Origin: Zeaxanthinibacter enoshimensis
Lineage (GTDB): Bacteria; Bacteroidota; Bacteroidia; Flavobacteriales; Flavobacteriaceae
Direction: 5' to 3'
DNA: 64,000 bases
Assembly (NCBI RefSeq): GCF_004362865.1
Contig: NZ_SNYI01000001.1
Location: forward strand, 1,384,105-1,448,104
Shown: piece by piece, positions 1-64,000 of the stretch
Position numbering within the stretch: position 1 is the stretch's first letter
Layout of the letters: the number at the start of each line of letters is the position of its first letter
Made by a program: the position numbers and the translations under genes
Notes under the pieces: model-generated
What the model was told of the DNA's origin: nothing
Seen by the model: only the letters and a program-made list of their open reading frames with translations
Database searches by the model: none

Positions 1-1836
1 CATGATAAAACCAACGATTGGGCAAAGGGGAAGCGAATTGATAAAAACCTTTACACAGGCGCAATTCAGATTTATAGCGGTAAAATTGAAGAGTTTGAAG
101 ATGAGAATATCGTGCAGGAGCCGGAAGTTGAGTATGCTGGAATCTTTGAAAATTTCTCACACGAACAACTTTTAGCGATAGGGGTGCCCTCAGAATGGGT
201 GGAAACTGTTCAGAAGATAACAAGTGAGGAACAGTTTATGAAGCTATGGGATGTTCTTCCTGATGATGCCATTGAAAACCTTGGAATTCTGCTAGAAGGA
301 GAGATTGATGTTAAAGTTTTAATCAAGCAAATTGAATATAAGGCAAGTCAGCTCCCAGAGAAAACCGAAGAGCTTATCGAAGTTCAACCAGGGCTGCATG
401 TAATTAGTGAAGACGATAAACTCATAGAAGTCCTAAATAAGGATATTAATGTGTTTCGCTTTTATCTGCACCCAACGCAACATTATTTGGCTTATAATAA
501 TTTTTCGGGTTCCAAAAAGGTTACAGGTAGTGCAGGTACTGGGAAAACCGTGGTAGCCTTGCACAGAGTGAAATTTTTAGCTGATCAATTAAAAGAAGGC
601 GATAAACCTATCCTCTTCACCACCTTCACTAAATTCCTAATTAAGAATATCCAGGCGCTTTTTGCAGAGCAGAACATTCCCGCTTCTAAACTTGAAGTCC
701 ATAATCTGGATAAACTAGCATTTAAGCTTGCAAAGGAATTGGAAATAATTCCTAGATCGGTTAAACCCATCGATAGCAAGGATGCTTGGTCTTTCTTCCT
801 CAGAAGAAATCAGGAAATTAAAGTGAAGCAAAGGTTTCTGGAAAAAGAATATGCTGAAGTGATATTAAAATATCATGTCACCAAAGAGGAAGAGTATTTA
901 GGTGTTCCAAGGGTTGGGAGAGGTGCTCAGTTATATGATAAGGATAGAAGAAAAATTTGGAAAATTTTCCAGCAATATGAGGCTTATCAGAAATATTCTA
1001 AACGTTATACCCGTTCAGATGTCTTCTTTCAGCTTTGCAGACATCTGGAAAGATGGCCAGAAGATCGCCCCTTTAGTCATATAGTTTGTGATGAAGTGCA
1101 GGATTTCGGCAACTTGGAATTACGGCTATTACGCGTTTTGGTAAACGAAGGCCCCAATGATCTCTTTTTGGCAGGTGACCCTTTTCAGAATATATATCAG
1201 AAGAATACTACGTTTAGTAAATCGGGTATAAGTATTAGAGGAAGAAGTACGCGTTTAAAGTTTAACTATCGTACAACTGAAGAGATACGAATCCTCGCAA
1301 CTAATATGATTGCCGGCCTAGAGGTTGACGATTTCAGTGGAGAAAAGGCGACAACGCTGGGAGATACCAGTATACTCTCTGGGGAAGAGCCGAAATATAT
1401 AACATGTGATACTAGATCAAAGGAGTTAGAATACATTAAGAATTATATTAAAGCAAGTTTTGGAAGCATTGGCCTCCATGAAATATGTATTACCGCCCGA
1501 ACAAAAAAAGAAGCTATGGAGATCTATGAGTACTTGTCCGACAACCGCCTTCCAGTAAAGATGTTGGTAAACTTGGAAAATCTCTCAGATTTGGACAATC
1601 ATGTGGGTGTTTCAACTATGCATGGAGTAAAAGGTATGGAGTTCAAAACCATGATCATTACAGGTTTTTGCAAAGACCATTTTCCATATAAACCCTATAA
1701 GTTTTCTACATGGTCCGAAGCTGAGCAAAAGGCTTTTATTCAGTCAGAATATCTTCTGTCGTATGTAGCATTTTCAAGGGCCACCTCCTATCTCCTAATT
1801 ACGGGAGTGGGAGATAAAGTAATGATGCTGACCTAA
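1..1836 (+). CDS. UvrD/Rep-like superfamily 1 helicase, 5' partial
   Basis: The reading frame is open to the first base of the window, so the gene starts upstream; the GTG at 112 is only an internal codon. The first residues (HDKTNDWAKGKRI) resemble, from memory, the end of the RelE/ParE-like N-terminal domain found on some UvrD-like helicases. The Walker A motif is GSAGTGKT, starting at nucleotide 526. The Walker B motif is VCDEVQD near nucleotide 1090. Near the C-terminus are VSTMHGVKGMEF and YVAFSRA, the UvrD C-terminal motifs. The predicted role is ATP-driven DNA or RNA unwinding. Only 38 bases separate it from the next helicase gene on the same strand, which suggests one transcript. Its link to the downstream DarT module is inferred from spacing alone. 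Confidence 0.85.
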   Translation, partial: HDKTNDWAKGKRIDKNLYTGAIQIYSGKIEEFEDENIVQEPEVEYAGIFENFSHEQLLAIGVPSEWVETVQKITSEEQFMKLWDVLPDDAIENLGILLEGEIDVKVLIKQIEYKASQLPEKTEELIEVQPGLHVISEDDKLIEVLNKDINVFRFYLHPTQHYLAYNNFSGSKKVTGSAGTGKTVVALHRVKFLADQLKEGDKPILFTTFTKFLIKNIQALFAEQNIPASKLEVHNLDKLAFKLAKELEIIPRSVKPIDSKDAWSFFLRRNQEIKVKQRFLEKEYAEVILKYHVTKEEEYLGVPRVGRGAQLYDKDRRKIWKIFQQYEAYQKYSKRYTRSDVFFQLCRHLERWPEDRPFSHIVCDEVQDFGNLELRLLRVLVNEGPNDLFLAGDPFQNIYQKNTTFSKSGISIRGRSTRLKFNYRTTEEIRILATNMIAGLEVDDFSGEKATTLGDTSILSGEEPKYITCDTRSKELEYIKNYIKASFGSIGLHEICITARTKKEAMEIYEYLSDNRLPVKMLVNLENLSDLDNHVGVSTMHGVKGMEFKTMIITGFCKDHFPYKPYKFSTWSEAEQKAFIQSEYLLSYVAFSRATSYLLITGVGDKVMMLT

Positions 1837-1874
1837 TGATTAACATATGACTAACCTACCGATAGCACCAACCC

Positions 1875-4800
1875 ATGAAAGAATTCCAAGTATGGCAATC
1901 GTATATTGATGCCCTTAACATTCTCACCGAGCAGTACGAAAACCCTTTTCGAATAAAGGTGTTAAAAACTAAAGAAGAAGGGGTCATAGACTGTAGGTTT
2001 GTGGAAGAAGATCAGAAACGACTTGTTTATGAAGCGCTAACGGGAGTTTTCAAAGATTTAACATTTGAGGACGTCCGTTTCAAAGAAAATCACCTGCTTT
2101 ACCCGACATCTGGGAGGCTTAACAGGACTAATGACGCCAAGGATACCCTAGATAACCTTGCACGGGCACATCACTTTACTTATTCGCTAAATCCCGGATT
2201 TTCAGCAACCATAAACTATACCCATAATCACTTACAGGAATTATTCGATCAAGTAGGAATTAAGGAGAGAGCAAAACTCGATAAGCCGGTTTACCTCACC
2301 ATTGAAGAAATAGAAAAGATAGACGGCGTTCTTGAAGACTACCCTGAAGTTACCCGGGCTACAGATATAGGGGCGGTCTTTCAGTTAGAAATGAAAGATG
2401 AATATATGGCGCGGCAGTGTGAACATACCCTGAAGTTCATATGGAAACATGCAGGAGTAAAGCCGGGAGCTGTGAAAGTAGATTCTTACGATATCTATTA
2501 CAAGAACAAGTATTTTTTCAAGGATTTTGTCGAGGTAATTAAGGAGAGTACCCCATATTACAACACCATTCATTTAGTCACTTATGAAATACAACCAGAT
2601 GCTTTCAATGACTTCTTAAAGACCAAAAAACACCAGAAGGTGTTTTTTAGGTCAGAGCCCCATGCTAATGATAATTCCAATAATAAGAGTCAGATATTAC
2701 CCGACCCTCAAGGAAATAAATTTGTCCGAAGATTTAAAAATGATATTGCAAAGGAGGAGTTGAATGACGAAATCAGACATTTTAAAAGGGTTCTAGGGCG
2801 ATTTTTTAAGGAAGAGGATATCACCGTAACCCATGAACAAGTATTTAGAACCTCCGGGAAGCAGTTGTTCAACTCCTATATTGAATATATTAAAGCTTCA
2901 CTGCCGGAAACATACCAGGTAAGTCTGAATTCAGAGACGCTTTCTTTTGACTTTCAATCGGCAGAAGAGTTAGATAAAAAGATTGAAGCACTTGAAAGGT
3001 ATTCCTGGATTAATCTAAAGCAGCATGAGAATGGCCATAAATTTAAGGTGTACTTTGAAGTAAGTACGCCTTTGGTTGACTTAGAAAGGCGATTGTCAAA
3101 ATCTTCTAAAATTAAAGCGGTCCTAAATAAAGACCAGAATCAATTACAGGTTTTTGGAATGTTGGCTGATCCTGCCCAGCAAGAGATTCTTAAGGCAAAA
3201 ATTCTAAATGAATACGATAAAATTGATGTGAAGTATTGTAGCCTCAAATGGAATGAGATCGGGAATGGATATTTAAAATACTTCTTGCACTTTGATGAAG
3301 AATCCTTTCAAGAATACACTGAAAGAAAGTTCATGAAATTGAGGGGGGGGCTAGTTAAAGATTACGAGTCTGAGGCTCCTTTTGGGATGATTCGCTATGT
3401 AAATTACCCCTACCTCGAAATCGAATTAGAGGTGGATAGTGAGGAGATACTTTTAGAGGAGACTTTAACCGTTGCGGGCTCTCTAAAGGGAGAGAAAGAT
3501 AAAATAAAACGCCTTTACGATGCTATTGAGGCTATTCAAAGCGATTCCTCAATATCTATAGTAAATCCGAATCTTAAGGATGGACTTATTGATTCAGCCG
3601 AGGTGAAATATGACGTTGATGAAATTAAAAGGACCTTGGAGTATTGCAATTTGTACCGAGAGGTGGAGGCCGACTTACTCAGTAGTTTTATCAATGAGAG
3701 TCAGAAAGAGGCCATCGCCAAATCACTATTGGCTGAGGATCTTTTTGTGGTCCAGGGACCTCCGGGTACCGGGAAGTCTACCGCTATTGCCGAATTGATC
3801 TGGCAACACATTCGATTGCAGGGCGCCCACCAAGAAAAATATAAAATATTAGTGACTTCAGAGACTAATTTGGCGGTGGATAATGCTTTGGATAAGCTTC
3901 GAAGTGATAGACATATGCTAATTAAACCTATTCGTTTTGGATCGGAAGATAAATTGGACCGGGAAGGATGGCGATTTTCGTTAGAAGCCATTAATGCCTG
4001 GGGTAAAGATGTTACAGCTTATGAAGATACTTTAATTGTGGACGATTGGGTAACATTAATTAGCGATCGAAGTGAAGAGCAAGCTCAAAGTGGTTATTTA
4101 AAGCTTTGGAAGGAACACCTTTTAGAAAAAGATAAAACGGTTAGGGAATTTTTTAGCCAAGCCTATTTGAAGCACTGTAATGTGGTCGGAGCTACCTGTA
4201 GTTCTATTGGAAAGCTTAACTCAGAAGGAAGGTTTACCCGCTTTTTTCAGGATTACTGCAACGTTTACCACGCAGAAAAATTAGAAAGTTATAAGTCTGA
4301 TAGAAGTTGGAATACTATAAAGGCTTTGAATGGATTGAGTGTTGAATTTGACTTGGCCATACAAGATGAGGCTTCAAAAGCTTCACCACCGGAACTTATG
4401 TTACCCTTTGTGTTTACTAAAAAAGCAATCGTGATTGGTGATCACCGCCAATTACCACCTATGATCGACACTAATGAGTTTATTGACAGTCTGGAATATT
4501 TAAAAGCTAAAGCTCAGGAAGGGGAGCAGCGTCAAAAAATTAAACGCTTACAGAGGTTTATAAAACGGAATTCCAGGTCATTTGAGATTTCTCATTTTGA
4601 GCGTTTGTTCAAAGGAATTCATCAAAATTACAAGACAACCTTCGATACACAATACCGTATGCACCCGGCCATTAATGAGACTATAAAACAATTTTACAAA
4701 GGCGATTTTGAAGGAGGAAAAGATCTCGAATGTGGCCTGGACATGAATTGTGTAGACGATCCTAACCTGGATAATATACAAAGCCGTTACCATGGAATTA

Positions 4801-5408
4801 CCAATAAGGCAGATACTCATGTGATGTGGTTTGATGTGAATACTCCGGAAGTAAAGCAAGGAACCAGTCGTGTTAATCCCGGAGAAGTGGAAGCGATAAA
4901 ATGGATTGTTGAAAGATTAAAGGGAAACGAGCGTTACAAGCATTTTGTCGACCATTGGGGTGATCATTTACAAGCAGAAAAGGAGTTGGGAATTATTACT
5001 TTTTACGGTGCTCAGGCTAATTTGCTAAAGAAAAACTTGCCGCAGGATATTCAGGCTAGGGTATCTCCAGTAGATCGATTCCAGGGAATGGAACGCAATA
5101 TTGTGATCGTCTCGATGGTCCGTAGTAATCGTTTAGCAGAACATCCGGGTCAGGAACCGGATTATGAAATGTTCCCCGATTTGGGCTATGCAAAGAATAC
5201 CAGCCTGGGATTCGCAGAATCTCCCAATAGGCTCAATGTAGCTTTGTCCAGGGCAAAAAGACTATTGATCGTGGTGGGTAATAAAGACCATTTCAGCAGT
5301 AAACAAATTTATAAAAATGTTTATGAGACCATCTTGAAACATCCTCAGGGAGAGGTTTGGTCGTTTAGTAAGGGAGATCTAAAAAAGGTGAGGAATGGAA
5401 ATAGTTGA
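1875..5408 (+). CDS. Large SF1 helicase of the UPF1/DNA2 type
   Basis: The protein has 1177 residues. The first roughly 600 residues show no domain I recognise. The C-terminal half is a superfamily 1B-like helicase: Walker A GPPGTGKS at residues 628-635, Walker B-like DEAS at about 831-834, VIGDHRQLPP about 30 residues later, QYRMHP at about 926, a DRFQGMERNIVIVS motif, and NVALSRAKR near the end. These are the motifs of UPF1, DNA2 and AAA_11/AAA_12 helicases, which unwind RNA or DNA using ATP. Its last 14 bases overlap the start of the W-repeat/DarT gene, so the two are very probably translationally coupled. Family assignment is firm; the substrate and the role of the N-terminal half are unknown. 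Confidence 0.88.
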   Translation: MKEFQVWQSYIDALNILTEQYENPFRIKVLKTKEEGVIDCRFVEEDQKRLVYEALTGVFKDLTFEDVRFKENHLLYPTSGRLNRTNDAKDTLDNLARAHHFTYSLNPGFSATINYTHNHLQELFDQVGIKERAKLDKPVYLTIEEIEKIDGVLEDYPEVTRATDIGAVFQLEMKDEYMARQCEHTLKFIWKHAGVKPGAVKVDSYDIYYKNKYFFKDFVEVIKESTPYYNTIHLVTYEIQPDAFNDFLKTKKHQKVFFRSEPHANDNSNNKSQILPDPQGNKFVRRFKNDIAKEELNDEIRHFKRVLGRFFKEEDITVTHEQVFRTSGKQLFNSYIEYIKASLPETYQVSLNSETLSFDFQSAEELDKKIEALERYSWINLKQHENGHKFKVYFEVSTPLVDLERRLSKSSKIKAVLNKDQNQLQVFGMLADPAQQEILKAKILNEYDKIDVKYCSLKWNEIGNGYLKYFLHFDEESFQEYTERKFMKLRGGLVKDYESEAPFGMIRYVNYPYLEIELEVDSEEILLEETLTVAGSLKGEKDKIKRLYDAIEAIQSDSSISIVNPNLKDGLIDSAEVKYDVDEIKRTLEYCNLYREVEADLLSSFINESQKEAIAKSLLAEDLFVVQGPPGTGKSTAIAELIWQHIRLQGAHQEKYKILVTSETNLAVDNALDKLRSDRHMLIKPIRFGSEDKLDREGWRFSLEAINAWGKDVTAYEDTLIVDDWVTLISDRSEEQAQSGYLKLWKEHLLEKDKTVREFFSQAYLKHCNVVGATCSSIGKLNSEGRFTRFFQDYCNVYHAEKLESYKSDRSWNTIKALNGLSVEFDLAIQDEASKASPPELMLPFVFTKKAIVIGDHRQLPPMIDTNEFIDSLEYLKAKAQEGEQRQKIKRLQRFIKRNSRSFEISHFERLFKGIHQNYKTTFDTQYRMHPAINETIKQFYKGDFEGGKDLECGLDMNCVDDPNLDNIQSRYHGITNKADTHVMWFDVNTPEVKQGTSRVNPGEVEAIKWIVERLKGNERYKHFVDHWGDHLQAEKELGIITFYGAQANLLKKNLPQDIQARVSPVDRFQGMERNIVIVSMVRSNRLAEHPGQEPDYEMFPDLGYAKNTSLGFAESPNRLNVALSRAKRLLIVVGNKDHFSSKQIYKNVYETILKHPQGEVWSFSKGDLKKVRNGNS

Positions 5409-8400
5409 TAGGATATGCCATAAAGGCTTGGTAAAATTAGGACTTAAGAATTATAAGTTGAAATACCGGAAGACTGAAGCGCTCACCAAGTACGAACAGG
5501 CAATTATTGGATTACTTCATGAGCAGGGTGGGCTAATGGAATGGAAAGAATTAGGGGAAATCTTAGGTTTTGCTGTAGCTGAGAATTTGGATGAAGGCGT
5601 AAGAAAGGACTATGCCGAAGTGGGAATTTTTGAAAGTTACCTGGATGCTTTACAAAAAGTCCATTTAATTAGTAGGGATGAGGATTGTATTCTGCTATCC
5701 GAATGGGGTGAGGTAGCGGTTCAGGAAGGGGTAAAACACCTTTTTTATAATGGCCTCATTCGAGTGCCCGGATTCATGGAGTTGCAACAACCCGATCCAC
5801 CTATAATAGTCTCCTTCGCAGAACTCGGATTGGAGCTGCAGTTAGAAGAAGTAAAAGAATTTGAATCTCCCTGGCCTATAGCATCCCGCATGGAGGCCGT
5901 CGATGATGATGATGTTAATAGGCTTATCAATATGGGCTTCCATTTTCAGAAAAATATTTTTATCGATGTTATCGAGGAATCGAATGGAGCACTAAGAAAA
6001 GATGTGGATATCAATTTTGAAATGGATGGAAAGCTCCTGAAATGCTACTTTGAGGATCATTTTATAGCGTCACTTACAGATTTGTTTAATTATGAGGGCA
6101 ATGAAGAATTAGCTAAGGAGGTTAAATTGCAATTAGGCCTAAAAGCCTATTTAGAAAACAATAAAGCCTATCGTTTAGATGAGCTTTTGATATATGAATC
6201 GATCATCAATTGGGATGTCTTCTTTGAAACTTATGATGAGGAATTTGATTGGAAAGCAACCACATTAAGAAAGCTCGGGGAGCTTGGCGTTTCATCTAAG
6301 CTAATTTCCCAACATTCCCCCGAAGATGTGCTCTATGAGCAATTAGAAGAAAGTGTCAATGTAGTCGATTGGCCAATTATTACTGGACGGCTTTCCCTGG
6401 ATTTTATTTTAACCCATTTACCGGAACTGTATTGGGATGCAACCGTTTTAGCAGAGCGTATCACTGTAGAAGTATTTAAAGATTACTACCTGGAATTAAA
6501 AGCTTTGTCAGACTTCCCCTTCACACAGTATTACAGACAGTTGGACAAGGAATTTCTCTCAGAACAATTTGACCATTTACCAGATATCACAGCATATATC
6601 ACACGATACAAGCCAAACTGGCTTGCAGAATTCTTAGCTCTGTACCCAAATGGCCCATGGAATTGGACACAGATTGGTCAAAATATGCCTCTGGAAGATT
6701 TATTTTCATTATCCGAAGAGCATAAAGTACATTTCCCATCGATACTCGTACTACAACAAATTATTACGGAGGAATTACACATATCAGGAGACGAATTTGG
6801 TGCGCTTATCAATCGTATACCTAAAGCGGATAATAATCCTTTATTAAATAGGCAACACCCGTCCAACATGAACCTTGCGGAGTTAAAGCTCCTGGATGGG
6901 AAAAACTTGATTTTTTGGGGAGATAGCACCGTGCCCGGCTACGAGATGAATACACATCAGGAATGGAACTACGAGATAATTGATTATTTCCAGGATAAAT
7001 GGAATTATCCAGAAGCCATACAATTTCTCGAAGAGCATTTGCAAGATGTAGAGGTGATTAGAACCATACCCTTAAATTGGAATTATTCAGGAATTTCAAA
7101 AAATGCTTATCTCGTCAGTGAAAAGCAGGTTTTAGAGACCTATGGTGCCAAGCTTGACCCTAATGAGGTGATACAGGTATGGTCTCCTAAGGATTGGAAA
7201 AGGCATTTGCCTTGGGCACTATCGCGGTTTGATGATATTTATAAGGAACATTGGGTTGAGTCAGCTTCTTCTACAATAAGTATTGAAGATGTATTGTGTC
7301 ATCAAAAGGAATGGATTGAGGAGATAAATGAGGCCGTTGAGTGGGATCTAATAGTGTTTAATACAAAGATTTCATTTTTGCATGAGCAGATGTGGGAGAT
7401 ATATGAAGTACTTCTAGAATTGGGTGTTTACGAACGGGTTAAAACCCCTCTGACCTCAAAATTAAATGTAGAGTTTCAGCTGGAAAATTGCGATTTTGAT
7501 TGGGATTGGAAGGTTGTGACGGAAAATGCCTTAATAAAAGATATCCTTAATGAGGAATCCTTGTATGAGTTTGCACATTTGTGGTACTGGAATGTAATTC
7601 TCGAAAATTATTATACTGAAGAAGATCTTCTCAAAGCTCATAAGTTACCGGAAATTGCAACACTTATTGCCCAATCGGAAAACGAAGAATTTATCGATAA
7701 GGCCTGGAGATACATTACCGAAAACTACCCTAAACATTTATTGTGGGAAGATATTGGAAAGACTATCGCGATGCAGGATATTTTCAGGTGGGATTGGAAT
7801 CTGATTAGTAGTACAAATCGAATATCCCTGGATAAAAATACCTTATCGCACTACAGGAATAATATCAATTGGGATCTTTTATCAGAAAATGAAGTAATTA
7901 ATAAACTGTTTTATAAAGACACCGAGCTATTTGATGGCACTAATGATTGGATAGAGTATGTTCTGGGATATTTGATCGAATTTAAACAGTATTGGAACTT
8001 TCAGGGTTTGTCCAAGGTTTCTAATATCACCTGGAATGAGACCATTATCCAAAAATTTAAAGATCATTGGGACTGGCAAATACTTTCCTCTTCGGCATCA
8101 AACTTTCTGACCACAAAAAAGGGTAATAAAGTAAAATATAATACAAAGATATTTAGTAAGTATATCGATCAAATCGATTTTAATGTGATCTCGCAACGAG
8201 ATGACATCCAATTTGACTTAGAGTTTGTTAAAAAATATGATAATAAGTCTTGGAATTGGAATGAACTATCAGGAAATCCTGCGGTTAAATTGGATAAAAA
8301 GGTTTTACTGGGGGACTTAAAAAATAAGCCTTGGAATTGGTTTTCCTTATCCCAGCATCCCGATTTAGAATTTGATAATACAGATCTTCTGGAAATGCAT

Positions 8401-10092
8401 GATAGGGATTTAGATTGGGGGTATTTTTCTTCTCAAAACTGGATCAACGCAGAGACGGTTTGTGCCCTCGAAACAAAACCTTGGGATTGGCATCAACTAT
8501 CGGTCAACCGAAATCTTCACCTCTCTACAAACCTACTTAGAATATTTGCTACGAATCATGCTGATGAGGTTTCCTGGGAGGCTGTTTTAAAGAATGTTAA
8601 TCTGGATTTGAATGATGAAAATCTGATGTTGCTATCTGCCATAATCGAAGATAATTCACATTGTTGGGGGATCCTGAGTTCACACCCTAAATTAGATTTC
8701 TCCAATTTAAAGGCCGATCATCTTTTAAAATATTCTTCTTACTGGAATTGGGAAGTGCTGCTAGAAAATTGGAAATTGGATTTTAATGATGTGGACAACT
8801 TAAAAAGGTATGTCTCTTTTATCGATTGGGGTGAATTGTCGAGACACCATAAATTCAGTCCGACCTTTGAAATTCTTGAGGCATTTAAAAACCTGTTAGA
8901 TTGGAGATTCCTTTCGCCTAAGGTGCTTAATGATGTTTATAAAATTGAAAGATTTAGTCAATATGTCAACTGGGAAGTGATTTCCGAAAAAATGGACTTC
9001 GATGGAAAGCTGCCCTTTGTGAAGCGTCATATTGCTAAATTCCACCTCTCCCGGCTACAAAACAACCCCACCGTGCCCCCGGAAATGGCAAGGTTTATCA
9101 AAGAGTACCTAAGGGCTAATATTGAAATTAGGTTTGTAGAAAAATTAAAGGAACAGGGTGGTCCTTGGGCTGGTAATGTATATCATTTTACGCACCTTAC
9201 TAATGCCTTGGCAATTATTAAGAATCGAAAAATTTTAAGTAGAAATAAGGCATCTGGTGGTGGTTTTAGTGATGCTGCAGGATCTGTCGTAAAACGAAGG
9301 GATGAGGCCCATAATTATGCCCGTTTTTACTTTCGCCCCCAAACTCCTACTCAATTTTATAATGAATGTTTAGGAAAAGACTTTCAGACTAATAGTTTCG
9401 AAAAGGCTAAAGATTTGGACTTGCCCAAATGCCCGATTCCAGTTTTCTTCAAGTTCGATCTTCAGGAAATATTGAGTCAAATAAAAGATAAATGTTTTAT
9501 AAGCGATGGAAATTTGCAGACCAATTGGGCCAAGATGGGTACAATTCAGAAAATGATACTTCACTTTGATTTTGAGGATGTTTATAGCACTATTGAACAT
9601 ACTTCAGATGATAATTGGAAAACATACTTAAATAAATCACAGCAGGAATTTTTGGTTCGCGATGAGTTTAATTTTTCGAATCTAACCAATTACGAAATTC
9701 TTGTAAAGACGCAAGGAGACTTACAACAACTGAAACAATTGTTAAGAAATGATCATGAAATCCTCTCTAAGTTACGAGTGGCTAATGGAAGGGATAAAAT
9801 TTTCAACAATCAGAATAGAGAGATATACTATACTATTAATGAAAATAAGTTGCAAGTTGATACAGATTACCTAGGAGATGGAAAAGTAAAAGGTAATTTT
9901 GTAATTGATCTGAGCAATTCTCGTTATAAAGTACGAGGAGGCACTGTTACAAATAGATTAGGAAATCGTATAACTTTTTATCCAGACATTGAGATCGAAT
10001 TCAAATCCGAGCTCTGTTTTTCTGTCAGTTTTAGTGATGAGTTAACCAATAAAGAACCCTGGGAGGTAATCAAATACTGTAATGTCCATTAA
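5395..10092 (+). CDS. Giant W-x-W repeat protein with C-terminal DarT-like ADP-ribosyltransferase domain
   Basis: The protein has 1565 residues. Residues 1-110 look like a winged-helix region (YEQAIIGLLHEQGG, then MEWKELGEILGF). From about 270 to 1235 the chain is built of units of roughly 25-29 residues carrying WNW/WDW followed by a leucine-serine step, for example WNWNELSGNP, WNWFSLSQHP and WDWHQLSVNR; the spacing suggests a helical solenoid. Residues of about 1255-1430 match the DarT family (DUF4433): YHFTHLTNALAII at 1263, LSRN at 1281-1284, ARFYFRPQTPTQ, and QQEFLV with E1418 where DarT has its catalytic glutamate. DarT enzymes ADP-ribosylate thymidine in single-stranded DNA using NAD+. 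The gene overlaps the helicase before it by 14 bases and the macrodomain gene after it by 11 bases. Usual DarT proteins are only about 200 residues, so the fusion is unusual. The DarT call rests on motifs only. Confidence 0.8.
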   Translation: MEIVDRICHKGLVKLGLKNYKLKYRKTEALTKYEQAIIGLLHEQGGLMEWKELGEILGFAVAENLDEGVRKDYAEVGIFESYLDALQKVHLISRDEDCILLSEWGEVAVQEGVKHLFYNGLIRVPGFMELQQPDPPIIVSFAELGLELQLEEVKEFESPWPIASRMEAVDDDDVNRLINMGFHFQKNIFIDVIEESNGALRKDVDINFEMDGKLLKCYFEDHFIASLTDLFNYEGNEELAKEVKLQLGLKAYLENNKAYRLDELLIYESIINWDVFFETYDEEFDWKATTLRKLGELGVSSKLISQHSPEDVLYEQLEESVNVVDWPIITGRLSLDFILTHLPELYWDATVLAERITVEVFKDYYLELKALSDFPFTQYYRQLDKEFLSEQFDHLPDITAYITRYKPNWLAEFLALYPNGPWNWTQIGQNMPLEDLFSLSEEHKVHFPSILVLQQIITEELHISGDEFGALINRIPKADNNPLLNRQHPSNMNLAELKLLDGKNLIFWGDSTVPGYEMNTHQEWNYEIIDYFQDKWNYPEAIQFLEEHLQDVEVIRTIPLNWNYSGISKNAYLVSEKQVLETYGAKLDPNEVIQVWSPKDWKRHLPWALSRFDDIYKEHWVESASSTISIEDVLCHQKEWIEEINEAVEWDLIVFNTKISFLHEQMWEIYEVLLELGVYERVKTPLTSKLNVEFQLENCDFDWDWKVVTENALIKDILNEESLYEFAHLWYWNVILENYYTEEDLLKAHKLPEIATLIAQSENEEFIDKAWRYITENYPKHLLWEDIGKTIAMQDIFRWDWNLISSTNRISLDKNTLSHYRNNINWDLLSENEVINKLFYKDTELFDGTNDWIEYVLGYLIEFKQYWNFQGLSKVSNITWNETIIQKFKDHWDWQILSSSASNFLTTKKGNKVKYNTKIFSKYIDQIDFNVISQRDDIQFDLEFVKKYDNKSWNWNELSGNPAVKLDKKVLLGDLKNKPWNWFSLSQHPDLEFDNTDLLEMHDRDLDWGYFSSQNWINAETVCALETKPWDWHQLSVNRNLHLSTNLLRIFATNHADEVSWEAVLKNVNLDLNDENLMLLSAIIEDNSHCWGILSSHPKLDFSNLKADHLLKYSSYWNWEVLLENWKLDFNDVDNLKRYVSFIDWGELSRHHKFSPTFEILEAFKNLLDWRFLSPKVLNDVYKIERFSQYVNWEVISEKMDFDGKLPFVKRHIAKFHLSRLQNNPTVPPEMARFIKEYLRANIEIRFVEKLKEQGGPWAGNVYHFTHLTNALAIIKNRKILSRNKASGGGFSDAAGSVVKRRDEAHNYARFYFRPQTPTQFYNECLGKDFQTNSFEKAKDLDLPKCPIPVFFKFDLQEILSQIKDKCFISDGNLQTNWAKMGTIQKMILHFDFEDVYSTIEHTSDDNWKTYLNKSQQEFLVRDEFNFSNLTNYEILVKTQGDLQQLKQLLRNDHEILSKLRVANGRDKIFNNQNREIYYTINENKLQVDTDYLGDGKVKGNFVIDLSNSRYKVRGGTVTNRLGNRITFYPDIEIEFKSELCFSVSFSDELTNKEPWEVIKYCNVH

Positions 10093-10774
10093 CTTTAAGA
10101 AAGGAAATATCTTCAATTCCAATGCGCAGACCCTGGTAAATACCGTAAATTGTGTGGGGGTTATGGGTAAAGGGATCGCCTTGGTATACAAGCTGAGGTA
10201 CCCAGAGATGTTTGACATTTATAAAAAGTATTGCAAGGATAAGTACATCGACATCGGTAAACTCTGGATTTACAGAGGAGAGGAAGGAGCACCCTGGGTA
10301 CTTAATTTCCCAACCAAGAATCACTGGAAATTTCCAAGTAGAATAGAATATCTCGAAAAAGGCCTGGAGAAGTTTCGGAATACCTATGCCGAACAGGGCA
10401 TTACCTCCATAGCTTTCCCGTTATTGGGTGCCCATAATGGTGGGTTGGAAAAGGAAGAGGTCATGGAGGTCATGACGAGGTATTTATCTATGTGTGATAT
10501 TGAAGTAGAAATCTACGAATTTGACCCCTCTATTCCCGATGATTTATTTGAGCATTTCAAGGCCAATTGGCAGCAGCTCGACAAGGCCCAAATTAAGGTT
10601 GAGACTAAGTTGCGAATGGATAAGATTAACTTAATCACGGAGGCCTTAGAGGACACTACCATCCGGTCGATGATGGATTTAATCAAACTCAAGGGAATTG
10701 GCATTAAAACCATGGAAAAGTGTTTCTCCTTTGTAATGAAGGAAAAAAATTCTCAAACTACTTTATTTGATTAG
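10082..10774 (+). CDS. DarG-like macrodomain protein, probable antitoxin of the DarT domain
   Basis: The protein has 230 residues. The N-terminal 150 residues are a macrodomain of the DarG type: KGNIF at 7-11, then NTVNCVGVMGKGIA at 20-33, WVLNFPTK, and AFPLLGAHNGGL as the second ligand loop. DarG macrodomains remove ADP-ribose from thymidine in DNA and so reverse DarT. The C-terminal 70 residues contain LIKLKGIGIKTMEKC (about 198-212), which looks like a helix-hairpin-helix DNA-binding element rather than the usual long DarG C-terminal domain. The start overlaps the end of the DarT-bearing gene by 11 bases, the expected arrangement for a coupled toxin and antitoxin. The next gene is convergent and its stop is 6 bases away. 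Confidence 0.87.
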   Translation: MSINFKKGNIFNSNAQTLVNTVNCVGVMGKGIALVYKLRYPEMFDIYKKYCKDKYIDIGKLWIYRGEEGAPWVLNFPTKNHWKFPSRIEYLEKGLEKFRNTYAEQGITSIAFPLLGAHNGGLEKEEVMEVMTRYLSMCDIEVEIYEFDPSIPDDLFEHFKANWQQLDKAQIKVETKLRMDKINLITEALEDTTIRSMMDLIKLKGIGIKTMEKCFSFVMKEKNSQTTLFD

Positions 10775-10780
10775 TGCTAT

Positions 10781-13700
10781 TTAACGGGCAAATACTTTTT
10801 CAATTATTATATCTATTTCCTTCATAGAGATGGAGCCTTTAGTTTCACCTCCTTCTACCTTAGATGGTTTATCTTCAGTAACTATTAAGGTTCCATTTTC
10901 CCCTCCACCTTGCTCATAGGGTAGGATGTTATTCTCTATATACCATTGATATTTCTCATCCCACCTTTTTTTGTATTCCGCGTCAAAAAGCATTCCGCAA
11001 TGCTCCCAGTAGTAAATCTCACCTGTATTATCATTTTCAATGGTAAAATCAGGAAGTTTTTCTACTTCCTTAATCACAAGTTTTTTCTCGTAAAGTGGAT
11101 TCAATTTTTTATCTAATAACCTCTGATAGATAAGAAGTTCACTTTTTGATCGTAACATTTTCCCATCTGTGGCTTGTTGAATTAGGTTTTTCTCTAAATA
11201 TTCTCCTTCAATTTCTACTAATTCAGGCTTTTCAAATAAGTTGGTCATCCGTTTTAAAGCGTCAGATTTTGTTGGAGAGGCTAGTTCTTTAATGTCAAAT
11301 GAATTCCCTTGCAAAAGCAGTATTACCTTATCTTTTTGCCGGGTAAGGGCCGTATATATCATTTCCCTTGACAGTAAAAAGCAAGGATTTGGAATGACTA
11401 TAAATACCTTTCCGAATTCACTACCCTGTGCTTTATGTACAGTTAAGGCATAAGCCAGTTCTAAGGGGTTATTTCCTTCTTCTGCAAATTCATAACCTTT
11501 AAAAGTATATTTAAATCCCTTTTGAGTTGTGAATTCAATCTCAGTATTTTTAGGTCGTCCCGGAAATTTCATTTTCGAAGTTTTAAATTGCCCAATCACT
11601 GTGCCGATTTCGCCATTTGCAATATAATTTATGGAGTTGACCGATGGCCAAACAGCATTTCGTTTAGAATTGACCAGGTTAATAACTTTATCCCCGTAAA
11701 CAATTTCTTCGAGACCAATTGGTAAAGGAATTTTACTGAATTTGGTTCTTGCATATTCTACCTTGTCCTTGCGAAACTGTTTATGAATCTTTCTATTAAT
11801 TGCACGTACTCCATAAATTTTTTCTCGAACCGGAGATAGAATTTGCCAGGATTCTACTTTTTTAACTGCTTCCCTAAAATTAAAATAGCGTCCATCAGAG
11901 GATCCCAAAGACTTGTTGAAAGTTTCAACATCCTCTATTGAGGACATTTTTAATTCATCTACCAATATTGCATTAAAGAGCTTTTCGAAATCTGATTCAT
12001 TTTCCCAGTGTTCAATTCTAAGATATTCTGTATTTGGAGTATTAATGAGATGATTGATAATACTATCCGCTCCGGGTTCAAGTGGTTCCCCACTAAACCA
12101 TTCTGCAAGTTGAATGTCTTCCCTTTTTGCACCTCCTTGACGACGTTTTATATTTAGCTCTGCATAACCTCTTCCTATTCGTGGAAATTGCGATTCAATT
12201 TGATTAGGTCTCAAATGATGAATAATATCTAGAAAGGGGCGACCCGCACCTATGGGAGGAAGCTGTCTATGATCACCCACTAATATAAATCGTTTAACAC
12301 CTTTCAAACAATCTAGAGTTGTAGCTAACATTTCTTCAGTAAGCATGGAGGCTTCATCTAAAATGACAGTCTGATAGGTGCCTTCGCAATATTGCTCAGA
12401 TAATTTATATTGTTGAATTTCCCCGTTGTAGCGCCCAAAGGGAATTAGAAATTGTGCTAATGTTTTGGCAGTAACCTTAATGTTCCTTGCTACCTCTTCC
12501 ATCCGTACCCGTGCTTTTCCTGTTGGAGCTAAAAAAAGAACTCCGTTGGATTCAATTTCTTCATGACCGGCCAGAATCGTTAATAATGTAGTTTTACCGG
12601 TTCCTGCAGGACCTATAAGAACCGAGAACCGATTCTCTGCAATTTCACGAAGTGCGATCGCTTTTTCTTCTCTGGCCCTTTTCTCCTGTTCATCCGGATC
12701 ACCTTCTGTATGTTCTGCTAAGGCTTTGTTGAGTAATTCTTTCCAATTTACTTTTATGGAATGTCGTTTAGCCTGAATTCTTTCACTTACGTTTTGACTT
12801 ATGATTGTACGGGTTTCTCGGTAACGGGCAAGTTGATAGGCCACTTCCCCGTTCTTCATCTCTTCGTTTACAATGTCAAGGTCAAAGCTTTCTTCGGCAA
12901 GTTCATAATAATCACTATTAATTTCGCAGGGAGGGGTTATAGCCAGATCTCTAATTTTTTTTATCAGTTCTTTGCGAGGCAGAAGGGTGTGGCCTTGTAA
13001 TGAAGCATATTCCAATTGTTGAATTGTAAGCGCCCTAATTCTATTGAGGTCATATGGGTCTTCAAGCAATAATTGATCAGGTAATAAATTGTTCTCGGCT
13101 ACCTTTAAAAATAATCCTAAATCAATTGTATTAAGCGAAACTGGGTTTAGCGTCTGCCTTAAATCTTCGTAAATTAAATATGGGTTTCTAAGATATTCTT
13201 CATCTTTCCTATTGACCCCGATTTTCTCTCTTTCTTCTTGTACAAAAAGTGTTTTAGCTTGTTCAATACTTAGGTCAAATCGGCTTAGTAAGTGCAAGTA
13301 CTTAATTCGAACTGGTTTGGATTTTTCTTTTAAACGCTTATATAGTTTTTTAGCTATATAGGGAATTAATTCATTAATCCTATCAGATAAAATACCTTCA
13401 GGGGAGTCCAGTACTTTCTCAAATAATTTCCATGGATTTTCATTTTCATCCTTAAGCTTATTTATGATTTCTGCTGCTACAAAATGTCCTTTTTCAATTC
13501 CAAATGCGCATAAAGCAGCTCCCATTCCGGGATAATGACCTCGGAGTTTTTCCAACTTCGCAATTTCATCATGTATCCATTTAATAGAAAAGGAATTATT
13601 TTCACCAATGCCTAATTCCTGAGCTTTCTCCAAAGATTTAACACAATCTAACAGCACTCGTATAGCACTATCATTGCTAACATGTTCTGAAGCATATGAA

Positions 13701-14527
13701 AATTCAAACTGCTTATCACCAGGCACAATAACGACTAAGTCGGCAACATCGAAACTCGGATTTTCCTTTTGGTAATTGATGGCTTCGTGATACGGTAGCA
13801 AGAAGCCGTCTTTATGGTGCTCTCTGATGGAATGCATTATCATATGCTCCCAATATGAAGCACCGAAGCGTTTGTTGCTGCCTTCGTATTGTCCGGAGGG
13901 TATTATTTTATTGATTCTACCCACTCCCGCTAATACCCTTCCTGACTCTTCCACAAACGGCATTTGTTTGGTATAGAAAAACACCAAGGAGGTATCCTCT
14001 TCGAGATGCTCAAAAAAGCAATTAAGTAAAGCTCTTTGATTTTCAGTTTCCTGCACCCAATTGTCGTTGCCATTCTTAGCCCAACTCAGTCTGGGTTCTC
14101 TATTCAGATCAAAGTTTAAATCAAATACCTCCGCCTTTTCCATTGCGTTTCCTTTAAGGAGCCAATGGTAAGGTACAGCAGCGCCCGAATAAGCTGGGAA
14201 ATTTACGGTAGTTGGTTTGAGGTGTCCATGTGATTCTGGAGAACTTTTTGCATAAGGATGCTTTAAAGTTCTTGTAAAAGAGAAGGGAGCCATGAATGTA
14301 GCACGCTCCCCAATGCAAACTGGAAAATTCTCCTCCTCTAAATTTTCAATTGATTTTCCAGCTAGAAGCTGTTCTTTTTCATCATCTCTGTTTAGTGCAC
14401 AATTTTTTAGAACCAAACAGGCACCGTTGGCTTGTGGGTTATTGCAAATTGTCCCATTCCACTTGTTGTCATGCCAAGGAACTCGAATGGAAAGATGTTT
14501 TAAGGGGTAACGTGGATTATGCGTCAT
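10781..14527 (-). CDS. RecD-like SF1 helicase with C-terminal nuclease-like domain
   Basis: I place the start at 14527, where the protein begins MTHNPRYPLKHLSIRVPWHD; an in-frame ATG at 14608 adds 27 residues that look non-conserved. Counting from 14608, Walker A is GPAGTGKT at 666-673, Walker B is LDEASM at 750-755, followed by VGDHRQLPPIG. A VHKAQGSEF motif and YTALTRQ further on are typical of the RecD/UvrD_C_2 C-terminal helicase domain. The last 130 residues carry RSKSE, LPDFTI and YYWEHCGM, a pattern I associate with PD-(D/E)XK-type nucleases fused to helicases; this part is inferred. The first 600 residues hold no domain I recognise. The gene converges on the macrodomain gene, so it is not in the same transcript. 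Confidence 0.82.
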   Translation of the reverse strand: MTHNPRYPLKHLSIRVPWHDNKWNGTICNNPQANGACLVLKNCALNRDDEKEQLLAGKSIENLEEENFPVCIGERATFMAPFSFTRTLKHPYAKSSPESHGHLKPTTVNFPAYSGAAVPYHWLLKGNAMEKAEVFDLNFDLNREPRLSWAKNGNDNWVQETENQRALLNCFFEHLEEDTSLVFFYTKQMPFVEESGRVLAGVGRINKIIPSGQYEGSNKRFGASYWEHMIMHSIREHHKDGFLLPYHEAINYQKENPSFDVADLVVIVPGDKQFEFSYASEHVSNDSAIRVLLDCVKSLEKAQELGIGENNSFSIKWIHDEIAKLEKLRGHYPGMGAALCAFGIEKGHFVAAEIINKLKDENENPWKLFEKVLDSPEGILSDRINELIPYIAKKLYKRLKEKSKPVRIKYLHLLSRFDLSIEQAKTLFVQEEREKIGVNRKDEEYLRNPYLIYEDLRQTLNPVSLNTIDLGLFLKVAENNLLPDQLLLEDPYDLNRIRALTIQQLEYASLQGHTLLPRKELIKKIRDLAITPPCEINSDYYELAEESFDLDIVNEEMKNGEVAYQLARYRETRTIISQNVSERIQAKRHSIKVNWKELLNKALAEHTEGDPDEQEKRAREEKAIALREIAENRFSVLIGPAGTGKTTLLTILAGHEEIESNGVLFLAPTGKARVRMEEVARNIKVTAKTLAQFLIPFGRYNGEIQQYKLSEQYCEGTYQTVILDEASMLTEEMLATTLDCLKGVKRFILVGDHRQLPPIGAGRPFLDIIHHLRPNQIESQFPRIGRGYAELNIKRRQGGAKREDIQLAEWFSGEPLEPGADSIINHLINTPNTEYLRIEHWENESDFEKLFNAILVDELKMSSIEDVETFNKSLGSSDGRYFNFREAVKKVESWQILSPVREKIYGVRAINRKIHKQFRKDKVEYARTKFSKIPLPIGLEEIVYGDKVINLVNSKRNAVWPSVNSINYIANGEIGTVIGQFKTSKMKFPGRPKNTEIEFTTQKGFKYTFKGYEFAEEGNNPLELAYALTVHKAQGSEFGKVFIVIPNPCFLLSREMIYTALTRQKDKVILLLQGNSFDIKELASPTKSDALKRMTNLFEKPELVEIEGEYLEKNLIQQATDGKMLRSKSELLIYQRLLDKKLNPLYEKKLVIKEVEKLPDFTIENDNTGEIYYWEHCGMLFDAEYKKRWDEKYQWYIENNILPYEQGGGENGTLIVTEDKPSKVEGGETKGSISMKEIDIIIEKVFAR

Positions 14528-14608
14528 AATGAAAGATATATTTTGAAAGGGATCTTCGGAGAGCGATAAGTTATATAATACTTTTAAAAAAGATATTGAC
14601 CAACACAT

Positions 14609-15019
14609 GGGATGAGTGGTATAACCTTTTTCGAACTATTTAATTTACTTAGGAATTTAAATGGGGAGTTAAAATAGCGAAAAAAAACTCAAGTATGGAT
14701 TTTGTGAAAAGTTATCTTCTATAAGTTATATGACTAACATTAGTTTCTAATCATTACCATATCCCAAAAACGCCCCATCCGGATCCTTCCCAATAGCAAA
14801 TAGTAGCCCGGCGGTTTCACACAACCCGTGGCGTGAATGCCGTTTTAATGTCGGTCTTTGATTTTAGGAACTCTACCTCGGAATAATGAAAGGTGGGGTA
14901 ATTCTCTTCGGATTGCGTAATCAACCCTGTGGGCGGAACGCTTTTCTATTGAATCCTGGGATTGGTGTTAGGGAGTGAGAGAAGAATACCAAGATTCTGT
15001 AGTCGCACAATAAGTTGAA
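14609..15019. other. Gene-free gap with a possible decayed gene fragment
   Basis: No intact gene is seen. The first 150 bases are AT-rich. From about 14,755 to 14,945 the composition is richer in G and C, and two reading frames on the minus strand carry protein-like text without a start codon (ENYPTFHYSEVEFLKSK in one frame, LLFAIGKDPDGAFLGYGND in another), as expected for a fragment broken by a frameshift. The original family is not recognised. Confidence 0.3.
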
Positions 15020-17392
15020 TCAGGATTCAAGTTTTTTTATACCTAGAGACAGAAGATATAGGTAGGTTTGATCATAGAATCTAATTGGCCGAGTATTATC
15101 AATAGTTGAGCCTTCAGGGATATAGAGAACCATTCCCTGCCTCGCTCGTGTTAATAGTACTCGATAAGTATTTAGAAGATATTTTTTATCGTTTACTTTT
15201 TTCATTTGCCTCCAGGCTGTGCCGCTAAATTTTTGATACACCCATTTCCCCTGATCTTTATATAAATCAGCCCCCCATGTTACAATGCTCCAGTCTATCT
15301 CTAACCCTTGAATATCGAATTCAGTGGCGACCTCTTCAAGGAAGTATGAAGATCTAATATCCTCTTGTTCATTTAAAAACCAATTTGGGGCATCCACTTT
15401 GTTCTTAACATCAATGCCTATTGCCCTTAATCGTCGAGCTCCCGATGATGCGAGAAGTCCATAGCGTTCTGTGCCCTTGGATTTTCCTCTTATCCATTCT
15501 TTTGCGCTACCTAGATCGCGTGTTAAGTAAATAGGATATTGATCTTTAATTTCTTGATAGAGCTTCTTACTTTGAGCTATTTCTAGATCTAATAAGGCTT
15601 CAATAAATGCTGATAATTTCTCAGAACGAAAAGATCGAATTGATACCGCCAGGTGTAAGTCGGTTTTTGGTTTCGCGGTTTCTTTGAGCCATTGTTTTAG
15701 AACGGCATCTTGAAGATAGTTTTTATTTTCTATGATTTTTTCAGAATAATAAACATTCCAATCAGGGAATTTCAATCTAAGAGCATTAATCCATTCTTCG
15801 AGACCTGCTTCCCCGGTGTTGATCTCTTGTCCGCCTCCTATAAGGCAGATGATGTTGCACCAAGATTCATGGCGATCCATGACATCAATTAAAAATTCTG
15901 GTTCCGATTGGTCGAAATTATCTATTCCTTTTTTCCGCTTCATGAATGAAGCAGCTTGATCCTTATTCCAGGCTCTTTGAGCTTCATCAAAGACCACAAC
16001 CCTCTCAGTGGGTGCTAATGGTTGTTTTAGGTATTCATCTCGGAAATGATGAATATTCTGAATGAAAGCATTGGTTTTTCTACTTGTATCTTTTTTGGAA
16101 ATACGGTTCCCAGAATACTTTGATGTTTCTACTACATCCCTAGCCAAGGCCTCTCGGAGGACTTGTACCAGGGGACCGTTTCCTGAAAGAAAAACAGCAT
16201 GCTCTTCTTCATCAATTTTCATTCGCTCGTTAGCGATATTCAATCCTGCTAAAGTTTTACCTGCACCAGGAACTCCTGTGACAAAGCAAATCGACTTACT
16301 CCCACTGCATTTGCTATTTACTATGATGCTGTTTAAGCAGTTTGCGGTTTTAGTGAGATTGATGGCTCCGGCATCGGACCTTGAAATTTCCTGCACCTTA
16401 TGGCCCTTATATAAAGCCTGTGCTGCTTCTACTATAGTAGGTGTAGGCTTATATATTGCTTGTTCCCAATCCCAACCATTCAATATTATTCCATTGCTTT
16501 GATTAAGAACTTCCTGAAGATGTTTCCGAAGAGATGTAGAATTTGTACATATAGGATGCTCTAACTTCTCTGCTAATTTATAAGATTGTGTAAAATTGTT
16601 TTCAGCTTTGGTAGAAATAAGGACAGGCATTAATCGAGCATGATGGCTTCCTTGGTGAAAATTTTTCAAATCTAAAGCATAATCAATTACTTGATTTTTA
16701 GCATGTTGCTTAAATAGTGAATCGCCAACTTTGAATTCAAGAACAAAAATAAGCTCGTTAATAATAAGGATGTTATCCACTCGTTTCCCCATTCGGGGTA
16801 TGGCAAATTCGAAGAATAAAAATCCCTCTAATCCAATAAGAGCCTGCTTTAGAATATCAATTTGCTGTTGCCATGCATTTCTCTGTTGGTCAATTAGCTG
16901 AGTGTTATTATGAAGACTCACCAATCGTCCAAGAATCCGTTCTTTATGGTCCGACAAAAATCCTGAAATGGTATTAGAATAATATGAACGGGTACTCTGC
17001 CTATTTTGATTTATCAGTTTCTGGGCAATAGTTATATCCGCTTCTGCAAGTTGATAATCGAGGAGATTTTCAAGTTGAACCCATTTTAATTCCTCATGTT
17101 CTTTATTAACTATATCTCCATCTATATCAGTTATCAAATACGAAAGAAGCCGAATTGTTTTCTCAGGATATTCATGAACATGTTCAGAAAAGAAAGATTG
17201 AATTGTTACACGCACATCTAACTCTTCCTGTAACTCTCTAATCAGTGTATCTTCAGCGGATTCACCTCTTTGAACTTTACCGCCTGGAAATTCCCAGAGG
17301 CCACCTAGGTGCTTGTGTATATTTCTTTTAGCGATTAAGACTTTTTTCCCCCGGATTATAATACCCGCTGAAACGTTTATAATTGGATTCAA
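15020..17392 (-). CDS. Fusion of NUDIX hydrolase, PD-(D/E)XK-like nuclease and DUF2075 helicase/ATPase
   Basis: The protein has 790 residues and starts directly with the NUDIX fold. Residues 1-130 are a MutT-like NUDIX domain with a complete NUDIX box: G38, E44, R52-E53-L54 and E56-E57. Residues of about 190-250 have the pattern E195, RVD at 204-206 and EFK at 219-221, which fits a PD-(D/E)XK nuclease core. Walker A is GVPGAGKT at 373-380, followed by a VVVFDEAQRAW Walker B, and the C-terminal half matches DUF2075 helicase-like ATPases, ending with a YRVLLTRARQGM motif. NUDIX enzymes hydrolyse nucleoside diphosphates linked to another group, such as NTPs, ADP-ribose or NAD+. The union of a nucleotide hydrolase, a nuclease and a motor ATPase suggests defence, but that is inference. 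It stands alone with gaps of about 200 bases upstream and 410 downstream. Confidence 0.83.
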   Translation of the reverse strand: MNPIINVSAGIIIRGKKVLIAKRNIHKHLGGLWEFPGGKVQRGESAEDTLIRELQEELDVRVTIQSFFSEHVHEYPEKTIRLLSYLITDIDGDIVNKEHEELKWVQLENLLDYQLAEADITIAQKLINQNRQSTRSYYSNTISGFLSDHKERILGRLVSLHNNTQLIDQQRNAWQQQIDILKQALIGLEGFLFFEFAIPRMGKRVDNILIINELIFVLEFKVGDSLFKQHAKNQVIDYALDLKNFHQGSHHARLMPVLISTKAENNFTQSYKLAEKLEHPICTNSTSLRKHLQEVLNQSNGIILNGWDWEQAIYKPTPTIVEAAQALYKGHKVQEISRSDAGAINLTKTANCLNSIIVNSKCSGSKSICFVTGVPGAGKTLAGLNIANERMKIDEEEHAVFLSGNGPLVQVLREALARDVVETSKYSGNRISKKDTSRKTNAFIQNIHHFRDEYLKQPLAPTERVVVFDEAQRAWNKDQAASFMKRKKGIDNFDQSEPEFLIDVMDRHESWCNIICLIGGGQEINTGEAGLEEWINALRLKFPDWNVYYSEKIIENKNYLQDAVLKQWLKETAKPKTDLHLAVSIRSFRSEKLSAFIEALLDLEIAQSKKLYQEIKDQYPIYLTRDLGSAKEWIRGKSKGTERYGLLASSGARRLRAIGIDVKNKVDAPNWFLNEQEDIRSSYFLEEVATEFDIQGLEIDWSIVTWGADLYKDQGKWVYQKFSGTAWRQMKKVNDKKYLLNTYRVLLTRARQGMVLYIPEGSTIDNTRPIRFYDQTYLYLLSLGIKKLES

Positions 17393-17594
17393 AATATGTG
17401 GAAATGCTTTTATACGGTTAAAGTCAACATGTTTATATAGAGGGGATGAGAATTTATACAGATATACTTCAATTAGAATTCACTCCTCATAACAAGAATA
17501 TTGTATGAATATTGGAAAGGTGAAAATATAAGCAGAGGCTAAATAAATATCTTAAGTTTCCTAATGCATATTAGAGGATTAATTATATCAGAAT

Positions 17595-18188
17595 TTAACC
17601 TCTGGTTTTGGTTTTTAAGTATTCAATTATTTCTGTTCGATCTAATTGTTCTGCCAATTCCAAAAAGTTTTGTCCATTTTTATTTTTACTATATAATCTA
17701 GGAAGTAATAATCCTCCTTTGGCAACATCCAGTTCGTAGAGTTCTTTAAATTCAATGAAATTATTACACATTATGGCGTTGAACATATGATCATTTACAA
17801 AACAGCCAGTTTGCATTTTCCAAATATCGCCCGAATAATAATCATTTTCATAGGCTTGAACCTCGGAACCAGTTTTGCCTCCATAGCTTTGAATCAAGTC
17901 TTCCATTTCCTTCCTCACGCTGTAATCCAGGGGTGTTTTTTCTTTCTCGTTAAGGTCATTTATAATCCGATCCCACTTGAAACCATCTATTTTATTAGAA
18001 TTTAATTCATCAGCCTTAAGTAACTTCTCTACCAAACTCAATAAATTTCTTCTTACTGCTAAATGAATAAGGTTATTACCATAATCATCTGTAAAATCAA
18101 AAAGTATATCCCATTCCTTGACTTGATTAAAAATGGCTTCTTCATCTTCGGTTTCTAGAAGTTCAATTATTTTAATGTTGTAGTCCAT
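17595..18188 (-). CDS. Ankyrin repeat protein
   Basis: The protein has 197 residues. Two regions read as ankyrin repeats: NNLIHLAVRRNLLSLVEKLL in the first half and GQNFLELAEQLDRTEIIEYL at the C-terminus; a weaker unit contains KTPLDYSV. There is no signal peptide, so it is probably cytoplasmic. Ankyrin repeats bind proteins. It lies 76 bases downstream of the HIT gene on the same strand and may be transcribed with the HNH and HIT genes. The function is unknown. Confidence 0.7.
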   Translation of the reverse strand: MDYNIKIIELLETEDEEAIFNQVKEWDILFDFTDDYGNNLIHLAVRRNLLSLVEKLLKADELNSNKIDGFKWDRIINDLNEKEKTPLDYSVRKEMEDLIQSYGGKTGSEVQAYENDYYSGDIWKMQTGCFVNDHMFNAIMCNNFIEFKELYELDVAKGGLLLPRLYSKNKNGQNFLELAEQLDRTEIIEYLKTKTRG

Positions 18189-18264
18189 TTTTTAAATATG
18201 GCTTTTTGAATGAGATTGTCATTTTTACGATATAATTATATGGTCAAATTATTTGTTTTTAATT

Positions 18265-18630
18265 TCAATAATATCCTTTTCCTCTTATACAATGTCTTAT
18301 ACCGCCTCGCGGGTTATCCATATCTCCTCTATATCTTGGAATTACATGACAATGGAAATGCATTACAGTTTGACCGGCTGCTTCACCGCAATTCATTCCA
18401 ATATTGTACCCATCAGGTTCCTTTCCCTCCTCAATAATATCTTTTGCTATCTCCACTAAGGAAGTTAATTCTTTTTGTTCTTCTTTATTCAGAGCGAAAT
18501 AATCGACTTTTTCTTTATTGGAAATGATAAGAATATGCCCTGGAGAGACCGGATATGAATCATAAATCAAAAAGAAGTGATGTCCTTTATAAAGAATTTT
18601 ATGATCAGGTATGTTTGAAAATACGCTCAT
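18265..18630 (-). CDS. HIT family nucleotide hydrolase
   Basis: The protein has 121 residues, the usual length for HIT proteins. The histidine triad is present as HFHCHV, followed by IPRYRGD, with an upstream GHILIIS segment and a YNIGMNCGEAAGQT glycine-rich loop. HIT enzymes hydrolyse or transfer nucleotides from dinucleotides and nucleoside phosphoramidates. The ATG shares one base with the stop codon of the HNH gene (TAATG), so the two proteins are probably made together in a fixed ratio. The substrate cannot be told from sequence. Confidence 0.88.
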   Translation of the reverse strand: MSVFSNIPDHKILYKGHHFFLIYDSYPVSPGHILIISNKEKVDYFALNKEEQKELTSLVEIAKDIIEEGKEPDGYNIGMNCGEAAGQTVMHFHCHVIPRYRGDMDNPRGGIRHCIRGKGYY

Positions 18631-19655
18631 TAAAAAGTTCCTTTAAGTTCTATACTAGGCGACCAGGATATAATAGAATTTTCCTTAGCGAGGTCATATT
18701 GTTTTTGAAGAAAAGCCCTTCTAGCCTCCTTAGTTCTTCCTGTTTGGTTAATAATTGTTTCGGCCAAGGGGTGTTTGGACATGATATAAAACTCATTTCT
18801 GTTATACAATCTACTAAGGAACTTGATATTAGGTATTTTTGCACTTTTCTCTTTGTTAATGGCTGGATCAGCAAGTACCAGATTCCAAACACCATTAATG
18901 TTTGTTCCCGATTTAAAATGACTTTTCTTATTTATATGGGGTAAGAAATGATCCACTTCGCAAATGTCGTTGTTACAGTTATTTACTGAAATGTCTCGAA
19001 AGCTATAGAAGCATTTACCTTTTTGATAGCCATTTAATGAATCTCGCACTGAAGTAATATTTATTCTTCTCATGAAATTATTTTCAAGAAAAAATAAAGA
19101 AGACTCTTCATCATACTTAACTTCTAATAATTGCGGATTTATTTGAAGATTCCATGCAGTTTCTACCAACTGCCATCTTGCCTCAGTTTCTTGTTCGAAG
19201 TTTTGAAAGTGGAAGCTTTCCTGCAATTTAAGTAAATTATCAGTTATAATAATTCTCTTTTTTCCCTTAGAGAAATCCTTTTCGTAAAACAAGTTTGGCA
19301 CTGGTCCACCATTTATATTTTGAAATGCATCAACAACATTAACAAAACCTAGTTTTTCTGTCTGAATTAGAAGCTGTGATTCATCAATTATTCCGTTATT
19401 AAAATCTCTGCAGTAATTCAGAAATCTACTTGAATTAGAATTTCCTTGTTTATCACATTGCTTTAAGTGCTCGGTAATGTTCTTAGAAAATGGTATTGCG
19501 AGATCAGACAGGGTTATTGTTGTCCTCTCTTCATCTATTAATTCCAACAGGCTTTTCGCAAACGCAAATTTGTATGTGGCCGAATTTTTACCAAAAAGAA
19601 TTAAAGCTCTCCATTGAGATTCTAAACTGGGGTCATTTAATTGAAATTCAGTCAT
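18630..19655 (-). CDS. HNH endonuclease-like protein coupled to the HIT gene
   Basis: The protein has 341 residues. The C-terminal third has an HNH signature: GYQKGKCFYS followed by CEVDHFLPH and then GVWNLVLADPAINKEKSAKIP. The aspartate-histidine step and the later asparagine are the expected metal-binding and catalytic positions. The zinc-binding cysteines seen in many HNH proteins are only partly present. The N-terminal 200 residues match no family I recognise. It is followed at once by the HIT gene with a one-base overlap. Upstream lies an attC-like inverted repeat. HNH proteins cut DNA; a paired role with the HIT enzyme is inferred from the coupling. Confidence 0.75.
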   Translation of the reverse strand: MTEFQLNDPSLESQWRALILFGKNSATYKFAFAKSLLELIDEERTTITLSDLAIPFSKNITEHLKQCDKQGNSNSSRFLNYCRDFNNGIIDESQLLIQTEKLGFVNVVDAFQNINGGPVPNLFYEKDFSKGKKRIIITDNLLKLQESFHFQNFEQETEARWQLVETAWNLQINPQLLEVKYDEESSLFFLENNFMRRINITSVRDSLNGYQKGKCFYSFRDISVNNCNNDICEVDHFLPHINKKSHFKSGTNINGVWNLVLADPAINKEKSAKIPNIKFLSRLYNRNEFYIMSKHPLAETIINQTGRTKEARRAFLQKQYDLAKENSIISWSPSIELKGTF

Positions 19656-19730
19656 AGATTTCTATTGTACTTCAGCGGTCCCGAATAACTGTCAGTAATG
19701 GGTTAATATGCGTTATTTTTCGGTCTAGTA

Positions 19731-19824
19731 TTGACGTTAGCAATTCCGAGTGACTGTCTGCCGGCAGGCAGGGATACGGACGTAGTCGAATCCGCCGTAA
19801 TTGCGGTTACACATTGTTGGGCAT
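19731..19824 (-). repeat. attC-like inverted repeat A
   Basis: Read on the minus strand, the downstream end of the pseudogene shows GCCCAAC, which fits the integron RYYYAAC core. An inner arm GCAATTACGG lies near one end and GCAATTCCGA (opposite strand) near the other, giving an imperfect hairpin. The far core is not a clean GTTRRRY. The middle holds a CTGCCGGCAG palindrome. Confidence 0.45.
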
Positions 19825-19829
19825 AGTTT

Positions 19830-20180
19830 TTATTCCACTAAATCAAGGAAAATATAAATTTCCATAAGCCATTTTTTTTTAGCTCCGTGAACTCCTTGGC
19901 AATCATTATGATTCATTCCATAAGTTGGCTCATCTATATCTCGTTTGATTTGGTGAATTTCAATTCCAGAAACGGTATATGTATTTACGGTCGTATTTCC
20001 CGCATCATCTGCCCAAGTTATATCTAAATTTTGTCCTTGCTTAAAACGACTAACTTCGTATTCACTTCCATTCTACTTTATATGCTCTAATGAATCCAAG
20101 TCGGCTGACGAAAAACAGTTGTCGTCTGAACAGTTAAATATAAATCTTGGATAGTATGGTAAAGAGCTTGCTTTTGTCAT
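19830..20180 (-). pseudogene. Small gene interrupted by an in-frame TAG
   Basis: Translation from the ATG at 20180 gives 35 residues (MTKASSLPYYPRFIFN...), then a TAG codon at 20075-20073, then 80 more residues in the same frame (beginning NGSEYEVSRFKQGQNL and ending YIFLDLVE) before a TAA. The second part reads like a coherent protein, so this is best explained as a recent nonsense mutation of a 116-codon gene, or a base-call error. It sits 12 bases after the HTH-like gene, within the same cassette-like unit. The family is not recognised. Confidence 0.6.
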
Positions 20181-20192
20181 AGTTTGATTTTT

Positions 20193-20420
20193 TTAGTTTT
20201 TAGGAAGAACATACTCAGCCAATTTTACTCCTTTGGTCAATTCAGTCAAATATGATTTTGAAATTCTAGATTGTTCAATAATATCTTTCTTCGAGTAATT
20301 ACTTTGTTTGATTTCGTTTGCGTATTTAATTCCAAACAAGTGTATCATAGCGACCGCATCTCCTTTCGGTGCGTTGTGATACATTTCACTGAGTTTTGTT
20401 CCTAATTCGTTTAAAGTCAT
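20193..20420 (-). CDS. Small HTH-like protein
   Basis: The protein has 75 residues. The sequence MIHLFGIKYANEI followed by YSKKDIIEQSRISKSYLTELTKG reads as a helix-turn-helix core; I recall similar short HTH-like proteins in Bacteroidetes gene-cassette regions. It is followed 12 bases later by the interrupted gene, so it may have been the regulator or first gene of a two-gene cassette. An attC-like repeat lies immediately upstream. Confidence 0.6.
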   Translation of the reverse strand: MTLNELGTKLSEMYHNAPKGDAVAMIHLFGIKYANEIKQSNYSKKDIIEQSRISKSYLTELTKGVKLAEYVLPKN

Positions 20421-20460
20421 TTTTATATTTTTTTATTCAGTTTTGATTTTTGGACAAATT

Positions 20461-20593
20461 ATGCCCAACGTGTACGGGTATGCGCAGTAGCGGATTTCGT
20501 ACACCGCGCCTATACAGGTTCAGATTTTAAATATAGAAGAAAATGCGATAAGAGGGAGAGGACTGGCTATTGCTTATGACCCGTTGTTAAGTG
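20461..20593 (-). repeat. attC-like inverted repeat B, best match to the integron consensus
   Basis: On the minus strand the element begins ACTTAAC, overlapping the stop codon of the DUF2441-like gene, and ends GTTGGGC before the HTH-like gene. These fit the integron cores RYYYAAC and GTTRRRY exactly. Inside them GGGTCATAAGCAATAGC and the opposite-strand GGGTATGCGCAGTAGC form an imperfect stem. Confidence 0.55.
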
Positions 20594-21261
20594 CTGGTTT
20601 CTAGTTCCGATATATCTTCATAAGATTTTAATACTTTAAATTCCCCTTCGAATAGGATCTCTACAATAGGTTCATTTGTCAGGTCCCCCTTCCAGTATTT
20701 TTTAGCATTATTTTTGAACTCCTCGATTGAAAAATTCTGAAGTTCACAATAGTGTTCATCAGTTGTAAAAATCTTCCCTTTTTCTATTTGAACTTTATAG
20801 ATTCTACATTGGTCAGAATTTAAAATATCCCACCATTTTTTAAGATTATTTTTATTTGTAAGCCAAATTCCTTTTTTTCTTGAAGGTAGATTTGGGTCAA
20901 ATTCGACTCGAGTTTTTTCAAATATTTCTTCTCTAATCCACTTTAAATATTGAAGATTAACCTTTGACAATTTATCTGTCAAGTCTTCAAATTCTCTGCA
21001 GTGATCAAGAAATTGAAAATGTTTTGTTTGATCATAATTACTAAAATCAGCGAATTTTTGGTCACAGTTTTCTTCACTTAGTTTTTTACTCGCCACGGAT
21101 AAGATATCCTGGTTTCTGATTCGTCTATTGAAATTATCATTTAAGCCAACTAAAATATCTCCAAAGAATGGATTATGTGAATTTAAATCAGTTTGAATAA
21201 TTTGATTCAAGGTCCACTCTTTATCTATTCTATTCAGTTTCTGAATGTGATAATATTCCAT
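20587..21261 (-). CDS. DUF2441-like protein of unknown function
   Basis: The protein has 224 residues. The middle segment REEIFEKTRVEFDPNLPSR and the later IYKVQIEKGKIF and ILFEGEFKVL follow the pattern of DUF2441 proteins as I remember it. No signal peptide or membrane segment is seen. It is flanked on both sides by attC-like repeats and is AT-rich, as expected of a mobile cassette gene. No function is known for the family; some members sit in toxin-like or phage contexts, but I see no proof of that here. Confidence 0.6.
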   Translation of the reverse strand: MEYYHIQKLNRIDKEWTLNQIIQTDLNSHNPFFGDILVGLNDNFNRRIRNQDILSVASKKLSEENCDQKFADFSNYDQTKHFQFLDHCREFEDLTDKLSKVNLQYLKWIREEIFEKTRVEFDPNLPSRKKGIWLTNKNNLKKWWDILNSDQCRIYKVQIEKGKIFTTDEHYCELQNFSIEEFKNNAKKYWKGDLTNEPIVEILFEGEFKVLKSYEDISELETST

Positions 21262-21277
21262 TATGTATTTTTATGAA

Positions 21278-21416
21278 ACTAGCACCTAAGGGACTCGACT
21301 ATGAGTAGTTGCGTGATTTAGCACTAACTTTTGCAAGTACACACCAAACTGAAAATCCGCGAGGATTTTCAGAAGTAAGAACAAGCAATTACTTTTAGCC
21401 GTGGTTGGCGTTAGTA
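21278..21416 (-). repeat. Cassette-junction inverted repeat C
   Basis: This gene-free junction contains a perfect 10-base palindrome (CTGAAAATCC, loop GCGA, GGATTTTCAG) at 21349-21372. Outer segments GCAATTACTTTTAGC and GCAAAAGTTAGTGC, on opposite strands, are loosely complementary. The integron core sequences are poorly matched, so it is the weakest of the four junctions. Confidence 0.35.
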
Positions 21417-22055
21417 TTATTTTAATTTTTTTTCATAAATAAATTTTGAGTTTTCACCTATCTCATCTCTCATTGCTTTAATCAATTCCATTCTTTTTTC
21501 TTTTAAAACTTTTAGAGTTTCAAAATCTCGGTCAAAGTACATTTCTATTGAATTTATATCTTGGTTGTGAATGTCAGAACCTGTAAAAAGATTAGTTTGA
21601 TAGTTTTTATTTAAAGCTTCTGAAAGAGGATTTAATAAAGAATCCACTTCTCCTTGAAAGTAAAGTTCAGATTCTTGTATTTTAGATGCTAATGTCATAA
21701 TCTGTTTGTGAAGTTCTAGGGATTTATTCTCAAAATTTTGTTGAAAATCTTCGGTTAAACCTTTTCCTCTGTTATAAGAAAGGCTTAGTTTAGACATATA
21801 TTTAGCGGATAAAAGCTTGTAGTGTTTAACTAGAGTTTGATTGGTCAAAATCCCTTCATTTATTTCATTCATTAATATTGTTTGCTTATCTACTAATTCG
21901 ATAAGCTTTTCTGTTTTTATCCTTTCTTTCCAATAATCTTGTTCATACGATAGTTGACTGTACATTAAAAAATAAGAACCTAACACAGTCAGAATAGAAG
22001 TTATTATTGCTGTTAAAATGATAATCTTTAATTCATTTTTTGTTTTCTTTTTCAT
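21417..22055 (-). CDS. Membrane-anchored coiled-coil protein, unknown
   Basis: The protein has 212 residues. After a lysine-rich start, residues 10-32 form one hydrophobic segment (IIILTAIITSILTVLGSYFLMY), leaving a long, charged helical part rich in E, K, L and Q that is probably coiled coil. The expected topology is a short cytoplasmic N-terminus with the bulk outside the inner membrane. I do not recognise the family. It is bounded by junction repeats, like its neighbours, so it is probably a single-gene cassette. Confidence 0.6.
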   Translation of the reverse strand: MKKKTKNELKIIILTAIITSILTVLGSYFLMYSQLSYEQDYWKERIKTEKLIELVDKQTILMNEINEGILTNQTLVKHYKLLSAKYMSKLSLSYNRGKGLTEDFQQNFENKSLELHKQIMTLASKIQESELYFQGEVDSLLNPLSEALNKNYQTNLFTGSDIHNQDINSIEMYFDRDFETLKVLKEKRMELIKAMRDEIGENSKFIYEKKLK

Positions 22056-22073
22056 TCTCGGCTTAATATTAAT

Positions 22074-22210
22074 GCCAACGGCCCTGGCTATGGTTAGTGC
22101 TCGACGGGAAAGCCATTTTCTTGTTTGTCTACCGTAGGTTTGATTGATTATGATGTCTTCGTTTTTAAGCAGTCAATACGCATTTTCCGTAGCCAATGTT
22201 GCCAAACGTA
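22074..22210 (-). repeat. attC-like inverted repeat D
   Basis: Two arms on opposite strands read AACATTGGCTACGG and AACGGCCCTGGCTATGG, sharing TGGCTA(C/T)GG after an AAC core. The element fills the gap between the nuclease-like gene and the membrane-protein gene. The outer cores (GGCAAC and GTTGGCA) deviate from the integron consensus. Confidence 0.45.
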
Positions 22211-22214
22211 TTTT

Positions 22215-23225
22215 TTATTTCCATGTTTCACCTGCTAATTTTTCTGCCAACTCCATTGAGTTTTTTGCACCATGCTCTTTTGCTATAAAGCGAAAGTATT
22301 TTTTGCTTGAATAAAGTCCGCCATCAGAACTTTTTCTAAAATTTACTTCTACCGGATTCTGTAATAAAAAGACTTGTAGGTCTCTTTCTTGTATTTCTGA
22401 TTTTCGGTAGTCAAATTGATTCAATCTATTTTTTGCTTCTTGTATTAAATCTTCACTTGGAGCGTCATTAAAGTTTTTCCAAACAACCCTTCCCGTTCGT
22501 CCACCTTGCTCAATAACAACCAATGCTTTAATCTCATGAATGAATTTTACATTTTTAGATTTATAACCTCCAAAAAATAGGGCTCTTCTATGTTTATACT
22601 TACCACCAGTGTCAGGACACATGTAGACATCATGATTATGGACTTCATGAATTGTGCTAGCGCAGTTAACTATGTCTAACATGTATTTCCACGTAGGCAG
22701 ATAATTGTTGCGTTCTAGAAAGGACCTAAACTCATCTAAAAATGCTTTGAAATTTTCAGTGGTCTCGACTGTTTCAAGTACTCCAATCAATGTTTCAAAA
22801 GAAATCGGGCAAAGTGTGATCCCATAACGATCATATGCTTCACTTATTTGGCTCTGAAATTTTTCTTCAGGGTTGTCAATCTCAAAATTACATAAGAGGA
22901 AAAGTACATTGTATGTAGTGTCATTTTTGAAACCTTTTAAGTGTCTATCAATTTGATTTTTGTAGAACCAATCAAACGTTTTAGTTTCAAAAAAAATAGT
23001 AAACGATTTCTGTTCTATAACAATATCAGGCGTACTATCTTTTTTCTTAATCTGTTGTTTAAAAGAAGGACTTATCATAAAATCTTGAGAAGTCAGGTTT
23101 GATATCGCTTCTTCAAAACTTCTTGGATTTTCTTCGTAAAGTAGCTTTAGAACTACACCACAATGATTTGATAGAATGTTTTCTTTAGTACGATAATCAT
23201 TAAACAGACTAATCTCTTGTCCCAT
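22215..23225 (-). CDS. PD-(D/E)XK nuclease-like protein
   Basis: The protein has 336 residues. Residues of about 65-85 carry TPDIVIEQKSFTIFFETKTF, a hydrophobic-strand arrangement with a PD and an ExK triad as in PD-(D/E)XK nucleases. The following WFYKNQIDRHLKGF helix with a Q is also typical of the fold. The C-terminal half is not recognised. It may be an orphan restriction-like enzyme; no methylase gene is adjacent. A GTTGCCA element just upstream resembles a cassette core. Confidence 0.62.
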   Translation of the reverse strand: MGQEISLFNDYRTKENILSNHCGVVLKLLYEENPRSFEEAISNLTSQDFMISPSFKQQIKKKDSTPDIVIEQKSFTIFFETKTFDWFYKNQIDRHLKGFKNDTTYNVLFLLCNFEIDNPEEKFQSQISEAYDRYGITLCPISFETLIGVLETVETTENFKAFLDEFRSFLERNNYLPTWKYMLDIVNCASTIHEVHNHDVYMCPDTGGKYKHRRALFFGGYKSKNVKFIHEIKALVVIEQGGRTGRVVWKNFNDAPSEDLIQEAKNRLNQFDYRKSEIQERDLQVFLLQNPVEVNFRKSSDGGLYSSKKYFRFIAKEHGAKNSMELAEKLAGETWK

Positions 23226-23318
23226 AGTTCTATTTTATGTTTGGCAACTGCATATATCCGAGAAACAAAATAGTAATTTTATCCTACACCTACTATGGAT
23301 AAATACTACAATACGTAA

Positions 23319-24080
23319 TTATTTTCCAAACACCCTCTCCACCAAATACCTTCTCGCCATCTCATCCGTAAACTTTCCTTTGTCTTCAGTCTGTTGCGTC
23401 TGCAACAATTCTTGTTGCGTTGTTGTTGTAAGTGTTGCAGTGTTATCAAAGGACAGGTGTGGCTCGAAATTATAGTTAAAATTCAGCATTATTATCACCT
23501 TCAGATGCCTTTCAAATTCTACAAATTCATGTAAATCAGGGCTTTCATTTATTTTTTCAATAGAAAATACTTCCTTGTCTCCAAATAGATACCAGAGGAA
23601 CAAATCCGAATTAGATAGGTTCTGTTGCAACGCCTGTTGTTGCTGTTGCAACGTCTCCAGCTTGCTGCTGTTTTCCACCTGGGGGATACCACATGGTCCA
23701 GCACTTTCTCTAAAAAACTGAAAATCGCCGTTGTTGATGGCCCTGAATAGCTGCTTGTAATGGATCAAGGCCTGCAATTTTTGAGATTCTTGGTCTAGTC
23801 CAAAGATCTCCTCATTAAACTGGTGAAAGAACTCCAGGTAGGTATGATCAATTTCTGTTGCATACTGTTGTTGCAGGAAGTTGTAAAAGTCGAGCACCAC
23901 TTCTTGCCTAGGTACCAAAATTTCTTCCGCTTGTTCTTTTACAAGCGGAATGGTCCCATTTCGTTGAAGGCGGATCCGAAATCTGGTTTCAAACAAATGT
24001 TGCTTTACCAACAACGTTTTTTGCCGGGCAGGGGAGCGGCGGTAGTATTCTTTTCTGCTTAGCACTCCAAAATACTTCAT
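23319..24080 (-). CDS. Glutamine-rich unknown protein coupled to the recombinase
   Basis: The protein has 253 residues. It contains a polyglutamine stretch at about residues 146-152 and further runs of Q and T near the C-terminus. The corresponding DNA is rich in TTGTTGC repeats, which can expand or contract. No domain is recognised. Its start overlaps the stop of the tyrosine recombinase gene by four bases (ATGA), so it may be an accessory factor of the recombinase, but this is inferred from position only. Confidence 0.6.
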   Translation of the reverse strand: MKYFGVLSRKEYYRRSPARQKTLLVKQHLFETRFRIRLQRNGTIPLVKEQAEEILVPRQEVVLDFYNFLQQQYATEIDHTYLEFFHQFNEEIFGLDQESQKLQALIHYKQLFRAINNGDFQFFRESAGPCGIPQVENSSKLETLQQQQQALQQNLSNSDLFLWYLFGDKEVFSIEKINESPDLHEFVEFERHLKVIIMLNFNYNFEPHLSFDNTATLTTTTQQELLQTQQTEDKGKFTDEMARRYLVERVFGK

Positions 24081-25855
24081 ATACCTGGTTTTTTAAAGAG
24101 ATGAGAATAGTCCTGTGGCAGTTGGGCATCAATACTACGCAGGTAGGATTCCAGCGCCTGCATGCTGCTATGACCGGTAATCAGCAGGAGTTTACTTTTT
24201 ACTTCAAACGGAGTCATGGTCTTGGCCATTTCCTTATATAAATTGGTAATGCTTGTATGCCGCCAGGAATACAAACCGTACTCGGGTCCTAAACCAAAAT
24301 GATCTTTTACCTTTTTGTATTTGCCTGTAAAGTAATTGCGCTTATCACTCTCTTTGGTCCCCCAGGCATGGCCAATACCCCAGGGAGTAATCAGATAGGA
24401 GTCTTTTGGATATTTTGAGAGATCCGGAAGTTCTTCCAGAAGAATGTCTGGCAGGATCTTAATTTTCACTTTTTTATTTTTTGCCTTTAGCTGAACCCGC
24501 TTGTGCTTTATATCAATGTCCTCAATTTTTAAGCGGCAAACTTCAATAGGGCGAAGTAGGGGATAGATAATGAATAACACCAATACATATAAAGTGGGCT
24601 CATTCTCCTTTATGTATTTCAACAGCTGTTGTTCCTGCTCCGGGGTGTAAGTCTTATTCCGGGTTGGAAGCGCTTTCAGTTTATTGATGTCCTGAATAAA
24701 GTTGTATTCGATAAGATCATTGTCCACCATGGTCTGGAAAACAGTACTAAGATCAGTTCTGGCGTTGTTGCGACTCCGGGGACTGGTGTCCATTAATACC
24801 TGGTTCAGGTATTTTACCACCACCTTTTTATTAATTGCTGTAACAGGTTGCCAGGCATAACCATTCTCACCCAGCCAGTATTCAAACTTCCGAATCCTGT
24901 TTTTAAATTTTACAAAGGAATCGGCCCCCAACATCTTTTCTTTTAACGACATTGCCAGGCTTATTGCCTCTTCAATAGTGACTACTCCATCTTCCGGTTC
25001 TGATCGCCCAACAGCATACTGTTGCTCGTTGTTGCTGATAATGTTGATGTCGGTATGGCCGTTGACAAGACTATCTGTTGGGTTTTTCCCGCCTGGTTGA
25101 ACCTCAGTATCCGGTTTGTTGATTTGTTGTTGATTTTTTGTTGATCCGGTCGCGTTTGTTGATTTCTCGTTGATTTTTTGTTGATCGCCCTGATTTTGTT
25201 GATTTGGCGTTGATATTTCGTTGATTTTTCGTTGATCCAGGGCGACAGATCGTTCTTCCGAGTGCACGTTTTCAGAGACGGATTCTTCAGCGATCGAATC
25301 TGTAGTTGATGTGCTGTTCCAAAAGTTGTTGGCCGGGAGGGTCTGTAAAACAACAGGCTCCGGAGCCTTGTCAACTTTTTTCGCTGCTTTTCTACCTTCG
25401 GGGTAGTGGCCCGAAAAGTAGGGTTGTGGGACACGATTTGCGATGGATTTCGGCAGGTAGTCCTCGCCCAGTATCTTTCGTATTAAATGGGTGTTATCCT
25501 GGTAGGGATCAAAACCATTTTTGAGTAAGAACAGTAGATTTCGTTTGAGCGGTTCCAGCACAGCCATCCGCTCTTCCTTAGTTTTAAAGGTGTTGGCGTG
25601 GGCTTTCTGATTTTTCTGGCGTACCATTTTTCCGGTTTCCGGATGCCGGAAGGAGAAGTAGACATGCCAGTATTTCTCCAAGGCCTTCTTGCGGATCTCA
25701 TCGGGGAGCATATCCCAGTCTTCTAATTTCACTCCCCCGGTGTAGATTTTGGGTTCGCTGTAAGCCTTTTTCATGTTAAAAACGTGTCCATTTTCGTGTA
25801 CTGCCTGTAAAAGTACGGTAAGTGTCATCTTCAAAAAAGAATTATGAGCACACAT
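24077..25855 (-). CDS. Tyrosine recombinase (phage-type integrase)
   Basis: The protein has 592 residues from this start; internal ATGs at 25828 and 25774 are possible. The catalytic domain at the C-terminus shows the tyrosine recombinase residues: R435 in LLRPIEVCRLK, a lysine-rich beta hairpin after it, R532 with H530s context in SWRHTS, H562 in ITGHSS and Y571 in ESYLR. The core-binding domain precedes it. Residues of about 210-265 are a low-complexity linker with repeats such as QQKINEKST and QQINKPD. Such enzymes integrate elements at specific sites, often tRNA genes. The gene lies 165 bases from the 3' end of an initiator tRNA gene and points into the island, so it probably mobilised the island. 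Confidence 0.9.
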   Translation of the reverse strand: MCAHNSFLKMTLTVLLQAVHENGHVFNMKKAYSEPKIYTGGVKLEDWDMLPDEIRKKALEKYWHVYFSFRHPETGKMVRQKNQKAHANTFKTKEERMAVLEPLKRNLLFLLKNGFDPYQDNTHLIRKILGEDYLPKSIANRVPQPYFSGHYPEGRKAAKKVDKAPEPVVLQTLPANNFWNSTSTTDSIAEESVSENVHSEERSVALDQRKINEISTPNQQNQGDQQKINEKSTNATGSTKNQQQINKPDTEVQPGGKNPTDSLVNGHTDINIISNNEQQYAVGRSEPEDGVVTIEEAISLAMSLKEKMLGADSFVKFKNRIRKFEYWLGENGYAWQPVTAINKKVVVKYLNQVLMDTSPRSRNNARTDLSTVFQTMVDNDLIEYNFIQDINKLKALPTRNKTYTPEQEQQLLKYIKENEPTLYVLVLFIIYPLLRPIEVCRLKIEDIDIKHKRVQLKAKNKKVKIKILPDILLEELPDLSKYPKDSYLITPWGIGHAWGTKESDKRNYFTGKYKKVKDHFGLGPEYGLYSWRHTSITNLYKEMAKTMTPFEVKSKLLLITGHSSMQALESYLRSIDAQLPQDYSHLFKKPGI

Positions 25856-25983
25856 TTAGGCAATTTTCTACCCTCTTATGAACAGGTTTTCAACTTTTTT
25901 CTCAGCGCCTCGAATGTCTGTAATTTTGATATAAATAACTGTAAGACAATTATTTAAATGCTGATTTTTTAAGTTTATCCCAC

Positions 25984-26013
25984 AAAAAAACCGGATACTT
26001 TCGTAACCGGTTT
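25984..26013 (-). terminator. Intrinsic terminator of the initiator tRNA gene
   Basis: On the minus strand, ACCGGTTAC, a GAAA loop and GTATCCGGT form a stem with one mismatch, followed by a run of T. It lies directly after the tRNA 3' end. Confidence 0.8.
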
Positions 26014-26019
26014 TCTTAG

Positions 26020-26092
<73 letters not shown>

Positions 26093-26218
26093 ATGTGGAC
26101 TGCAAATATACAATGGTTTTTTAGACTAATCAAAGCCTTTGGATAAATATTTTTAGAAGCCCGTTTCCTTCAAAAAAAACATAAAATCCATACCTTCGGA
26201 ACTTGCCAAACCGTACCT

Positions 26219-27601
26219 ATGGAGACCATCAATAACTTTTTATCAGGCCTGATTCCCTATGCTGAATGGATCATGCTCTTCCTCGTGATCGGGGGAGGTC
26301 TTTTTCTCGTTATCTACTCCCGCGCCATGCCCTACCGCTACTTCCGCCATGCCATCAGCATCACCGCAGGGAAGTACGACGATCCCAATGATCCGGGCGA
26401 AGTGAGCCACTACCAGGCCCTGTCCTCGGCCGTGGCGGCAACCGTGGGACTGGGGAATATCTCCGGGGTGGCCATCGCTATCTATATGGGCGGACCCGGG
26501 GTGATCTTCTGGATCTGGGTGACCGCGGTGGTCGGGATGTGTATCAAATTCTATTCCTGCTCCCTGGCTATCATGTACCGGGACCAGGACAGCGCCGGGA
26601 ACCTGCAGGGTGGCCCCATGTACTATATCACCAAAGGGATCGGACCCAAAGCCAAACCCCTGGCGCAGTTCTTCTGCGTGGCAGGATTGGTGGGTTTCCT
26701 TGGAGTCTTTACAGTGAACCAGTTCACCCAGACCTTTATGAACGTGGTGGAGCCGGATGCCAACCTGTTCACCATGGGCGAATTCAACTGGAAACTCACC
26801 ATCGGGATCGTACTCTCGATCATTACATCTTTAGTGATCTTCGGCGGTCTCAAAAAGATCGCAAAAGTGGCCACCGCCATCGTGCCCTTTATGGTGGTGC
26901 TCTACTTTATCTCGGTCTTCGTGGTGATGTTCTTTAATGCCGGGCAGATCCTTCCGTCCCTGGAACTGATCGTCTCTGAAGCTTTTAACTTTAAGACCAT
27001 GGTGGCCGGTGGCTTTTGGGGGATGGTGATCCTGGGGGTAAGACGGGCGGTGTTCTCCAATGAAGCCGGGCTGGGTAGTGCTCCCATGTACCACGGGCAG
27101 TCGCGCACCAAGGAGCCCATTCAAGAAGGTCTGGTTGCTATGCTGGGCCCATTCATCGATACTATCGTAGTTTGTACACTGACGGCCGTCGTCATTATCC
27201 TGAGCGGGGCCTACCTGGAAGCTGAAAGCAATGGCATACTGATGACCCTTATCGCTTTCGAAAAATCGCTCTTCGGCTACGGGGATGTATTATTAATGTT
27301 AATAGTTGCCGCTTTTGCGCTCTCTACCTTGTTCACTTATTCGTATTATGGTACCAAATGCCTGTCTTTCCTTACCAATGCAAAGATCGGCAAGTATTTT
27401 AACGTATATTATATAGCTACCATTACCTTTGCGGCGGTCGCATCTGTAGACCTGGTGATCAACCTGATCGACCTGGCCTACGCCCTGATGTGTATCCCCA
27501 ACATGATCGCGGTGCTCTACCTGGCGCCCCGTGTAAACAAGGAAATGAACCGTTATTTTAAAAATCTCAAAGATGGCAGAGCACAAAGCAGGATTCGTTA
27601 A
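26219..27601 (+). CDS. Alanine/glycine:cation symporter (AGCS family)
   Basis: The protein has 460 residues, the usual length, with about ten hydrophobic segments. Diagnostic stretches are EVSHYQALSSAVAATVGLGN near residue 60, GGPGVIFWIW, and NEAGLGSAPMYH near residue 280, all typical of AGCS (AlsT/DagA) carriers that bring alanine or glycine into the cell with sodium or protons. A possible -7 box TACCTTCG lies at 26191-26198. The era gene begins 29 bases before this gene ends, so the two are coupled. This is the first core-type gene after the island. Confidence 0.92.
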   Translation: METINNFLSGLIPYAEWIMLFLVIGGGLFLVIYSRAMPYRYFRHAISITAGKYDDPNDPGEVSHYQALSSAVAATVGLGNISGVAIAIYMGGPGVIFWIWVTAVVGMCIKFYSCSLAIMYRDQDSAGNLQGGPMYYITKGIGPKAKPLAQFFCVAGLVGFLGVFTVNQFTQTFMNVVEPDANLFTMGEFNWKLTIGIVLSIITSLVIFGGLKKIAKVATAIVPFMVVLYFISVFVVMFFNAGQILPSLELIVSEAFNFKTMVAGGFWGMVILGVRRAVFSNEAGLGSAPMYHGQSRTKEPIQEGLVAMLGPFIDTIVVCTLTAVVIILSGAYLEAESNGILMTLIAFEKSLFGYGDVLLMLIVAAFALSTLFTYSYYGTKCLSFLTNAKIGKYFNVYYIATITFAAVASVDLVINLIDLAYALMCIPNMIAVLYLAPRVNKEMNRYFKNLKDGRAQSRIR

Positions 27602-28460
27602 TATCATAGGAAACCCCAACGTGGGGAAATCAACTCTGATGAATGCCTTTGTAGGCGAGAAACTGTCTATCATCACTTCCAAAGCCCAGACCACACGGCA
27701 CCGTATCCTCGGGATTGTCAACGGGGATGATTTCCAGGTGATCCTTTCCGATACCCCCGGGATCATCAAACCGGCCTACGAACTGCAGCAGTCCATGATG
27801 GATTTCGTTAAAAGCGCTTTTGAAGATGCCGACGTCCTCCTATATATCGTGGAGATCGGGGAACAATCTCTGAAAGATGAAAAGTTCTTCGAGAAACTGC
27901 AGAATACCGATATCCCTATCCTGCTGCTGATCAACAAGATCGACAAATCTAACCAGGAAACCCTGGAAGCCCAGGTCGACCACTGGAAAGAGCAATTGCC
28001 CAATGCCGAGATCATCCCGATCTCTGCCCTGCGTGGCTTTAACGTGGCCGAGGTGTTCAACCGGATCATTGAGCTCCTACCTGAAGCCCCGCCTTACTAC
28101 CCGAAAGACCAGCTGACCGATAAGCCCGAGCGCTTCTTCGTAAACGAGATCATCCGGGAAAAGATACTGCAGCAATACAAGAAAGAGATCCCCTACGCGG
28201 TGGAGATCGAGACCGAAGAGTTCTTCGAGGAAGAAAATATTATCCGCATCCGCTCCGTGATCATGGTGGAGCGCGAATCCCAGAAGGGGATCATTATCGG
28301 CCACAAAGGGAATGCCCTGAAAGGTGTAGGTATCGATGCCCGTAAAGACCTGGAAAAATTCTTCGATAAACAAGTACACATAGAACTCTATGTAAAGGTG
28401 AACAAGAACTGGCGGAGCGATCCGAGACAGTTGCGCCGCTTTGGGTACAACAAAAAATAA
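27573..28460 (+). CDS. era: GTPase Era
   Basis: The protein has 295 residues, the standard Era length. The G domain shows GNPNVGKST, a TTRH switch region, DTPG and NKID. The C-terminal KH domain contains IGHKGNALKGVGIDARKDLEKFF, with the GHKG loop for binding the 3' end of 16S rRNA. Era assists assembly of the 30S ribosomal subunit. The ATG lies inside the end of the symporter gene (29-base overlap). Confidence 0.97.
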   Translation: MAEHKAGFVNIIGNPNVGKSTLMNAFVGEKLSIITSKAQTTRHRILGIVNGDDFQVILSDTPGIIKPAYELQQSMMDFVKSAFEDADVLLYIVEIGEQSLKDEKFFEKLQNTDIPILLLINKIDKSNQETLEAQVDHWKEQLPNAEIIPISALRGFNVAEVFNRIIELLPEAPPYYPKDQLTDKPERFFVNEIIREKILQQYKKEIPYAVEIETEEFFEEENIIRIRSVIMVERESQKGIIIGHKGNALKGVGIDARKDLEKFFDKQVHIELYVKVNKNWRSDPRQLRRFGYNKK

Positions 28461-28654
28461 TTTTTAATTTTTTTTTCTTCCCCGGGGGGTGTGCGATCAG
28501 TTTTTGCTGGTTTCAATAAGCTTCTCTGCCTGAATATTTTATCTTCTTCCTGGCTCTGCTAACCCCGGTTTTATTACACCTTCTCCCCCTAATCGAGACA
28601 CCTTTTCTCCTGATAAAGCGCCGGTTTTTGGCAGTTGAGATGAAAGGATTGTAG

Positions 28655-28662
28655 TACATTTG
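28655..28662 (+). promoter_or_regulatory. Bacteroidetes -7 box upstream of the acetyltransferase gene
   Basis: TACATTTG matches the Bacteroidetes primary sigma factor box TAnnTTTG. A TTG at 28635-28637 lies 17 bases upstream as a possible -33 element. Confidence 0.55.
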
Positions 28663-28717
28663 GGTATCGATAAAGTGCGAATTTTATCGGTGAATGGTTT
28701 TAAATTCCCCCGAACCC

Positions 28718-29428
28718 ATGAAAAATGTCGTCATTTTCGGAGCATCCGGCCATGGCAGTGTAGTGCTGGACTGCATTGAACAACAGGGCAAATACAATGT
28801 CGTGGGGTTTGTTGATTCCTTCAAGAAGAAGGGCAGGAAATTCAATGGGTACGAGATCCTGGGTTCTGAGAACGATCTTCCTTATCTAAAAGACAAGTTC
28901 AATATTAAAGGCGGGATAGTAGCTATCGGGGACAACTGGATCCGGAAGATCATGGTGGATAAGATAACCGCTATTTTACCGGGTTTCAATTTCATTACAG
29001 CCATTCACCCCAGGACGATCATCGGCCGGGGAGTGGTTATCGGTCGCGGAACCGTGATCATGCCCGGTACTACGGTCAACGCAAATTCCATTATCGGGGA
29101 TTTCTGTATCCTGAACACCAATTCATCCCTGGATCACGACGGTCATATGAAAGAGTATTCCAGCCTGGCTCCTATGGTCTGTACCGGTGGAAACCTGGAA
29201 CTGGGGCAATTCTCGGTCATCGGGCTGGGGACCAACGTGATCGAAAGTATCAGCATAGGGGACCACACCGTTATAGGTGCAGGTTCACTGCTTGTGCACA
29301 GTATGCCGGGCCAGGTGGTGGCCTATGGCTCGCCTGCAAGGATCATCCGCGGCAGGGTCATCGGGGAGCCTTACCTGGCAGGAAGCAAGAAATCGAATTC
29401 CTATCCCTTGTTCTTTAACGATTACTGA
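28718..29428 (+). CDS. NeuD/PglD-type sugar O- or N-acyltransferase
   Basis: The start at 28718 (MKNVVIFGASGHG) is preferred over the ATG at 28694 because the glycine-rich N-terminal nucleotide-sugar-binding loop is expected near residue 8. The N-terminal third is a Rossmann-like domain; the remainder is a left-handed beta helix of hexapeptide repeats (for example VIGRGTVIMPGTTVNANSII and later VIGLGTNV). The family acetylates sialic-acid-like or bacillosamine-type sugars for surface glycans. No glycan biosynthesis genes are next to it, so the substrate is open. Confidence 0.85.
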   Translation: MKNVVIFGASGHGSVVLDCIEQQGKYNVVGFVDSFKKKGRKFNGYEILGSENDLPYLKDKFNIKGGIVAIGDNWIRKIMVDKITAILPGFNFITAIHPRTIIGRGVVIGRGTVIMPGTTVNANSIIGDFCILNTNSSLDHDGHMKEYSSLAPMVCTGGNLELGQFSVIGLGTNVIESISIGDHTVIGAGSLLVHSMPGQVVAYGSPARIIRGRVIGEPYLAGSKKSNSYPLFFNDY

Positions 29429-29523
29429 TACCCCTCTTCCTTTTGCGCTGGTTGCCAGGCCTCGAAAATGCTATCGGACACCTTAAGAGTGCTATTTCTC
29501 CCATTTTTCTCCTTCTTAAATAC

Positions 29524-29531
29524 TACCTTTG
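29524..29531 (+). promoter_or_regulatory. -7 box of the der promoter
   Basis: TACCTTTG fits TAnnTTTG and lies 17 bases before the ATG chosen for der. No clear -33 TTG is seen at the usual distance. Confidence 0.5.
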
Positions 29532-29548
29532 CAGCCTAATTGAATAAT

Positions 29549-30850
29549 ATGGGTGCCATTGTTGCCATTGTAGGACGACCTAATGTAGGGAAGTCGACTT
29601 TCTTTAACCGCATGCTGCAGCGCAGGGAAGCTATCGTAGATGCGACCAGTGGGGTGACCCGTGATCGCCACTATGGGAAAAGCGACTGGAACGGGAAGGA
29701 GTTCTCGCTGATCGATACCGGTGGGTACGTGGTTGGTAGTGATGATGTCTTCGAGGAAGCCATTGACCAGCAGGTGAACCTGGCTATCGACGAGGCTGAT
29801 GCCATTCTCTTTATGGTGGATGTTGAAACCGGGGTTACCGGGATGGATGAAGATGTGGCCAAGTTACTGCGCAAGGTAGACAAGCCCGTATTCCTGGTGG
29901 TCAACAAAGTTGATAATGCCAAGCGAAGTGAGGACGCGGTGGAGTTCTATTCCCTTGGACTCGGTGAATACTATACCATCTCCAGTATCAATGGAAGCGG
30001 TACCGGGGAACTACTTGATGCCCTGGTAGAGGTACTGCCCGAAGGGGAACTTCCTGCAGACGACCTGCCCCGCTTCGCGGTGGTCGGAAGACCTAACGCA
30101 GGGAAGTCGAGCTTCGTCAACGCCCTGATAGGGGAGGAGCGCAATATTGTAACCGATATCGCCGGTACTACCCGCGATAGTATTGATACCAAGTACAACC
30201 AGTTCGGGTTCGATTTCTACCTGGTGGATACCGCCGGGATCCGCCGAAAGGCTAAAGTAAGGGAAGACCTCGAATTCTATTCGGTCATGAGGGCGGTACG
30301 CTCTATAGAATACAGTGATGTCTGCCTCCTGCTCCTGGATGCCACCCGTGGTTTTGACGGACAGGTAGAGAACATCTTCTGGCTGGCCCAACGCAATAAC
30401 AAAGGGATAGTCATCCTGGTGAATAAATGGGACCTGGTGGATAAGGACACCCACTCCGTAAAGGAATATACCAAGATGATCAAACAACGGATAGAGCCTT
30501 TTACCGATGTACCTATCCTCTTCATTTCTGCGCTTACCAAGCAACGTCTCTACAAGGCGATGGAAACCGCGGTCGAAGTATTTAAAAACCGCAGCAAACG
30601 TATCCCTACCCGTAAACTGAACGATGTGATGCTGCCCATCATCGAGCGCACTCCACCACCGGCCTACAAGGGTAAATACGTGAAAATTAAATTCTGCACC
30701 CAGTTACCCACCCATTACCCGCAGTTCGCGTTCTTCTGTAACCTCCCGCAATATGTTCGGGAACCATACAAACGCTTCCTGGAGAATAAACTCAGAGAGC
30801 AGTTCGATTTTACGGGAGTGCCGGTTACTATATTTATGAGGAAAAAATAG
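29549..30850 (+). CDS. der: GTPase Der (EngA)
   Basis: I use the ATG at 29549 ([17 protein letters not shown]); a TTG nine bases upstream is less likely. There are two consecutive G domains, with GRPNVGKST then GRPNAGKSS as P-loops, DTGG and DTAG as G3, and NKVD and NKWD as G4 motifs, followed by a KH-like C-terminal domain. This double-GTPase layout is unique to Der, which is needed for assembly of the 50S ribosomal subunit. The stop codon lies inside a terminator hairpin. Confidence 0.97.
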
Positions 30851-30864
30851 CGTGGCTATTTTTT
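30842..30864 (+). terminator. Hairpin terminator overlapping the der stop codon
   Basis: AAAAAATAGC and GCTATTTTTT form a perfect 10-base stem with the loop GTG. The TAG stop codon of der lies within the left arm. Confidence 0.75.
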
Positions 30865-30871
30865 CCGGGAT

Positions 30872-30899
30872 GCCGTCACACCGTCACGCCGTCACACCG
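30872..30899. repeat. 8-bp tandem repeat (left copy)
   Basis: Three and a half units of CCGTCAC(A/G). The same unit, on the opposite strand, is repeated on the other side of the four-helix-bundle gene. Confidence 0.75.
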
Positions 30900-30959
30900 G
30901 AAAACCTGTAGCAAGCGACGTCTCTATAAATGAGTCAATACTTGAAGCTATCGTCCCAA

Positions 30960-31313
30960 TTACACTAGTTGCTTACTTAGGCTATCTTGCAATCGGTATA
31001 GCATTTTCCTGACCGAAATGAGTAACTGAATGGGGAGATCCTCTTTCCTGATGTAATTAAGTTCTTGCACTAAAACAAAATAAGTGTCTAGTTCGGCTAA
31101 GGAGGAGTAAGATATTCTTATAAATCGCAGATAGTCTTTTGTAGATCTTCTGGTGGCTCCTTCGGCAATATTTGCAGGTATAGAAATAGCAGCTCTCCGC
31201 ATCTGCGATGCTAATTCAAATTGCTCTTCCTTCGGTAATCGCTTACTACACAGGTATACTTCTTTTACCAGCTCTATACTCTTTTTCCAGACATCCAGTT
31301 GTGTATGTATCAT
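30960..31313 (-). CDS. Four-helix-bundle protein (23S rRNA intervening-sequence/S23 family)
   Basis: The protein has 117 residues. The core MRRAAISIPANIAEG, followed by YLRFIRISYSSLAELDTY, is the signature of this family, first seen in intervening sequences within 23S rRNA genes. The proteins fold as a compact four-helix bundle; the biochemical role is not established. The gene lies alone between der and the TPM operon and is flanked by inverted tandem repeats, which suggests it moves as a small unit. Confidence 0.92.
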   Translation of the reverse strand: MIHTQLDVWKKSIELVKEVYLCSKRLPKEEQFELASQMRRAAISIPANIAEGATRRSTKDYLRFIRISYSSLAELDTYFVLVQELNYIRKEDLPIQLLISVRKMLYRLQDSLSKQLV

Positions 31314-31393
31314 GAATATTAAATTTCATGATAAGATAATCCGACTCATTACCTTTAATTTGCACTCCGCTTTCTAAATAACAAAATTTCAGT

Positions 31394-31440
31394 GAGACGG
31401 TATGACGGTATGACGGTATGACGGTGTGACCGCGTGACGG
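31394..31440. repeat. 8-bp tandem repeat (right copy, inverted)
   Basis: About six units of TGACGGT(A/G). On the minus strand this is CCGTCA(C/T)(A/G), the same unit as the left copy at 30872-30899. Confidence 0.75.
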
Positions 31441-31450
31441 CAAGCGGCGG

Positions 31451-32248
31451 CTACCAGCCGCCGCTTGCACCTCCACCCCCAAAGCCACCGCCGCCGAAGC
31501 CTCCTCCGAAGCCGCCGCCAAAACCTCCTCCGCTGCCGAATCCTCCGCCGGAACTGCCACCACGGTAACCACCCCGGCCCATATTGCTCAGGATAATCAT
31601 ATCCCAGATGTCGAAGCCGGATCGGCCTTTGCTTCCGGGGCCGCCGCCACGGTTCTTGCGGTTGGCGAGGATGATGATAATGACTACAAAAATGAGGAAT
31701 GGCAGTATGCTGCCCAGCGGGAAACCTTTGCCGCCACGGGGTTGTGGAGTACCTGTGAATTCGCCCTGTAAGACTGCGAAAATTGCGTCAGATCCCCTGT
31801 CCAGCCCGGCGTAGTAGTCGCCTCGTTTAAACTCGGGGATAATGATGTTCTCTATGATCCTTTTGGAGAGGGCATCGGTAAGCGTGGCTTCCGTGCCGTA
31901 CCCTGTATTGATGGCGATCCGGCGGTCATCCCTCGCCAGGAGTACCAAAACCCCGTTATCCTCATCGGCCTGCCCGATTCCCCAGGCCTGGCCCCATTGG
32001 GCGCCGAGGTAATTGATGTTCTCGCCTTCGGTACTGCCGATGATGGCTATCACGATCTGGGTAGAAGTGGTATCCGAATAACGGATGAGCTTTTCCTCCA
32101 GGGCTTTTTCCTGCCCCGGGTTCAGCAGGTCTACGTAATCATAGACACTGGTCTCCTTGTCCGGCTTTTCCGGGATCTTGAACTGGGCTGATGTCGTGAA
32201 CCAGCTGCAAAGAATAAGTATTAACAGGCTAACCTTTGGAAACCTCAT
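31451..32248 (-). CDS. TPM-domain protein with glycine-rich tail
   Basis: The protein has 265 residues. It opens with a signal peptide (LLILILCSWFTTSAQ), followed by a TPM domain (residues of about 30-170, with YDYVDLLNPGQEKALEEKL and GVLVLLARDDRRIAINTGYG), then a membrane segment near residue 190 and a C-terminal run of GGG(F/S)G repeats. TPM proteins of the YgcG family are found with LemA proteins in the envelope; their role is uncertain. It is the last gene of the M23-MerR-LemA-TPM run and overlaps the preceding gene by 20 bases. Confidence 0.88.
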   Translation of the reverse strand: MRFPKVSLLILILCSWFTTSAQFKIPEKPDKETSVYDYVDLLNPGQEKALEEKLIRYSDTTSTQIVIAIIGSTEGENINYLGAQWGQAWGIGQADEDNGVLVLLARDDRRIAINTGYGTEATLTDALSKRIIENIIIPEFKRGDYYAGLDRGSDAIFAVLQGEFTGTPQPRGGKGFPLGSILPFLIFVVIIIILANRKNRGGGPGSKGRSGFDIWDMIILSNMGRGGYRGGSSGGGFGSGGGFGGGFGGGFGGGGFGGGGASGGW

Positions 32249-32669
32249 TGGATAGTTCGTTTCGGTTTTCCGGTCGCCACGGAAAATGGGTTTTTAATTC
32301 CTGCCCGGCGCGCAGTATGCCTTGTACAAGACCTTGTCGGAATTCTTTATTTTTAAAATGAGCCTGCAATATGTCGCGGGTGCTGTCCCAGAAACCCTTG
32401 GGCACTTTGTCGTCTATGCCTTTATCGCCCAGGATCACGAACTTGTGGTCCCTGATGGCTACATAGATCAGTACCCCGTTCCTCTCCCGGGTATTGTCCA
32501 TTTTCAGGTAGTGGAAAACTTCCTTTGCCCGCTCAAAATGATCTTTCGAGGTATGAGGTTCCAGGTGCACCCGGATCTCGCCGGAGGTGTTCTGTTCTGC
32601 CTCCAGGATAGCCTGTACAATGGCTTCCTCGTCTTCTGTGCTAAGAAACTCCTCTACCTCGTCTTTCAT
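32229..32669 (-). CDS. Short TPM-domain protein
   Basis: The protein has 146 residues and is a TPM domain without a signal peptide (EAEQNTSGEIRVHLEPHTS, then NGVLIYVAIRDHKFVILGDKG). It follows the LemA gene with no gap (its ATG is the base after the LemA stop) and overlaps the longer TPM gene by 20 bases, so the three are read as one operon. Two TPM proteins next to LemA is a common Bacteroidetes arrangement; the function is envelope-related by inference. Confidence 0.85.
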   Translation of the reverse strand: MKDEVEEFLSTEDEEAIVQAILEAEQNTSGEIRVHLEPHTSKDHFERAKEVFHYLKMDNTRERNGVLIYVAIRDHKFVILGDKGIDDKVPKGFWDSTRDILQAHFKNKEFRQGLVQGILRAGQELKTHFPWRPENRNELSNEVSKG

Positions 32670-33269
32670 CTATTCAAAATCAAAGTCTACATCCGGTGCG
32701 TTTTCAGAACCGGGATCGGCCTGGTAGCGCGCCATCTTGTCAAAGTCGAATATACCGGCCAGGATCGAATTCGGGAATTTCCGGATGTGGATATTGTATA
32801 CGTTTACTTCCTCGTTAAAACGGTCGCGAGCGACATTGATGCGGTTTTCAGTTCCCTCCAGCTGTGATTGCAGTTCCAGGAAATTCTGGTTCGCCTTCAG
32901 TTCGGGATAGCGCTCCACGGTTACCAGGAGTCGTGATAAGGCAGATGATAAGCCGGTCTGTGCCTGTTGGAAAGCCGCCAGTTTCTCCGGGGTCAGGTTG
33001 TCTGCGTCGATGGTGGTGGAGGTGGCTTTTGCCCTGGCCTCAATCACGTCGGTCAGCGTTCCTCTTTCAAAGTCGGCAGCACCCTGTACGGTCTTAACCA
33101 AATTCCCGATGAGGTCGTTCCTGCGCTGGTAAGCACTCTCAACGTTAGACCATTTGGTCTTTGCATTCTCTTCGTATTTTACTGCGGTGTTGTTGAACCC
33201 GACGGCCCACTGGTAGAGCCCTATAGCGATTACGGCAATGATAATTACCGGGATGATCCATTTTTTCAT
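32670..33269 (-). CDS. lemA: LemA family membrane protein
   Basis: The protein has 199 residues. An N-terminal hydrophobic helix (IIPVIIIAVIAIGLYQW) is followed by NNTAVKYEENAKTKWSNVESAYQRRNDLI, then NLVKTVQGAADFE and a conserved YPELKANQNF, the usual LemA features. LemA proteins are anchored in the membrane with a helical bundle outside. The next genes encode TPM proteins, the usual partners of LemA. Confidence 0.95.
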   Translation of the reverse strand: MKKWIIPVIIIAVIAIGLYQWAVGFNNTAVKYEENAKTKWSNVESAYQRRNDLIGNLVKTVQGAADFERGTLTDVIEARAKATSTTIDADNLTPEKLAAFQQAQTGLSSALSRLLVTVERYPELKANQNFLELQSQLEGTENRINVARDRFNEEVNVYNIHIRKFPNSILAGIFDFDKMARYQADPGSENAPDVDFDFE

Positions 33270-33279
33270 GGTTGGTATA

Positions 33280-33609
33280 TTAAAGTTGGTTTTTAATTTT
33301 TTCTAATTCGGCCTTGATCCGTTCCAGTTTCTGTATGATCTCGAAATTGGACAAGGTTTTTTTTCGTTCTTCCCTTAAATGGGTCTTAGCGCCTTCCAGC
33401 GTAAATCCCCGCTCCTTGACCAGGTGGTAGATCAGCTGCAGGTTCTTGATGTCCTGGGGAGTGAATTTCCGGTTCCCCTTGGCATTCTTCTTTGGTTTAA
33501 GCACGTCAAACTCCTTCTCCCAGAATCGGATCAGGGAAGTGTTCACGTCAAAGGCCTTTGCAACTTCGCCTATGCCGTAATATCGTTTTTCAGGCAGTTC
33601 TATGTGCAT
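33280..33609 (-). CDS. MerR family transcriptional regulator
   Basis: The protein has 109 residues. It begins with a winged-helix DNA-binding domain of the MerR type (YYGIGEVAKAFDVNTSLIRFWE, then KFTPQDIKNLQLIYHLVKERG) and ends in a coiled coil. No effector domain or cysteine cluster is present, so it is a short regulator. Its ATG shares one base with the stop of the M23 peptidase gene, and it lies just upstream of lemA, which it may regulate. Confidence 0.92.
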   Translation of the reverse strand: MHIELPEKRYYGIGEVAKAFDVNTSLIRFWEKEFDVLKPKKNAKGNRKFTPQDIKNLQLIYHLVKERGFTLEGAKTHLREERKKTLSNFEIIQKLERIKAELEKIKNQL

Positions 33610-34586
33610 TAATCCAGGGATTGGTTTTCTTGGTTGGCAAATTTCAACATGTTCTCGAACTCCTCGGCGGTTAAACTGCCGTAATAGAAGTTGATGGGGT
33701 TGATCCGCTCATCATCCTTCCATACCTCGTAATGAAGGTGGGGGGCTTCGGACCTCCCGGTACTGCCGACAAACCCGATCAGGTCGCCCCGCTTAACGCG
33801 TTGCCACTTTTTTACGTTATAACGGCTGAGGTGCCCATAGAGGGTCATATAGCCATAGCCGTGATCTATCCGGATATGTTTACCATATCCCGAGGAATTA
33901 TTGTCTGCCCTGATCACTTTGCCGTCGCCGGAAGCGTAGATGGGCGTACCCTTGGGTGCTGTAAAGTCCATCCCCCAGTGCATTTTCCTTGCCTTTGTAA
34001 ACGGGTCAGAGCGCCACCCGTAACCTGAAGCCATCCGGGTTAGCTCCTCGTTCCGTATGGGCTGTATGGCCGGGATAGCGGCCAGTAACTTTTCTTTTTC
34101 TGCTGCCAGCTTGGTGACCTCGTCCAAAGACTTGGATTGGATGGCCATCTGTTTCTGGATGATATCCACCCGCTTGGCCGTGGCAATGATCATTTCCGAA
34201 TTATTGAATCCCTCGAGGGATTTGTACCGGTTCACTCCACCAAAACCTGCCCTGCGTTGTTCCGGCGGAATGGGGTTGGCTTCAAAATAAAGCCTGTAGA
34301 TATTATTATCCCTGTCCTCGATGTTGGCGAGTACTTGCTCCATCTGCTCCAGCTTCCTGTTGATGAGCTCAAACTGCAGCTCGTAATTCTTCACTTCCCT
34401 GGCCAGCGACAGTTCCCTCGGCGTGTTGAACAGGTCAGTGTTGAGCAGGATCATCAGTCCCAGGAATCCGAAGATCGCGGAAGCGAGTAAAAACAGGAAG
34501 ATATTCCGGTATTTTCTGGATTTTTTGGGTTCTATCTTCCGATAGGAAAGCGTATCGGGATCGTAATAATATTTAACCTTAGACAT
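33609..34586 (-). CDS. M23 family peptidase (murein endopeptidase)
   Basis: The protein has 325 residues. Residues 27-48 are a membrane helix ([20 protein letters not shown]), followed by a coiled-coil region and a C-terminal M23 domain. The zinc-site motifs are [16 protein letters not shown] and, further on, HLHYEVW, with a [13 protein letters not shown] segment between them. M23 enzymes cut peptidoglycan cross-bridges; a coiled coil ahead of M23 often marks a cell-division or cell-shape role. It is divergent from alaS. Confidence 0.93.
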
Positions 34587-34631
34587 GTATGGATTTTATC
34601 CTATTTTTGTGCCTCTGCGGGGTGCGTCTAA

Positions 34632-34639
34632 CAAATATA
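34632..34639 (-). promoter_or_regulatory. -7 box upstream of the M23 peptidase gene
   Basis: The minus strand reads TATATTTG, a match to TAnnTTTG, 46 bases before the ATG. The nearest TTTG upstream is only 14 bases away, shorter than usual. Confidence 0.45.
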
Positions 34640-34689
34640 AAAATTGTTTCGCACAAAGCGCTAAAATTAGTAAAACCTTGCCTTTTTAT

Positions 34690-37305
34690 ATGAACTCTAA
34701 GGATATCCGTTCTACCTTTTTAAATTTTTTCCGGGACAAAAAACATAAGATCGTTCCATCGGCCCCGATGGTCATCAAGGACGATCCCACACTGATGTTT
34801 ACCAACGCCGGGATGAACCAGTTCAAGGAGTTTTTCCTGGGGATAAATACCCCTGCGGACAGGAGGGTGACGGATACGCAGAAATGCCTCAGGGTGAGTG
34901 GAAAGCACAACGACCTGGAAGAGGTGGGGAAGGATACCTACCACCACACCATGTTCGAGATGCTTGGCAACTGGAGCTTTGGGGATTACTTCAAGAAGGA
35001 AGCGATCGAGTGGGCCTGGGAATTACTGACCGAGGTGTACAAGATAGATAAGGACAGGCTCTATATCTCCGTGTTCGAAGGAAGCGACGATGACGATAAA
35101 CTTACCCTGGACCAGGAGGCTTTTGACCTGTGGAAAACTATTGTCCCCGAAGACCGTATCCTGATGGGGGATAAGAAGGACAATTTCTGGGAAATGGGAG
35201 ACCAGGGACCCTGCGGTCCTTGCTCGGAGATCCATGTGGATCTCAGGAGTGACGAAGAAAGACAGAAGGTGTCCGGGGCATCACTGGTGAACCAGGATCA
35301 CCCGCTGGTGGTAGAGATCTGGAACCTCGTATTTATACAGTACAACCGGAAAGCAGATGGCAGGCTGGAACCATTGCCCGAGAAACACGTGGACACCGGG
35401 ATGGGCTTTGAGCGTCTATGTATGGTGCTCCAGGGGAAACAATCCAACTACGATACGGATGTCTTTACTCCACTGATCGCCGAGATCAGTAAGATCACCA
35501 ACAAGACCTACGGGAAAGATGAGCAGGTAGATATCGCCATCAGGGTTATTGCAGACCACATCCGCGCGGTATCATTCGCCATTGCCGATGGGCAATTGCC
35601 CAGCAATACCGGTGCCGGGTACGTCATCCGCAGGATACTCCGCCGTGCCATCCGTTACGGCTTTACCTACCTGGATACCCAGGAGGCATTCATGTACAAA
35701 CTGGTAGGCAAACTTACCTCCCAGATGGGCGAGGCCTACCCCGAACTGAAAGAACAGGAACAGCTGGTGACCAACGTGGTAAAGGAAGAGGAACATGCCT
35801 TCCTCAGGACGCTGGAGCAAGGGTTGCAGTTGCTGGATAATATGATCGCCGGAATGAAGGGGAAGGTCATGGATGGCCGGAAAGCTTTTGAACTTTACGA
35901 TACCTTCGGTTTCCCCATCGACCTTACCGCGCTTATCCTGGAAGAAAAAGGGTATTCCCTCGATGCGGAAGGATTTGATGAAGCCATGCAGGAACAGAAG
36001 AGCAGGTCTAAGAAAGCTTCTGTAGTTACAAAAGGGGACTGGACCGTCCTCAGTGATGATAAGGAACAGGAATTTGTGGGGTACGATACCCTCGAGGCCG
36101 ACGTTAAGCTGGTAAAATACCGTAAACTGAGTTCCAAGAAGGAAGGAGACCATTACCAGATGGTCTTTAACCTGACCCCGTTCTATGCCGAAGGTGGAGG
36201 ACAGGTGGGGGACCAGGGGGTGCTGACAAGTGCTAAAGGTGATAAGATACGGATCGCCGATACCCGCAAAGAGAACAACGAGATCGTGCATATTGCCAGT
36301 GAACTGCCGGCAGACCTGCAAGCCACTTACCATGCCAGCGTAGACCTGCAGAAGCGCAGGCTGACGGCGAGGAACCATACCGCCACCCACTTGCTGCACC
36401 AGGCATTGCGAGAGGTGCTGGGTAGCCACGTGGAGCAGAAAGGCTCGGCAGTACACGCCAAAGGCCTGCGATTTGATTTCTCCCATTTCGCGAAAATGAC
36501 CGAAGAAGAGATCGCCCGAGTAGAAGCCTTTGTGAACGAAAGAATAGAGGAGCAACTGCCGTTAAAGGAGCAGCGTGCCATCCCTATGGAAAAGGCCCTG
36601 CAAGAAGGAGCCATAGCGCTTTTTGGTGAAAAATACGGGGATGCGGTAAGAACAGTGCGCTTCGGGGATTCCATGGAACTCTGTGGAGGTACCCACGTAC
36701 AGAACACGGCCGAGATTTGGCAGTTCAAGATCACCTCGGAAGGTGGTATCGCGGCAGGTATCCGGCGAATAGAGGCAATCACCTCCCAAGCCGTAAAAGA
36801 ATATTACAGGAAAACCGGCGAGGAGCTGCAGGCGGTCAAAGAAGCGCTTAAGAATGCCAAAGATCCTGTGAAGGCTGTAGTCTCCTTACAGGATGAGAAT
36901 TCGCGCCTGAAAAAAGAACTGGAAGGCCTGCAGAAGGATAAGGCCAAACAATTGCGATCCGAATTACTCGGGGAGCTGGCCGAGGTAAACGGCACCCATT
37001 TCCTGGCCCGTAAGGTGGACCTGGATGCGGGGGCGATCAAAGACCTGGCCTTCGAGATGGGTCAGCAGTATGACGACCTGTTTCTCCTGCTCGCTTCTGA
37101 GCAGAATGGGAAGGCAGTACTCTCCTGCTATATTTCCAAGCCACTGGTGGCGAGCAAAGAGCTGAATGCGGGTACTATTGTCCGGGAACTGGGTAAATAT
37201 ATCCAGGGTGGAGGAGGCGGGCAGCCTTTCTTTGCCACTGCCGGGGGGAAGAATCCCGATGGAATTGCTGAGGCCCTGGAAGCGGCTAAGCAGTATATAG
37301 ACTGA
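34690..37305 (+). CDS. alaS: Alanyl-tRNA synthetase
   Basis: The start at 34690 ([20 protein letters not shown]) is preferred because homologues begin there; the upstream in-frame ATG at 34585 would add 35 residues without similarity. The product of 871 residues has the class II catalytic core ([22 protein letters not shown]), the editing domain ([11 protein letters not shown] and CGGTH zinc ligands) and a C-terminal domain ending [14 protein letters not shown]. It charges tRNA-Ala. The GSCFA gene follows after one base. Confidence 0.97.
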
Positions 37306-37306
37306 T

Positions 37307-38242
37307 ATGGAACTTCTTACCAGGGTACCGATAAGCAATTCGGCCCATCCTATAGATTACAGCTCAAAGGTACTGGTCCTCGGATCCTGTTTTGCCGAGC
37401 ATATAGGGGGTAAACTCGGGTATTACCAATTCCGGTCCCTGCTGAACCCGTTTGGTATCATCTACCAGCCCCAGGCCATTTACGAAATTGTCAGGCGATC
37501 CCTGGAGAAGGATCATTTCACCGGGGATGATCTTTTTTTTCTTAACGAACGCTGGCATTGTTTCGCGGTGCATTCAGACCTCAGTCATACCGACAAGGAT
37601 ACGCTGTTGCGCAACCTGAACGGTGCCCTGGACGAGACAGCCGCCTACATAAAGAAAGCCACGCATTTACTGATCACCCTTGGCACGGCATGGGTCTACC
37701 GCTATAAAAGAACGGGGAAACTGGTAGCGAACTGCCATAAGGTGCCTCAGCGCGAATTCCGGAAAGAACTATTGACTCAGCCCGTGATCGCTGGTTACCT
37801 GGAGCAACTGGCCCAACTGGTGCGCAAGGTGAATCCGGGGTTGCAAATCGTATACACGGTTTCCCCTGTAAGGCACCTCAGGGACGGGTTCACCGAGAAC
37901 CAACGCAGTAAAGCTCATTTGATCGCTGCGGTACATACCTTGAAAGGAGCGACTTACTTCCCTTCTTATGAACTGATGATGGATGAATTGAGGGATTACC
38001 GTTTCTACGGGCCTGATATGGTACATCCCAACGAGATCGCGATCAATTACATCTGGGAACGTTTTAAAGCCTCATCAGTTGCTGCCGGGGCTTACCCCGT
38101 AATGGAGCAGGTAGAAGCCGTCCGGAGAGGAAAGGCACACAGACCGTATAATCCCAATTCCCAGGCACATCGCAGTTTCCTGCAATCCCTGGAACAGAAG
38201 ATTACCGATCTTAAGAGATCATATCCCTTTATGGAATTCTAG
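37307..38242 (+). CDS. GSCFA domain protein
   Basis: The protein has 311 residues and carries the name-giving motif GSCFAEHIG near residue 28. Other conserved stretches are LLNPFGIIYQP and TLGTAWVY, and VSPVRHLRDG in the middle. The family has an SGNH/GDSL-like hydrolase fold, with the serine in GSCFA, and is common in Bacteroidetes; its substrate is not established. The gene follows alaS after a single base, so they are probably co-transcribed. Confidence 0.92.
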   Translation: MELLTRVPISNSAHPIDYSSKVLVLGSCFAEHIGGKLGYYQFRSLLNPFGIIYQPQAIYEIVRRSLEKDHFTGDDLFFLNERWHCFAVHSDLSHTDKDTLLRNLNGALDETAAYIKKATHLLITLGTAWVYRYKRTGKLVANCHKVPQREFRKELLTQPVIAGYLEQLAQLVRKVNPGLQIVYTVSPVRHLRDGFTENQRSKAHLIAAVHTLKGATYFPSYELMMDELRDYRFYGPDMVHPNEIAINYIWERFKASSVAAGAYPVMEQVEAVRRGKAHRPYNPNSQAHRSFLQSLEQKITDLKRSYPFMEF

Positions 38243-38266
38243 ATCATTATGGCAGATTCCCTGTGC

Positions 38267-40018
38267 TCAGGGGACCAGGGTCTGGTCTACCAATGCCAGG
38301 CCGTCATCGATCAGGTGCCCCAGGTGGGGATTCTCTTCCTTGACCCGGTTCAGGTGTGCTGCAATTTCCTGCGCAAACTCGTGGTTGTTGCTCTCAACGG
38401 CCAGTTCGTATAGTTCCACAGACAGTAACCAGTCGTTAGGATAGTGCTTAACTATTTCCTTGAAAACCTTATTCCTTGATACTGTAGTGTTCTTCCCTTC
38501 CCGGAAATGACGGATCTGCTCGTAGAAGGATGCGAGCCTCTTGCGTTCGGGGGAACGGTTGTCCTTAGGCGGGGTCTGGGAGATCTCGTGGGTGATGAGA
38601 TCAAAACTCTGCAGGTCTGCCGGACCGTTGTAAGCAGAAATGATTCGCTCTCCAACTGCCATGCTGTACAGGTTTTCATTAGAAGCGAAGATCACTTTGT
38701 CTTCGTGGGTAACCTTACAATTTCGGAAGGTGATCAGGATGATCTCACCCTTCAGGTTCCTGGTGCCTGTCACGATCTCACCCTCAATGGTCACTCCTCC
38801 TTCGAATTCGAGATTCACCGTCTCTCCTTCGTATATATTATAGGCTTTCAGGTCTACCGGGCTCATATCTTCTATGGGCAGGTTGATCCCTTTTAATTTG
38901 CCGATGGGGGTTCCGAATCCGGTACTGTGATGACGGGTACTGTGCCCCACCAGTTCGCGATCCCGGAATGCCAGTGCGGCAGGACCCACGGCTTGTACAT
39001 ATACCGGCTTTCCTTCATGGGCGATCACCTCCTTGAATACCCCGGATATCTGTAACCCGGTACTTAGTTCAATGGTGCCCAGGGCATCGGAATGGATGAG
39101 CTTCTCAACGCCTTCCAGTCCGCCTTTCCTGAGGGCCATGGTATTGGCAAATTCCTCCAGCACCTGGCTGAGGTACGCAAAGTCGGGCGTTACGAACAAC
39201 TGTGGCTGGGGTTTGGTAATATCGAACGATGTCTGTGCGGCTTCGATGGAATAGGGGATCTTTTTCACCTTATCAGTCATGCACCAAGCGCTTTCACCGA
39301 TAGAGGAGAGTAATCCTGCGCCATAGATCTTAGGCTGATCCAGGCTGCCGATCAGGCCGTATTCTACGGTCCACCAGTGGAGGTTACGGATAAGGGCCAT
39401 TTCGCTGGGTTCGCCCATATTCTCCTGCAGGTATTCTATATGTTTCTCGGCTTTTTCTATTTCGTCCTCGGGGGTGTCTTCAGCCTCCTTGATGATGGAT
39501 AAATGGCGGACAGCCTCGTAGAGTTCATAATCCCTTGCACTGGAGATGGCCTTACTGCCTATTTCCCCGAAACGCCTGAGGTATTCCGAGTACTCCGGGT
39601 TTGCAATGATAGGGGCATGCCCGGCTCCTTCGTGGATAATGTCCGGGGCAGGGGTGTATTCTATGTGGTTGAGCTGCCTGATATCCGAGGCAATCACCAG
39701 CACGTTGTAAGCCTGGAATTCCATGAAGGCCGAGGGCGGTATAAAGCCATCTACTGCAACGGCAGCCCAGCCTATTTCCTTCAGGATACGGTTCATCCCG
39801 TACATATTGGGAATATGATCAATGCTGATACCAGTTTTCTTCAGGCCTTCGAGATACGAGGAATGAGCAACCTTGCTGAGGTAGTCCACGTTCTTACGCA
39901 TAACATACCGCCAGACCGCCTGGTCTATAGCTGTATAGGAATCGTAATGCTGTGGCTTTATATATTGCTTTAAATGCTTGGGTAACTTGTCCAGTATAGG
40001 ATTACTCTCGTAAGACAT
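38267..40018 (-). CDS. Aromatic amino acid hydroxylase (phenylalanine 4-monooxygenase-like) with long C-terminal extension
   Basis: The protein has 583 residues. The catalytic domain occupies about the first 330 residues: HEGAGH supplies iron ligands H129 and H134 and E219 in WTVEYGL is the third, with NMYGMNRIL and IPPSAFMEFQAY before them. It is expected to hydroxylate phenylalanine to tyrosine with tetrahydropterin and oxygen. Typical bacterial enzymes have about 270-300 residues; here the last 250 residues form a separate region with no family I recognise. The neighbour genes do not suggest a tyrosine-degradation operon. Confidence 0.88.
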   Translation of the reverse strand: MSYESNPILDKLPKHLKQYIKPQHYDSYTAIDQAVWRYVMRKNVDYLSKVAHSSYLEGLKKTGISIDHIPNMYGMNRILKEIGWAAVAVDGFIPPSAFMEFQAYNVLVIASDIRQLNHIEYTPAPDIIHEGAGHAPIIANPEYSEYLRRFGEIGSKAISSARDYELYEAVRHLSIIKEAEDTPEDEIEKAEKHIEYLQENMGEPSEMALIRNLHWWTVEYGLIGSLDQPKIYGAGLLSSIGESAWCMTDKVKKIPYSIEAAQTSFDITKPQPQLFVTPDFAYLSQVLEEFANTMALRKGGLEGVEKLIHSDALGTIELSTGLQISGVFKEVIAHEGKPVYVQAVGPAALAFRDRELVGHSTRHHSTGFGTPIGKLKGINLPIEDMSPVDLKAYNIYEGETVNLEFEGGVTIEGEIVTGTRNLKGEIILITFRNCKVTHEDKVIFASNENLYSMAVGERIISAYNGPADLQSFDLITHEISQTPPKDNRSPERKRLASFYEQIRHFREGKNTTVSRNKVFKEIVKHYPNDWLLSVELYELAVESNNHEFAQEIAAHLNRVKEENPHLGHLIDDGLALVDQTLVP

Positions 40019-40046
40019 TCGTTCAAAATTTTCTACCGTAAATATA

Positions 40047-40071
40047 CAAAAAACCGCCCGAAAAGGGCGGT
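40047..40071 (-). terminator. Terminator after the DUF4136 lipoprotein gene
   Basis: On the minus strand ACCGCCC, a CTTTTC-type loop and GGGCGGT form a 7-base stem followed by TTTTTT. It lies seven bases after the gene. Confidence 0.85.
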
Positions 40072-40077
40072 CGAAGT

Positions 40078-40665
40078 TTATTTGGCACCTGCCCTGTTTG
40101 GCGGGTACTCAGCCAGTATTTCACGTACGAATTCTTTGATCCGTGCTTCTTTCTTTTCAATATTTCCTGAATAGTTCAGGGAACCTGCACCGCGGCCCTG
40201 CCATACCAGGTCTTTGGTCCTGGCATCGATCAGGTCTATAAAGAGAGAACCTTCTGTCGTGGTGGAAACGTTATAGCCTCCCCAGCCCGGCCATCCGAAG
40301 CCATAAGGGTTCCAGGCGTTCCAGCCCCAACCCCAGCCCCAACCCCAGCCCCAGCCTGCGCCAAAGCGGTTGTTGTAGACATCTACCCGTTCTTTTTCCC
40401 GGGTGAAAATGCTTACCAGGAGATCGGGATCCTGGGATTTGACAAACCCGCGGGAATCCATCTCGGCTTCAATCGCCCTGAGAATACGCTTCTTATCAAG
40501 GTCGGAGATCTCTGCCTGGTCTATCCCTGTTTTATAAAAGGCATAACTTTTGTAAGTATTAAAATCGGCCCGGGTATCGTAATCGGTAGCGACACGAACC
40601 GAGACACATGCGCTGGCCACAAGTAATAGCAGTACCGGTAGCCCAAGTAGTTTGAATCTTTTCAT
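40078..40665 (-). CDS. DUF4136 family lipoprotein
   Basis: The protein has 195 residues. The N-terminus ends in a lipobox (LLLVASAC), so it is lipidated and envelope-located. The DUF4136 core shows DYDTRADFNTYKSYAFY and SLFIDLIDARTKDLVWQGRGAG. A low-complexity segment of alternating glycine and tryptophan (GWGWGWGWGW) sits in the middle. The function is unknown. Confidence 0.92.
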   Translation of the reverse strand: MKRFKLLGLPVLLLLVASACVSVRVATDYDTRADFNTYKSYAFYKTGIDQAEISDLDKKRILRAIEAEMDSRGFVKSQDPDLLVSIFTREKERVDVYNNRFGAGWGWGWGWGWGWNAWNPYGFGWPGWGGYNVSTTTEGSLFIDLIDARTKDLVWQGRGAGSLNYSGNIEKKEARIKEFVREILAEYPPNRAGAK

Positions 40666-40727
40666 AGTATTTTTTTTAGAACAACGTAATTGAAAAAGTC
40701 ACAAATACCATGCCGAAAGCCCCAGTT

Positions 40728-40886
40728 TCAGTAACTGTTGGTTTTAGCGTCATAGCCATAAGGACAGTGCCTGCAGCCGCTTTCACAACAATAGCCTCTC
40801 TTGAGAAGATACTGTGCAGTGAAAACCCTGTATCCTTCCTTGGTCAGGTAGTAATCTCCTTCCTCGGCAGGAATAAATTTCTTCAT
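40728..40886 (-). CDS. DUF5522 family small cysteine-rich protein
   Basis: A 52-residue protein read directly on the minus strand. EEGDYYLTKEGYRVFTAQY is followed by LKRGYCCESGCRHCPYGY, the signature of the DUF5522 family. The five closely spaced cysteines and the HCPYG motif suggest a metal or iron-sulfur site. The function is unknown. Confidence 0.9.
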   Translation of the reverse strand: MKKFIPAEEGDYYLTKEGYRVFTAQYLLKRGYCCESGCRHCPYGYDAKTNSY

Positions 40887-41066
40887 GGGGGATCCGTTTT
40901 GTTTTTACAAAATTAATGAATTAATAATTTGAAGATACGTGTCCCAATTAGCGTGAAGGTAGGTCAGAATTAACGATTTAACGTAATTTTTTGCTCTAAA
41001 ACACGGATATGCAGTGGTTTTGGAATTATACCTGTAACTTTAGTTTTATAAAATAAGACTCCGTTT

Positions 41067-41390
41067 ATGATAGTGGTTTTCCGCCCAATCTTTCTTAAGA
41101 ATTATGTTGGCCTGTCCTTATGGCCACTGATCATCCTCAAGGCCGATGCCTTGCGGAAAGATGCGGTGCTGATCAACCATGAAAGGATCCACCTGAGACA
41201 GCAGCAGGAATTACTGATTCTTCCCTTCTATATTTTATACTTCACTGAATGGCTGGTCAGGATGCTCATATACAGGGATGCATACAAAGCCTATAAGAAC
41301 CTGAGTTTTGAAAGGGAAGCATACGAACAGGAAAGCAAGCTGGACTACCTTCAGAACCGTAAACCCTTCGCATTTATTAAATATCTTTGA
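41067..41390 (+). CDS. Small conserved protein with HExxH motif
   Basis: The protein has 107 residues. It carries INHERIHLRQQQEL at about residues 36-49, a HExxH zinc-site pattern of the type seen in M56/BlaR1-like peptidases, and FEREAYEQE some 40 residues later, where a third metal ligand could lie. Between them is a hydrophobic helix (LLILPFYILYFTEWLVRML). I recall similar short proteins in flavobacteria; whether it is an active peptidase is not known. It starts the run to hemL. Confidence 0.75.
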   Translation: MIVVFRPIFLKNYVGLSLWPLIILKADALRKDAVLINHERIHLRQQQELLILPFYILYFTEWLVRMLIYRDAYKAYKNLSFEREAYEQESKLDYLQNRKPFAFIKYL

Positions 41391-41394
41391 GGCC

Positions 41395-42318
41395 ATGAGC
41401 CTTAACCTTCCTATCCAGGTCACTACACAACGGGTAGAACTTCCTGTATTGGCGGATGCCGGGGTGATCCTCGATATCCGGAGGGAAGATCTGATCCATC
41501 CCATTATCTCCGGCAATAAATACCGCAAATTAAAATACAACCTGCTGGAGGCGAGGAGCAGGGGATGTGATACCCTCCTGACCTTCGGCGGAGCCTATTC
41601 TAACCATATTGCCGCTACGGCACGGGTGGGCAAAGAACAGAACTTCAAAACGGTGGGGGTCATCAGGGGTGAGGAACTTGCCGGGCAGGAAGCCCTTAAT
41701 CCTACACTTTCAATAGCATCCGGGAACGGGATGACCCTGCACTTCATTAGCAGGAAGGAATACCGACAGAAGGACGAACCCGGATTCCTGGCATCCTTAC
41801 AACAACACTTTGGGGATTTTTACATGCTTCCCGAAGGGGGAACGAATATCCTGGCCGTAAAGGGTTGTGAAGAAATACTGGCAGGATCTGACCGGGAATA
41901 CAATTATATCTGCTGCAGTGCCGGGACAGGAGGTACCCTCGCAGGACTGATCAACAGTGCACATAAACACCAGCAGGTCATAGGCTTTCCCGCACTTAAA
42001 GGTTCTTTTTTGAAGAAAGATATTTGTAACTTTGCCCGGAATCAAAACTGGTCCCTGGAAGAAAATTACCACTTTGGCGGGTATGCTAAAGTAACTGAAG
42101 AGCTTATCCATTTTATCAATGACTTCAGGGAAAAGACAGGAATTCCGTTAGACCCGGTTTATACCGGGAAAATGATATACGGAATTCTCGACAAGGCCAG
42201 GCGGGGGCATTTCTCCCCGGGCAGCAGGATACTGGCCATACATACAGGAGGATTGCAGGGAATTGCAGGGATGAATGAAAAATTGATGAAAAAGAATCTA
42301 CCAACACTATGCCTATAA
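41395..42318 (+). CDS. ACC deaminase / D-cysteine desulfhydrase-like PLP enzyme
   Basis: The start at 41395 (MSLNLPIQ) is preferred; the ATG at 41308 lies in the upstream gene. The protein of 307 residues shows REDLIHPIISGNKYRKLKYNL, with the PLP-binding lysine in the GNKYRK segment, then TFGGAYSNHIAAT and later CCSAGTGGTLAGL for phosphate binding. The fold-type II family includes 1-aminocyclopropane-1-carboxylate deaminase and D-cysteine desulfhydrase; the exact substrate cannot be told. It overlaps the glucosaminidase gene by ten bases. Confidence 0.88.
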   Translation: MSLNLPIQVTTQRVELPVLADAGVILDIRREDLIHPIISGNKYRKLKYNLLEARSRGCDTLLTFGGAYSNHIAATARVGKEQNFKTVGVIRGEELAGQEALNPTLSIASGNGMTLHFISRKEYRQKDEPGFLASLQQHFGDFYMLPEGGTNILAVKGCEEILAGSDREYNYICCSAGTGGTLAGLINSAHKHQQVIGFPALKGSFLKKDICNFARNQNWSLEENYHFGGYAKVTEELIHFINDFREKTGIPLDPVYTGKMIYGILDKARRGHFSPGSRILAIHTGGLQGIAGMNEKLMKKNLPTLCL

Positions 42319-43148
42319 GATCATTGGTGACAGCCGTGGTTTTACTTGTCTTTTTGGCCGGCTGTGGCAGCAAAAAGCGTACGACCTATAAGAAACCCGA
42401 AAGGACTGTCGTGGAGCATACCAGGGCTGAGAATACCCCTCCCGGGGAGAAGGATATATACCCTATGCCGGAGGATGATGGTAAGTTTGTGACCATACAG
42501 ATTACCGATATACAGGATTATATAGACACTTTCTCCGAGATTGCACAGTTCGAGATGAAAGCCTACGGGATCCCGGCCAGTATTACCCTGGCCCAAGGAA
42601 TTTTGGAAAGTGGTTATGGACAGGGAGAACTCACCCGTAAAACGAATAACCATTTCGGGATTAAATGCCATACCGGCTGGAACGGGGCCTATGAGTCGCA
42701 TGATGACGATGAGAAAGGAGAGTGTTTCCGGAAATACAACCATCCTATGTATTCCTTCAGGGATCACAGTATATTCCTGTCAACCCGTGCCCGCTACGCT
42801 TCCCTGTTCGACCTTCGGCGGGATGACTATAAAGGATGGGCTCACGGACTTCGGGCCGCTGGTTACGCTACAGACAGGCGCTATCCCCAGAAACTGATCG
42901 ACTTCATTGAAAGATACCAGTTGTACAAGTATGACCGGGAGGTGTTGCAGGAAGGGTATAGTGTAAAGCGCGAGCCAAAGGCCGTATTCTACACCCAGCA
43001 CACCGTGCAGAAAGGAGATACCCTGTACTCGCTTTCCAGGAAATATTTTATATCGGTTCTAGACCTGATGGAACTTAACAACCTGAAGGATCACAACCTG
43101 GCTATTGGACAGGTACTCAAGATCCGGACTGAAAACAGCAGACAGTAA
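42309..43148 (+). CDS. Lipoprotein peptidoglycan glucosaminidase with LysM domain
   Basis: The protein has 279 residues. The N-terminus carries a lipobox (VLLVFLAGC). Residues of about 75-215 form a glucosaminidase domain ([20 protein letters not shown], then NNHFGIKCH and [10 protein letters not shown]). Residues of about 232-276 are a LysM peptidoglycan-binding domain ([25 protein letters not shown]). It is predicted to cut N-acetylglucosamine bonds in peptidoglycan from the outer envelope side. It sits between the PLP enzyme and hemL in one transcript-like run. Confidence 0.92.
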
Positions 43149-43149
43149 T

Positions 43150-44436
43150 ATGAGATACCAAAGAAGCAGTGCGCTCTTTAAAGAGGCACAGCAGTATATA
43201 CCCGGTGGTGTGAATTCACCGGTAAGAGCATTTAAGGCAGTTGGCGGAACCCCGGTCTTTGTGAAAGAGGCCAAAGGGGCTTATTTCTATGACGAAGATG
43301 GGAATGAGTATATTGATTTTATCGCTTCCTGGGGGCCACTTATCCTTGGCCATGCCTACCAACCTGTCCTTGATGCCGTGATCGAGAGTGCTAAAAAAGG
43401 TACTTCCTTCGGGATGCCGACAGAACTGGAAACCAGGATCGCAAAACTTGCGGTCTCCATGGTTCCGGGGATAGATAAGATCCGTTTTGTAAACAGTGGG
43501 ACAGAAGCATGTATGAGTGCTGTCCGCCTTGCCCGGGGTTTTACAAAGAGAGAGAAGATCATAAAGTTTGCAGGCTGTTACCACGGCCATGCTGATGCTT
43601 TCCTTATACAGGCGGGGAGTGGTGCGGTAACCTTTGGTACACCTAACAGTCCCGGGGTCACCCAGGGGACTGCCAAAGACACCCTGTTAGCCGCTTATAA
43701 CAACCTGGACCAGGTTAAGCAGCTGGTGGATGCAAACCCGGGCGAGATTGCAGCGATCATCCTGGAGCCGGTGGCCGGGAATATGGGTTGTATCCCTCCC
43801 AAAGAGGATTTTATCCAGGGCCTTCGCACCCTCTGTGACAAGGAGGGGATACTGCTGATATTTGACGAGGTGATGACGGGATTCCGTCTTGCTAAAGGTG
43901 GTGCCCAGGAAGTACTTGGTGTTCGGGCAGACATCGCGACCTTCGGGAAGGTCATCGGGGGCGGGCTGCCGGTAGGTGCCTTTGCCGCCAGGGAAGAGAT
44001 CATGAGTCACCTTGCGCCGGAAGGACCGGTATACCAGGCCGGGACCTTAAGTGGGAACCCATTGGCGATGAGTGCAGGTTATGCTATGCTCACAGCCTTG
44101 AACGACAACCCCGGAATATTTGATAGCCTTGAAAAGAAAACTGCTTATCTCCACGAAGGAATGATCCCTGTTCTTGAGCAGAAGGGAATACCTTACCAGG
44201 TTAACCGCTTTGGTTCTATGATCTCCCTGCATTTTTCTGAACAGGAAGTGACCGATTTTGCCAGTTCGGCGGCAGGTGATCACGACATGTTCAATAAATA
44301 TTTTCACGGCATGCTGGATAGGGGAGTTTATCTTCCACCCAGTGCCTTTGAAAGCTATTTTCTTAATGATGCACTAACTATGGATGACATGGACCGGGTG
44401 CTCACGGCATTTTCAGAGACTATAAAGAGTCTCTAG
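43150..44436 (+). CDS. hemL: Glutamate-1-semialdehyde 2,1-aminomutase
   Basis: The start at 43150 ([20 protein letters not shown]) fits homologues; the ATG at 43105 lies inside the previous gene. The product of 428 residues has [25 protein letters not shown] and the PLP lysine K267 in [10 protein letters not shown]. The enzyme converts glutamate-1-semialdehyde to 5-aminolevulinate for haem synthesis. It is the last gene of its run and is followed by a strong hairpin. Confidence 0.97.
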
Positions 44437-44464
44437 GAGTCAAACCTCTTTTACCTATAAATAA

Positions 44465-44491
44465 CAAGGGCGCGGAATTTCCGCGCCCTTG
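44465..44491. terminator. Bidirectional terminator between hemL and a small minus-strand gene
   Basis: CAAGGGCGCGGAA and TTCCGCGCCCTTG form a 13-base near-perfect stem with almost no loop. The sequence serves both convergent genes; the T-run is weak on both sides. Confidence 0.75.
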
Positions 44492-44521
44492 CCTTTAAGA
44501 ACCAAATTGGAGTTCCTTAAA

Positions 44522-44698
44522 TCATTGTACAAATTCCAGTTGGACTACTGCCTCTGGTGTGAGTTCTTTAGATTTACCATCTTTTACCGCATCCACAACA
44601 ACGTCTTCCCGAGTAGGTTCAGGAGATGTCAGTTCATAGATGCCAATGGCTGCTAAAAAGCAAACAAAGTAGAGCAGGCTTTTGATTTTGTAGGACAT
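44522..44698 (-). CDS. Small membrane protein (58 residues)
   Basis: Read directly on the minus strand. The protein begins MSYKIKSLLYFVCFLAAIGIY, a single hydrophobic segment, and ends in an acidic tail (PEAVVQLEFVQ). No family is recognised. A good ATG and stop, and a terminator just downstream, support it as a gene. Confidence 0.6.
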   Translation of the reverse strand: MSYKIKSLLYFVCFLAAIGIYELTSPEPTREDVVVDAVKDGKSKELTPEAVVQLEFVQ

Positions 44699-44989
44699 AA
44701 TTTGGGGTTTTAATATAACTAAGATAGGCTCTTAAGTCACATACCCTGGCAGGATGTTGTGAACTCCGGGTATTTTGCTGTCAATTCCCGTAAAGTTGTG
44801 GTGAAAGTCGAAGCAGTAATTTTCCGGTGGTCCAGGAGTTGCAATTCATCGGTAAAATCGGCTGTTCCGAGGTGTTATGTGTTGATACTAGAGTACTTAG
44901 GTTGTTAAACTAAACCTAAAATTGTAACAATCCTGTTTCTTTCCAGTCTTATTAAATATAAAAACCATTCATCATTAAACAATCAAAAA

Positions 44990-45490
44990 ATGAACCTCAT
45001 CCTATTATTCAGTGGCCTTTTACTGCTGGGCAGTGATACCACACCGCATCACCCGATCAATCACACATCAGAAACTGATGATCTTGTCGAAACAACCTCT
45101 TTCCTTATTACAAACCAGGCCCTCGTGGATAACGGGAGGGACAACGAGAACCCATGGGGGCTGGAAAGGGGACTTTCTGTAGCAGAATTCCTTGAGCCGG
45201 ATCTGAGCGAGATCAATTTTATTGAAGAAGAAAACGAAATTGACCTGGGTTTTGATACCAGGGAATACCTTCCCGAAAACTTTGACCCCTACAGTGCCCC
45301 TGTAGATCCTATGAGTGTATCTTATATAGAGGATGAAGAGTCAGACCTGGACCCGGAAATTGACACCAGCCTGTTCCTGCCAACAGGTTTCGATCCTTAC
45401 GCAGCCTACAACGAACCGATAAAGATCACTGTCAGGGGAATAAAATGCCTGTCAGGTGAAGCAGCGGAGAAAAAATTGTCTTCGCTCTGA
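44990..45490 (+). CDS. Secreted acidic protein with repeated FDT-LP-FDPY motif
   Basis: The protein has 166 residues. A short hydrophobic N-terminus (LILLFSGLLLLGSD) looks like a signal peptide. Two related blocks, GFDTREYLPENFDPYSAP and EIDTSLFLPTGFDPYAAY, form an internal duplication. The chain is rich in D and E. No family is recognised; I recall the LP-x-x-FDPY motif in other flavobacterial secreted proteins. A terminator follows 40 bases after the stop. Confidence 0.65.
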   Translation: MNLILLFSGLLLLGSDTTPHHPINHTSETDDLVETTSFLITNQALVDNGRDNENPWGLERGLSVAEFLEPDLSEINFIEEENEIDLGFDTREYLPENFDPYSAPVDPMSVSYIEDEESDLDPEIDTSLFLPTGFDPYAAYNEPIKITVRGIKCLSGEAAEKKLSSL

Positions 45491-45531
45491 TTAAAATAAC
45501 AACCCCAAATTGTTCTCAACTTGAATTAGCA

Positions 45532-45557
45532 AACCTCCCCCTGGGAGGTTTTTTTAT
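45532..45557. terminator. Terminator between two convergent genes
   Basis: AAACCTCCC, a CCT loop and GGGAGGTTT, followed by T on the plus strand. It lies between the secreted protein gene and the convergent SLC13 transporter gene. Confidence 0.85.
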
Positions 45558-45558
45558 A

Positions 45559-46995
45559 TCAGAACATGATGGGGAGTACCCATTCAAACAGCATGATCAG
45601 TAAAACTACCGCGATCAGGTTGAGGATGATACCCACCCGGGCCATCTGGTGTACCTGTATATAACCGCTGGCAAATACGATAGCGTTCGGCGGGGTGGCC
45701 ATAGGCAGCATAAAGGCACAGCTACTGGCTATAGTTACGGGTATCAACAGGTGTAACATAGGGATATTCAGACCTATGGCAATACCTGCCACAACCGGGG
45801 CCAGTACGGCTACCAGGGCGACGTTGCTCATCAGCTCGGTCATAAAAAGCATCAGGAATATTAACATGGCCGCGGTCACCAGGATACTGACGTTGCTGGT
45901 GGCAATTGCGGCTGATACCATATCCACGATCCCGCTGACAGACATCCCGTTGGCCAGGGCAAGACCCCCGCCAAAGAGGATCAGGATTCCCCACGCCAGT
46001 TTTTCAGTATCCTGCCACCCCAGTATAAAATCTCCTTTTTTATAGTTGTAGGGAATGGCAAATAGCGAGATGGCACCCAGCATACTGATCAGGGTATCTG
46101 AAAGGTCGAGCCAGGGGAAGATTCCATTGATGACAGTCCGGAAGATCCACAGAAAGACCGTGACGCCAAAAATAGTCAGCACCATTTTCTCTCTCCCGCT
46201 GGTTCGGCCCAATTTTTCCAATTCCACCTGTATAACTTCCCGGGAAGCATCAAATTTCAGCTGCTTGTTCGGGAACATCCATTTAACCAGTACCAGGTAG
46301 CAAATGGTCAGTAGTACCAGGGAGAAGGGCAGCCCCAGGGTCATCCATTTCAGGAAGGATATCTCGATATTGTATTCGTTTTCCAGTAGCCCGATCAGGA
46401 CCGAATTGGGCGGGGTGCCTATAACCGTGGCAATTCCGCCGGCATTTGCAGAAAAGGCGATCCCCAACATAACGCTCAAGGCAAAATTCTGGTCATCCTT
46501 GGTAAAACCGTCGGCATCATTGATCAGGAGTTTTATAACAGACAGGGCAATGGGCAACATGACCACCGTACTGGCAGTGTTACTGATCCACATACTCAGG
46601 GCTGCGGTTGCGATCATAAATCCGAGAACCACCCTGTTGGGTGTGGTGCCGGTGATCCTGATAATGTTTAAGGCAATACGTTTGTGCAGGTTCACTTTTT
46701 CCAGTGCCAGTGCCAGGACAAATCCCCCGAAGAATAAGAAAATGATAGGGCTGCCGTAATTAGCGCCGACTTCCCCGATCGGCATGATCTTGAGTAATGG
46801 AAAAAGGAAGAGGGGCAGTAAGGCAGTGACCGAGATGGAAACCGATTCCGTTATCCACCAGGTGATCATCCAGATCGCTACCGCGATTACCCTGTCCCCG
46901 GATTCAGAGACCAGGTCAAAAGGAAGCATGAGGATCAGGAAGAAAAGGGCAGGCCCCAACAGGAGACCTATTTTTTTGCTGAGGGCCATAACCAA
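45559..46995 (-). CDS. SLC13/DASS family sodium:dicarboxylate or sulfate symporter
   Basis: The protein has 478 residues and about twelve hydrophobic segments. The SNTAST motif in the first half (MWISNTASTVVMLP) and the equivalent in the second half (CAFMLPMATPPNAIVFASG) form the substrate and sodium site of the DASS family. These carriers import C4-dicarboxylates, citrate or sulfate with sodium. The substrate cannot be chosen from sequence. It stands alone. Confidence 0.92.
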   Translation of the reverse strand: MVMALSKKIGLLLGPALFFLILMLPFDLVSESGDRVIAVAIWMITWWITESVSISVTALLPLFLFPLLKIMPIGEVGANYGSPIIFLFFGGFVLALALEKVNLHKRIALNIIRITGTTPNRVVLGFMIATAALSMWISNTASTVVMLPIALSVIKLLINDADGFTKDDQNFALSVMLGIAFSANAGGIATVIGTPPNSVLIGLLENEYNIEISFLKWMTLGLPFSLVLLTICYLVLVKWMFPNKQLKFDASREVIQVELEKLGRTSGREKMVLTIFGVTVFLWIFRTVINGIFPWLDLSDTLISMLGAISLFAIPYNYKKGDFILGWQDTEKLAWGILILFGGGLALANGMSVSGIVDMVSAAIATSNVSILVTAAMLIFLMLFMTELMSNVALVAVLAPVVAGIAIGLNIPMLHLLIPVTIASSCAFMLPMATPPNAIVFASGYIQVHQMARVGIILNLIAVVLLIMLFEWVLPIMF

Positions 46996-47047
46996 AGTTT
47001 GGTCCTAAACTAGTTTTTTTCCCTTAGTTAATAAAATTAATATTGAC

Positions 47048-48451
47048 CTAGCCCGGTTCCCATGCGATAACATTCAACTCCTGGTCCAGGGCGCCGTACA
47101 GCAACTTTTCACCCTCGGGAGTGGCATACTTAGCGATCATATACAATTTTTCATCCTTTGCTATGAAGGCCGGTACCTGTTTGCCCGGGTACTGCAAGGC
47201 GGATAGCTGCTCCCCCATGGCATTGAACTTTCGCAGGAAACGGTCGCTGGAGATCACGAAGGAATCCCTGAAACCAATCAGCCCTTGGTTATTAAGAGTG
47301 TTCTCATAGAAATGCGAGCGGATAATGGTGCCCGAATTGTCTGTAACCAGGAGTTCGCCCAGGCCGTAGAGTACGAAATTGCCATTGGGTAAATGCAGCA
47401 TGTTGAAGGACCCGTTGAGGTCTGCTGTACTGTATATCCTCCCCGTAAGCATGGAATTATCAAAGATCTTGTAACTGATCATTTCTAAAGCTTCATCAAG
47501 GAAGATCAGGGTTGGTCTGTATTCGGTTATATAGGGCTTGTTGTCATTTTTAATAAAACTGCCTCCAAACGCAGCATACCCATTTTCTGTCTTGATCATA
47601 CTTCCTATGTGCGAGTCGTGTTCCCCAACCTGGTGCAATACCTGTTTAAAAGAATCGCCCATGCCGTTTCTCATGTCTATGGCAGCCTTATTAGTGACTC
47701 CCTCCTTTATAGATCCGTAGAATAAAAGGTTCCCATTATCCTGCAGGTAGCCGTAACTTATCTGCTCTGCAGAATTCAGTTGGCCGGATACGTTCCATTC
47801 CCCATCAAAACTGACTTCCCTGGAACCATAGAAGCCGTTAAGGGTGCGGGAAAAGTGAAACCCACGAGCGCCGCCCGGGAGGAACCAGCTGAAAGCATTA
47901 TTCCCGTCATAGGTCTGGTCACCCAGGTATTTGGCGCCTTCCATCATGCTGGCACCTAGGGAATGGTAGAAGAATTTCCGTCCTTCCAGGCCGCTTTCGT
48001 CCTTGAGCACCGTAATTGCGTATAGTTCCCCGCTGTGAGCATCCAGTCCAAGGTCTACCGGGTTAGCAGTATATCCCTGTGGTATCTCCGGGTAAATGAA
48101 ATTCGGACCTATCACCTGTATGGTGATACTGAAAGTGTCTGATGTGTCACCCTCACCGGATACGGTAAGGCTTAATTCGTAAGTACCGGCTTCCTCGTAA
48201 TAAATAGTGGGTTGATCATCGGAGCTGGTATTACCGTTGCCAAAATCATACAGGTAGGATTTAGCGCCCTCGGAACAGTTAGTGATCGTGAGGGAGGCGC
48301 CAGCCATGACACTGTTTTGTGAAACCTGGAAACAGGCGCGAACCACAGTATCCCCTGCGTCGAGGGTCTCGGGAAGCAGTTCCGGCTTATTGTCCATGCT
48401 GCAGGAAAACAACAGCAGAACCGTTGCCAGGAGCAATGAGTAGCGTTTCAT
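47048..48451 (-). CDS. PKD-domain lipoprotein of unknown function
   Basis: The protein has 467 residues. It begins with a lipobox (ATVLLLFSC). Residues of about 40-115 form a PKD-like domain (YLYDFGNGNTSSDD, then YYEEAGTYELSLTVSG). The remaining 350 residues read as a beta-propeller-like repeat region. PKD domains occur on surface proteins. A partner or substrate is not known. Confidence 0.8.
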   Translation of the reverse strand: MKRYSLLLATVLLLFSCSMDNKPELLPETLDAGDTVVRACFQVSQNSVMAGASLTITNCSEGAKSYLYDFGNGNTSSDDQPTIYYEEAGTYELSLTVSGEGDTSDTFSITIQVIGPNFIYPEIPQGYTANPVDLGLDAHSGELYAITVLKDESGLEGRKFFYHSLGASMMEGAKYLGDQTYDGNNAFSWFLPGGARGFHFSRTLNGFYGSREVSFDGEWNVSGQLNSAEQISYGYLQDNGNLLFYGSIKEGVTNKAAIDMRNGMGDSFKQVLHQVGEHDSHIGSMIKTENGYAAFGGSFIKNDNKPYITEYRPTLIFLDEALEMISYKIFDNSMLTGRIYSTADLNGSFNMLHLPNGNFVLYGLGELLVTDNSGTIIRSHFYENTLNNQGLIGFRDSFVISSDRFLRKFNAMGEQLSALQYPGKQVPAFIAKDEKLYMIAKYATPEGEKLLYGALDQELNVIAWEPG

Positions 48452-48558
48452 AACAGTAGTAGATTTGGGATCTATTACTATAAAACGCTAAAGCCCATGA
48501 TTATATTTCAGATTTTCGACAAGTGGTAAACATGAAACCCGGCAACTCCGGTAACTCC

Positions 48559-50247
48559 CTACTGCAGGCTGACCACCAGGGTATCCTCTTCCTTGGAAAC
48601 CTTGGTGAGACCATGCTTATTAAGGCCTTTAAGTCCCTTGTCCCATGCCTTATTGCTAAGTCCGGCTTTTTCCTTTAAAGCGTCCAGGGCCATTCTGCCC
48701 TCGGGTTTAAGGATATCCAGGATAGCTTTTTCATTGTCACTGAGCTCTACAGGCTTTTTCTCAGGGCGCATTTGCGGGAAGAACAACACTTCCTGAATGG
48801 AAGCATTATTGGTCAGCAACATCACAAGTCGGTCGATCCCGATCCCGATCCCGGAAGTAGGAGGCATCCCGTATTCCAGGGCACGCAGGAAGTCCTGGTC
48901 TATGAACATTGCTTCATCATCTCCTTTTTCTGACAGCTTTAACTGCTCCTCGAACCGCTTACGCTGGTCTATAGGATCATTCAGCTCGGAATAAGCGTTG
49001 GCCAGCTCCTTTCCGTTAACCATCAGTTCAAAGCGCTCGGTTAGGGCAGGATTATCCCGGTGTTCCTTGGTGAGCGGACTCATCTCTTTAGGGTAATCGG
49101 TAATAAAGGTGGGCTGGATGTAATGTTTTTCGCAGTGTTCCCCGAAGATCTCGTCAATAAGCTTCCCGATCCCCATGCTGTCATCTACTTCCACACCCAG
49201 TTTTTCAGCGACCTCGCGGAGAGCCACCTCGTCCAACCCGGCCACATCGTACCCGGTGTGTTGCTTGATGGCTTCCAGGATAGGAACCCTAGGATAAGGC
49301 GCTTTAAATTCGATCTCTTTATCACCCACGGTGATCCTGGTACCTCCAGTGGCATCGGTGGCGACTTTCTCCAGCAGTTGTTCCGTGGTTTCCATCATCC
49401 ACAGGTAATCCTTATAGGCTACATACAGTTCCATTACCGTGAATTCGGGGTTATGGGTCCTGTCCATCCCTTCATTCCGGAAATCCTTGGAGAATTCATA
49501 GACTCCGTCAAAACCACCGACGATCAGCCTCTTCAGGTATAATTCGTTGGCGATCCTCAGGTATAATGGGATGTTCAGCGCATTGTGGTGTGTCAGGAAA
49601 GGCCTGGCCGCTGCACCCCCCGGGATAGGCTGTAGAATCGGAGTTTCTACCTCCAGGTAGCCTCGTTGGTTAAAGAAGTCGCGTATACTGTTGGTGATCT
49701 TCGTCCTCTTGATAAAAGTATCCTTCACGGAAGGGTTGACCGCCAGGTCTACATACCGCTGGCGATAGCGTTGTTCCGGGTCGTTGAACTTATCGTACAC
49801 ATTGCCCTCTGCATCTTTCTTTGGCAGGGGAAGGGGTCGCAGGGCCTTGCTCAGCAAAGTAAAATCTTTGACAAGAATAGTTTTTTCACCGACCTGGGTG
49901 GTGAATAATTCTCCTTCCACCCCGATGATATCACCGATATCGAGTAGTTTCTTGTAAATGTCGTTGTACTTGCTCTTGTCCTCCCCGGTACAGATCTCGT
50001 CCCGGTTAAAATATACCTGTATCCGGCCCGTACTATCCTGCAGTTCGGCAAAGGAAGCTTTTCCCTGTATCCGCCTGGACATCAACCTGCCCGCGACGGT
50101 TACATGTTTCCCTTCTTCGTACTGCTTCCGGATGCTTTCAGACGTATGGTCTACCGGGTATAAGGCTGCAGGGTATGGGTTGATCCCGGCCTCCCTTAAT
50201 TTGGATAATTTTTCCCTCCTGATTACTTCTTGTTCGGACAATTGCAT
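48559..50247 (-). CDS. lysS: Lysyl-tRNA synthetase, class II, with C-terminal extension
   Basis: The protein has 562 residues. An N-terminal OB-fold anticodon domain ([19 protein letters not shown]) is followed by the class II core ([15 protein letters not shown], then [16 protein letters not shown]). It charges tRNA-Lys. The core ends near residue 497; the last 65 residues ([18 protein letters not shown] and on) look like a winged-helix extension absent from E. coli LysS. Confidence 0.97.
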
Positions 50248-50265
50248 AAACGCGAATTAAGTGTG

Positions 50266-50296
50266 CAAATATAGGGACTTAGCCCAAATCTTTCAA
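50266..50296 (-). promoter_or_regulatory. lysS promoter
   Basis: On the minus strand TTG at 50296-50294 is followed after 20 bases by TATATTTG at 50273-50266, close to the Bacteroidetes TTG-N19-TAnnTTTG pattern, 19 bases before the ATG. Confidence 0.6.
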
Positions 50297-50420
50297 CGCT
50301 ACAGTTGTAATGTTTATGCCATAGACAGAAAGATTTGATCCCCGGTGTAACAAATGCCGGGTTTGTTCGTCAAATAGCTGTCATCAATCAATCTCTCCAC
50401 GGAGAATTAAATCACTACTT

Positions 50421-50579
50421 ATGAGTTTCTGGCGCGTACTGCTCGCTATCCTTTTTCCACCGCTATCCGTAATAGGCCGGGGGTGTGGATCTATCCTTAT
50501 CGTTTTTCTGCTTACGCTTTGTGGCTGGGTACCCGGGGTGATCGCTGCCTTGGTCATCCTCAATAATCCCAACGGATAA
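50421..50579 (+). CDS. YqaE/Pmp3 family membrane protein
   Basis: A 52-residue protein with two hydrophobic segments. LLAILFPPLSVIGRGCGS followed by FLLTLCGWVPGVIAALVIL is the Pmp3/YqaE signature. Members are small inner-membrane proteins linked to membrane potential and stress. Read directly from the plus strand. Confidence 0.9.
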   Translation: MSFWRVLLAILFPPLSVIGRGCGSILIVFLLTLCGWVPGVIAALVILNNPNG

Positions 50580-50582
50580 TTG

Positions 50583-50590
50583 TACCTTTG
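50583..50590 (+). promoter_or_regulatory. -7 box upstream of lipB
   Basis: TACCTTTG matches TAnnTTTG and ends 22 bases before the lipB ATG. The upstream TTG element is not at the usual distance. Confidence 0.45.
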
Positions 50591-50612
50591 CGCCAGCTGA
50601 AGAAAAGCCGGT

Positions 50613-51329
50613 ATGAACAAGCGTATTACAGTTGAAGAGTTAGGCCAAAAAGATTATAAAGAGACCTGGGACTACCAGGAGCTGCTGTTTAAAAAGATCG
50701 TTGATCTTAAAATTTCAAACAGGCGGAATAATACAACCCACCCCACCCCTAACTATTTTCTTCTCGTAGAACATCCTCACGTCTTTACGCTGGGGAAAAG
50801 CGGGGATATGTCTAACCTCCTGGTCGATGAAGAGCAACTGCAACAGCATAATGCCAAATTCTACAAGATCAACCGCGGGGGAGATATCACGTATCATGGC
50901 CCGGGGCAGATCGTTGGCTATCCTATCCTCGACCTCGACAATTTTTTTACCGACATCCATAAGTACCTGCGTTACCTGGAAGAAATGGTGATCAGGACCC
51001 TTGCAGAATACGGTTTAAAGGCCACTCGGTCAGAGGGAGAAACCGGGGTCTGGCTGGATGTAGGCACTCCCTTTGCCCGGAAGATCTGTGCCATGGGGGT
51101 AAGGGCCAGCAGGTGGGTCACCATGCACGGCTTCGCCCTGAACGTGAATGCCAACCTGGGATATTTTGACCTGATGATTCCCTGCGGGATCAAGGATAAA
51201 GCCGTCACTTCGCTGAACGCAGAACTCGGTCGGGCCGAAGTGCCGCTGGAGGAAGTCAAAGAAAAACTACTCTTCCATTTCAAGGCGCTGTTCGAGGCAG
51301 AATTAGTCCAGGATCAGCCTGCAACCTGA
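50613..51329 (+). CDS. lipB: Octanoyltransferase LipB
   Basis: The protein has 238 residues. LLVEHPHVFTLGKSG and RGGDITYHGPGQIVGYPI are the substrate loops, and C191 with K194 in IPCGIKDKAVTS form the catalytic dyad of LipB. It moves the octanoyl group from acyl carrier protein to lipoyl domains. It converges on the next gene with four bases between the stops. Confidence 0.96.
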   Translation: MNKRITVEELGQKDYKETWDYQELLFKKIVDLKISNRRNNTTHPTPNYFLLVEHPHVFTLGKSGDMSNLLVDEEQLQQHNAKFYKINRGGDITYHGPGQIVGYPILDLDNFFTDIHKYLRYLEEMVIRTLAEYGLKATRSEGETGVWLDVGTPFARKICAMGVRASRWVTMHGFALNVNANLGYFDLMIPCGIKDKAVTSLNAELGRAEVPLEEVKEKLLFHFKALFEAELVQDQPAT

Positions 51330-51333
51330 ATTT

Positions 51334-52023
51334 TTAATTGGAATATGCGGTTAACTCCATCTTCCCGATAGTATTTCCTTTCTTATTGTAACTTTCCTGT
51401 TTGATCATGCCAACCCCTTCGGCAAACCAGGTCCGCGAGGGGAATGTCTGGTTGGCCATCATCATTTTGGTCTTGGTCTCACTGTAGATCACGAAACAAT
51501 CAAAGGTACCTGCAGGGGTGGTAACGGTTTCTTTCTTCTCCACCTTCCGGTTGATGGTCTGCACGTTCATATTCATATTCATGGCACCCATATTCATTTT
51601 CATGTTCAGGTCCGCGTCATCCAGGGATTGACCAACGCTGAGGTTATTCGGTAATTCAATATCAGTACCGCTGAGTTCAACTTCCATCTCCTTGAATTGT
51701 TCCATCATCTGCTGGTTCATAAGAGATTTGAAGTCGATCTGCACTATGTCGTCCTTACAGCGTATCTCGTACTCGGACTGCATTACCTCTTCTCCATCCT
51801 GGTCCCTGAGAGACATCTGCATTAAGGCGGTGGTACCATCAGAAGTGTTTTCTGAACTGATGACCTCGTAGGTCACTGTGCCGTCCGGCTTATCTTTTTT
51901 ATCGTAATTGGTGTATTCCAGTCGGGAACCTTCCTGCAGAGGGTAGTATTTGCTGCAATCCTGTGAATAGCTGTGAACACTGGTCACTGCCAGGGCAATA
52001 AGCATTAAGAGTAAGTTTTTCAT
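51334..52023 (-). CDS. Secreted TapB/DUF3108-like protein
   Basis: The protein has 229 residues. It has a signal peptide (LLLMLIALAVTSVHSYSQ) and then a beta-rich domain (YYPLQEGSRLEYTNYDKKD, ending GVGMIKQESYNKKG). This resembles the TapB/DUF3108 family as I recall it. A methionine- and asparagine-rich stretch (MKMNMGAMNMNMNVQ) lies in the middle. It follows the OmpA gene after 11 bases. Confidence 0.7.
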   Translation of the reverse strand: MKNLLLMLIALAVTSVHSYSQDCSKYYPLQEGSRLEYTNYDKKDKPDGTVTYEVISSENTSDGTTALMQMSLRDQDGEEVMQSEYEIRCKDDIVQIDFKSLMNQQMMEQFKEMEVELSGTDIELPNNLSVGQSLDDADLNMKMNMGAMNMNMNVQTINRKVEKKETVTTPAGTFDCFVIYSETKTKMMMANQTFPSRTWFAEGVGMIKQESYNKKGNTIGKMELTAYSN

Positions 52024-52034
52024 ATTACATTATT

Positions 52035-53357
52035 TTATGATTGTTTTTTAAATTCAACTCGCCTGTTCTGTGCCTTCCCGTCCGGGGTATCATTAGAGGC
52101 GACCGGCTCCGATTCTCCTTTTCCTTCCGTGGCCAGGCGGGCTGGAGCTACACCGTAGACTTCCACGAGTATATCCCTGACGGCATCTGCACGTTGCTTG
52201 GATAAGGCCAGGTTAGCAGCGTCAGCCCCGTCAGAATCGGTATGCCCGATGATGAGCAGGTTCATGGTATTATCCTCCTGCAATACCTGTGAGACCTGCC
52301 GTATGATACCCATGGATTGTGGCTGTATTTCCGCAGAGCCCGAAACGAACATGATGCCATTTGTGGATACAGCACCCTCTGAAAGGAGTTTCCTCCTGAG
52401 GTCAACACCTCCCTCAGCTACTTTCAGATCCTTGATAAAAATACGTTCCTTGCCATCCTTGAAATTGATGACTTCGAATTTTAAGGTGCTCAGGTTCTGA
52501 TCAACAGGGATCATCCTCGGAATGTCGATATATTTACTTTCATTGACCCACAGCCGGAACCTTTCCTTATTCACGGCAATAGAAATGTGGGGTTGGTTCA
52601 TCACAGCCTTACGGATATCACCCTGGATGTTATTATTGATGTCCCCCCTGGAATTTCTTACATGAAATCCTACTGGATGGTACTGGCAGAAGGGGATGTC
52701 CGCAGCGGCATAGTTCCCGGATTTGAAGAGAGGATCGTCGGACAGCATCACTCGCATAATGGCCGTTGAAGATGTTTTCTGATCGAGACCTGTTGCCATG
52801 ACGTCGAATTCTATAGTATATTCTTCAGGCAGTGCAGGAACATCGGGAATGTAATAGGTAGAATAGCCGGGGACCATGGCGAGCCATTTCCCGGTAGCAT
52901 TGGATAAGGTGACAACCTCCCCGCTGCCGTTGGTGTTCCATTTGGAAGGGAAGTCCCCGATAAAATCTTTGGAAAAATCATCATAAAAGATCGGGGTATC
53001 CCCTGGGACGAAGTCGAATTTGCTGTAGATCTCGATGGCCCCCGAATTTTCTGGATTATTCATTCCCGGGTTTTCATTTCCCGTTCCTGTTTGCCGGGGA
53101 GGGGGTGGGTCGTTACCCGCTACGGGCACATTTTCCTTGGAAGGTGCGTTACGGCCTGAGCCGGGTTCAAGGATACTGTCTAGTGCAGCATCGGTTTTCT
53201 TTTCTGTTTCGCGTTCTACACGCCTTTCAACAGTTCGTTCGGCAGCTCGTTCTGCTTTCTTGCCTAATTTTTTAAGCAACTGGGCTTCCAGCCGGGGGAT
53301 ACATAGAAACACCATCAGCAGAAGCGCCATCATAGGTAAGCGGCTTCTGGCATTCAT
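52035..53357 (-). CDS. OmpA family outer-membrane protein
   Basis: The protein has 440 residues. An N-terminal signal-like segment is followed by a charged region, a jelly-roll-like middle domain (residues of about 110-310) and a C-terminal OmpA peptidoglycan-binding domain (LLIIGHTDSDGADAANLALS, then RLATEGKGESEPVASN). It anchors the outer membrane to the cell wall. It shares a short run with the TapB-like gene. Confidence 0.88.
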   Translation of the reverse strand: MNARSRLPMMALLLMVFLCIPRLEAQLLKKLGKKAERAAERTVERRVERETEKKTDAALDSILEPGSGRNAPSKENVPVAGNDPPPPRQTGTGNENPGMNNPENSGAIEIYSKFDFVPGDTPIFYDDFSKDFIGDFPSKWNTNGSGEVVTLSNATGKWLAMVPGYSTYYIPDVPALPEEYTIEFDVMATGLDQKTSSTAIMRVMLSDDPLFKSGNYAAADIPFCQYHPVGFHVRNSRGDINNNIQGDIRKAVMNQPHISIAVNKERFRLWVNESKYIDIPRMIPVDQNLSTLKFEVINFKDGKERIFIKDLKVAEGGVDLRRKLLSEGAVSTNGIMFVSGSAEIQPQSMGIIRQVSQVLQEDNTMNLLIIGHTDSDGADAANLALSKQRADAVRDILVEVYGVAPARLATEGKGESEPVASNDTPDGKAQNRRVEFKKQS

Positions 53358-53461
53358 GGCATTAATTTTTAAGTCTATTAAAGATACTTAAAAAGTCCTG
53401 TTTATTTTAAGTTATTGTTTGTTTTGCATTCCTGCAATTATATCCTGATGGCTTACCGTTA

Positions 53462-55924
53462 TCAACCCTGGCTGAATATGGTGACATCCAGGTCTTCTTC
53501 AATAGTCACCAGGTCCGGTCTGCCATTGTTATCCCAGTCTGCCATATCCGGGACCGTGTTCCCGTAGACCGGGAAACCGGGAATGTAATTCCCCTGGTCA
53601 TCCATCAGGAATACCTGCCTGGATTGCAGGTCGGCCAGGGCAATAAAGTTCTGTTTTCCAAATCGGAATATCCTCGGTTTGGTATAGACCCCGTAGTCTA
53701 GCGGAATCTCTTTTCCACCTATCTGGATGAGGTTTTCATTGGTATAAGTAAGGATATTTTCCCGTGCAGCCCAACCGTGATCGGCAGGAAGGTTCAGGTT
53801 TCTCTGGCTGATCTTCCCATTCCCATCGATGAGGACCAGGTTCCCGTTCTTTTCGGTCACCGCGAAATTATTCCTGTATACAAACACTTCGTTATCCGAG
53901 AAGTCGATTTTCCTCTTAACGGGTACCCTTGTTTTACCTACCCGGTTAAGGATCTTCAGCTGCCCGTTCTCCAGGAGAAAGACCAGGTAATCCTTCCCTG
54001 AGATCCGGAAATGCTTAGGTGCTTGCAGAACGGGACTTTCCGCCTTGGTATAGGTAAAACCTTTGACGATCTTCCCTTTGGAATTATACATTTTCACAGT
54101 CTCTCCCTGCGTGACCACGAACCTGTAATTCCGGTTGCGGTTATAGTCAAATACCGCCAGTGGGTTCAGGTTGCCACCCGGGTACGAAAAGGTGAAGGGG
54201 GCAACTTCTTTACCATTCCTGTCCAGGATGATGAACTGGTGGTCAGTGGTAAAGGCCAGCTGTAGTCGGCCGTTCTTATAAAGGTCTACCTGGTGGATCT
54301 CTCCCTGTATGGGCCCATCGAGCTGTTTGGTCCAGAGGATCCCTTTGTTCGGATCGATGAGGTACAGGCGAAAAGCTTCATCCTGGATCACGACCTCTTT
54401 CTTCCCGCTGCGATGGTTGGTCACAAATTGAGGGGCGGTCAGTGCTTTGGACTGCAGGCTGTATTTTGTTTTTTTCCATGTATTGTCTGCCACGCCAACA
54501 CCCTGTTCCTGTTGCGCAAGCAGGGTGGTGTGGAAGAAATTGTTTTCTGCGATCACCTGCATCGCGAAAATATAATCTTCCTTTCCTGTATTTAGTGATA
54601 ACATAGGCGACGGAATCCTGAAGCCATCTTCAGAAAGAATTTCTAAGCCTTGCTGTGAAGCTATCAGCAGGATGTTGCTTTCATCGGCAAGAGAAGTTCG
54701 TACCGTTTGGTAGCCGGGGCTATTCCTGTAGGTGGCCTTGCGGGTAAAAGAGGCTATGATATCCTGGATAGTACTGCGATCCCTGGCAAAAACGAAGGTA
54801 TTCTCTAAAACAGTGTAAAAACCGGGTTTGAAATTTTCGAGCAGCGGACTAAAAGCTTCGGTCAGTATATCGTTTTCCTGCAGTGCAAAGATCTCGCTGC
54901 CCATACTGTTTTCCGCTGTGCCGCCTATTGTTCCCAACAGCTCGTTCAGATCCTGGGGGCCGTAGGTGTGGAGCATCACAGCTTTGGATCCTTCCATATA
55001 TACGATCCCCAATTCTTCCACGGTTTCGAACACCGATTTATCAGCAGCGGTCGAATCCTGAACAACAACAAGGTTTTTATCAAACACCTTTATATTCCGG
55101 AATATATAGCTGACCATGGCGAGGCTGTTTTCAGGAGCGATATCAGGGGTCCTGGTGGCCAGGGTGCCTGTATTCCGAAAAAGAGGGACCAGGGTATTGG
55201 TCGAATCGGGCATGATCCCCACCCCGTTGAGCCGCAGGCCATGACTGGTGATCTCGGCATCCAGGGCTATCCAGTCTGAGAAGTAAGCTAAGTCTGCCCC
55301 CTGGGCTTTAAAAGAGGTATTTTGAAATAATGAGATTTCGGGGTCCAGGTTCAGGAAAATATTCGCACTCTTTCCGGGATTGGCGGTTTCATACAGGGTG
55401 CGAAGTGTTTCTGAGACTCCGGGACCTTCGGTTTCAACATTTTGCTTTAATAGAGCGATCGAATTACTCATTTTAAAGGTTCCCCGGTCTTGTGTGGTGA
55501 AGAAAAGAAGGTCCTCTGCTTCGTATTTCTTAAAGGTGTGACTGCCGGAGGTGATCGTTTCTATACTTTTATTTTTTACAGAGGACAGGTCTATACTGTC
55601 CGGGGCCTGGCGGGCCATATACAGGTAAGCGAGGGAGTCCCGGCCTGTAATAGTCAGTGCCAGCAGTTGTTCCCCATGTATCTCTAAGAATGAGAGGCCC
55701 CTGAGCAATACCTCGATTTTTTGAGGGATACCGTCCCCGAGCCCCAGTTGGATCAGTTTATTGGATTTTAGTTCGGACTGCAGTTGCTGCGGGTTGTTGA
55801 TCTTTACAAGCGCAGAGGTTCCGGGAGGCAGTTGTGCGATCAGCTCTGTAACGGGCCTTTGATCTTCCCTGCATCCGAGGGTTATGGTTAAAGTAAGAAA
55901 CAGGAGTATTCTCAGTGACTTCAA
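53462..55924 (-). CDS. Large lipoprotein with C-terminal propeller-like region
   Basis: The protein has 820 residues. It starts with a lipobox (LTLTITLGC). The first half has no family I recognise. The second half has repeated short strands with IDGNGKI- and DLYKNGRLQL-type turns and ends with MADWDNNGRPDLVTIEED, an FG-GAP/VCBS-like motif, suggesting a beta-propeller. It lies 30 bases after rnhB on the same strand. The function is unknown. Confidence 0.72.
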   Translation of the reverse strand: MKSLRILLFLTLTITLGCREDQRPVTELIAQLPPGTSALVKINNPQQLQSELKSNKLIQLGLGDGIPQKIEVLLRGLSFLEIHGEQLLALTITGRDSLAYLYMARQAPDSIDLSSVKNKSIETITSGSHTFKKYEAEDLLFFTTQDRGTFKMSNSIALLKQNVETEGPGVSETLRTLYETANPGKSANIFLNLDPEISLFQNTSFKAQGADLAYFSDWIALDAEITSHGLRLNGVGIMPDSTNTLVPLFRNTGTLATRTPDIAPENSLAMVSYIFRNIKVFDKNLVVVQDSTAADKSVFETVEELGIVYMEGSKAVMLHTYGPQDLNELLGTIGGTAENSMGSEIFALQENDILTEAFSPLLENFKPGFYTVLENTFVFARDRSTIQDIIASFTRKATYRNSPGYQTVRTSLADESNILLIASQQGLEILSEDGFRIPSPMLSLNTGKEDYIFAMQVIAENNFFHTTLLAQQEQGVGVADNTWKKTKYSLQSKALTAPQFVTNHRSGKKEVVIQDEAFRLYLIDPNKGILWTKQLDGPIQGEIHQVDLYKNGRLQLAFTTDHQFIILDRNGKEVAPFTFSYPGGNLNPLAVFDYNRNRNYRFVVTQGETVKMYNSKGKIVKGFTYTKAESPVLQAPKHFRISGKDYLVFLLENGQLKILNRVGKTRVPVKRKIDFSDNEVFVYRNNFAVTEKNGNLVLIDGNGKISQRNLNLPADHGWAARENILTYTNENLIQIGGKEIPLDYGVYTKPRIFRFGKQNFIALADLQSRQVFLMDDQGNYIPGFPVYGNTVPDMADWDNNGRPDLVTIEEDLDVTIFSQG

Positions 55925-55954
55925 GGGTTGGGAGTTTGTGGTAAAAATACAATT

Positions 55955-56551
55955 TTAGAGTTCAAGTTTAAGCTGTTTCGGCAGTAACTGGAAGCTCTTC
56001 CGGTGATAGGGACTGACCCCGTATTTTTTGATAGCCTCCCGGTGTTCGGCGGTGGGATAGCCTTTATTCTTTTTCCAGTTATACATCGGGTACTCCTCGT
56101 GAATCTTCTCCATATAGGCATCGCGATAGGTCTTGGCCAGCACAGAGGCGGCAGCAATACTGAGATACTTCCCGTCTCCTTTTATGACACATTCATAGGG
56201 AACTGCGCCGTAAGGTTTGAAGCGGTTCCCGTCGACGAGAATTTTTTCGGGATTTTGTTTAAGGTCAGAAAGGGCGTGGTGCATGGCTTCGATAGAAGCG
56301 TTCAGAATGTTTATCTCGTCTATGGTTTCCGGGTGCAGGTGGGCAACGCTGTAGCAAATGGCGTGCTGTTCGATCAGGGGACGGATCATATTCCTGAGCC
56401 CGACGCTTAGTTTTTTGGAGTCGTTAAGCTGTTCATATTCAGTGTGCCCGTCCAGGATCACAGCAGCAGCGGTAACAGGCCCGGCAAGGCAGCCGCGGCC
56501 GGCCTCATCGGTTCCCGCAATAATTAAAGAAGGGTTAAATCGTATCAGCAT
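55955..56551 (-). CDS. rnhB: Ribonuclease HII
   Basis: The protein has 198 residues, the usual length. AGTDEAGRG supplies D15 and E16; a further acidic residue is in ILVDGNR and the motif [14 protein letters not shown] follows. It removes RNA from RNA-DNA hybrids, including single ribonucleotides. The large lipoprotein gene follows after 30 bases. Confidence 0.96.
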
Positions 56552-56732
56552 AGGCCGGCAAAATATGAAGAAAAGGTTAATTCTGTTAATGTTTAACGCC
56601 CCTGTTTGGAAATGTTGGAAATGCGGTAATGTTCCACGAAATGTGTTAAAAAACCAGCATTATTTATGAATCCTTGCAAATTATATAAAAGAGTGAGATA
56701 TTCGCCGACTGATAATCCAAAAACCTAATTAA

Positions 56733-59543
56733 ATGAGATTAAAACTATGTAGTATATTAACACTGTTCGCGGTGTTATGTACGGGCCTGTCTTTCGGGCA
56801 GGAGAAGACCATTACTGGTACCGTGGTTGACCAGTACGGGATGCCGCTCCCAGGAGTGAACATCCTTGTAGAAAATACCACTACAGGTACTCAGACCGAC
56901 TTTGATGGAAAATACTCTATCCAGGCCAGTCAGGGATCTACTCTTATTTTTACTTACATCGGACAGCAAACCGTCCGTAAACAAGTAGGAGCCTCGAACA
57001 CCATCGATGTTAGCATGAAAGAAGATGCAGAAGCATTGGAGGAAGTGATCGTTACCGGGCAGGGTTCCGGTATCCAGAAAAGGAAGCTTTCTACTACTGT
57101 TGATGTTCTTAAAGAAGAGGACATTGATAAACTGCCAGCTAACCAGATAGACCAGTTATTACAGTCTACTACTCCTAGTGCACAGATCCGTCTGAGCTCA
57201 GGACAGCCTGGAACTGCTTCTATTATCCGTACAAGGGGACCAATATCTGCAGCCTCTTCTGCAACTCCGGTGATCATCGTTGATGGTGTCCGTGTGGATA
57301 ACCTGAACTCCAACCCAGCAAATGGTATTGGAACTGGTGGAGCAAACACTTCTGCTTTAGCGGATATTCCAACAGAATCTATTGAAAGAATAGAATATAT
57401 CAAAGGTGGTGCTGCTACGACATTATACGGGGCGGACGCTGCAAATGGTGTGATCCAGATCATTACCAAGAAGGGTAAGGCTGGAAAAGCTACTGTTTTC
57501 TTCGAAAACAGGTTAGGTATTATCAAAGCTACAGACGACTTCCTGAAATATGAAAGAACTGGCGAAGCGATCTTCGAAACAGGTTTTTCACAGGAATACC
57601 GAATCGGGATCAATGGTGGTAATGAAAAATTCACCTATAACTTTGGTGGAAGTCTTTACGCTGATGACGGATTCAACGACCTGAACAAGCAGATCAAAAG
57701 AAGTTTTACTTTTGGACTGGGAGCACAGGTTACCGACCAATTAAAGTACCAGGGATCTTTCTCTTATGTTGGATTTGATTCTAACCTGGATTTTAACGCG
57801 AATACAAGTTTCTCTCGTTTTTCTGCTTTTGAAGGTGGAGGACGTGGAAACCTTGATGAGCTCAGCGATGCTGATTGGCAGGTAGAAAAAGACAGGGCTC
57901 AGCTTATCGGGGAGCTCGTAGATATCAGAAGGGTGAATAACCGTTTCACTGCTTCTAATAAATTTATCTATAGCTTTTCGGATAACCTGGAAGCTAACGC
58001 AACTGTAGGTGTTGACTATCGTACTTCTATCGATGAAGAGAATGATACCAATGCCTTGTTTATTGCTTTAGGGTCAAGACCAGAAGGTACAACTGACCAG
58101 GCAAGTTTTACTCGTTTCCTGAGGAATAACTTCACGGTTACTTCAGATTTAAACCTTACGCACAGGGCTTACACAGATAATTTCTCTTTTGTGACTATCC
58201 TTGGTGCACAGTTCTTCCGTACGGCTGACCGTCAGAACAGGTTAGACGGATCAGGTGGTGTGGATGGAACAACTTCTATCAACACTTTCCCAACTAAAAC
58301 GGCAAGCGATTTTGTATTGGAGAACGCTAACTATGGTCTTTATTTCTTAGAGAACATTGGCTTCTACAATGTAGCTTTCCTTGAATTAGGAGGACGTCTG
58401 GATGCGAACACTTCTGCTGGTAAGGATACCGAGGCACTTTTCCTGCCTAAGATCGGTCTTACCTACAACGTTTCGGATCACGATTTCTACCGTGAAAGCG
58501 GAATCTACGATGTAGTTTCAAGCATTAAATTAAGAGCTAACTACGGTGAGGCTACAAACTTCGCCCAGCCTTTCTCACAGGACAGGACTTTTGCTCTTGA
58601 ATCATTCTTGGGTGCTCCTGCCTTCCGTTTTGACCAGCCAGGTAACCCTGGCCTGATCTCGGAGACAGTAAAAACTTCTGAAGTTGGTGCTGAACTTGGA
58701 TTTTTCAACAACAGGTTAAACTTCTCCGGTACTTACTATAAGGCTATTACCGAAGATGCATTATTTACCCCAACTCAGCCACCATCTTCAGGTCTGATTC
58801 CTCAGGTTCAGAACATCGGTGAGATTGAGAACTCTGGATGGGAATTTGCTTTAAGTTCCAGAATTATCGATACAGAGAAGCACCAGTTACAAGCTTCTGT
58901 TTCTTATAACACAAACGAGAACCTTGTTACTTCTACCGGTGGAGCTGCTCCATTCGTAGTAGGAGGATTTACAGTAATCGGTTCTTGGGTGGAAGAAGGA
59001 CAGAGTCTGGGTTACCTGAGAGGTACTGCTGCTGTACTTCAGGATGACGGTTCTTATGCTTTTGAGCCTAACACGGCTCTTGGAAAAACCTTTGCTCCAA
59101 ACTTTGGTTCTATGACCCTTAACTATACTTGGGGAGACTTTAACCTGTACGCTTCTGCGGACTACCAGTTTGGTGGAAAGATCGTAGACCTTAGCTTCTT
59201 GCTGCGCCACCTGCGTGGAGTAGATGATACAGGTATTCCTGAGGAGCTTATCGGAACTACTTCTCCATTCAACTATGTGAACTTCTTCACATTTGATAAT
59301 GATTTCTTGAAAGTTAGGAACATCGGAGCTTCTTACAGGTTCGGAGATATGCTGAAGCCTTTCTCTAATGTAACCTTTGGAATTTCTGTTACCAACCCAT
59401 TCAACTGGACTGCTGGATCATTTGACCCAGAGACCACAGGGTCTGGTATCGGGGCTCAGAACGGGTTCAGTTCAGGTGGATTCGCTTATGGTACAGAGTC
59501 TGTGCCAAGGGTTTTCATGAGTTCACTGAAATTTCAATTTTAA
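56733..59543 (+). CDS. SusC/RagA-type TonB-dependent outer-membrane transporter
   Basis: The protein has 936 residues. After a signal peptide (LFAVLCTGLSFGQ) comes a carboxypeptidase-regulatory-like domain (ITGTVVDQYGMPLPGVNILV), then the plug (EALEEVIVTGQGSG, VIIVDGVRVDN) and a long beta-barrel ending in aromatic FQF. SusC proteins import glycans or peptides with a SusD lipoprotein and TonB. The SusD-like gene follows after 13 bases. No glycoside hydrolases or peptidases are adjacent, so the substrate is open. Confidence 0.95.
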   Translation: MRLKLCSILTLFAVLCTGLSFGQEKTITGTVVDQYGMPLPGVNILVENTTTGTQTDFDGKYSIQASQGSTLIFTYIGQQTVRKQVGASNTIDVSMKEDAEALEEVIVTGQGSGIQKRKLSTTVDVLKEEDIDKLPANQIDQLLQSTTPSAQIRLSSGQPGTASIIRTRGPISAASSATPVIIVDGVRVDNLNSNPANGIGTGGANTSALADIPTESIERIEYIKGGAATTLYGADAANGVIQIITKKGKAGKATVFFENRLGIIKATDDFLKYERTGEAIFETGFSQEYRIGINGGNEKFTYNFGGSLYADDGFNDLNKQIKRSFTFGLGAQVTDQLKYQGSFSYVGFDSNLDFNANTSFSRFSAFEGGGRGNLDELSDADWQVEKDRAQLIGELVDIRRVNNRFTASNKFIYSFSDNLEANATVGVDYRTSIDEENDTNALFIALGSRPEGTTDQASFTRFLRNNFTVTSDLNLTHRAYTDNFSFVTILGAQFFRTADRQNRLDGSGGVDGTTSINTFPTKTASDFVLENANYGLYFLENIGFYNVAFLELGGRLDANTSAGKDTEALFLPKIGLTYNVSDHDFYRESGIYDVVSSIKLRANYGEATNFAQPFSQDRTFALESFLGAPAFRFDQPGNPGLISETVKTSEVGAELGFFNNRLNFSGTYYKAITEDALFTPTQPPSSGLIPQVQNIGEIENSGWEFALSSRIIDTEKHQLQASVSYNTNENLVTSTGGAAPFVVGGFTVIGSWVEEGQSLGYLRGTAAVLQDDGSYAFEPNTALGKTFAPNFGSMTLNYTWGDFNLYASADYQFGGKIVDLSFLLRHLRGVDDTGIPEELIGTTSPFNYVNFFTFDNDFLKVRNIGASYRFGDMLKPFSNVTFGISVTNPFNWTAGSFDPETTGSGIGAQNGFSSGGFAYGTESVPRVFMSSLKFQF

Positions 59544-59556
59544 TACGTAACGCAAC

Positions 59557-60984
59557 ATGAAAAAAATACAATTATATATAGGTGCAGTTCTGCTATCAGC
59601 GATAGTAGGTTGTACAGGAGATTTTAAAGAGGTGGTCGACTTCACAGAAGTAACCAACCCAACCCTCTCCGAGGAGTCGGTTGTCGGCCAGCCTAACTCT
59701 GCAGTGATCTGGGCTGCGGGTATCGAAAGAGAGATATCCCGAACTTTCAACGAGATCTTGATCTTGGCTGAATTAGGTTCAGATAACTACGAGAATACAC
59801 AGACTTTCTTTAGCCAGTTCCTCGATGGATTGGATATCCGTACAACGGATCCGGACATCCGCGATACGCAGAACGAGATTGCTCGTGTAGCTAAAATGGC
59901 GCAGTTCGGATTAGAGACCGTAGGTCCTAACGATCCTAACTACAGCCCGGCTCAGGAAGCTGAGTTCCACTACTACCTTGGTCTTTCCAGGATGTTGTCG
60001 GCCATGTACTTTTCTGCATTGCCTCAGGAAACAGTAGGTGTGCCAGTTGTTTCAGCTGAGAACTACCAGTCGGCGATCCAATCTTTCCAGACTGCAGTTT
60101 CTATCAGTGCAAAGCCAGAGTACCATTTGGCAATTGCCCGATCTAACTACTATCTTGGAAATAAATCTGCTGCTGTTTCTGCTGCAAATGCTGCATTGGC
60201 TCTGAGCACTGATTTTACAAGGGAAGCTAAATTTGATGAAGCTGAAGGACCAAGTAATGCCATGGAAGATGCGCTTTATGAAAGAGCAACTTTCGATGAT
60301 TTCCAGCCGTTACCTAGCCTGGACTTCCTGGATCCTAAGTATTCATTCCTGTCTCCTGAGCAAGATGCTTCTGTACACTACTTGAAAGCAGAAGAGGCAT
60401 ACCTGATCCTTGCAGAAGCTAACCTTTCTGATGGAAATGTTGCGGCTGCCCAGGCAAATCTTAATGACCTGCTTGACCTTGTTGCTACAAGAGAAGTGCG
60501 TGTTATTGATGACCGTGCAGAACAACGTAGTGAAGTTGATCCGGGAGGAAGGCCAGATAATTCTGGAGTAGTAGTAAACGGACGTTCAGGACTTGTTCTT
60601 GACAGGCAGGACGGAGTGGTTGCTGTACCTTCAATTTCCGGTACTTCTTTAACCACAGCTGAAATAGCTGCATTTGCCAATGATGATGAATCTCTTTCTA
60701 AGCTTTACAGAACTCGTCAGGAGATCTTTATTGCTGAGGGGATCCGATTTGTTGACATGGGCGTTAAGTTGGTGATCAACGAAAACGAAATTCTTCAGAA
60801 CGAAAATGTGAATGAAGGTGATTTCGGAACTGTTGCAGTAATTCCATCTTTCATCGCGTCGATCATTCCTGATCTTGATGCATTCACTTATGATGCAGGA
60901 GCAGGAGTAGCTACTACGACTGTTGATCTTAACGATGTTCTTGTGGCTAACAAGACTTCAGAAGCTGTTGTTCCTTTCTACTAG
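59557..60984 (+). CDS. SusD/RagB-like lipoprotein
   Basis: The protein has 475 residues. The N-terminus ends in a lipobox (LLSAIVGC). TPR-like helical pairs (AEFHYYLGLSRMLSAMYF, then YHLAIARSNYYLGN) fit the SusD fold. It binds substrate on the cell surface and caps the SusC barrel. A strong terminator follows. Confidence 0.85.
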   Translation: MKKIQLYIGAVLLSAIVGCTGDFKEVVDFTEVTNPTLSEESVVGQPNSAVIWAAGIEREISRTFNEILILAELGSDNYENTQTFFSQFLDGLDIRTTDPDIRDTQNEIARVAKMAQFGLETVGPNDPNYSPAQEAEFHYYLGLSRMLSAMYFSALPQETVGVPVVSAENYQSAIQSFQTAVSISAKPEYHLAIARSNYYLGNKSAAVSAANAALALSTDFTREAKFDEAEGPSNAMEDALYERATFDDFQPLPSLDFLDPKYSFLSPEQDASVHYLKAEEAYLILAEANLSDGNVAAAQANLNDLLDLVATREVRVIDDRAEQRSEVDPGGRPDNSGVVVNGRSGLVLDRQDGVVAVPSISGTSLTTAEIAAFANDDESLSKLYRTRQEIFIAEGIRFVDMGVKLVINENEILQNENVNEGDFGTVAVIPSFIASIIPDLDAFTYDAGAGVATTTVDLNDVLVANKTSEAVVPFY

Positions 60985-61007
60985 GATACCAGTCTTTAAT
61001 ATATATG

Positions 61008-61036
61008 AAAACCCTCGCTTCGGCGGGGGTTTTTTG
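61008..61036 (+). terminator. Terminator after the SusC/SusD pair
   Basis: ACCCTCGC, a TTCG tetraloop and GCGGGGGT form an 8-base stem with one T-G wobble, followed by TTTTTT. Confidence 0.9.
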
Positions 61037-61070
61037 TTGGTACAGGTTCTGCCGGGTTTTACTAACTTTG
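61037..61070 (+). promoter_or_regulatory. Promoter of the porin gene
   Basis: TAACTTTG at 61063-61070 fits TAnnTTTG; TTG at 61037-61039 lies 23 bases upstream. The ATG follows 18 bases after the box. Confidence 0.55.
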
Positions 61071-61088
61071 ATGCCGTAATTACCCGAT

Positions 61089-63077
61089 ATGAGATACCTG
61101 ATCTTATTCCTGCTTGCTATACTATGTACTACGGTACATGCCCAGGAAGATTCGCTGCCACCAAGGCCGGTGGCGGATAGCCTGAGGACGCCTTCTGAAA
61201 GAATGCTTCCTAAGAAAAGGAGAGATACCTCAGTCACCCGGGAGATCAGTATAAAGGATTACAAGATCATCTCCTATGCACGGGATACCACTTACCTGGA
61301 CACTACCCTGACCATTAATAAGGAATACAAATACAATTACCTGCGGCGTGATGATTTTGAGTTGATGCCATTTGCTAACGTGGGTCAGCCTTATAACGCA
61401 CTGGGGCGCGATTTTATAGGGGTAGAACGGTACCCGGGAATGGGGGCAAGTACCAAGCACTTTAATTACATGGAAATAGATGATATCAATTATTACCATG
61501 TACCTACACCTATGACCGAGCTGTTCTTTAAGACGACCTTTGAGCAGGGGCAGTTGCTGGATGCCTTACTAACATTGAATACTTCTCCCCGTTTTAATGT
61601 GTCCATTGCTTATAAAGGTTTCCGTTCCCTGGGTAAATATCAACTGAACCAGGCAGAATCAGGAAACTTTAGGACTACAGCCAGTTATATCAGTAAGAAT
61701 AGTCGCTATTGGTTAAGGGGGCACATTGCAGCCCAGGATATAGAAACGGAGGAGAATGGCGGATTGCTGAATGCGGAACTGCAGTTTGAATCCCAGGATC
61801 CGGAATTCACGGACCGTTCCAGGATAGATGTGGTGCTGACCGATGCCGATGGTAAACTTGTCGGGAAACGATATTTTCTTCAGCACCAGTATACCCTACT
61901 CGGGAAAGCATCCCCGCTGGATCCGCAGCGCACCACCACACTGGGCCTGCGTCACCAGTTTGCATACGAGACCAAGTACTACCAATTCCTGCAAACCAGC
62001 CAGAACGATTATTTCGGCGAGGTCTTCCTGGACCCCATTAACGATAAAACCTATTATAAAACCATGTTCAACAGGGTAGGAGCTGTTTTTACTAACCCGG
62101 TGCTGGGTAGCCTTGAGGGTTACACGGGAGTCTACAATTATAACTATTACTTTAATAACCTGCTGATTACTGAAGAGGGGCAGGTAGATAACCAGTTGAA
62201 GGGAGAAGAGATCAGCCTGGGGGCTGCCTATCAAAAGAATATCGGGGGGTTTGACCTGGATGCAGATTTTGCCTATACGGTCTCGGGAGAGTTGACCGAT
62301 TACCAGTTCAGCGGGAAGGCAGGTTATAACTTCAATGAACAGACAGGTCTTAATGCTACACTGACGTCAAGTTCGCGCATGCCCGACCTGAATTACCTGT
62401 TGTATCAGTCCGACTACCAGAATTACAACTGGCAGAATACCGCTGTATTTGATACCCAGAAACTGAACAGTCTCCGGGTAGAGTTCAGCTCTTCCTGGTT
62501 TGGGCAGCTCAGTGGGGAGGTGACCAATATCGATAATTACACCTATTTTGCCTCAACAGCTACTGCAGAACAGATAGCAGAAGGGCAGGAGAATGCATTC
62601 GTTAAGCCATTCCAGGCCCCGGATGCGGTGAATTATTTAAAATTAGGGATCCGGAAAGAATTCCGCCTGGGCAAATGGGCCTTATATAATACGGTCATGT
62701 ACCAGAATGTTTCCGGCGGCAGTGAATATCTCAATGTTCCGGAACTGGTCACGAGGAATTCCTTGTATTTCTCCAGTCATATCTTTAAGAAGGCCATGTA
62801 CCTGCAGACCGGGGTCACCTTTAAGTATTTTACTCCTTATTATATGAATGCTTATAACCCGCTCCTGAGCGAGTTCTATATTCAGGACAGGGAGGAATTG
62901 GGTGGATACCCGCTGCTCGACTTCTTCATCAACGCCAAAGTCCGGCAGACCAGGATCTACTTAAAGGCCGAACATTTCAATTCATCCTTTGGTGAGAGCA
63001 ACTTTTATTCTGCCCCGGCATACCCTTACAGGGATTTCGTGATCCGTTTCGGACTGGTCTGGAATTTCTTCTCTTAA
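61089..63077 (+). CDS. Putative porin (Bacteroidetes Porin_10-type)
   Basis: The protein has 662 residues. It starts with a signal peptide (LILFLLAILCTTVHAQ) and ends in an aromatic beta-strand (FVIRFGLVWNFFS). The repeating amphipathic strands, with many tyrosines and phenylalanines, fit an outer-membrane beta-barrel. YNALGRDFIGVERYPGMG and FKTTFEQGQLLDALLTL match, from memory, the putative porin family of Bacteroidetes. The transported solute is unknown. Confidence 0.82.
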   Translation: MRYLILFLLAILCTTVHAQEDSLPPRPVADSLRTPSERMLPKKRRDTSVTREISIKDYKIISYARDTTYLDTTLTINKEYKYNYLRRDDFELMPFANVGQPYNALGRDFIGVERYPGMGASTKHFNYMEIDDINYYHVPTPMTELFFKTTFEQGQLLDALLTLNTSPRFNVSIAYKGFRSLGKYQLNQAESGNFRTTASYISKNSRYWLRGHIAAQDIETEENGGLLNAELQFESQDPEFTDRSRIDVVLTDADGKLVGKRYFLQHQYTLLGKASPLDPQRTTTLGLRHQFAYETKYYQFLQTSQNDYFGEVFLDPINDKTYYKTMFNRVGAVFTNPVLGSLEGYTGVYNYNYYFNNLLITEEGQVDNQLKGEEISLGAAYQKNIGGFDLDADFAYTVSGELTDYQFSGKAGYNFNEQTGLNATLTSSSRMPDLNYLLYQSDYQNYNWQNTAVFDTQKLNSLRVEFSSSWFGQLSGEVTNIDNYTYFASTATAEQIAEGQENAFVKPFQAPDAVNYLKLGIRKEFRLGKWALYNTVMYQNVSGGSEYLNVPELVTRNSLYFSSHIFKKAMYLQTGVTFKYFTPYYMNAYNPLLSEFYIQDREELGGYPLLDFFINAKVRQTRIYLKAEHFNSSFGESNFYSAPAYPYRDFVIRFGLVWNFFS

Positions 63078-63231
63078 TTTAATTGTTCCTTGCAGTTTGA
63101 TGTGATATGTCATCAAAGCGAAAATTGATTCATCCAGGTTGTCATTTTATTCATTCATCCACTGCAGGCATACTGCAACCTGTACGATTAATTTAGAACC
63201 GGGGAGGGGAGGGTGCTGTACCCGGGCTGGA

Positions 63232-63364
63232 GAGTTCGAGGTTCGAAGTTTGAAGTTCGAGGTTTGAGGCCTGCCTTCGGCCCGTCCGACCGGCAAGGGC
63301 GGGCAGGTAAATTTGAAGTTTGAGGCCTGCGTTCGGCAGGTAAATTTGAGGTTTGAAGTTTGAG
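63232..63364. repeat. 7-bp GTT(C/T)GA(A/G) array with duplicated block
   Basis: A tandem run of GTTYGAR units, interrupted twice by the block GTTTGAGGCCTGC(C/G)TTCGGC, which begins at 63262 and 63319. The block contains a GCCTGC/GGCAGG inverted pair. Confidence 0.7.
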
Positions 63365-63416
63365 AATGCAGGATTCACTAGGCGGTCCTCCGTAATTTAT
63401 TCTCTTTTCCTTTTGT

Positions 63417-63660
63417 CATCGCATCACTGCATCACCGCATCACTGCATCACCGCATCACCCGCCCGTACCGGACGGTACGTTCGGGCGGGCCGCATCACC
63501 GCATCACCGTATCACTGTATCACCGCATCACTGCATCACCCGCCCGTACCGGACGGTACGTTCGGGCGGGCCGTATCACCGTATCACTGTATCCCCGCAT
63601 CCCTGCATCACTGCATCACTGCATCACTGCATCACCGTATCACTGTATCACTGTATCACT
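63417..63660. repeat. 8-bp G(C/T)ATCAC(C/T) array with two identical palindromes
   Basis: About twenty-two units of GCATCACT and its variants, interrupted by two identical 32-base palindromic inserts at 63459-63490 and 63539-63570. Each insert has arms CCCGCCCG and CGGGCGGG with an inner GTACCG/CGGTAC pair. Confidence 0.85.
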
Positions 63661-63761
63661 ATTATTGTTAAAATCAAAAAAAATTTTAGCGGTAAAACTC
63701 TGGTTAGCAGCGGGCTTTGAATTTGTGTTGTGGAAAGCCAGGGAAAGTTCTTCAAAAAGTG

Positions 63762-63791
63762 TTGCGTGATTAAAAAACGGTTGTATATTTG
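63762..63791 (+). promoter_or_regulatory. rRNA operon promoter 1 (predicted)
   Basis: TTG at 63762-63764 is followed after 19 bases by TATATTTG at 63784-63791, an exact fit to the Bacteroidetes promoter pattern. Confidence 0.75.
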
Positions 63792-63898
63792 CAGCCGCTA
63801 AAGACAACAGCATAGTTGTTAAGCGAGGGCCTGAAAAGGCCGAGTTCTTTGAGATTTTACTGAAGCCGAAACATGAAAAATAAAATTTTCATAAAAAG

Positions 63899-63929
63899 TT
63901 TGGCAGAGAGAAAAACGGTTGTATATTTG
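63899..63929 (+). promoter_or_regulatory. rRNA operon promoter 2 (predicted)
   Basis: TTTG at 63899-63902 is followed after 19 bases by TATATTTG at 63922-63929. The segment AACGGTTGTATATTTGCA is identical to that in promoter 1, 138 bases upstream. Confidence 0.78.
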
Positions 63930-64000
63930 CACCCGCTTTGAGAGACAGTAAGTGCTCTTAGACGAGAAGAAAAGTAAACAAGTTCATTGACATATTGGTA
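63930..64000 (+). other. Leader of a probable 16S rRNA operon, cut by the window end
   Basis: The last bases (AAGTTCATTGACATATTGG) resemble the leader found ahead of 16S rRNA in flavobacteria as I recall it. The rRNA gene itself is not in the window. Confidence 0.55.

Follow-up and report, generated by a model that had tools for sequence, protein, structure and literature searches.

DarT is known as a small toxin that is checked by DarG, and it acts on single-stranded DNA. In DarTG2, a toxin-antitoxin and anti-phage pair, DarT modifies thymidine and is a stand-alone enzyme of about 200 aa with a macrodomain protein encoded beside it. The catalytic glutamate of DarT is E160 in the Thermus enzyme, equivalent to E152 of DarT1, and the C-terminal DarT-binding domain of DarG is a prediction (PMC11543638); within DarG, the catalytic residue is given as K80, and W83 is said to stack against the base of the thymidine (PMC9967889), and the effect of DarT on replication is described as stalling (PMC7003065). 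Mokosh (MkoA/MkoB, MkoC) pairs a COG1112/UPF1-like helicase with an effector, and is defined, in the accounts given by PMC10952713 and PMC11672841, by a PLD-family nuclease partner, with an STK domain in type I. Hachiman (HamAB) is reported to couple a sensor helicase to a DNA-attacking enzyme (PMC12278908), and in append editing DarT2 has been joined to a Cas9 nickase, thereby tethering DarT to a DNA-targeting module (PMC13368585).

Here we describe a locus in a 64,000-nucleotide stretch of the Zeaxanthinibacter enoshimensis genome (the window) that encodes a UPF1-like helicase, a giant protein in which a W-motif solenoid is followed by DarT, and a DarG-type macrodomain protein (Table 1). On balance, these three genes probably form a conserved module for helicase-gated DNA ADP-ribosylation in defence. 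A preliminary description had placed four ORFs on the + strand, the first of them UvrD-like, and their positions and spacing were borne out, with a gap of 38 bases between the UvrD and helicase genes and overlaps of 14 bases between helicase and DarT and of 11 bases between DarT and DarG. Its family names (UvrD, UPF1-like helicase, DarT and macrodomain) were all recovered by Pfam, and those of DarT and DarG by PADLOC as well.

Table 1. Features of the locus, its flanks and related loci. Positions with an L prefix refer to the locus of that name, all others to the window.
Feature	Position	Strand	Basis or remark
N6-methylase-like gene with DruE-like, DpdE/DrmD-like and DrmMI-like genes	L057:2891-17638		Upstream of UvrD gene
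UvrD helicase with weak ParE-like N-terminus	L057:17860 to window 1836
UvrD-like gene, open 5' at window edge	1..1836	+	ORF; Pfam UvrD 1.6e-17 / 8.4e-19
UPF1-like SF1 helicase, 1177 aa, first core gene	1875..5408	+	Pfam AAA_11/AAA_12 4.6e-31 / 4.1e-39; PADLOC MkoA
Giant DarT protein, 1565 aa, second core gene	5395..10092	+	Pfam DarT PF14487; 68 homologues
Winged-helix-like N-terminal domain, residues 9-141	5419..5817	+	Predicted elements; profile-profile match
W-motif alpha-solenoid, about residues 250-1240	6142..9114	+	Motif excess; AF2 model
DarT ADP-ribosyltransferase domain, residues 1263-1462, predicted catalytic Glu E1418	9181..9780	+
C-terminal beta-sandwich, residues 1475-1565	9817..10089	+
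DarG-type macrodomain protein, 230 aa, third core gene	10082..10774	+	Pfam Macro 1.6e-17; PADLOC DarG 9.3e-59
Tyrosine integrase beside tRNA-Met	24077..25855	-	Pfam Phage_integrase 2.9e-8
tRNA-Met	26019-26092
19-bp exact repeat, two copies	26043-26061 (inside tRNA-Met) and L057:778-796		About 43 kb apart
HD-type + PIN_4 stand-alone gene	L010:11341-12498		Directly after DarG; PIN part scanned
HD-type + PIN stand-alone gene	L012:15248-16420		Directly after DarG; reads like the L010 gene
DarT-HD on Sacsin/GHKL-ATPase-like N-terminus, then DarG and HsdM-like gene	L050:5681-14445
DarT-HD on Sacsin/GHKL-ATPase-like N-terminus; DarG and start of HsdM in one frame	L075 (G558):9195-16351
Flavobacteriaceae sister operons: sister helicase, winged-helix-PIN or putative PLD-like protein, ~210-aa protein, ~533-aa gene	L072:4160-12262; L073:4524-13067; L076:4667-12898

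The giant protein begins with a domain that we call winged-helix-like from its predicted elements, and that matches the N-terminal domain of a PIN-type protein family in profile-profile comparison (hhalign probability 98.5%, E 3e-15, 132 columns); a protein search with this N-terminus alone returned just the query among the 7991 candidates scored, those sharing most words. The W-repeat solenoid of the preliminary description held up well, with 12 copies of the motif [WLIFV][DNKSG]W..[LIVFM][ST] in residues 251-1250, whereas 2000 shuffled versions averaged 0.16 and never had more than 2. Many of its W positions are invariant across 29 aligned rows, and in an AF2 model of residues 1-1195 (mean pLDDT 86.9, pTM 0.45) the solenoid part is nearly all helical. 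Foldseek with the same residues gave no confident structural match for the solenoid, only helical-repeat proteins, one of them below 1e-3 at a TM of about 0.1, and we therefore limit its name to 'alpha-solenoid'. Other frames of 450-890 aa in related genomes (L003, L005, L006, L066, L068, L070 and L071) match the solenoid region only, and the W-motif repeat is therefore probably a wider family.

The Pfam DarT family covers residues 1263-1462 (E 5.1e-21, 75.8 bits against a cut-off of 22.5), and the PADLOC DarT model also matches (2.1e-11); the stricter NCBIfam equivalog NF048013 was not reached (21.6 against a cut-off of 150). Structure comparison agreed with the proposed DarT-like C-terminus, which has the DarT fold and has DNA-modifying DarTs as its closest folds. 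In the alignment with the 7omv/7on0 chain, E1418 lies opposite an Ala, within a second segment that is weak when taken by itself, 7on0 being described as the E160A protein (PMC9967889). Glu occupies this position in all 33 aligned DarT rows (32 of the 45 locus DarT domains introduced below, and the window's), and the domain is predicted to be an ADP-ribosyltransferase of thymine in single-stranded DNA with E1418 as its catalytic residue. There are 68 further homologues of the giant protein, 24-39% identical and all but two of them (66) 1470-1990 aa long, and DarT is matched in 69 of 69 proteins when the query is included.

The macrodomain protein is likewise DarG-type, as had been suggested. 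Its closest solved chains are 5m3i (E 1.1e-35) and 5m31 (8.3e-33), and K79 and W82, the counterparts of the catalytic K80 and the thymine-stacking W83, are present in 22 of 22 aligned DarG rows (21 of the 40 locus DarGs, and the window's). The module thus resembles DarTG2 in its DarT fold, its catalytic Glu and an adjacent macrodomain with the catalytic Lys and stacking Trp. It differs in that DarT occupies the C-terminal region of a 1565-aa protein, in that a UPF1-like helicase is the usual partner of this DarT, and in that the 230-aa DarG matches only the first half (positions 1-170 of 338) of the NCBIfam DarG model NF048014, with 193.6 bits against a cut-off of 250. The canonical DarT-binding domain, beyond position 170 of that model, was not matched; a GIGxKT motif, which we take to be helix-hairpin-helix-like, is conserved in the C-terminal ~70 aa. 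DarG was not found in a Spirosoma locus (L041) or on a Hymenobacter plasmid (L151), both of which keep helicase and DarT. DarG is therefore not an obligatory antidote, helicase and DarT are the constant pair there, and the existence of such loci suggests that gating does not rest on DarG alone.

A genome scan for the giant DarT gave 45 loci (L007-L051; all confirmed hits among 80 pattern matches, the near-copies L038 and L046 both included), by label 40 Bacteroidota, 3 Bacillota, 1 Saccharimonadota and 1 Ignavibacteriota, many of them MAGs whose phylum labels can be wrong. The helicase is upstream of DarT in 38 of the 40 loci with room (L014, L018, L032, L035 and L047 being omitted at contig starts, and L042 and L051, with split DarT frames, and L031 and L033, with wider gaps, kept within the 38), and is absent from L043 and L050. 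With ORFs taken from the first start codon, 25 of these 38 helicase/DarT junctions overlap and 34 fall within 25 bases. DarG is downstream of DarT in 41 of 43 loci with room (L014 and L019 omitted at contig ends; L023, with just 567 bases downstream, scored as a miss), and all three genes are present in 35 of the 45. In a Mantel test that ignored host phylogeny, DarG followed helicase and DarT more weakly (r 0.35 and 0.36, with 6 and 1 of 5000 permutations as high). Within a sample of 395 genomes of the phylum, PF14487 was found in 38 and giant frames in three (G387, G558 and the window's own, G000); at 29 of the 36 non-giant DarT places the frames are of 200-235 aa. Twenty of these 36 places served as a short-DarT control (at one, L157, the contig breaks off immediately upstream of DarT): a DarG-like macrodomain was present at 17 and the module's helicase was adjacent at none, the weak SF1 helicase matches at two places (L152 and L164) both being more than 6 kb away. 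The phage collection searched gave no match. Five loci on viral contigs were left out of all counts, the long form being present in L052, with its DarT gene in two frames, and L053, whose hit coordinates are the same as those of L024. Existing tools may report these loci as DarTG, since their DarT and DarG parts both score with PADLOC models.

The helicase core lies at ~600-1150 of 1177 aa, preceded by ~600 aa with no Pfam match, and scores 334 bits with the PADLOC MkoA model. All 28 aligned rows (the window's helicase and 27 of the 37 complete ones from the loci) have Walker A K634, motif II D831-E832 and R1074; R1126 is present in 27, with one gap. In a tree of 58 helicase cores, built by a quick method with SH-aLRT support only and a long-branch warning that includes the L073 helicase, the 28 helicases from DarT loci group as a single clade (SH-aLRT 98); two of 60 rows, L107 and L113, had been dropped for too little matched core. 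The helicases of three Flavobacteriaceae sister operons join this clade at 98, and three MkoA rows come next at 97. These three have the best PADLOC MkoA scores, are closely related and do not delimit the MkoA group, and the window helicase is placed outside them; two of their three genomes have an MkoB match beside MkoA. The module is like Mokosh in pairing a COG1112/UPF1-like helicase with an effector, the MkoA rows being the sister group of module and cousin helicases, and unlike it in having DarT with DarG as that effector. Although its helicase is a relative of Mokosh, the module is not itself Mokosh: NERD, PLD and kinase families were absent from the three core genes (Pfam, E <= 0.1), as was any MkoB match (PADLOC). 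A search for the MkoB family across genomes was discarded as evidence, because what it picked up, in 77 of 296 genomes, was generic proteins of the NERD and PLD kinds.

The three sister operons share with the module a sister helicase and a partner, here of 740-754 aa, with the same N-terminal domain as the giant DarT protein, so that this domain is common to PIN-type and PLD-like-type proteins. They differ in having a nuclease-type effector, no DarT or DarG, and a ~210-aa protein and an AAA ATPase that follow (the ~533-aa gene is IetA-like in L072 and L073, the two loci scanned). The C-terminus of the L072 partner is PIN_4 (7.4e-22). The L073 partner, whose N-terminus matches the PIN family at an hhalign probability of 99.8%, has no Pfam match; a stretch of it is matched by PADLOC MkoB (6.3e-7) and, as we read it, may be PLD-like. 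When the PIN-type N-terminus served as query, 102 proteins matched, and a precomputed PIN domain is recorded for 95 of these.

A further domain, of HD type, is fused behind DarT in 17 of the 45 loci, where it comes in two types (10 and 7 loci). Another 3 loci encode it separately, 2 have it fused ahead of DarG, and in 23, as in the window's module, it was not seen. We assigned it from motifs and BLAST, together with Pfam scores that are weak (E 0.0016 for L025, below cut-off); of 35 homologues that exceed 1700 aa or carry HD[IL]GK, 34 have this motif, and one homologue, P0055, has a precomputed PF01966 (HD) domain. The idea that a macrodomain is fused into the longer homologues was rejected, the extra 200-400 aa carrying the HD-type motif. 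Among 28 tree rows, presence and absence of this domain changed at least 6 times. In L050 and L075, DarT-HD proteins of 1940-1945 aa have a Sacsin/GHKL-like part in place of winged-helix domain and W-solenoid; no further RM gene was seen in L075 beyond the HsdM start. Because HD comes, goes and moves, and because DarT-HD sits on other N-termini, DarT and its partners behave like an exchangeable effector cassette. It is possible, and we propose this tentatively, at somewhat less than even confidence, that these loci represent a hitherto undescribed immune family with a common chassis, in which a UPF1-like helicase acts as sensor and a winged-helix protein as adaptor, and on which the C-terminal warhead has been swapped in evolution (DarT with DarG, PIN or PLD-like, HD being an add-on). 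The DarT branch would then be no antitoxin-restrained toxin; it would deliver its mark by helicase, only on helicase-opened DNA, with DarG as a host-protecting eraser, and would amount to a natural programmed DarT editor.

From these features we infer a defence role, sensing by the helicase and gating of DarT. The suggestion in the preliminary description that sensing by helicase or solenoid would trigger DNA ADP-ribosylation remains plausible. We picture the helicase as loading onto nucleic acid that is abnormal or invading and separating its strands; the giant protein would dock through its winged-helix-like domain and solenoid and bring DarT to the exposed strand. DarT would then ADP-ribosylate thymines and so block replication, DarG would remove stray marks from host DNA, and the HD-type domain, in the roughly half of loci that have it, may act further on the mark or on the strand that carries it. 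DarT would here replace the PIN or PLD-like effectors of the sister operons. This reading is economical: a DarT that depends on single strands is usually partnered by an enzyme that separates them and whose checked core motifs are intact.

UPF1-like helicases often act on RNA, and RNA is therefore a possible target: the helicase would recognise phage mRNA, DarT would ADP-ribosylate RNA, for example at uracil, so that translation is blocked, and the macrodomain would reverse the mark. The nearest solved relatives of the window's helicase are IGHMBP2/UPF1-type, and a DarG, that of Thermus aquaticus, is reported to reverse uracil ADP-ribosylation in RNA (PMC13036486), which together make this the main rival; the Mokosh helicase, moreover, is described as an RNA helicase (PMC11672841), and the PIN and PLD-like effectors of the sister operons could cut RNA. 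The folds closest to the giant protein's C-terminus are, however, those of DNA-modifying DarTs, and DarT2 shows no RNA activity in the account of PMC9967889, so that we consider an RNA target unlikely. A DarTG toxin-antitoxin pair of the ordinary kind, its DarT carrying a long but neutral extra part and its neighbouring helicase repairing or bypassing ADP-ribosylated lesions with no gating, would account for the adjacency of DarT and DarG and for the key residues kept in DarG. The long part is not neutral, however, as in 63 of the 68 homologues the alignment spans 93% or more of the 1565 residues, with many W invariant; the short DarTs of the control have no such helicase beside them, DarG matches only the first half of its canonical model, and no DarG was found at two loci that have helicase and DarT. 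We regard such a pair as distinctly unlikely.

A housekeeping role in replication control or DNA repair would be in line with a report that DarT coordinates growth in Mycobacterium tuberculosis (PMC12170906), but it fits poorly with a full-length gene in only 2 of the 395 phylum genomes, the window's own included, with carriage on a plasmid and a probable island, and with defence-gene neighbours, and is very unlikely. Least credible of all is a four-gene system that includes the upstream UvrD gene, as in the preliminary description, which had coupled DarT to two helicases. The gene shares the strand and is close to the helicase; in full it encodes 693 aa from a start 246 bases before the window, with a weak ParE-like match at its N-terminus (E 9.4e-4, below the Pfam cut-off). 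Within the fetched flanks (up to 10 kb), however, a relative occurs at just one of the 45 DarT loci, L016, two genes downstream of DarG, and a search of 149 genomes found, besides the window's own, L187 alone, which has no match to any of the three core genes. Both relatives lie near a DruE-like helicase, as does the gene in the window's genome, and UvrD was rejected as a component. The coupling of DarT to a helicase therefore stands in many genomes for the one UPF1-like SF1 enzyme and falls for UvrD, and the gene order that recurs is that of the three core genes. Judged by the refuting condition given with the preliminary description, the set of four does not occur together, and a set of three does.

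Returning to helicase-gated ADP-ribosylation by the three-gene module, the enzyme families are all known; the architecture, the helicase coupling and the chassis common with PIN and PLD-like effectors appear new. We found no helicase-linked giant DarT described in titles and abstract openings of the open-licence PMC literature or in passages of PMC9503650. Hachiman shares the coupling of a sensor helicase to a DNA-attacking enzyme, but its effector is a nuclease, with no ADP-ribosylation; the DarT2-Cas9 nickase shares the tether but is man-made, whereas the tether of the module is natural. A giant, helicase-tied DarT in dozens of loci predicts a different control, in which substrate is supplied by a sensor helicase, and this is directly testable because DarT acts on single-stranded DNA. 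As sister helicases carry nuclease-type effectors, the module could reveal how warheads are traded among defence systems built around one sensor, and a natural helicase-delivered DarT may inform genome editing, where DarT2 is already used.

The defence setting put forward earlier was supported by the neighbouring genes, with the PADLOC candidates PDC-S68 and PDC-S07/S41 downstream and DrmMI-, DpdE/DrmD- and DruE-like genes upstream. Around 24-26 kb the G+C content goes up from ~36% to ~50%, and the integrase and tRNA-Met there are the probable right end of an island carrying the module. The two copies of the 19-bp repeat are consistent with att sites and are the probable ends of a tRNA-integrated defence island; an empty-site search in three same-genus genomes did not find its left flank. 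Convergent to the module, at 10781-14608, is a gene for a 1275-aa RecD2-like protein with a near full-length PDC-S68 match (1508 bits), which ends 6 bases from the DarG gene. Farther downstream, a single ORF at 15020-17392 joins a MutT-like NUDIX part (PDC-S07) to a Schlafen group 3 helicase protein (PDC-S41); PADLOC has a separate model for each of these candidate defence families.
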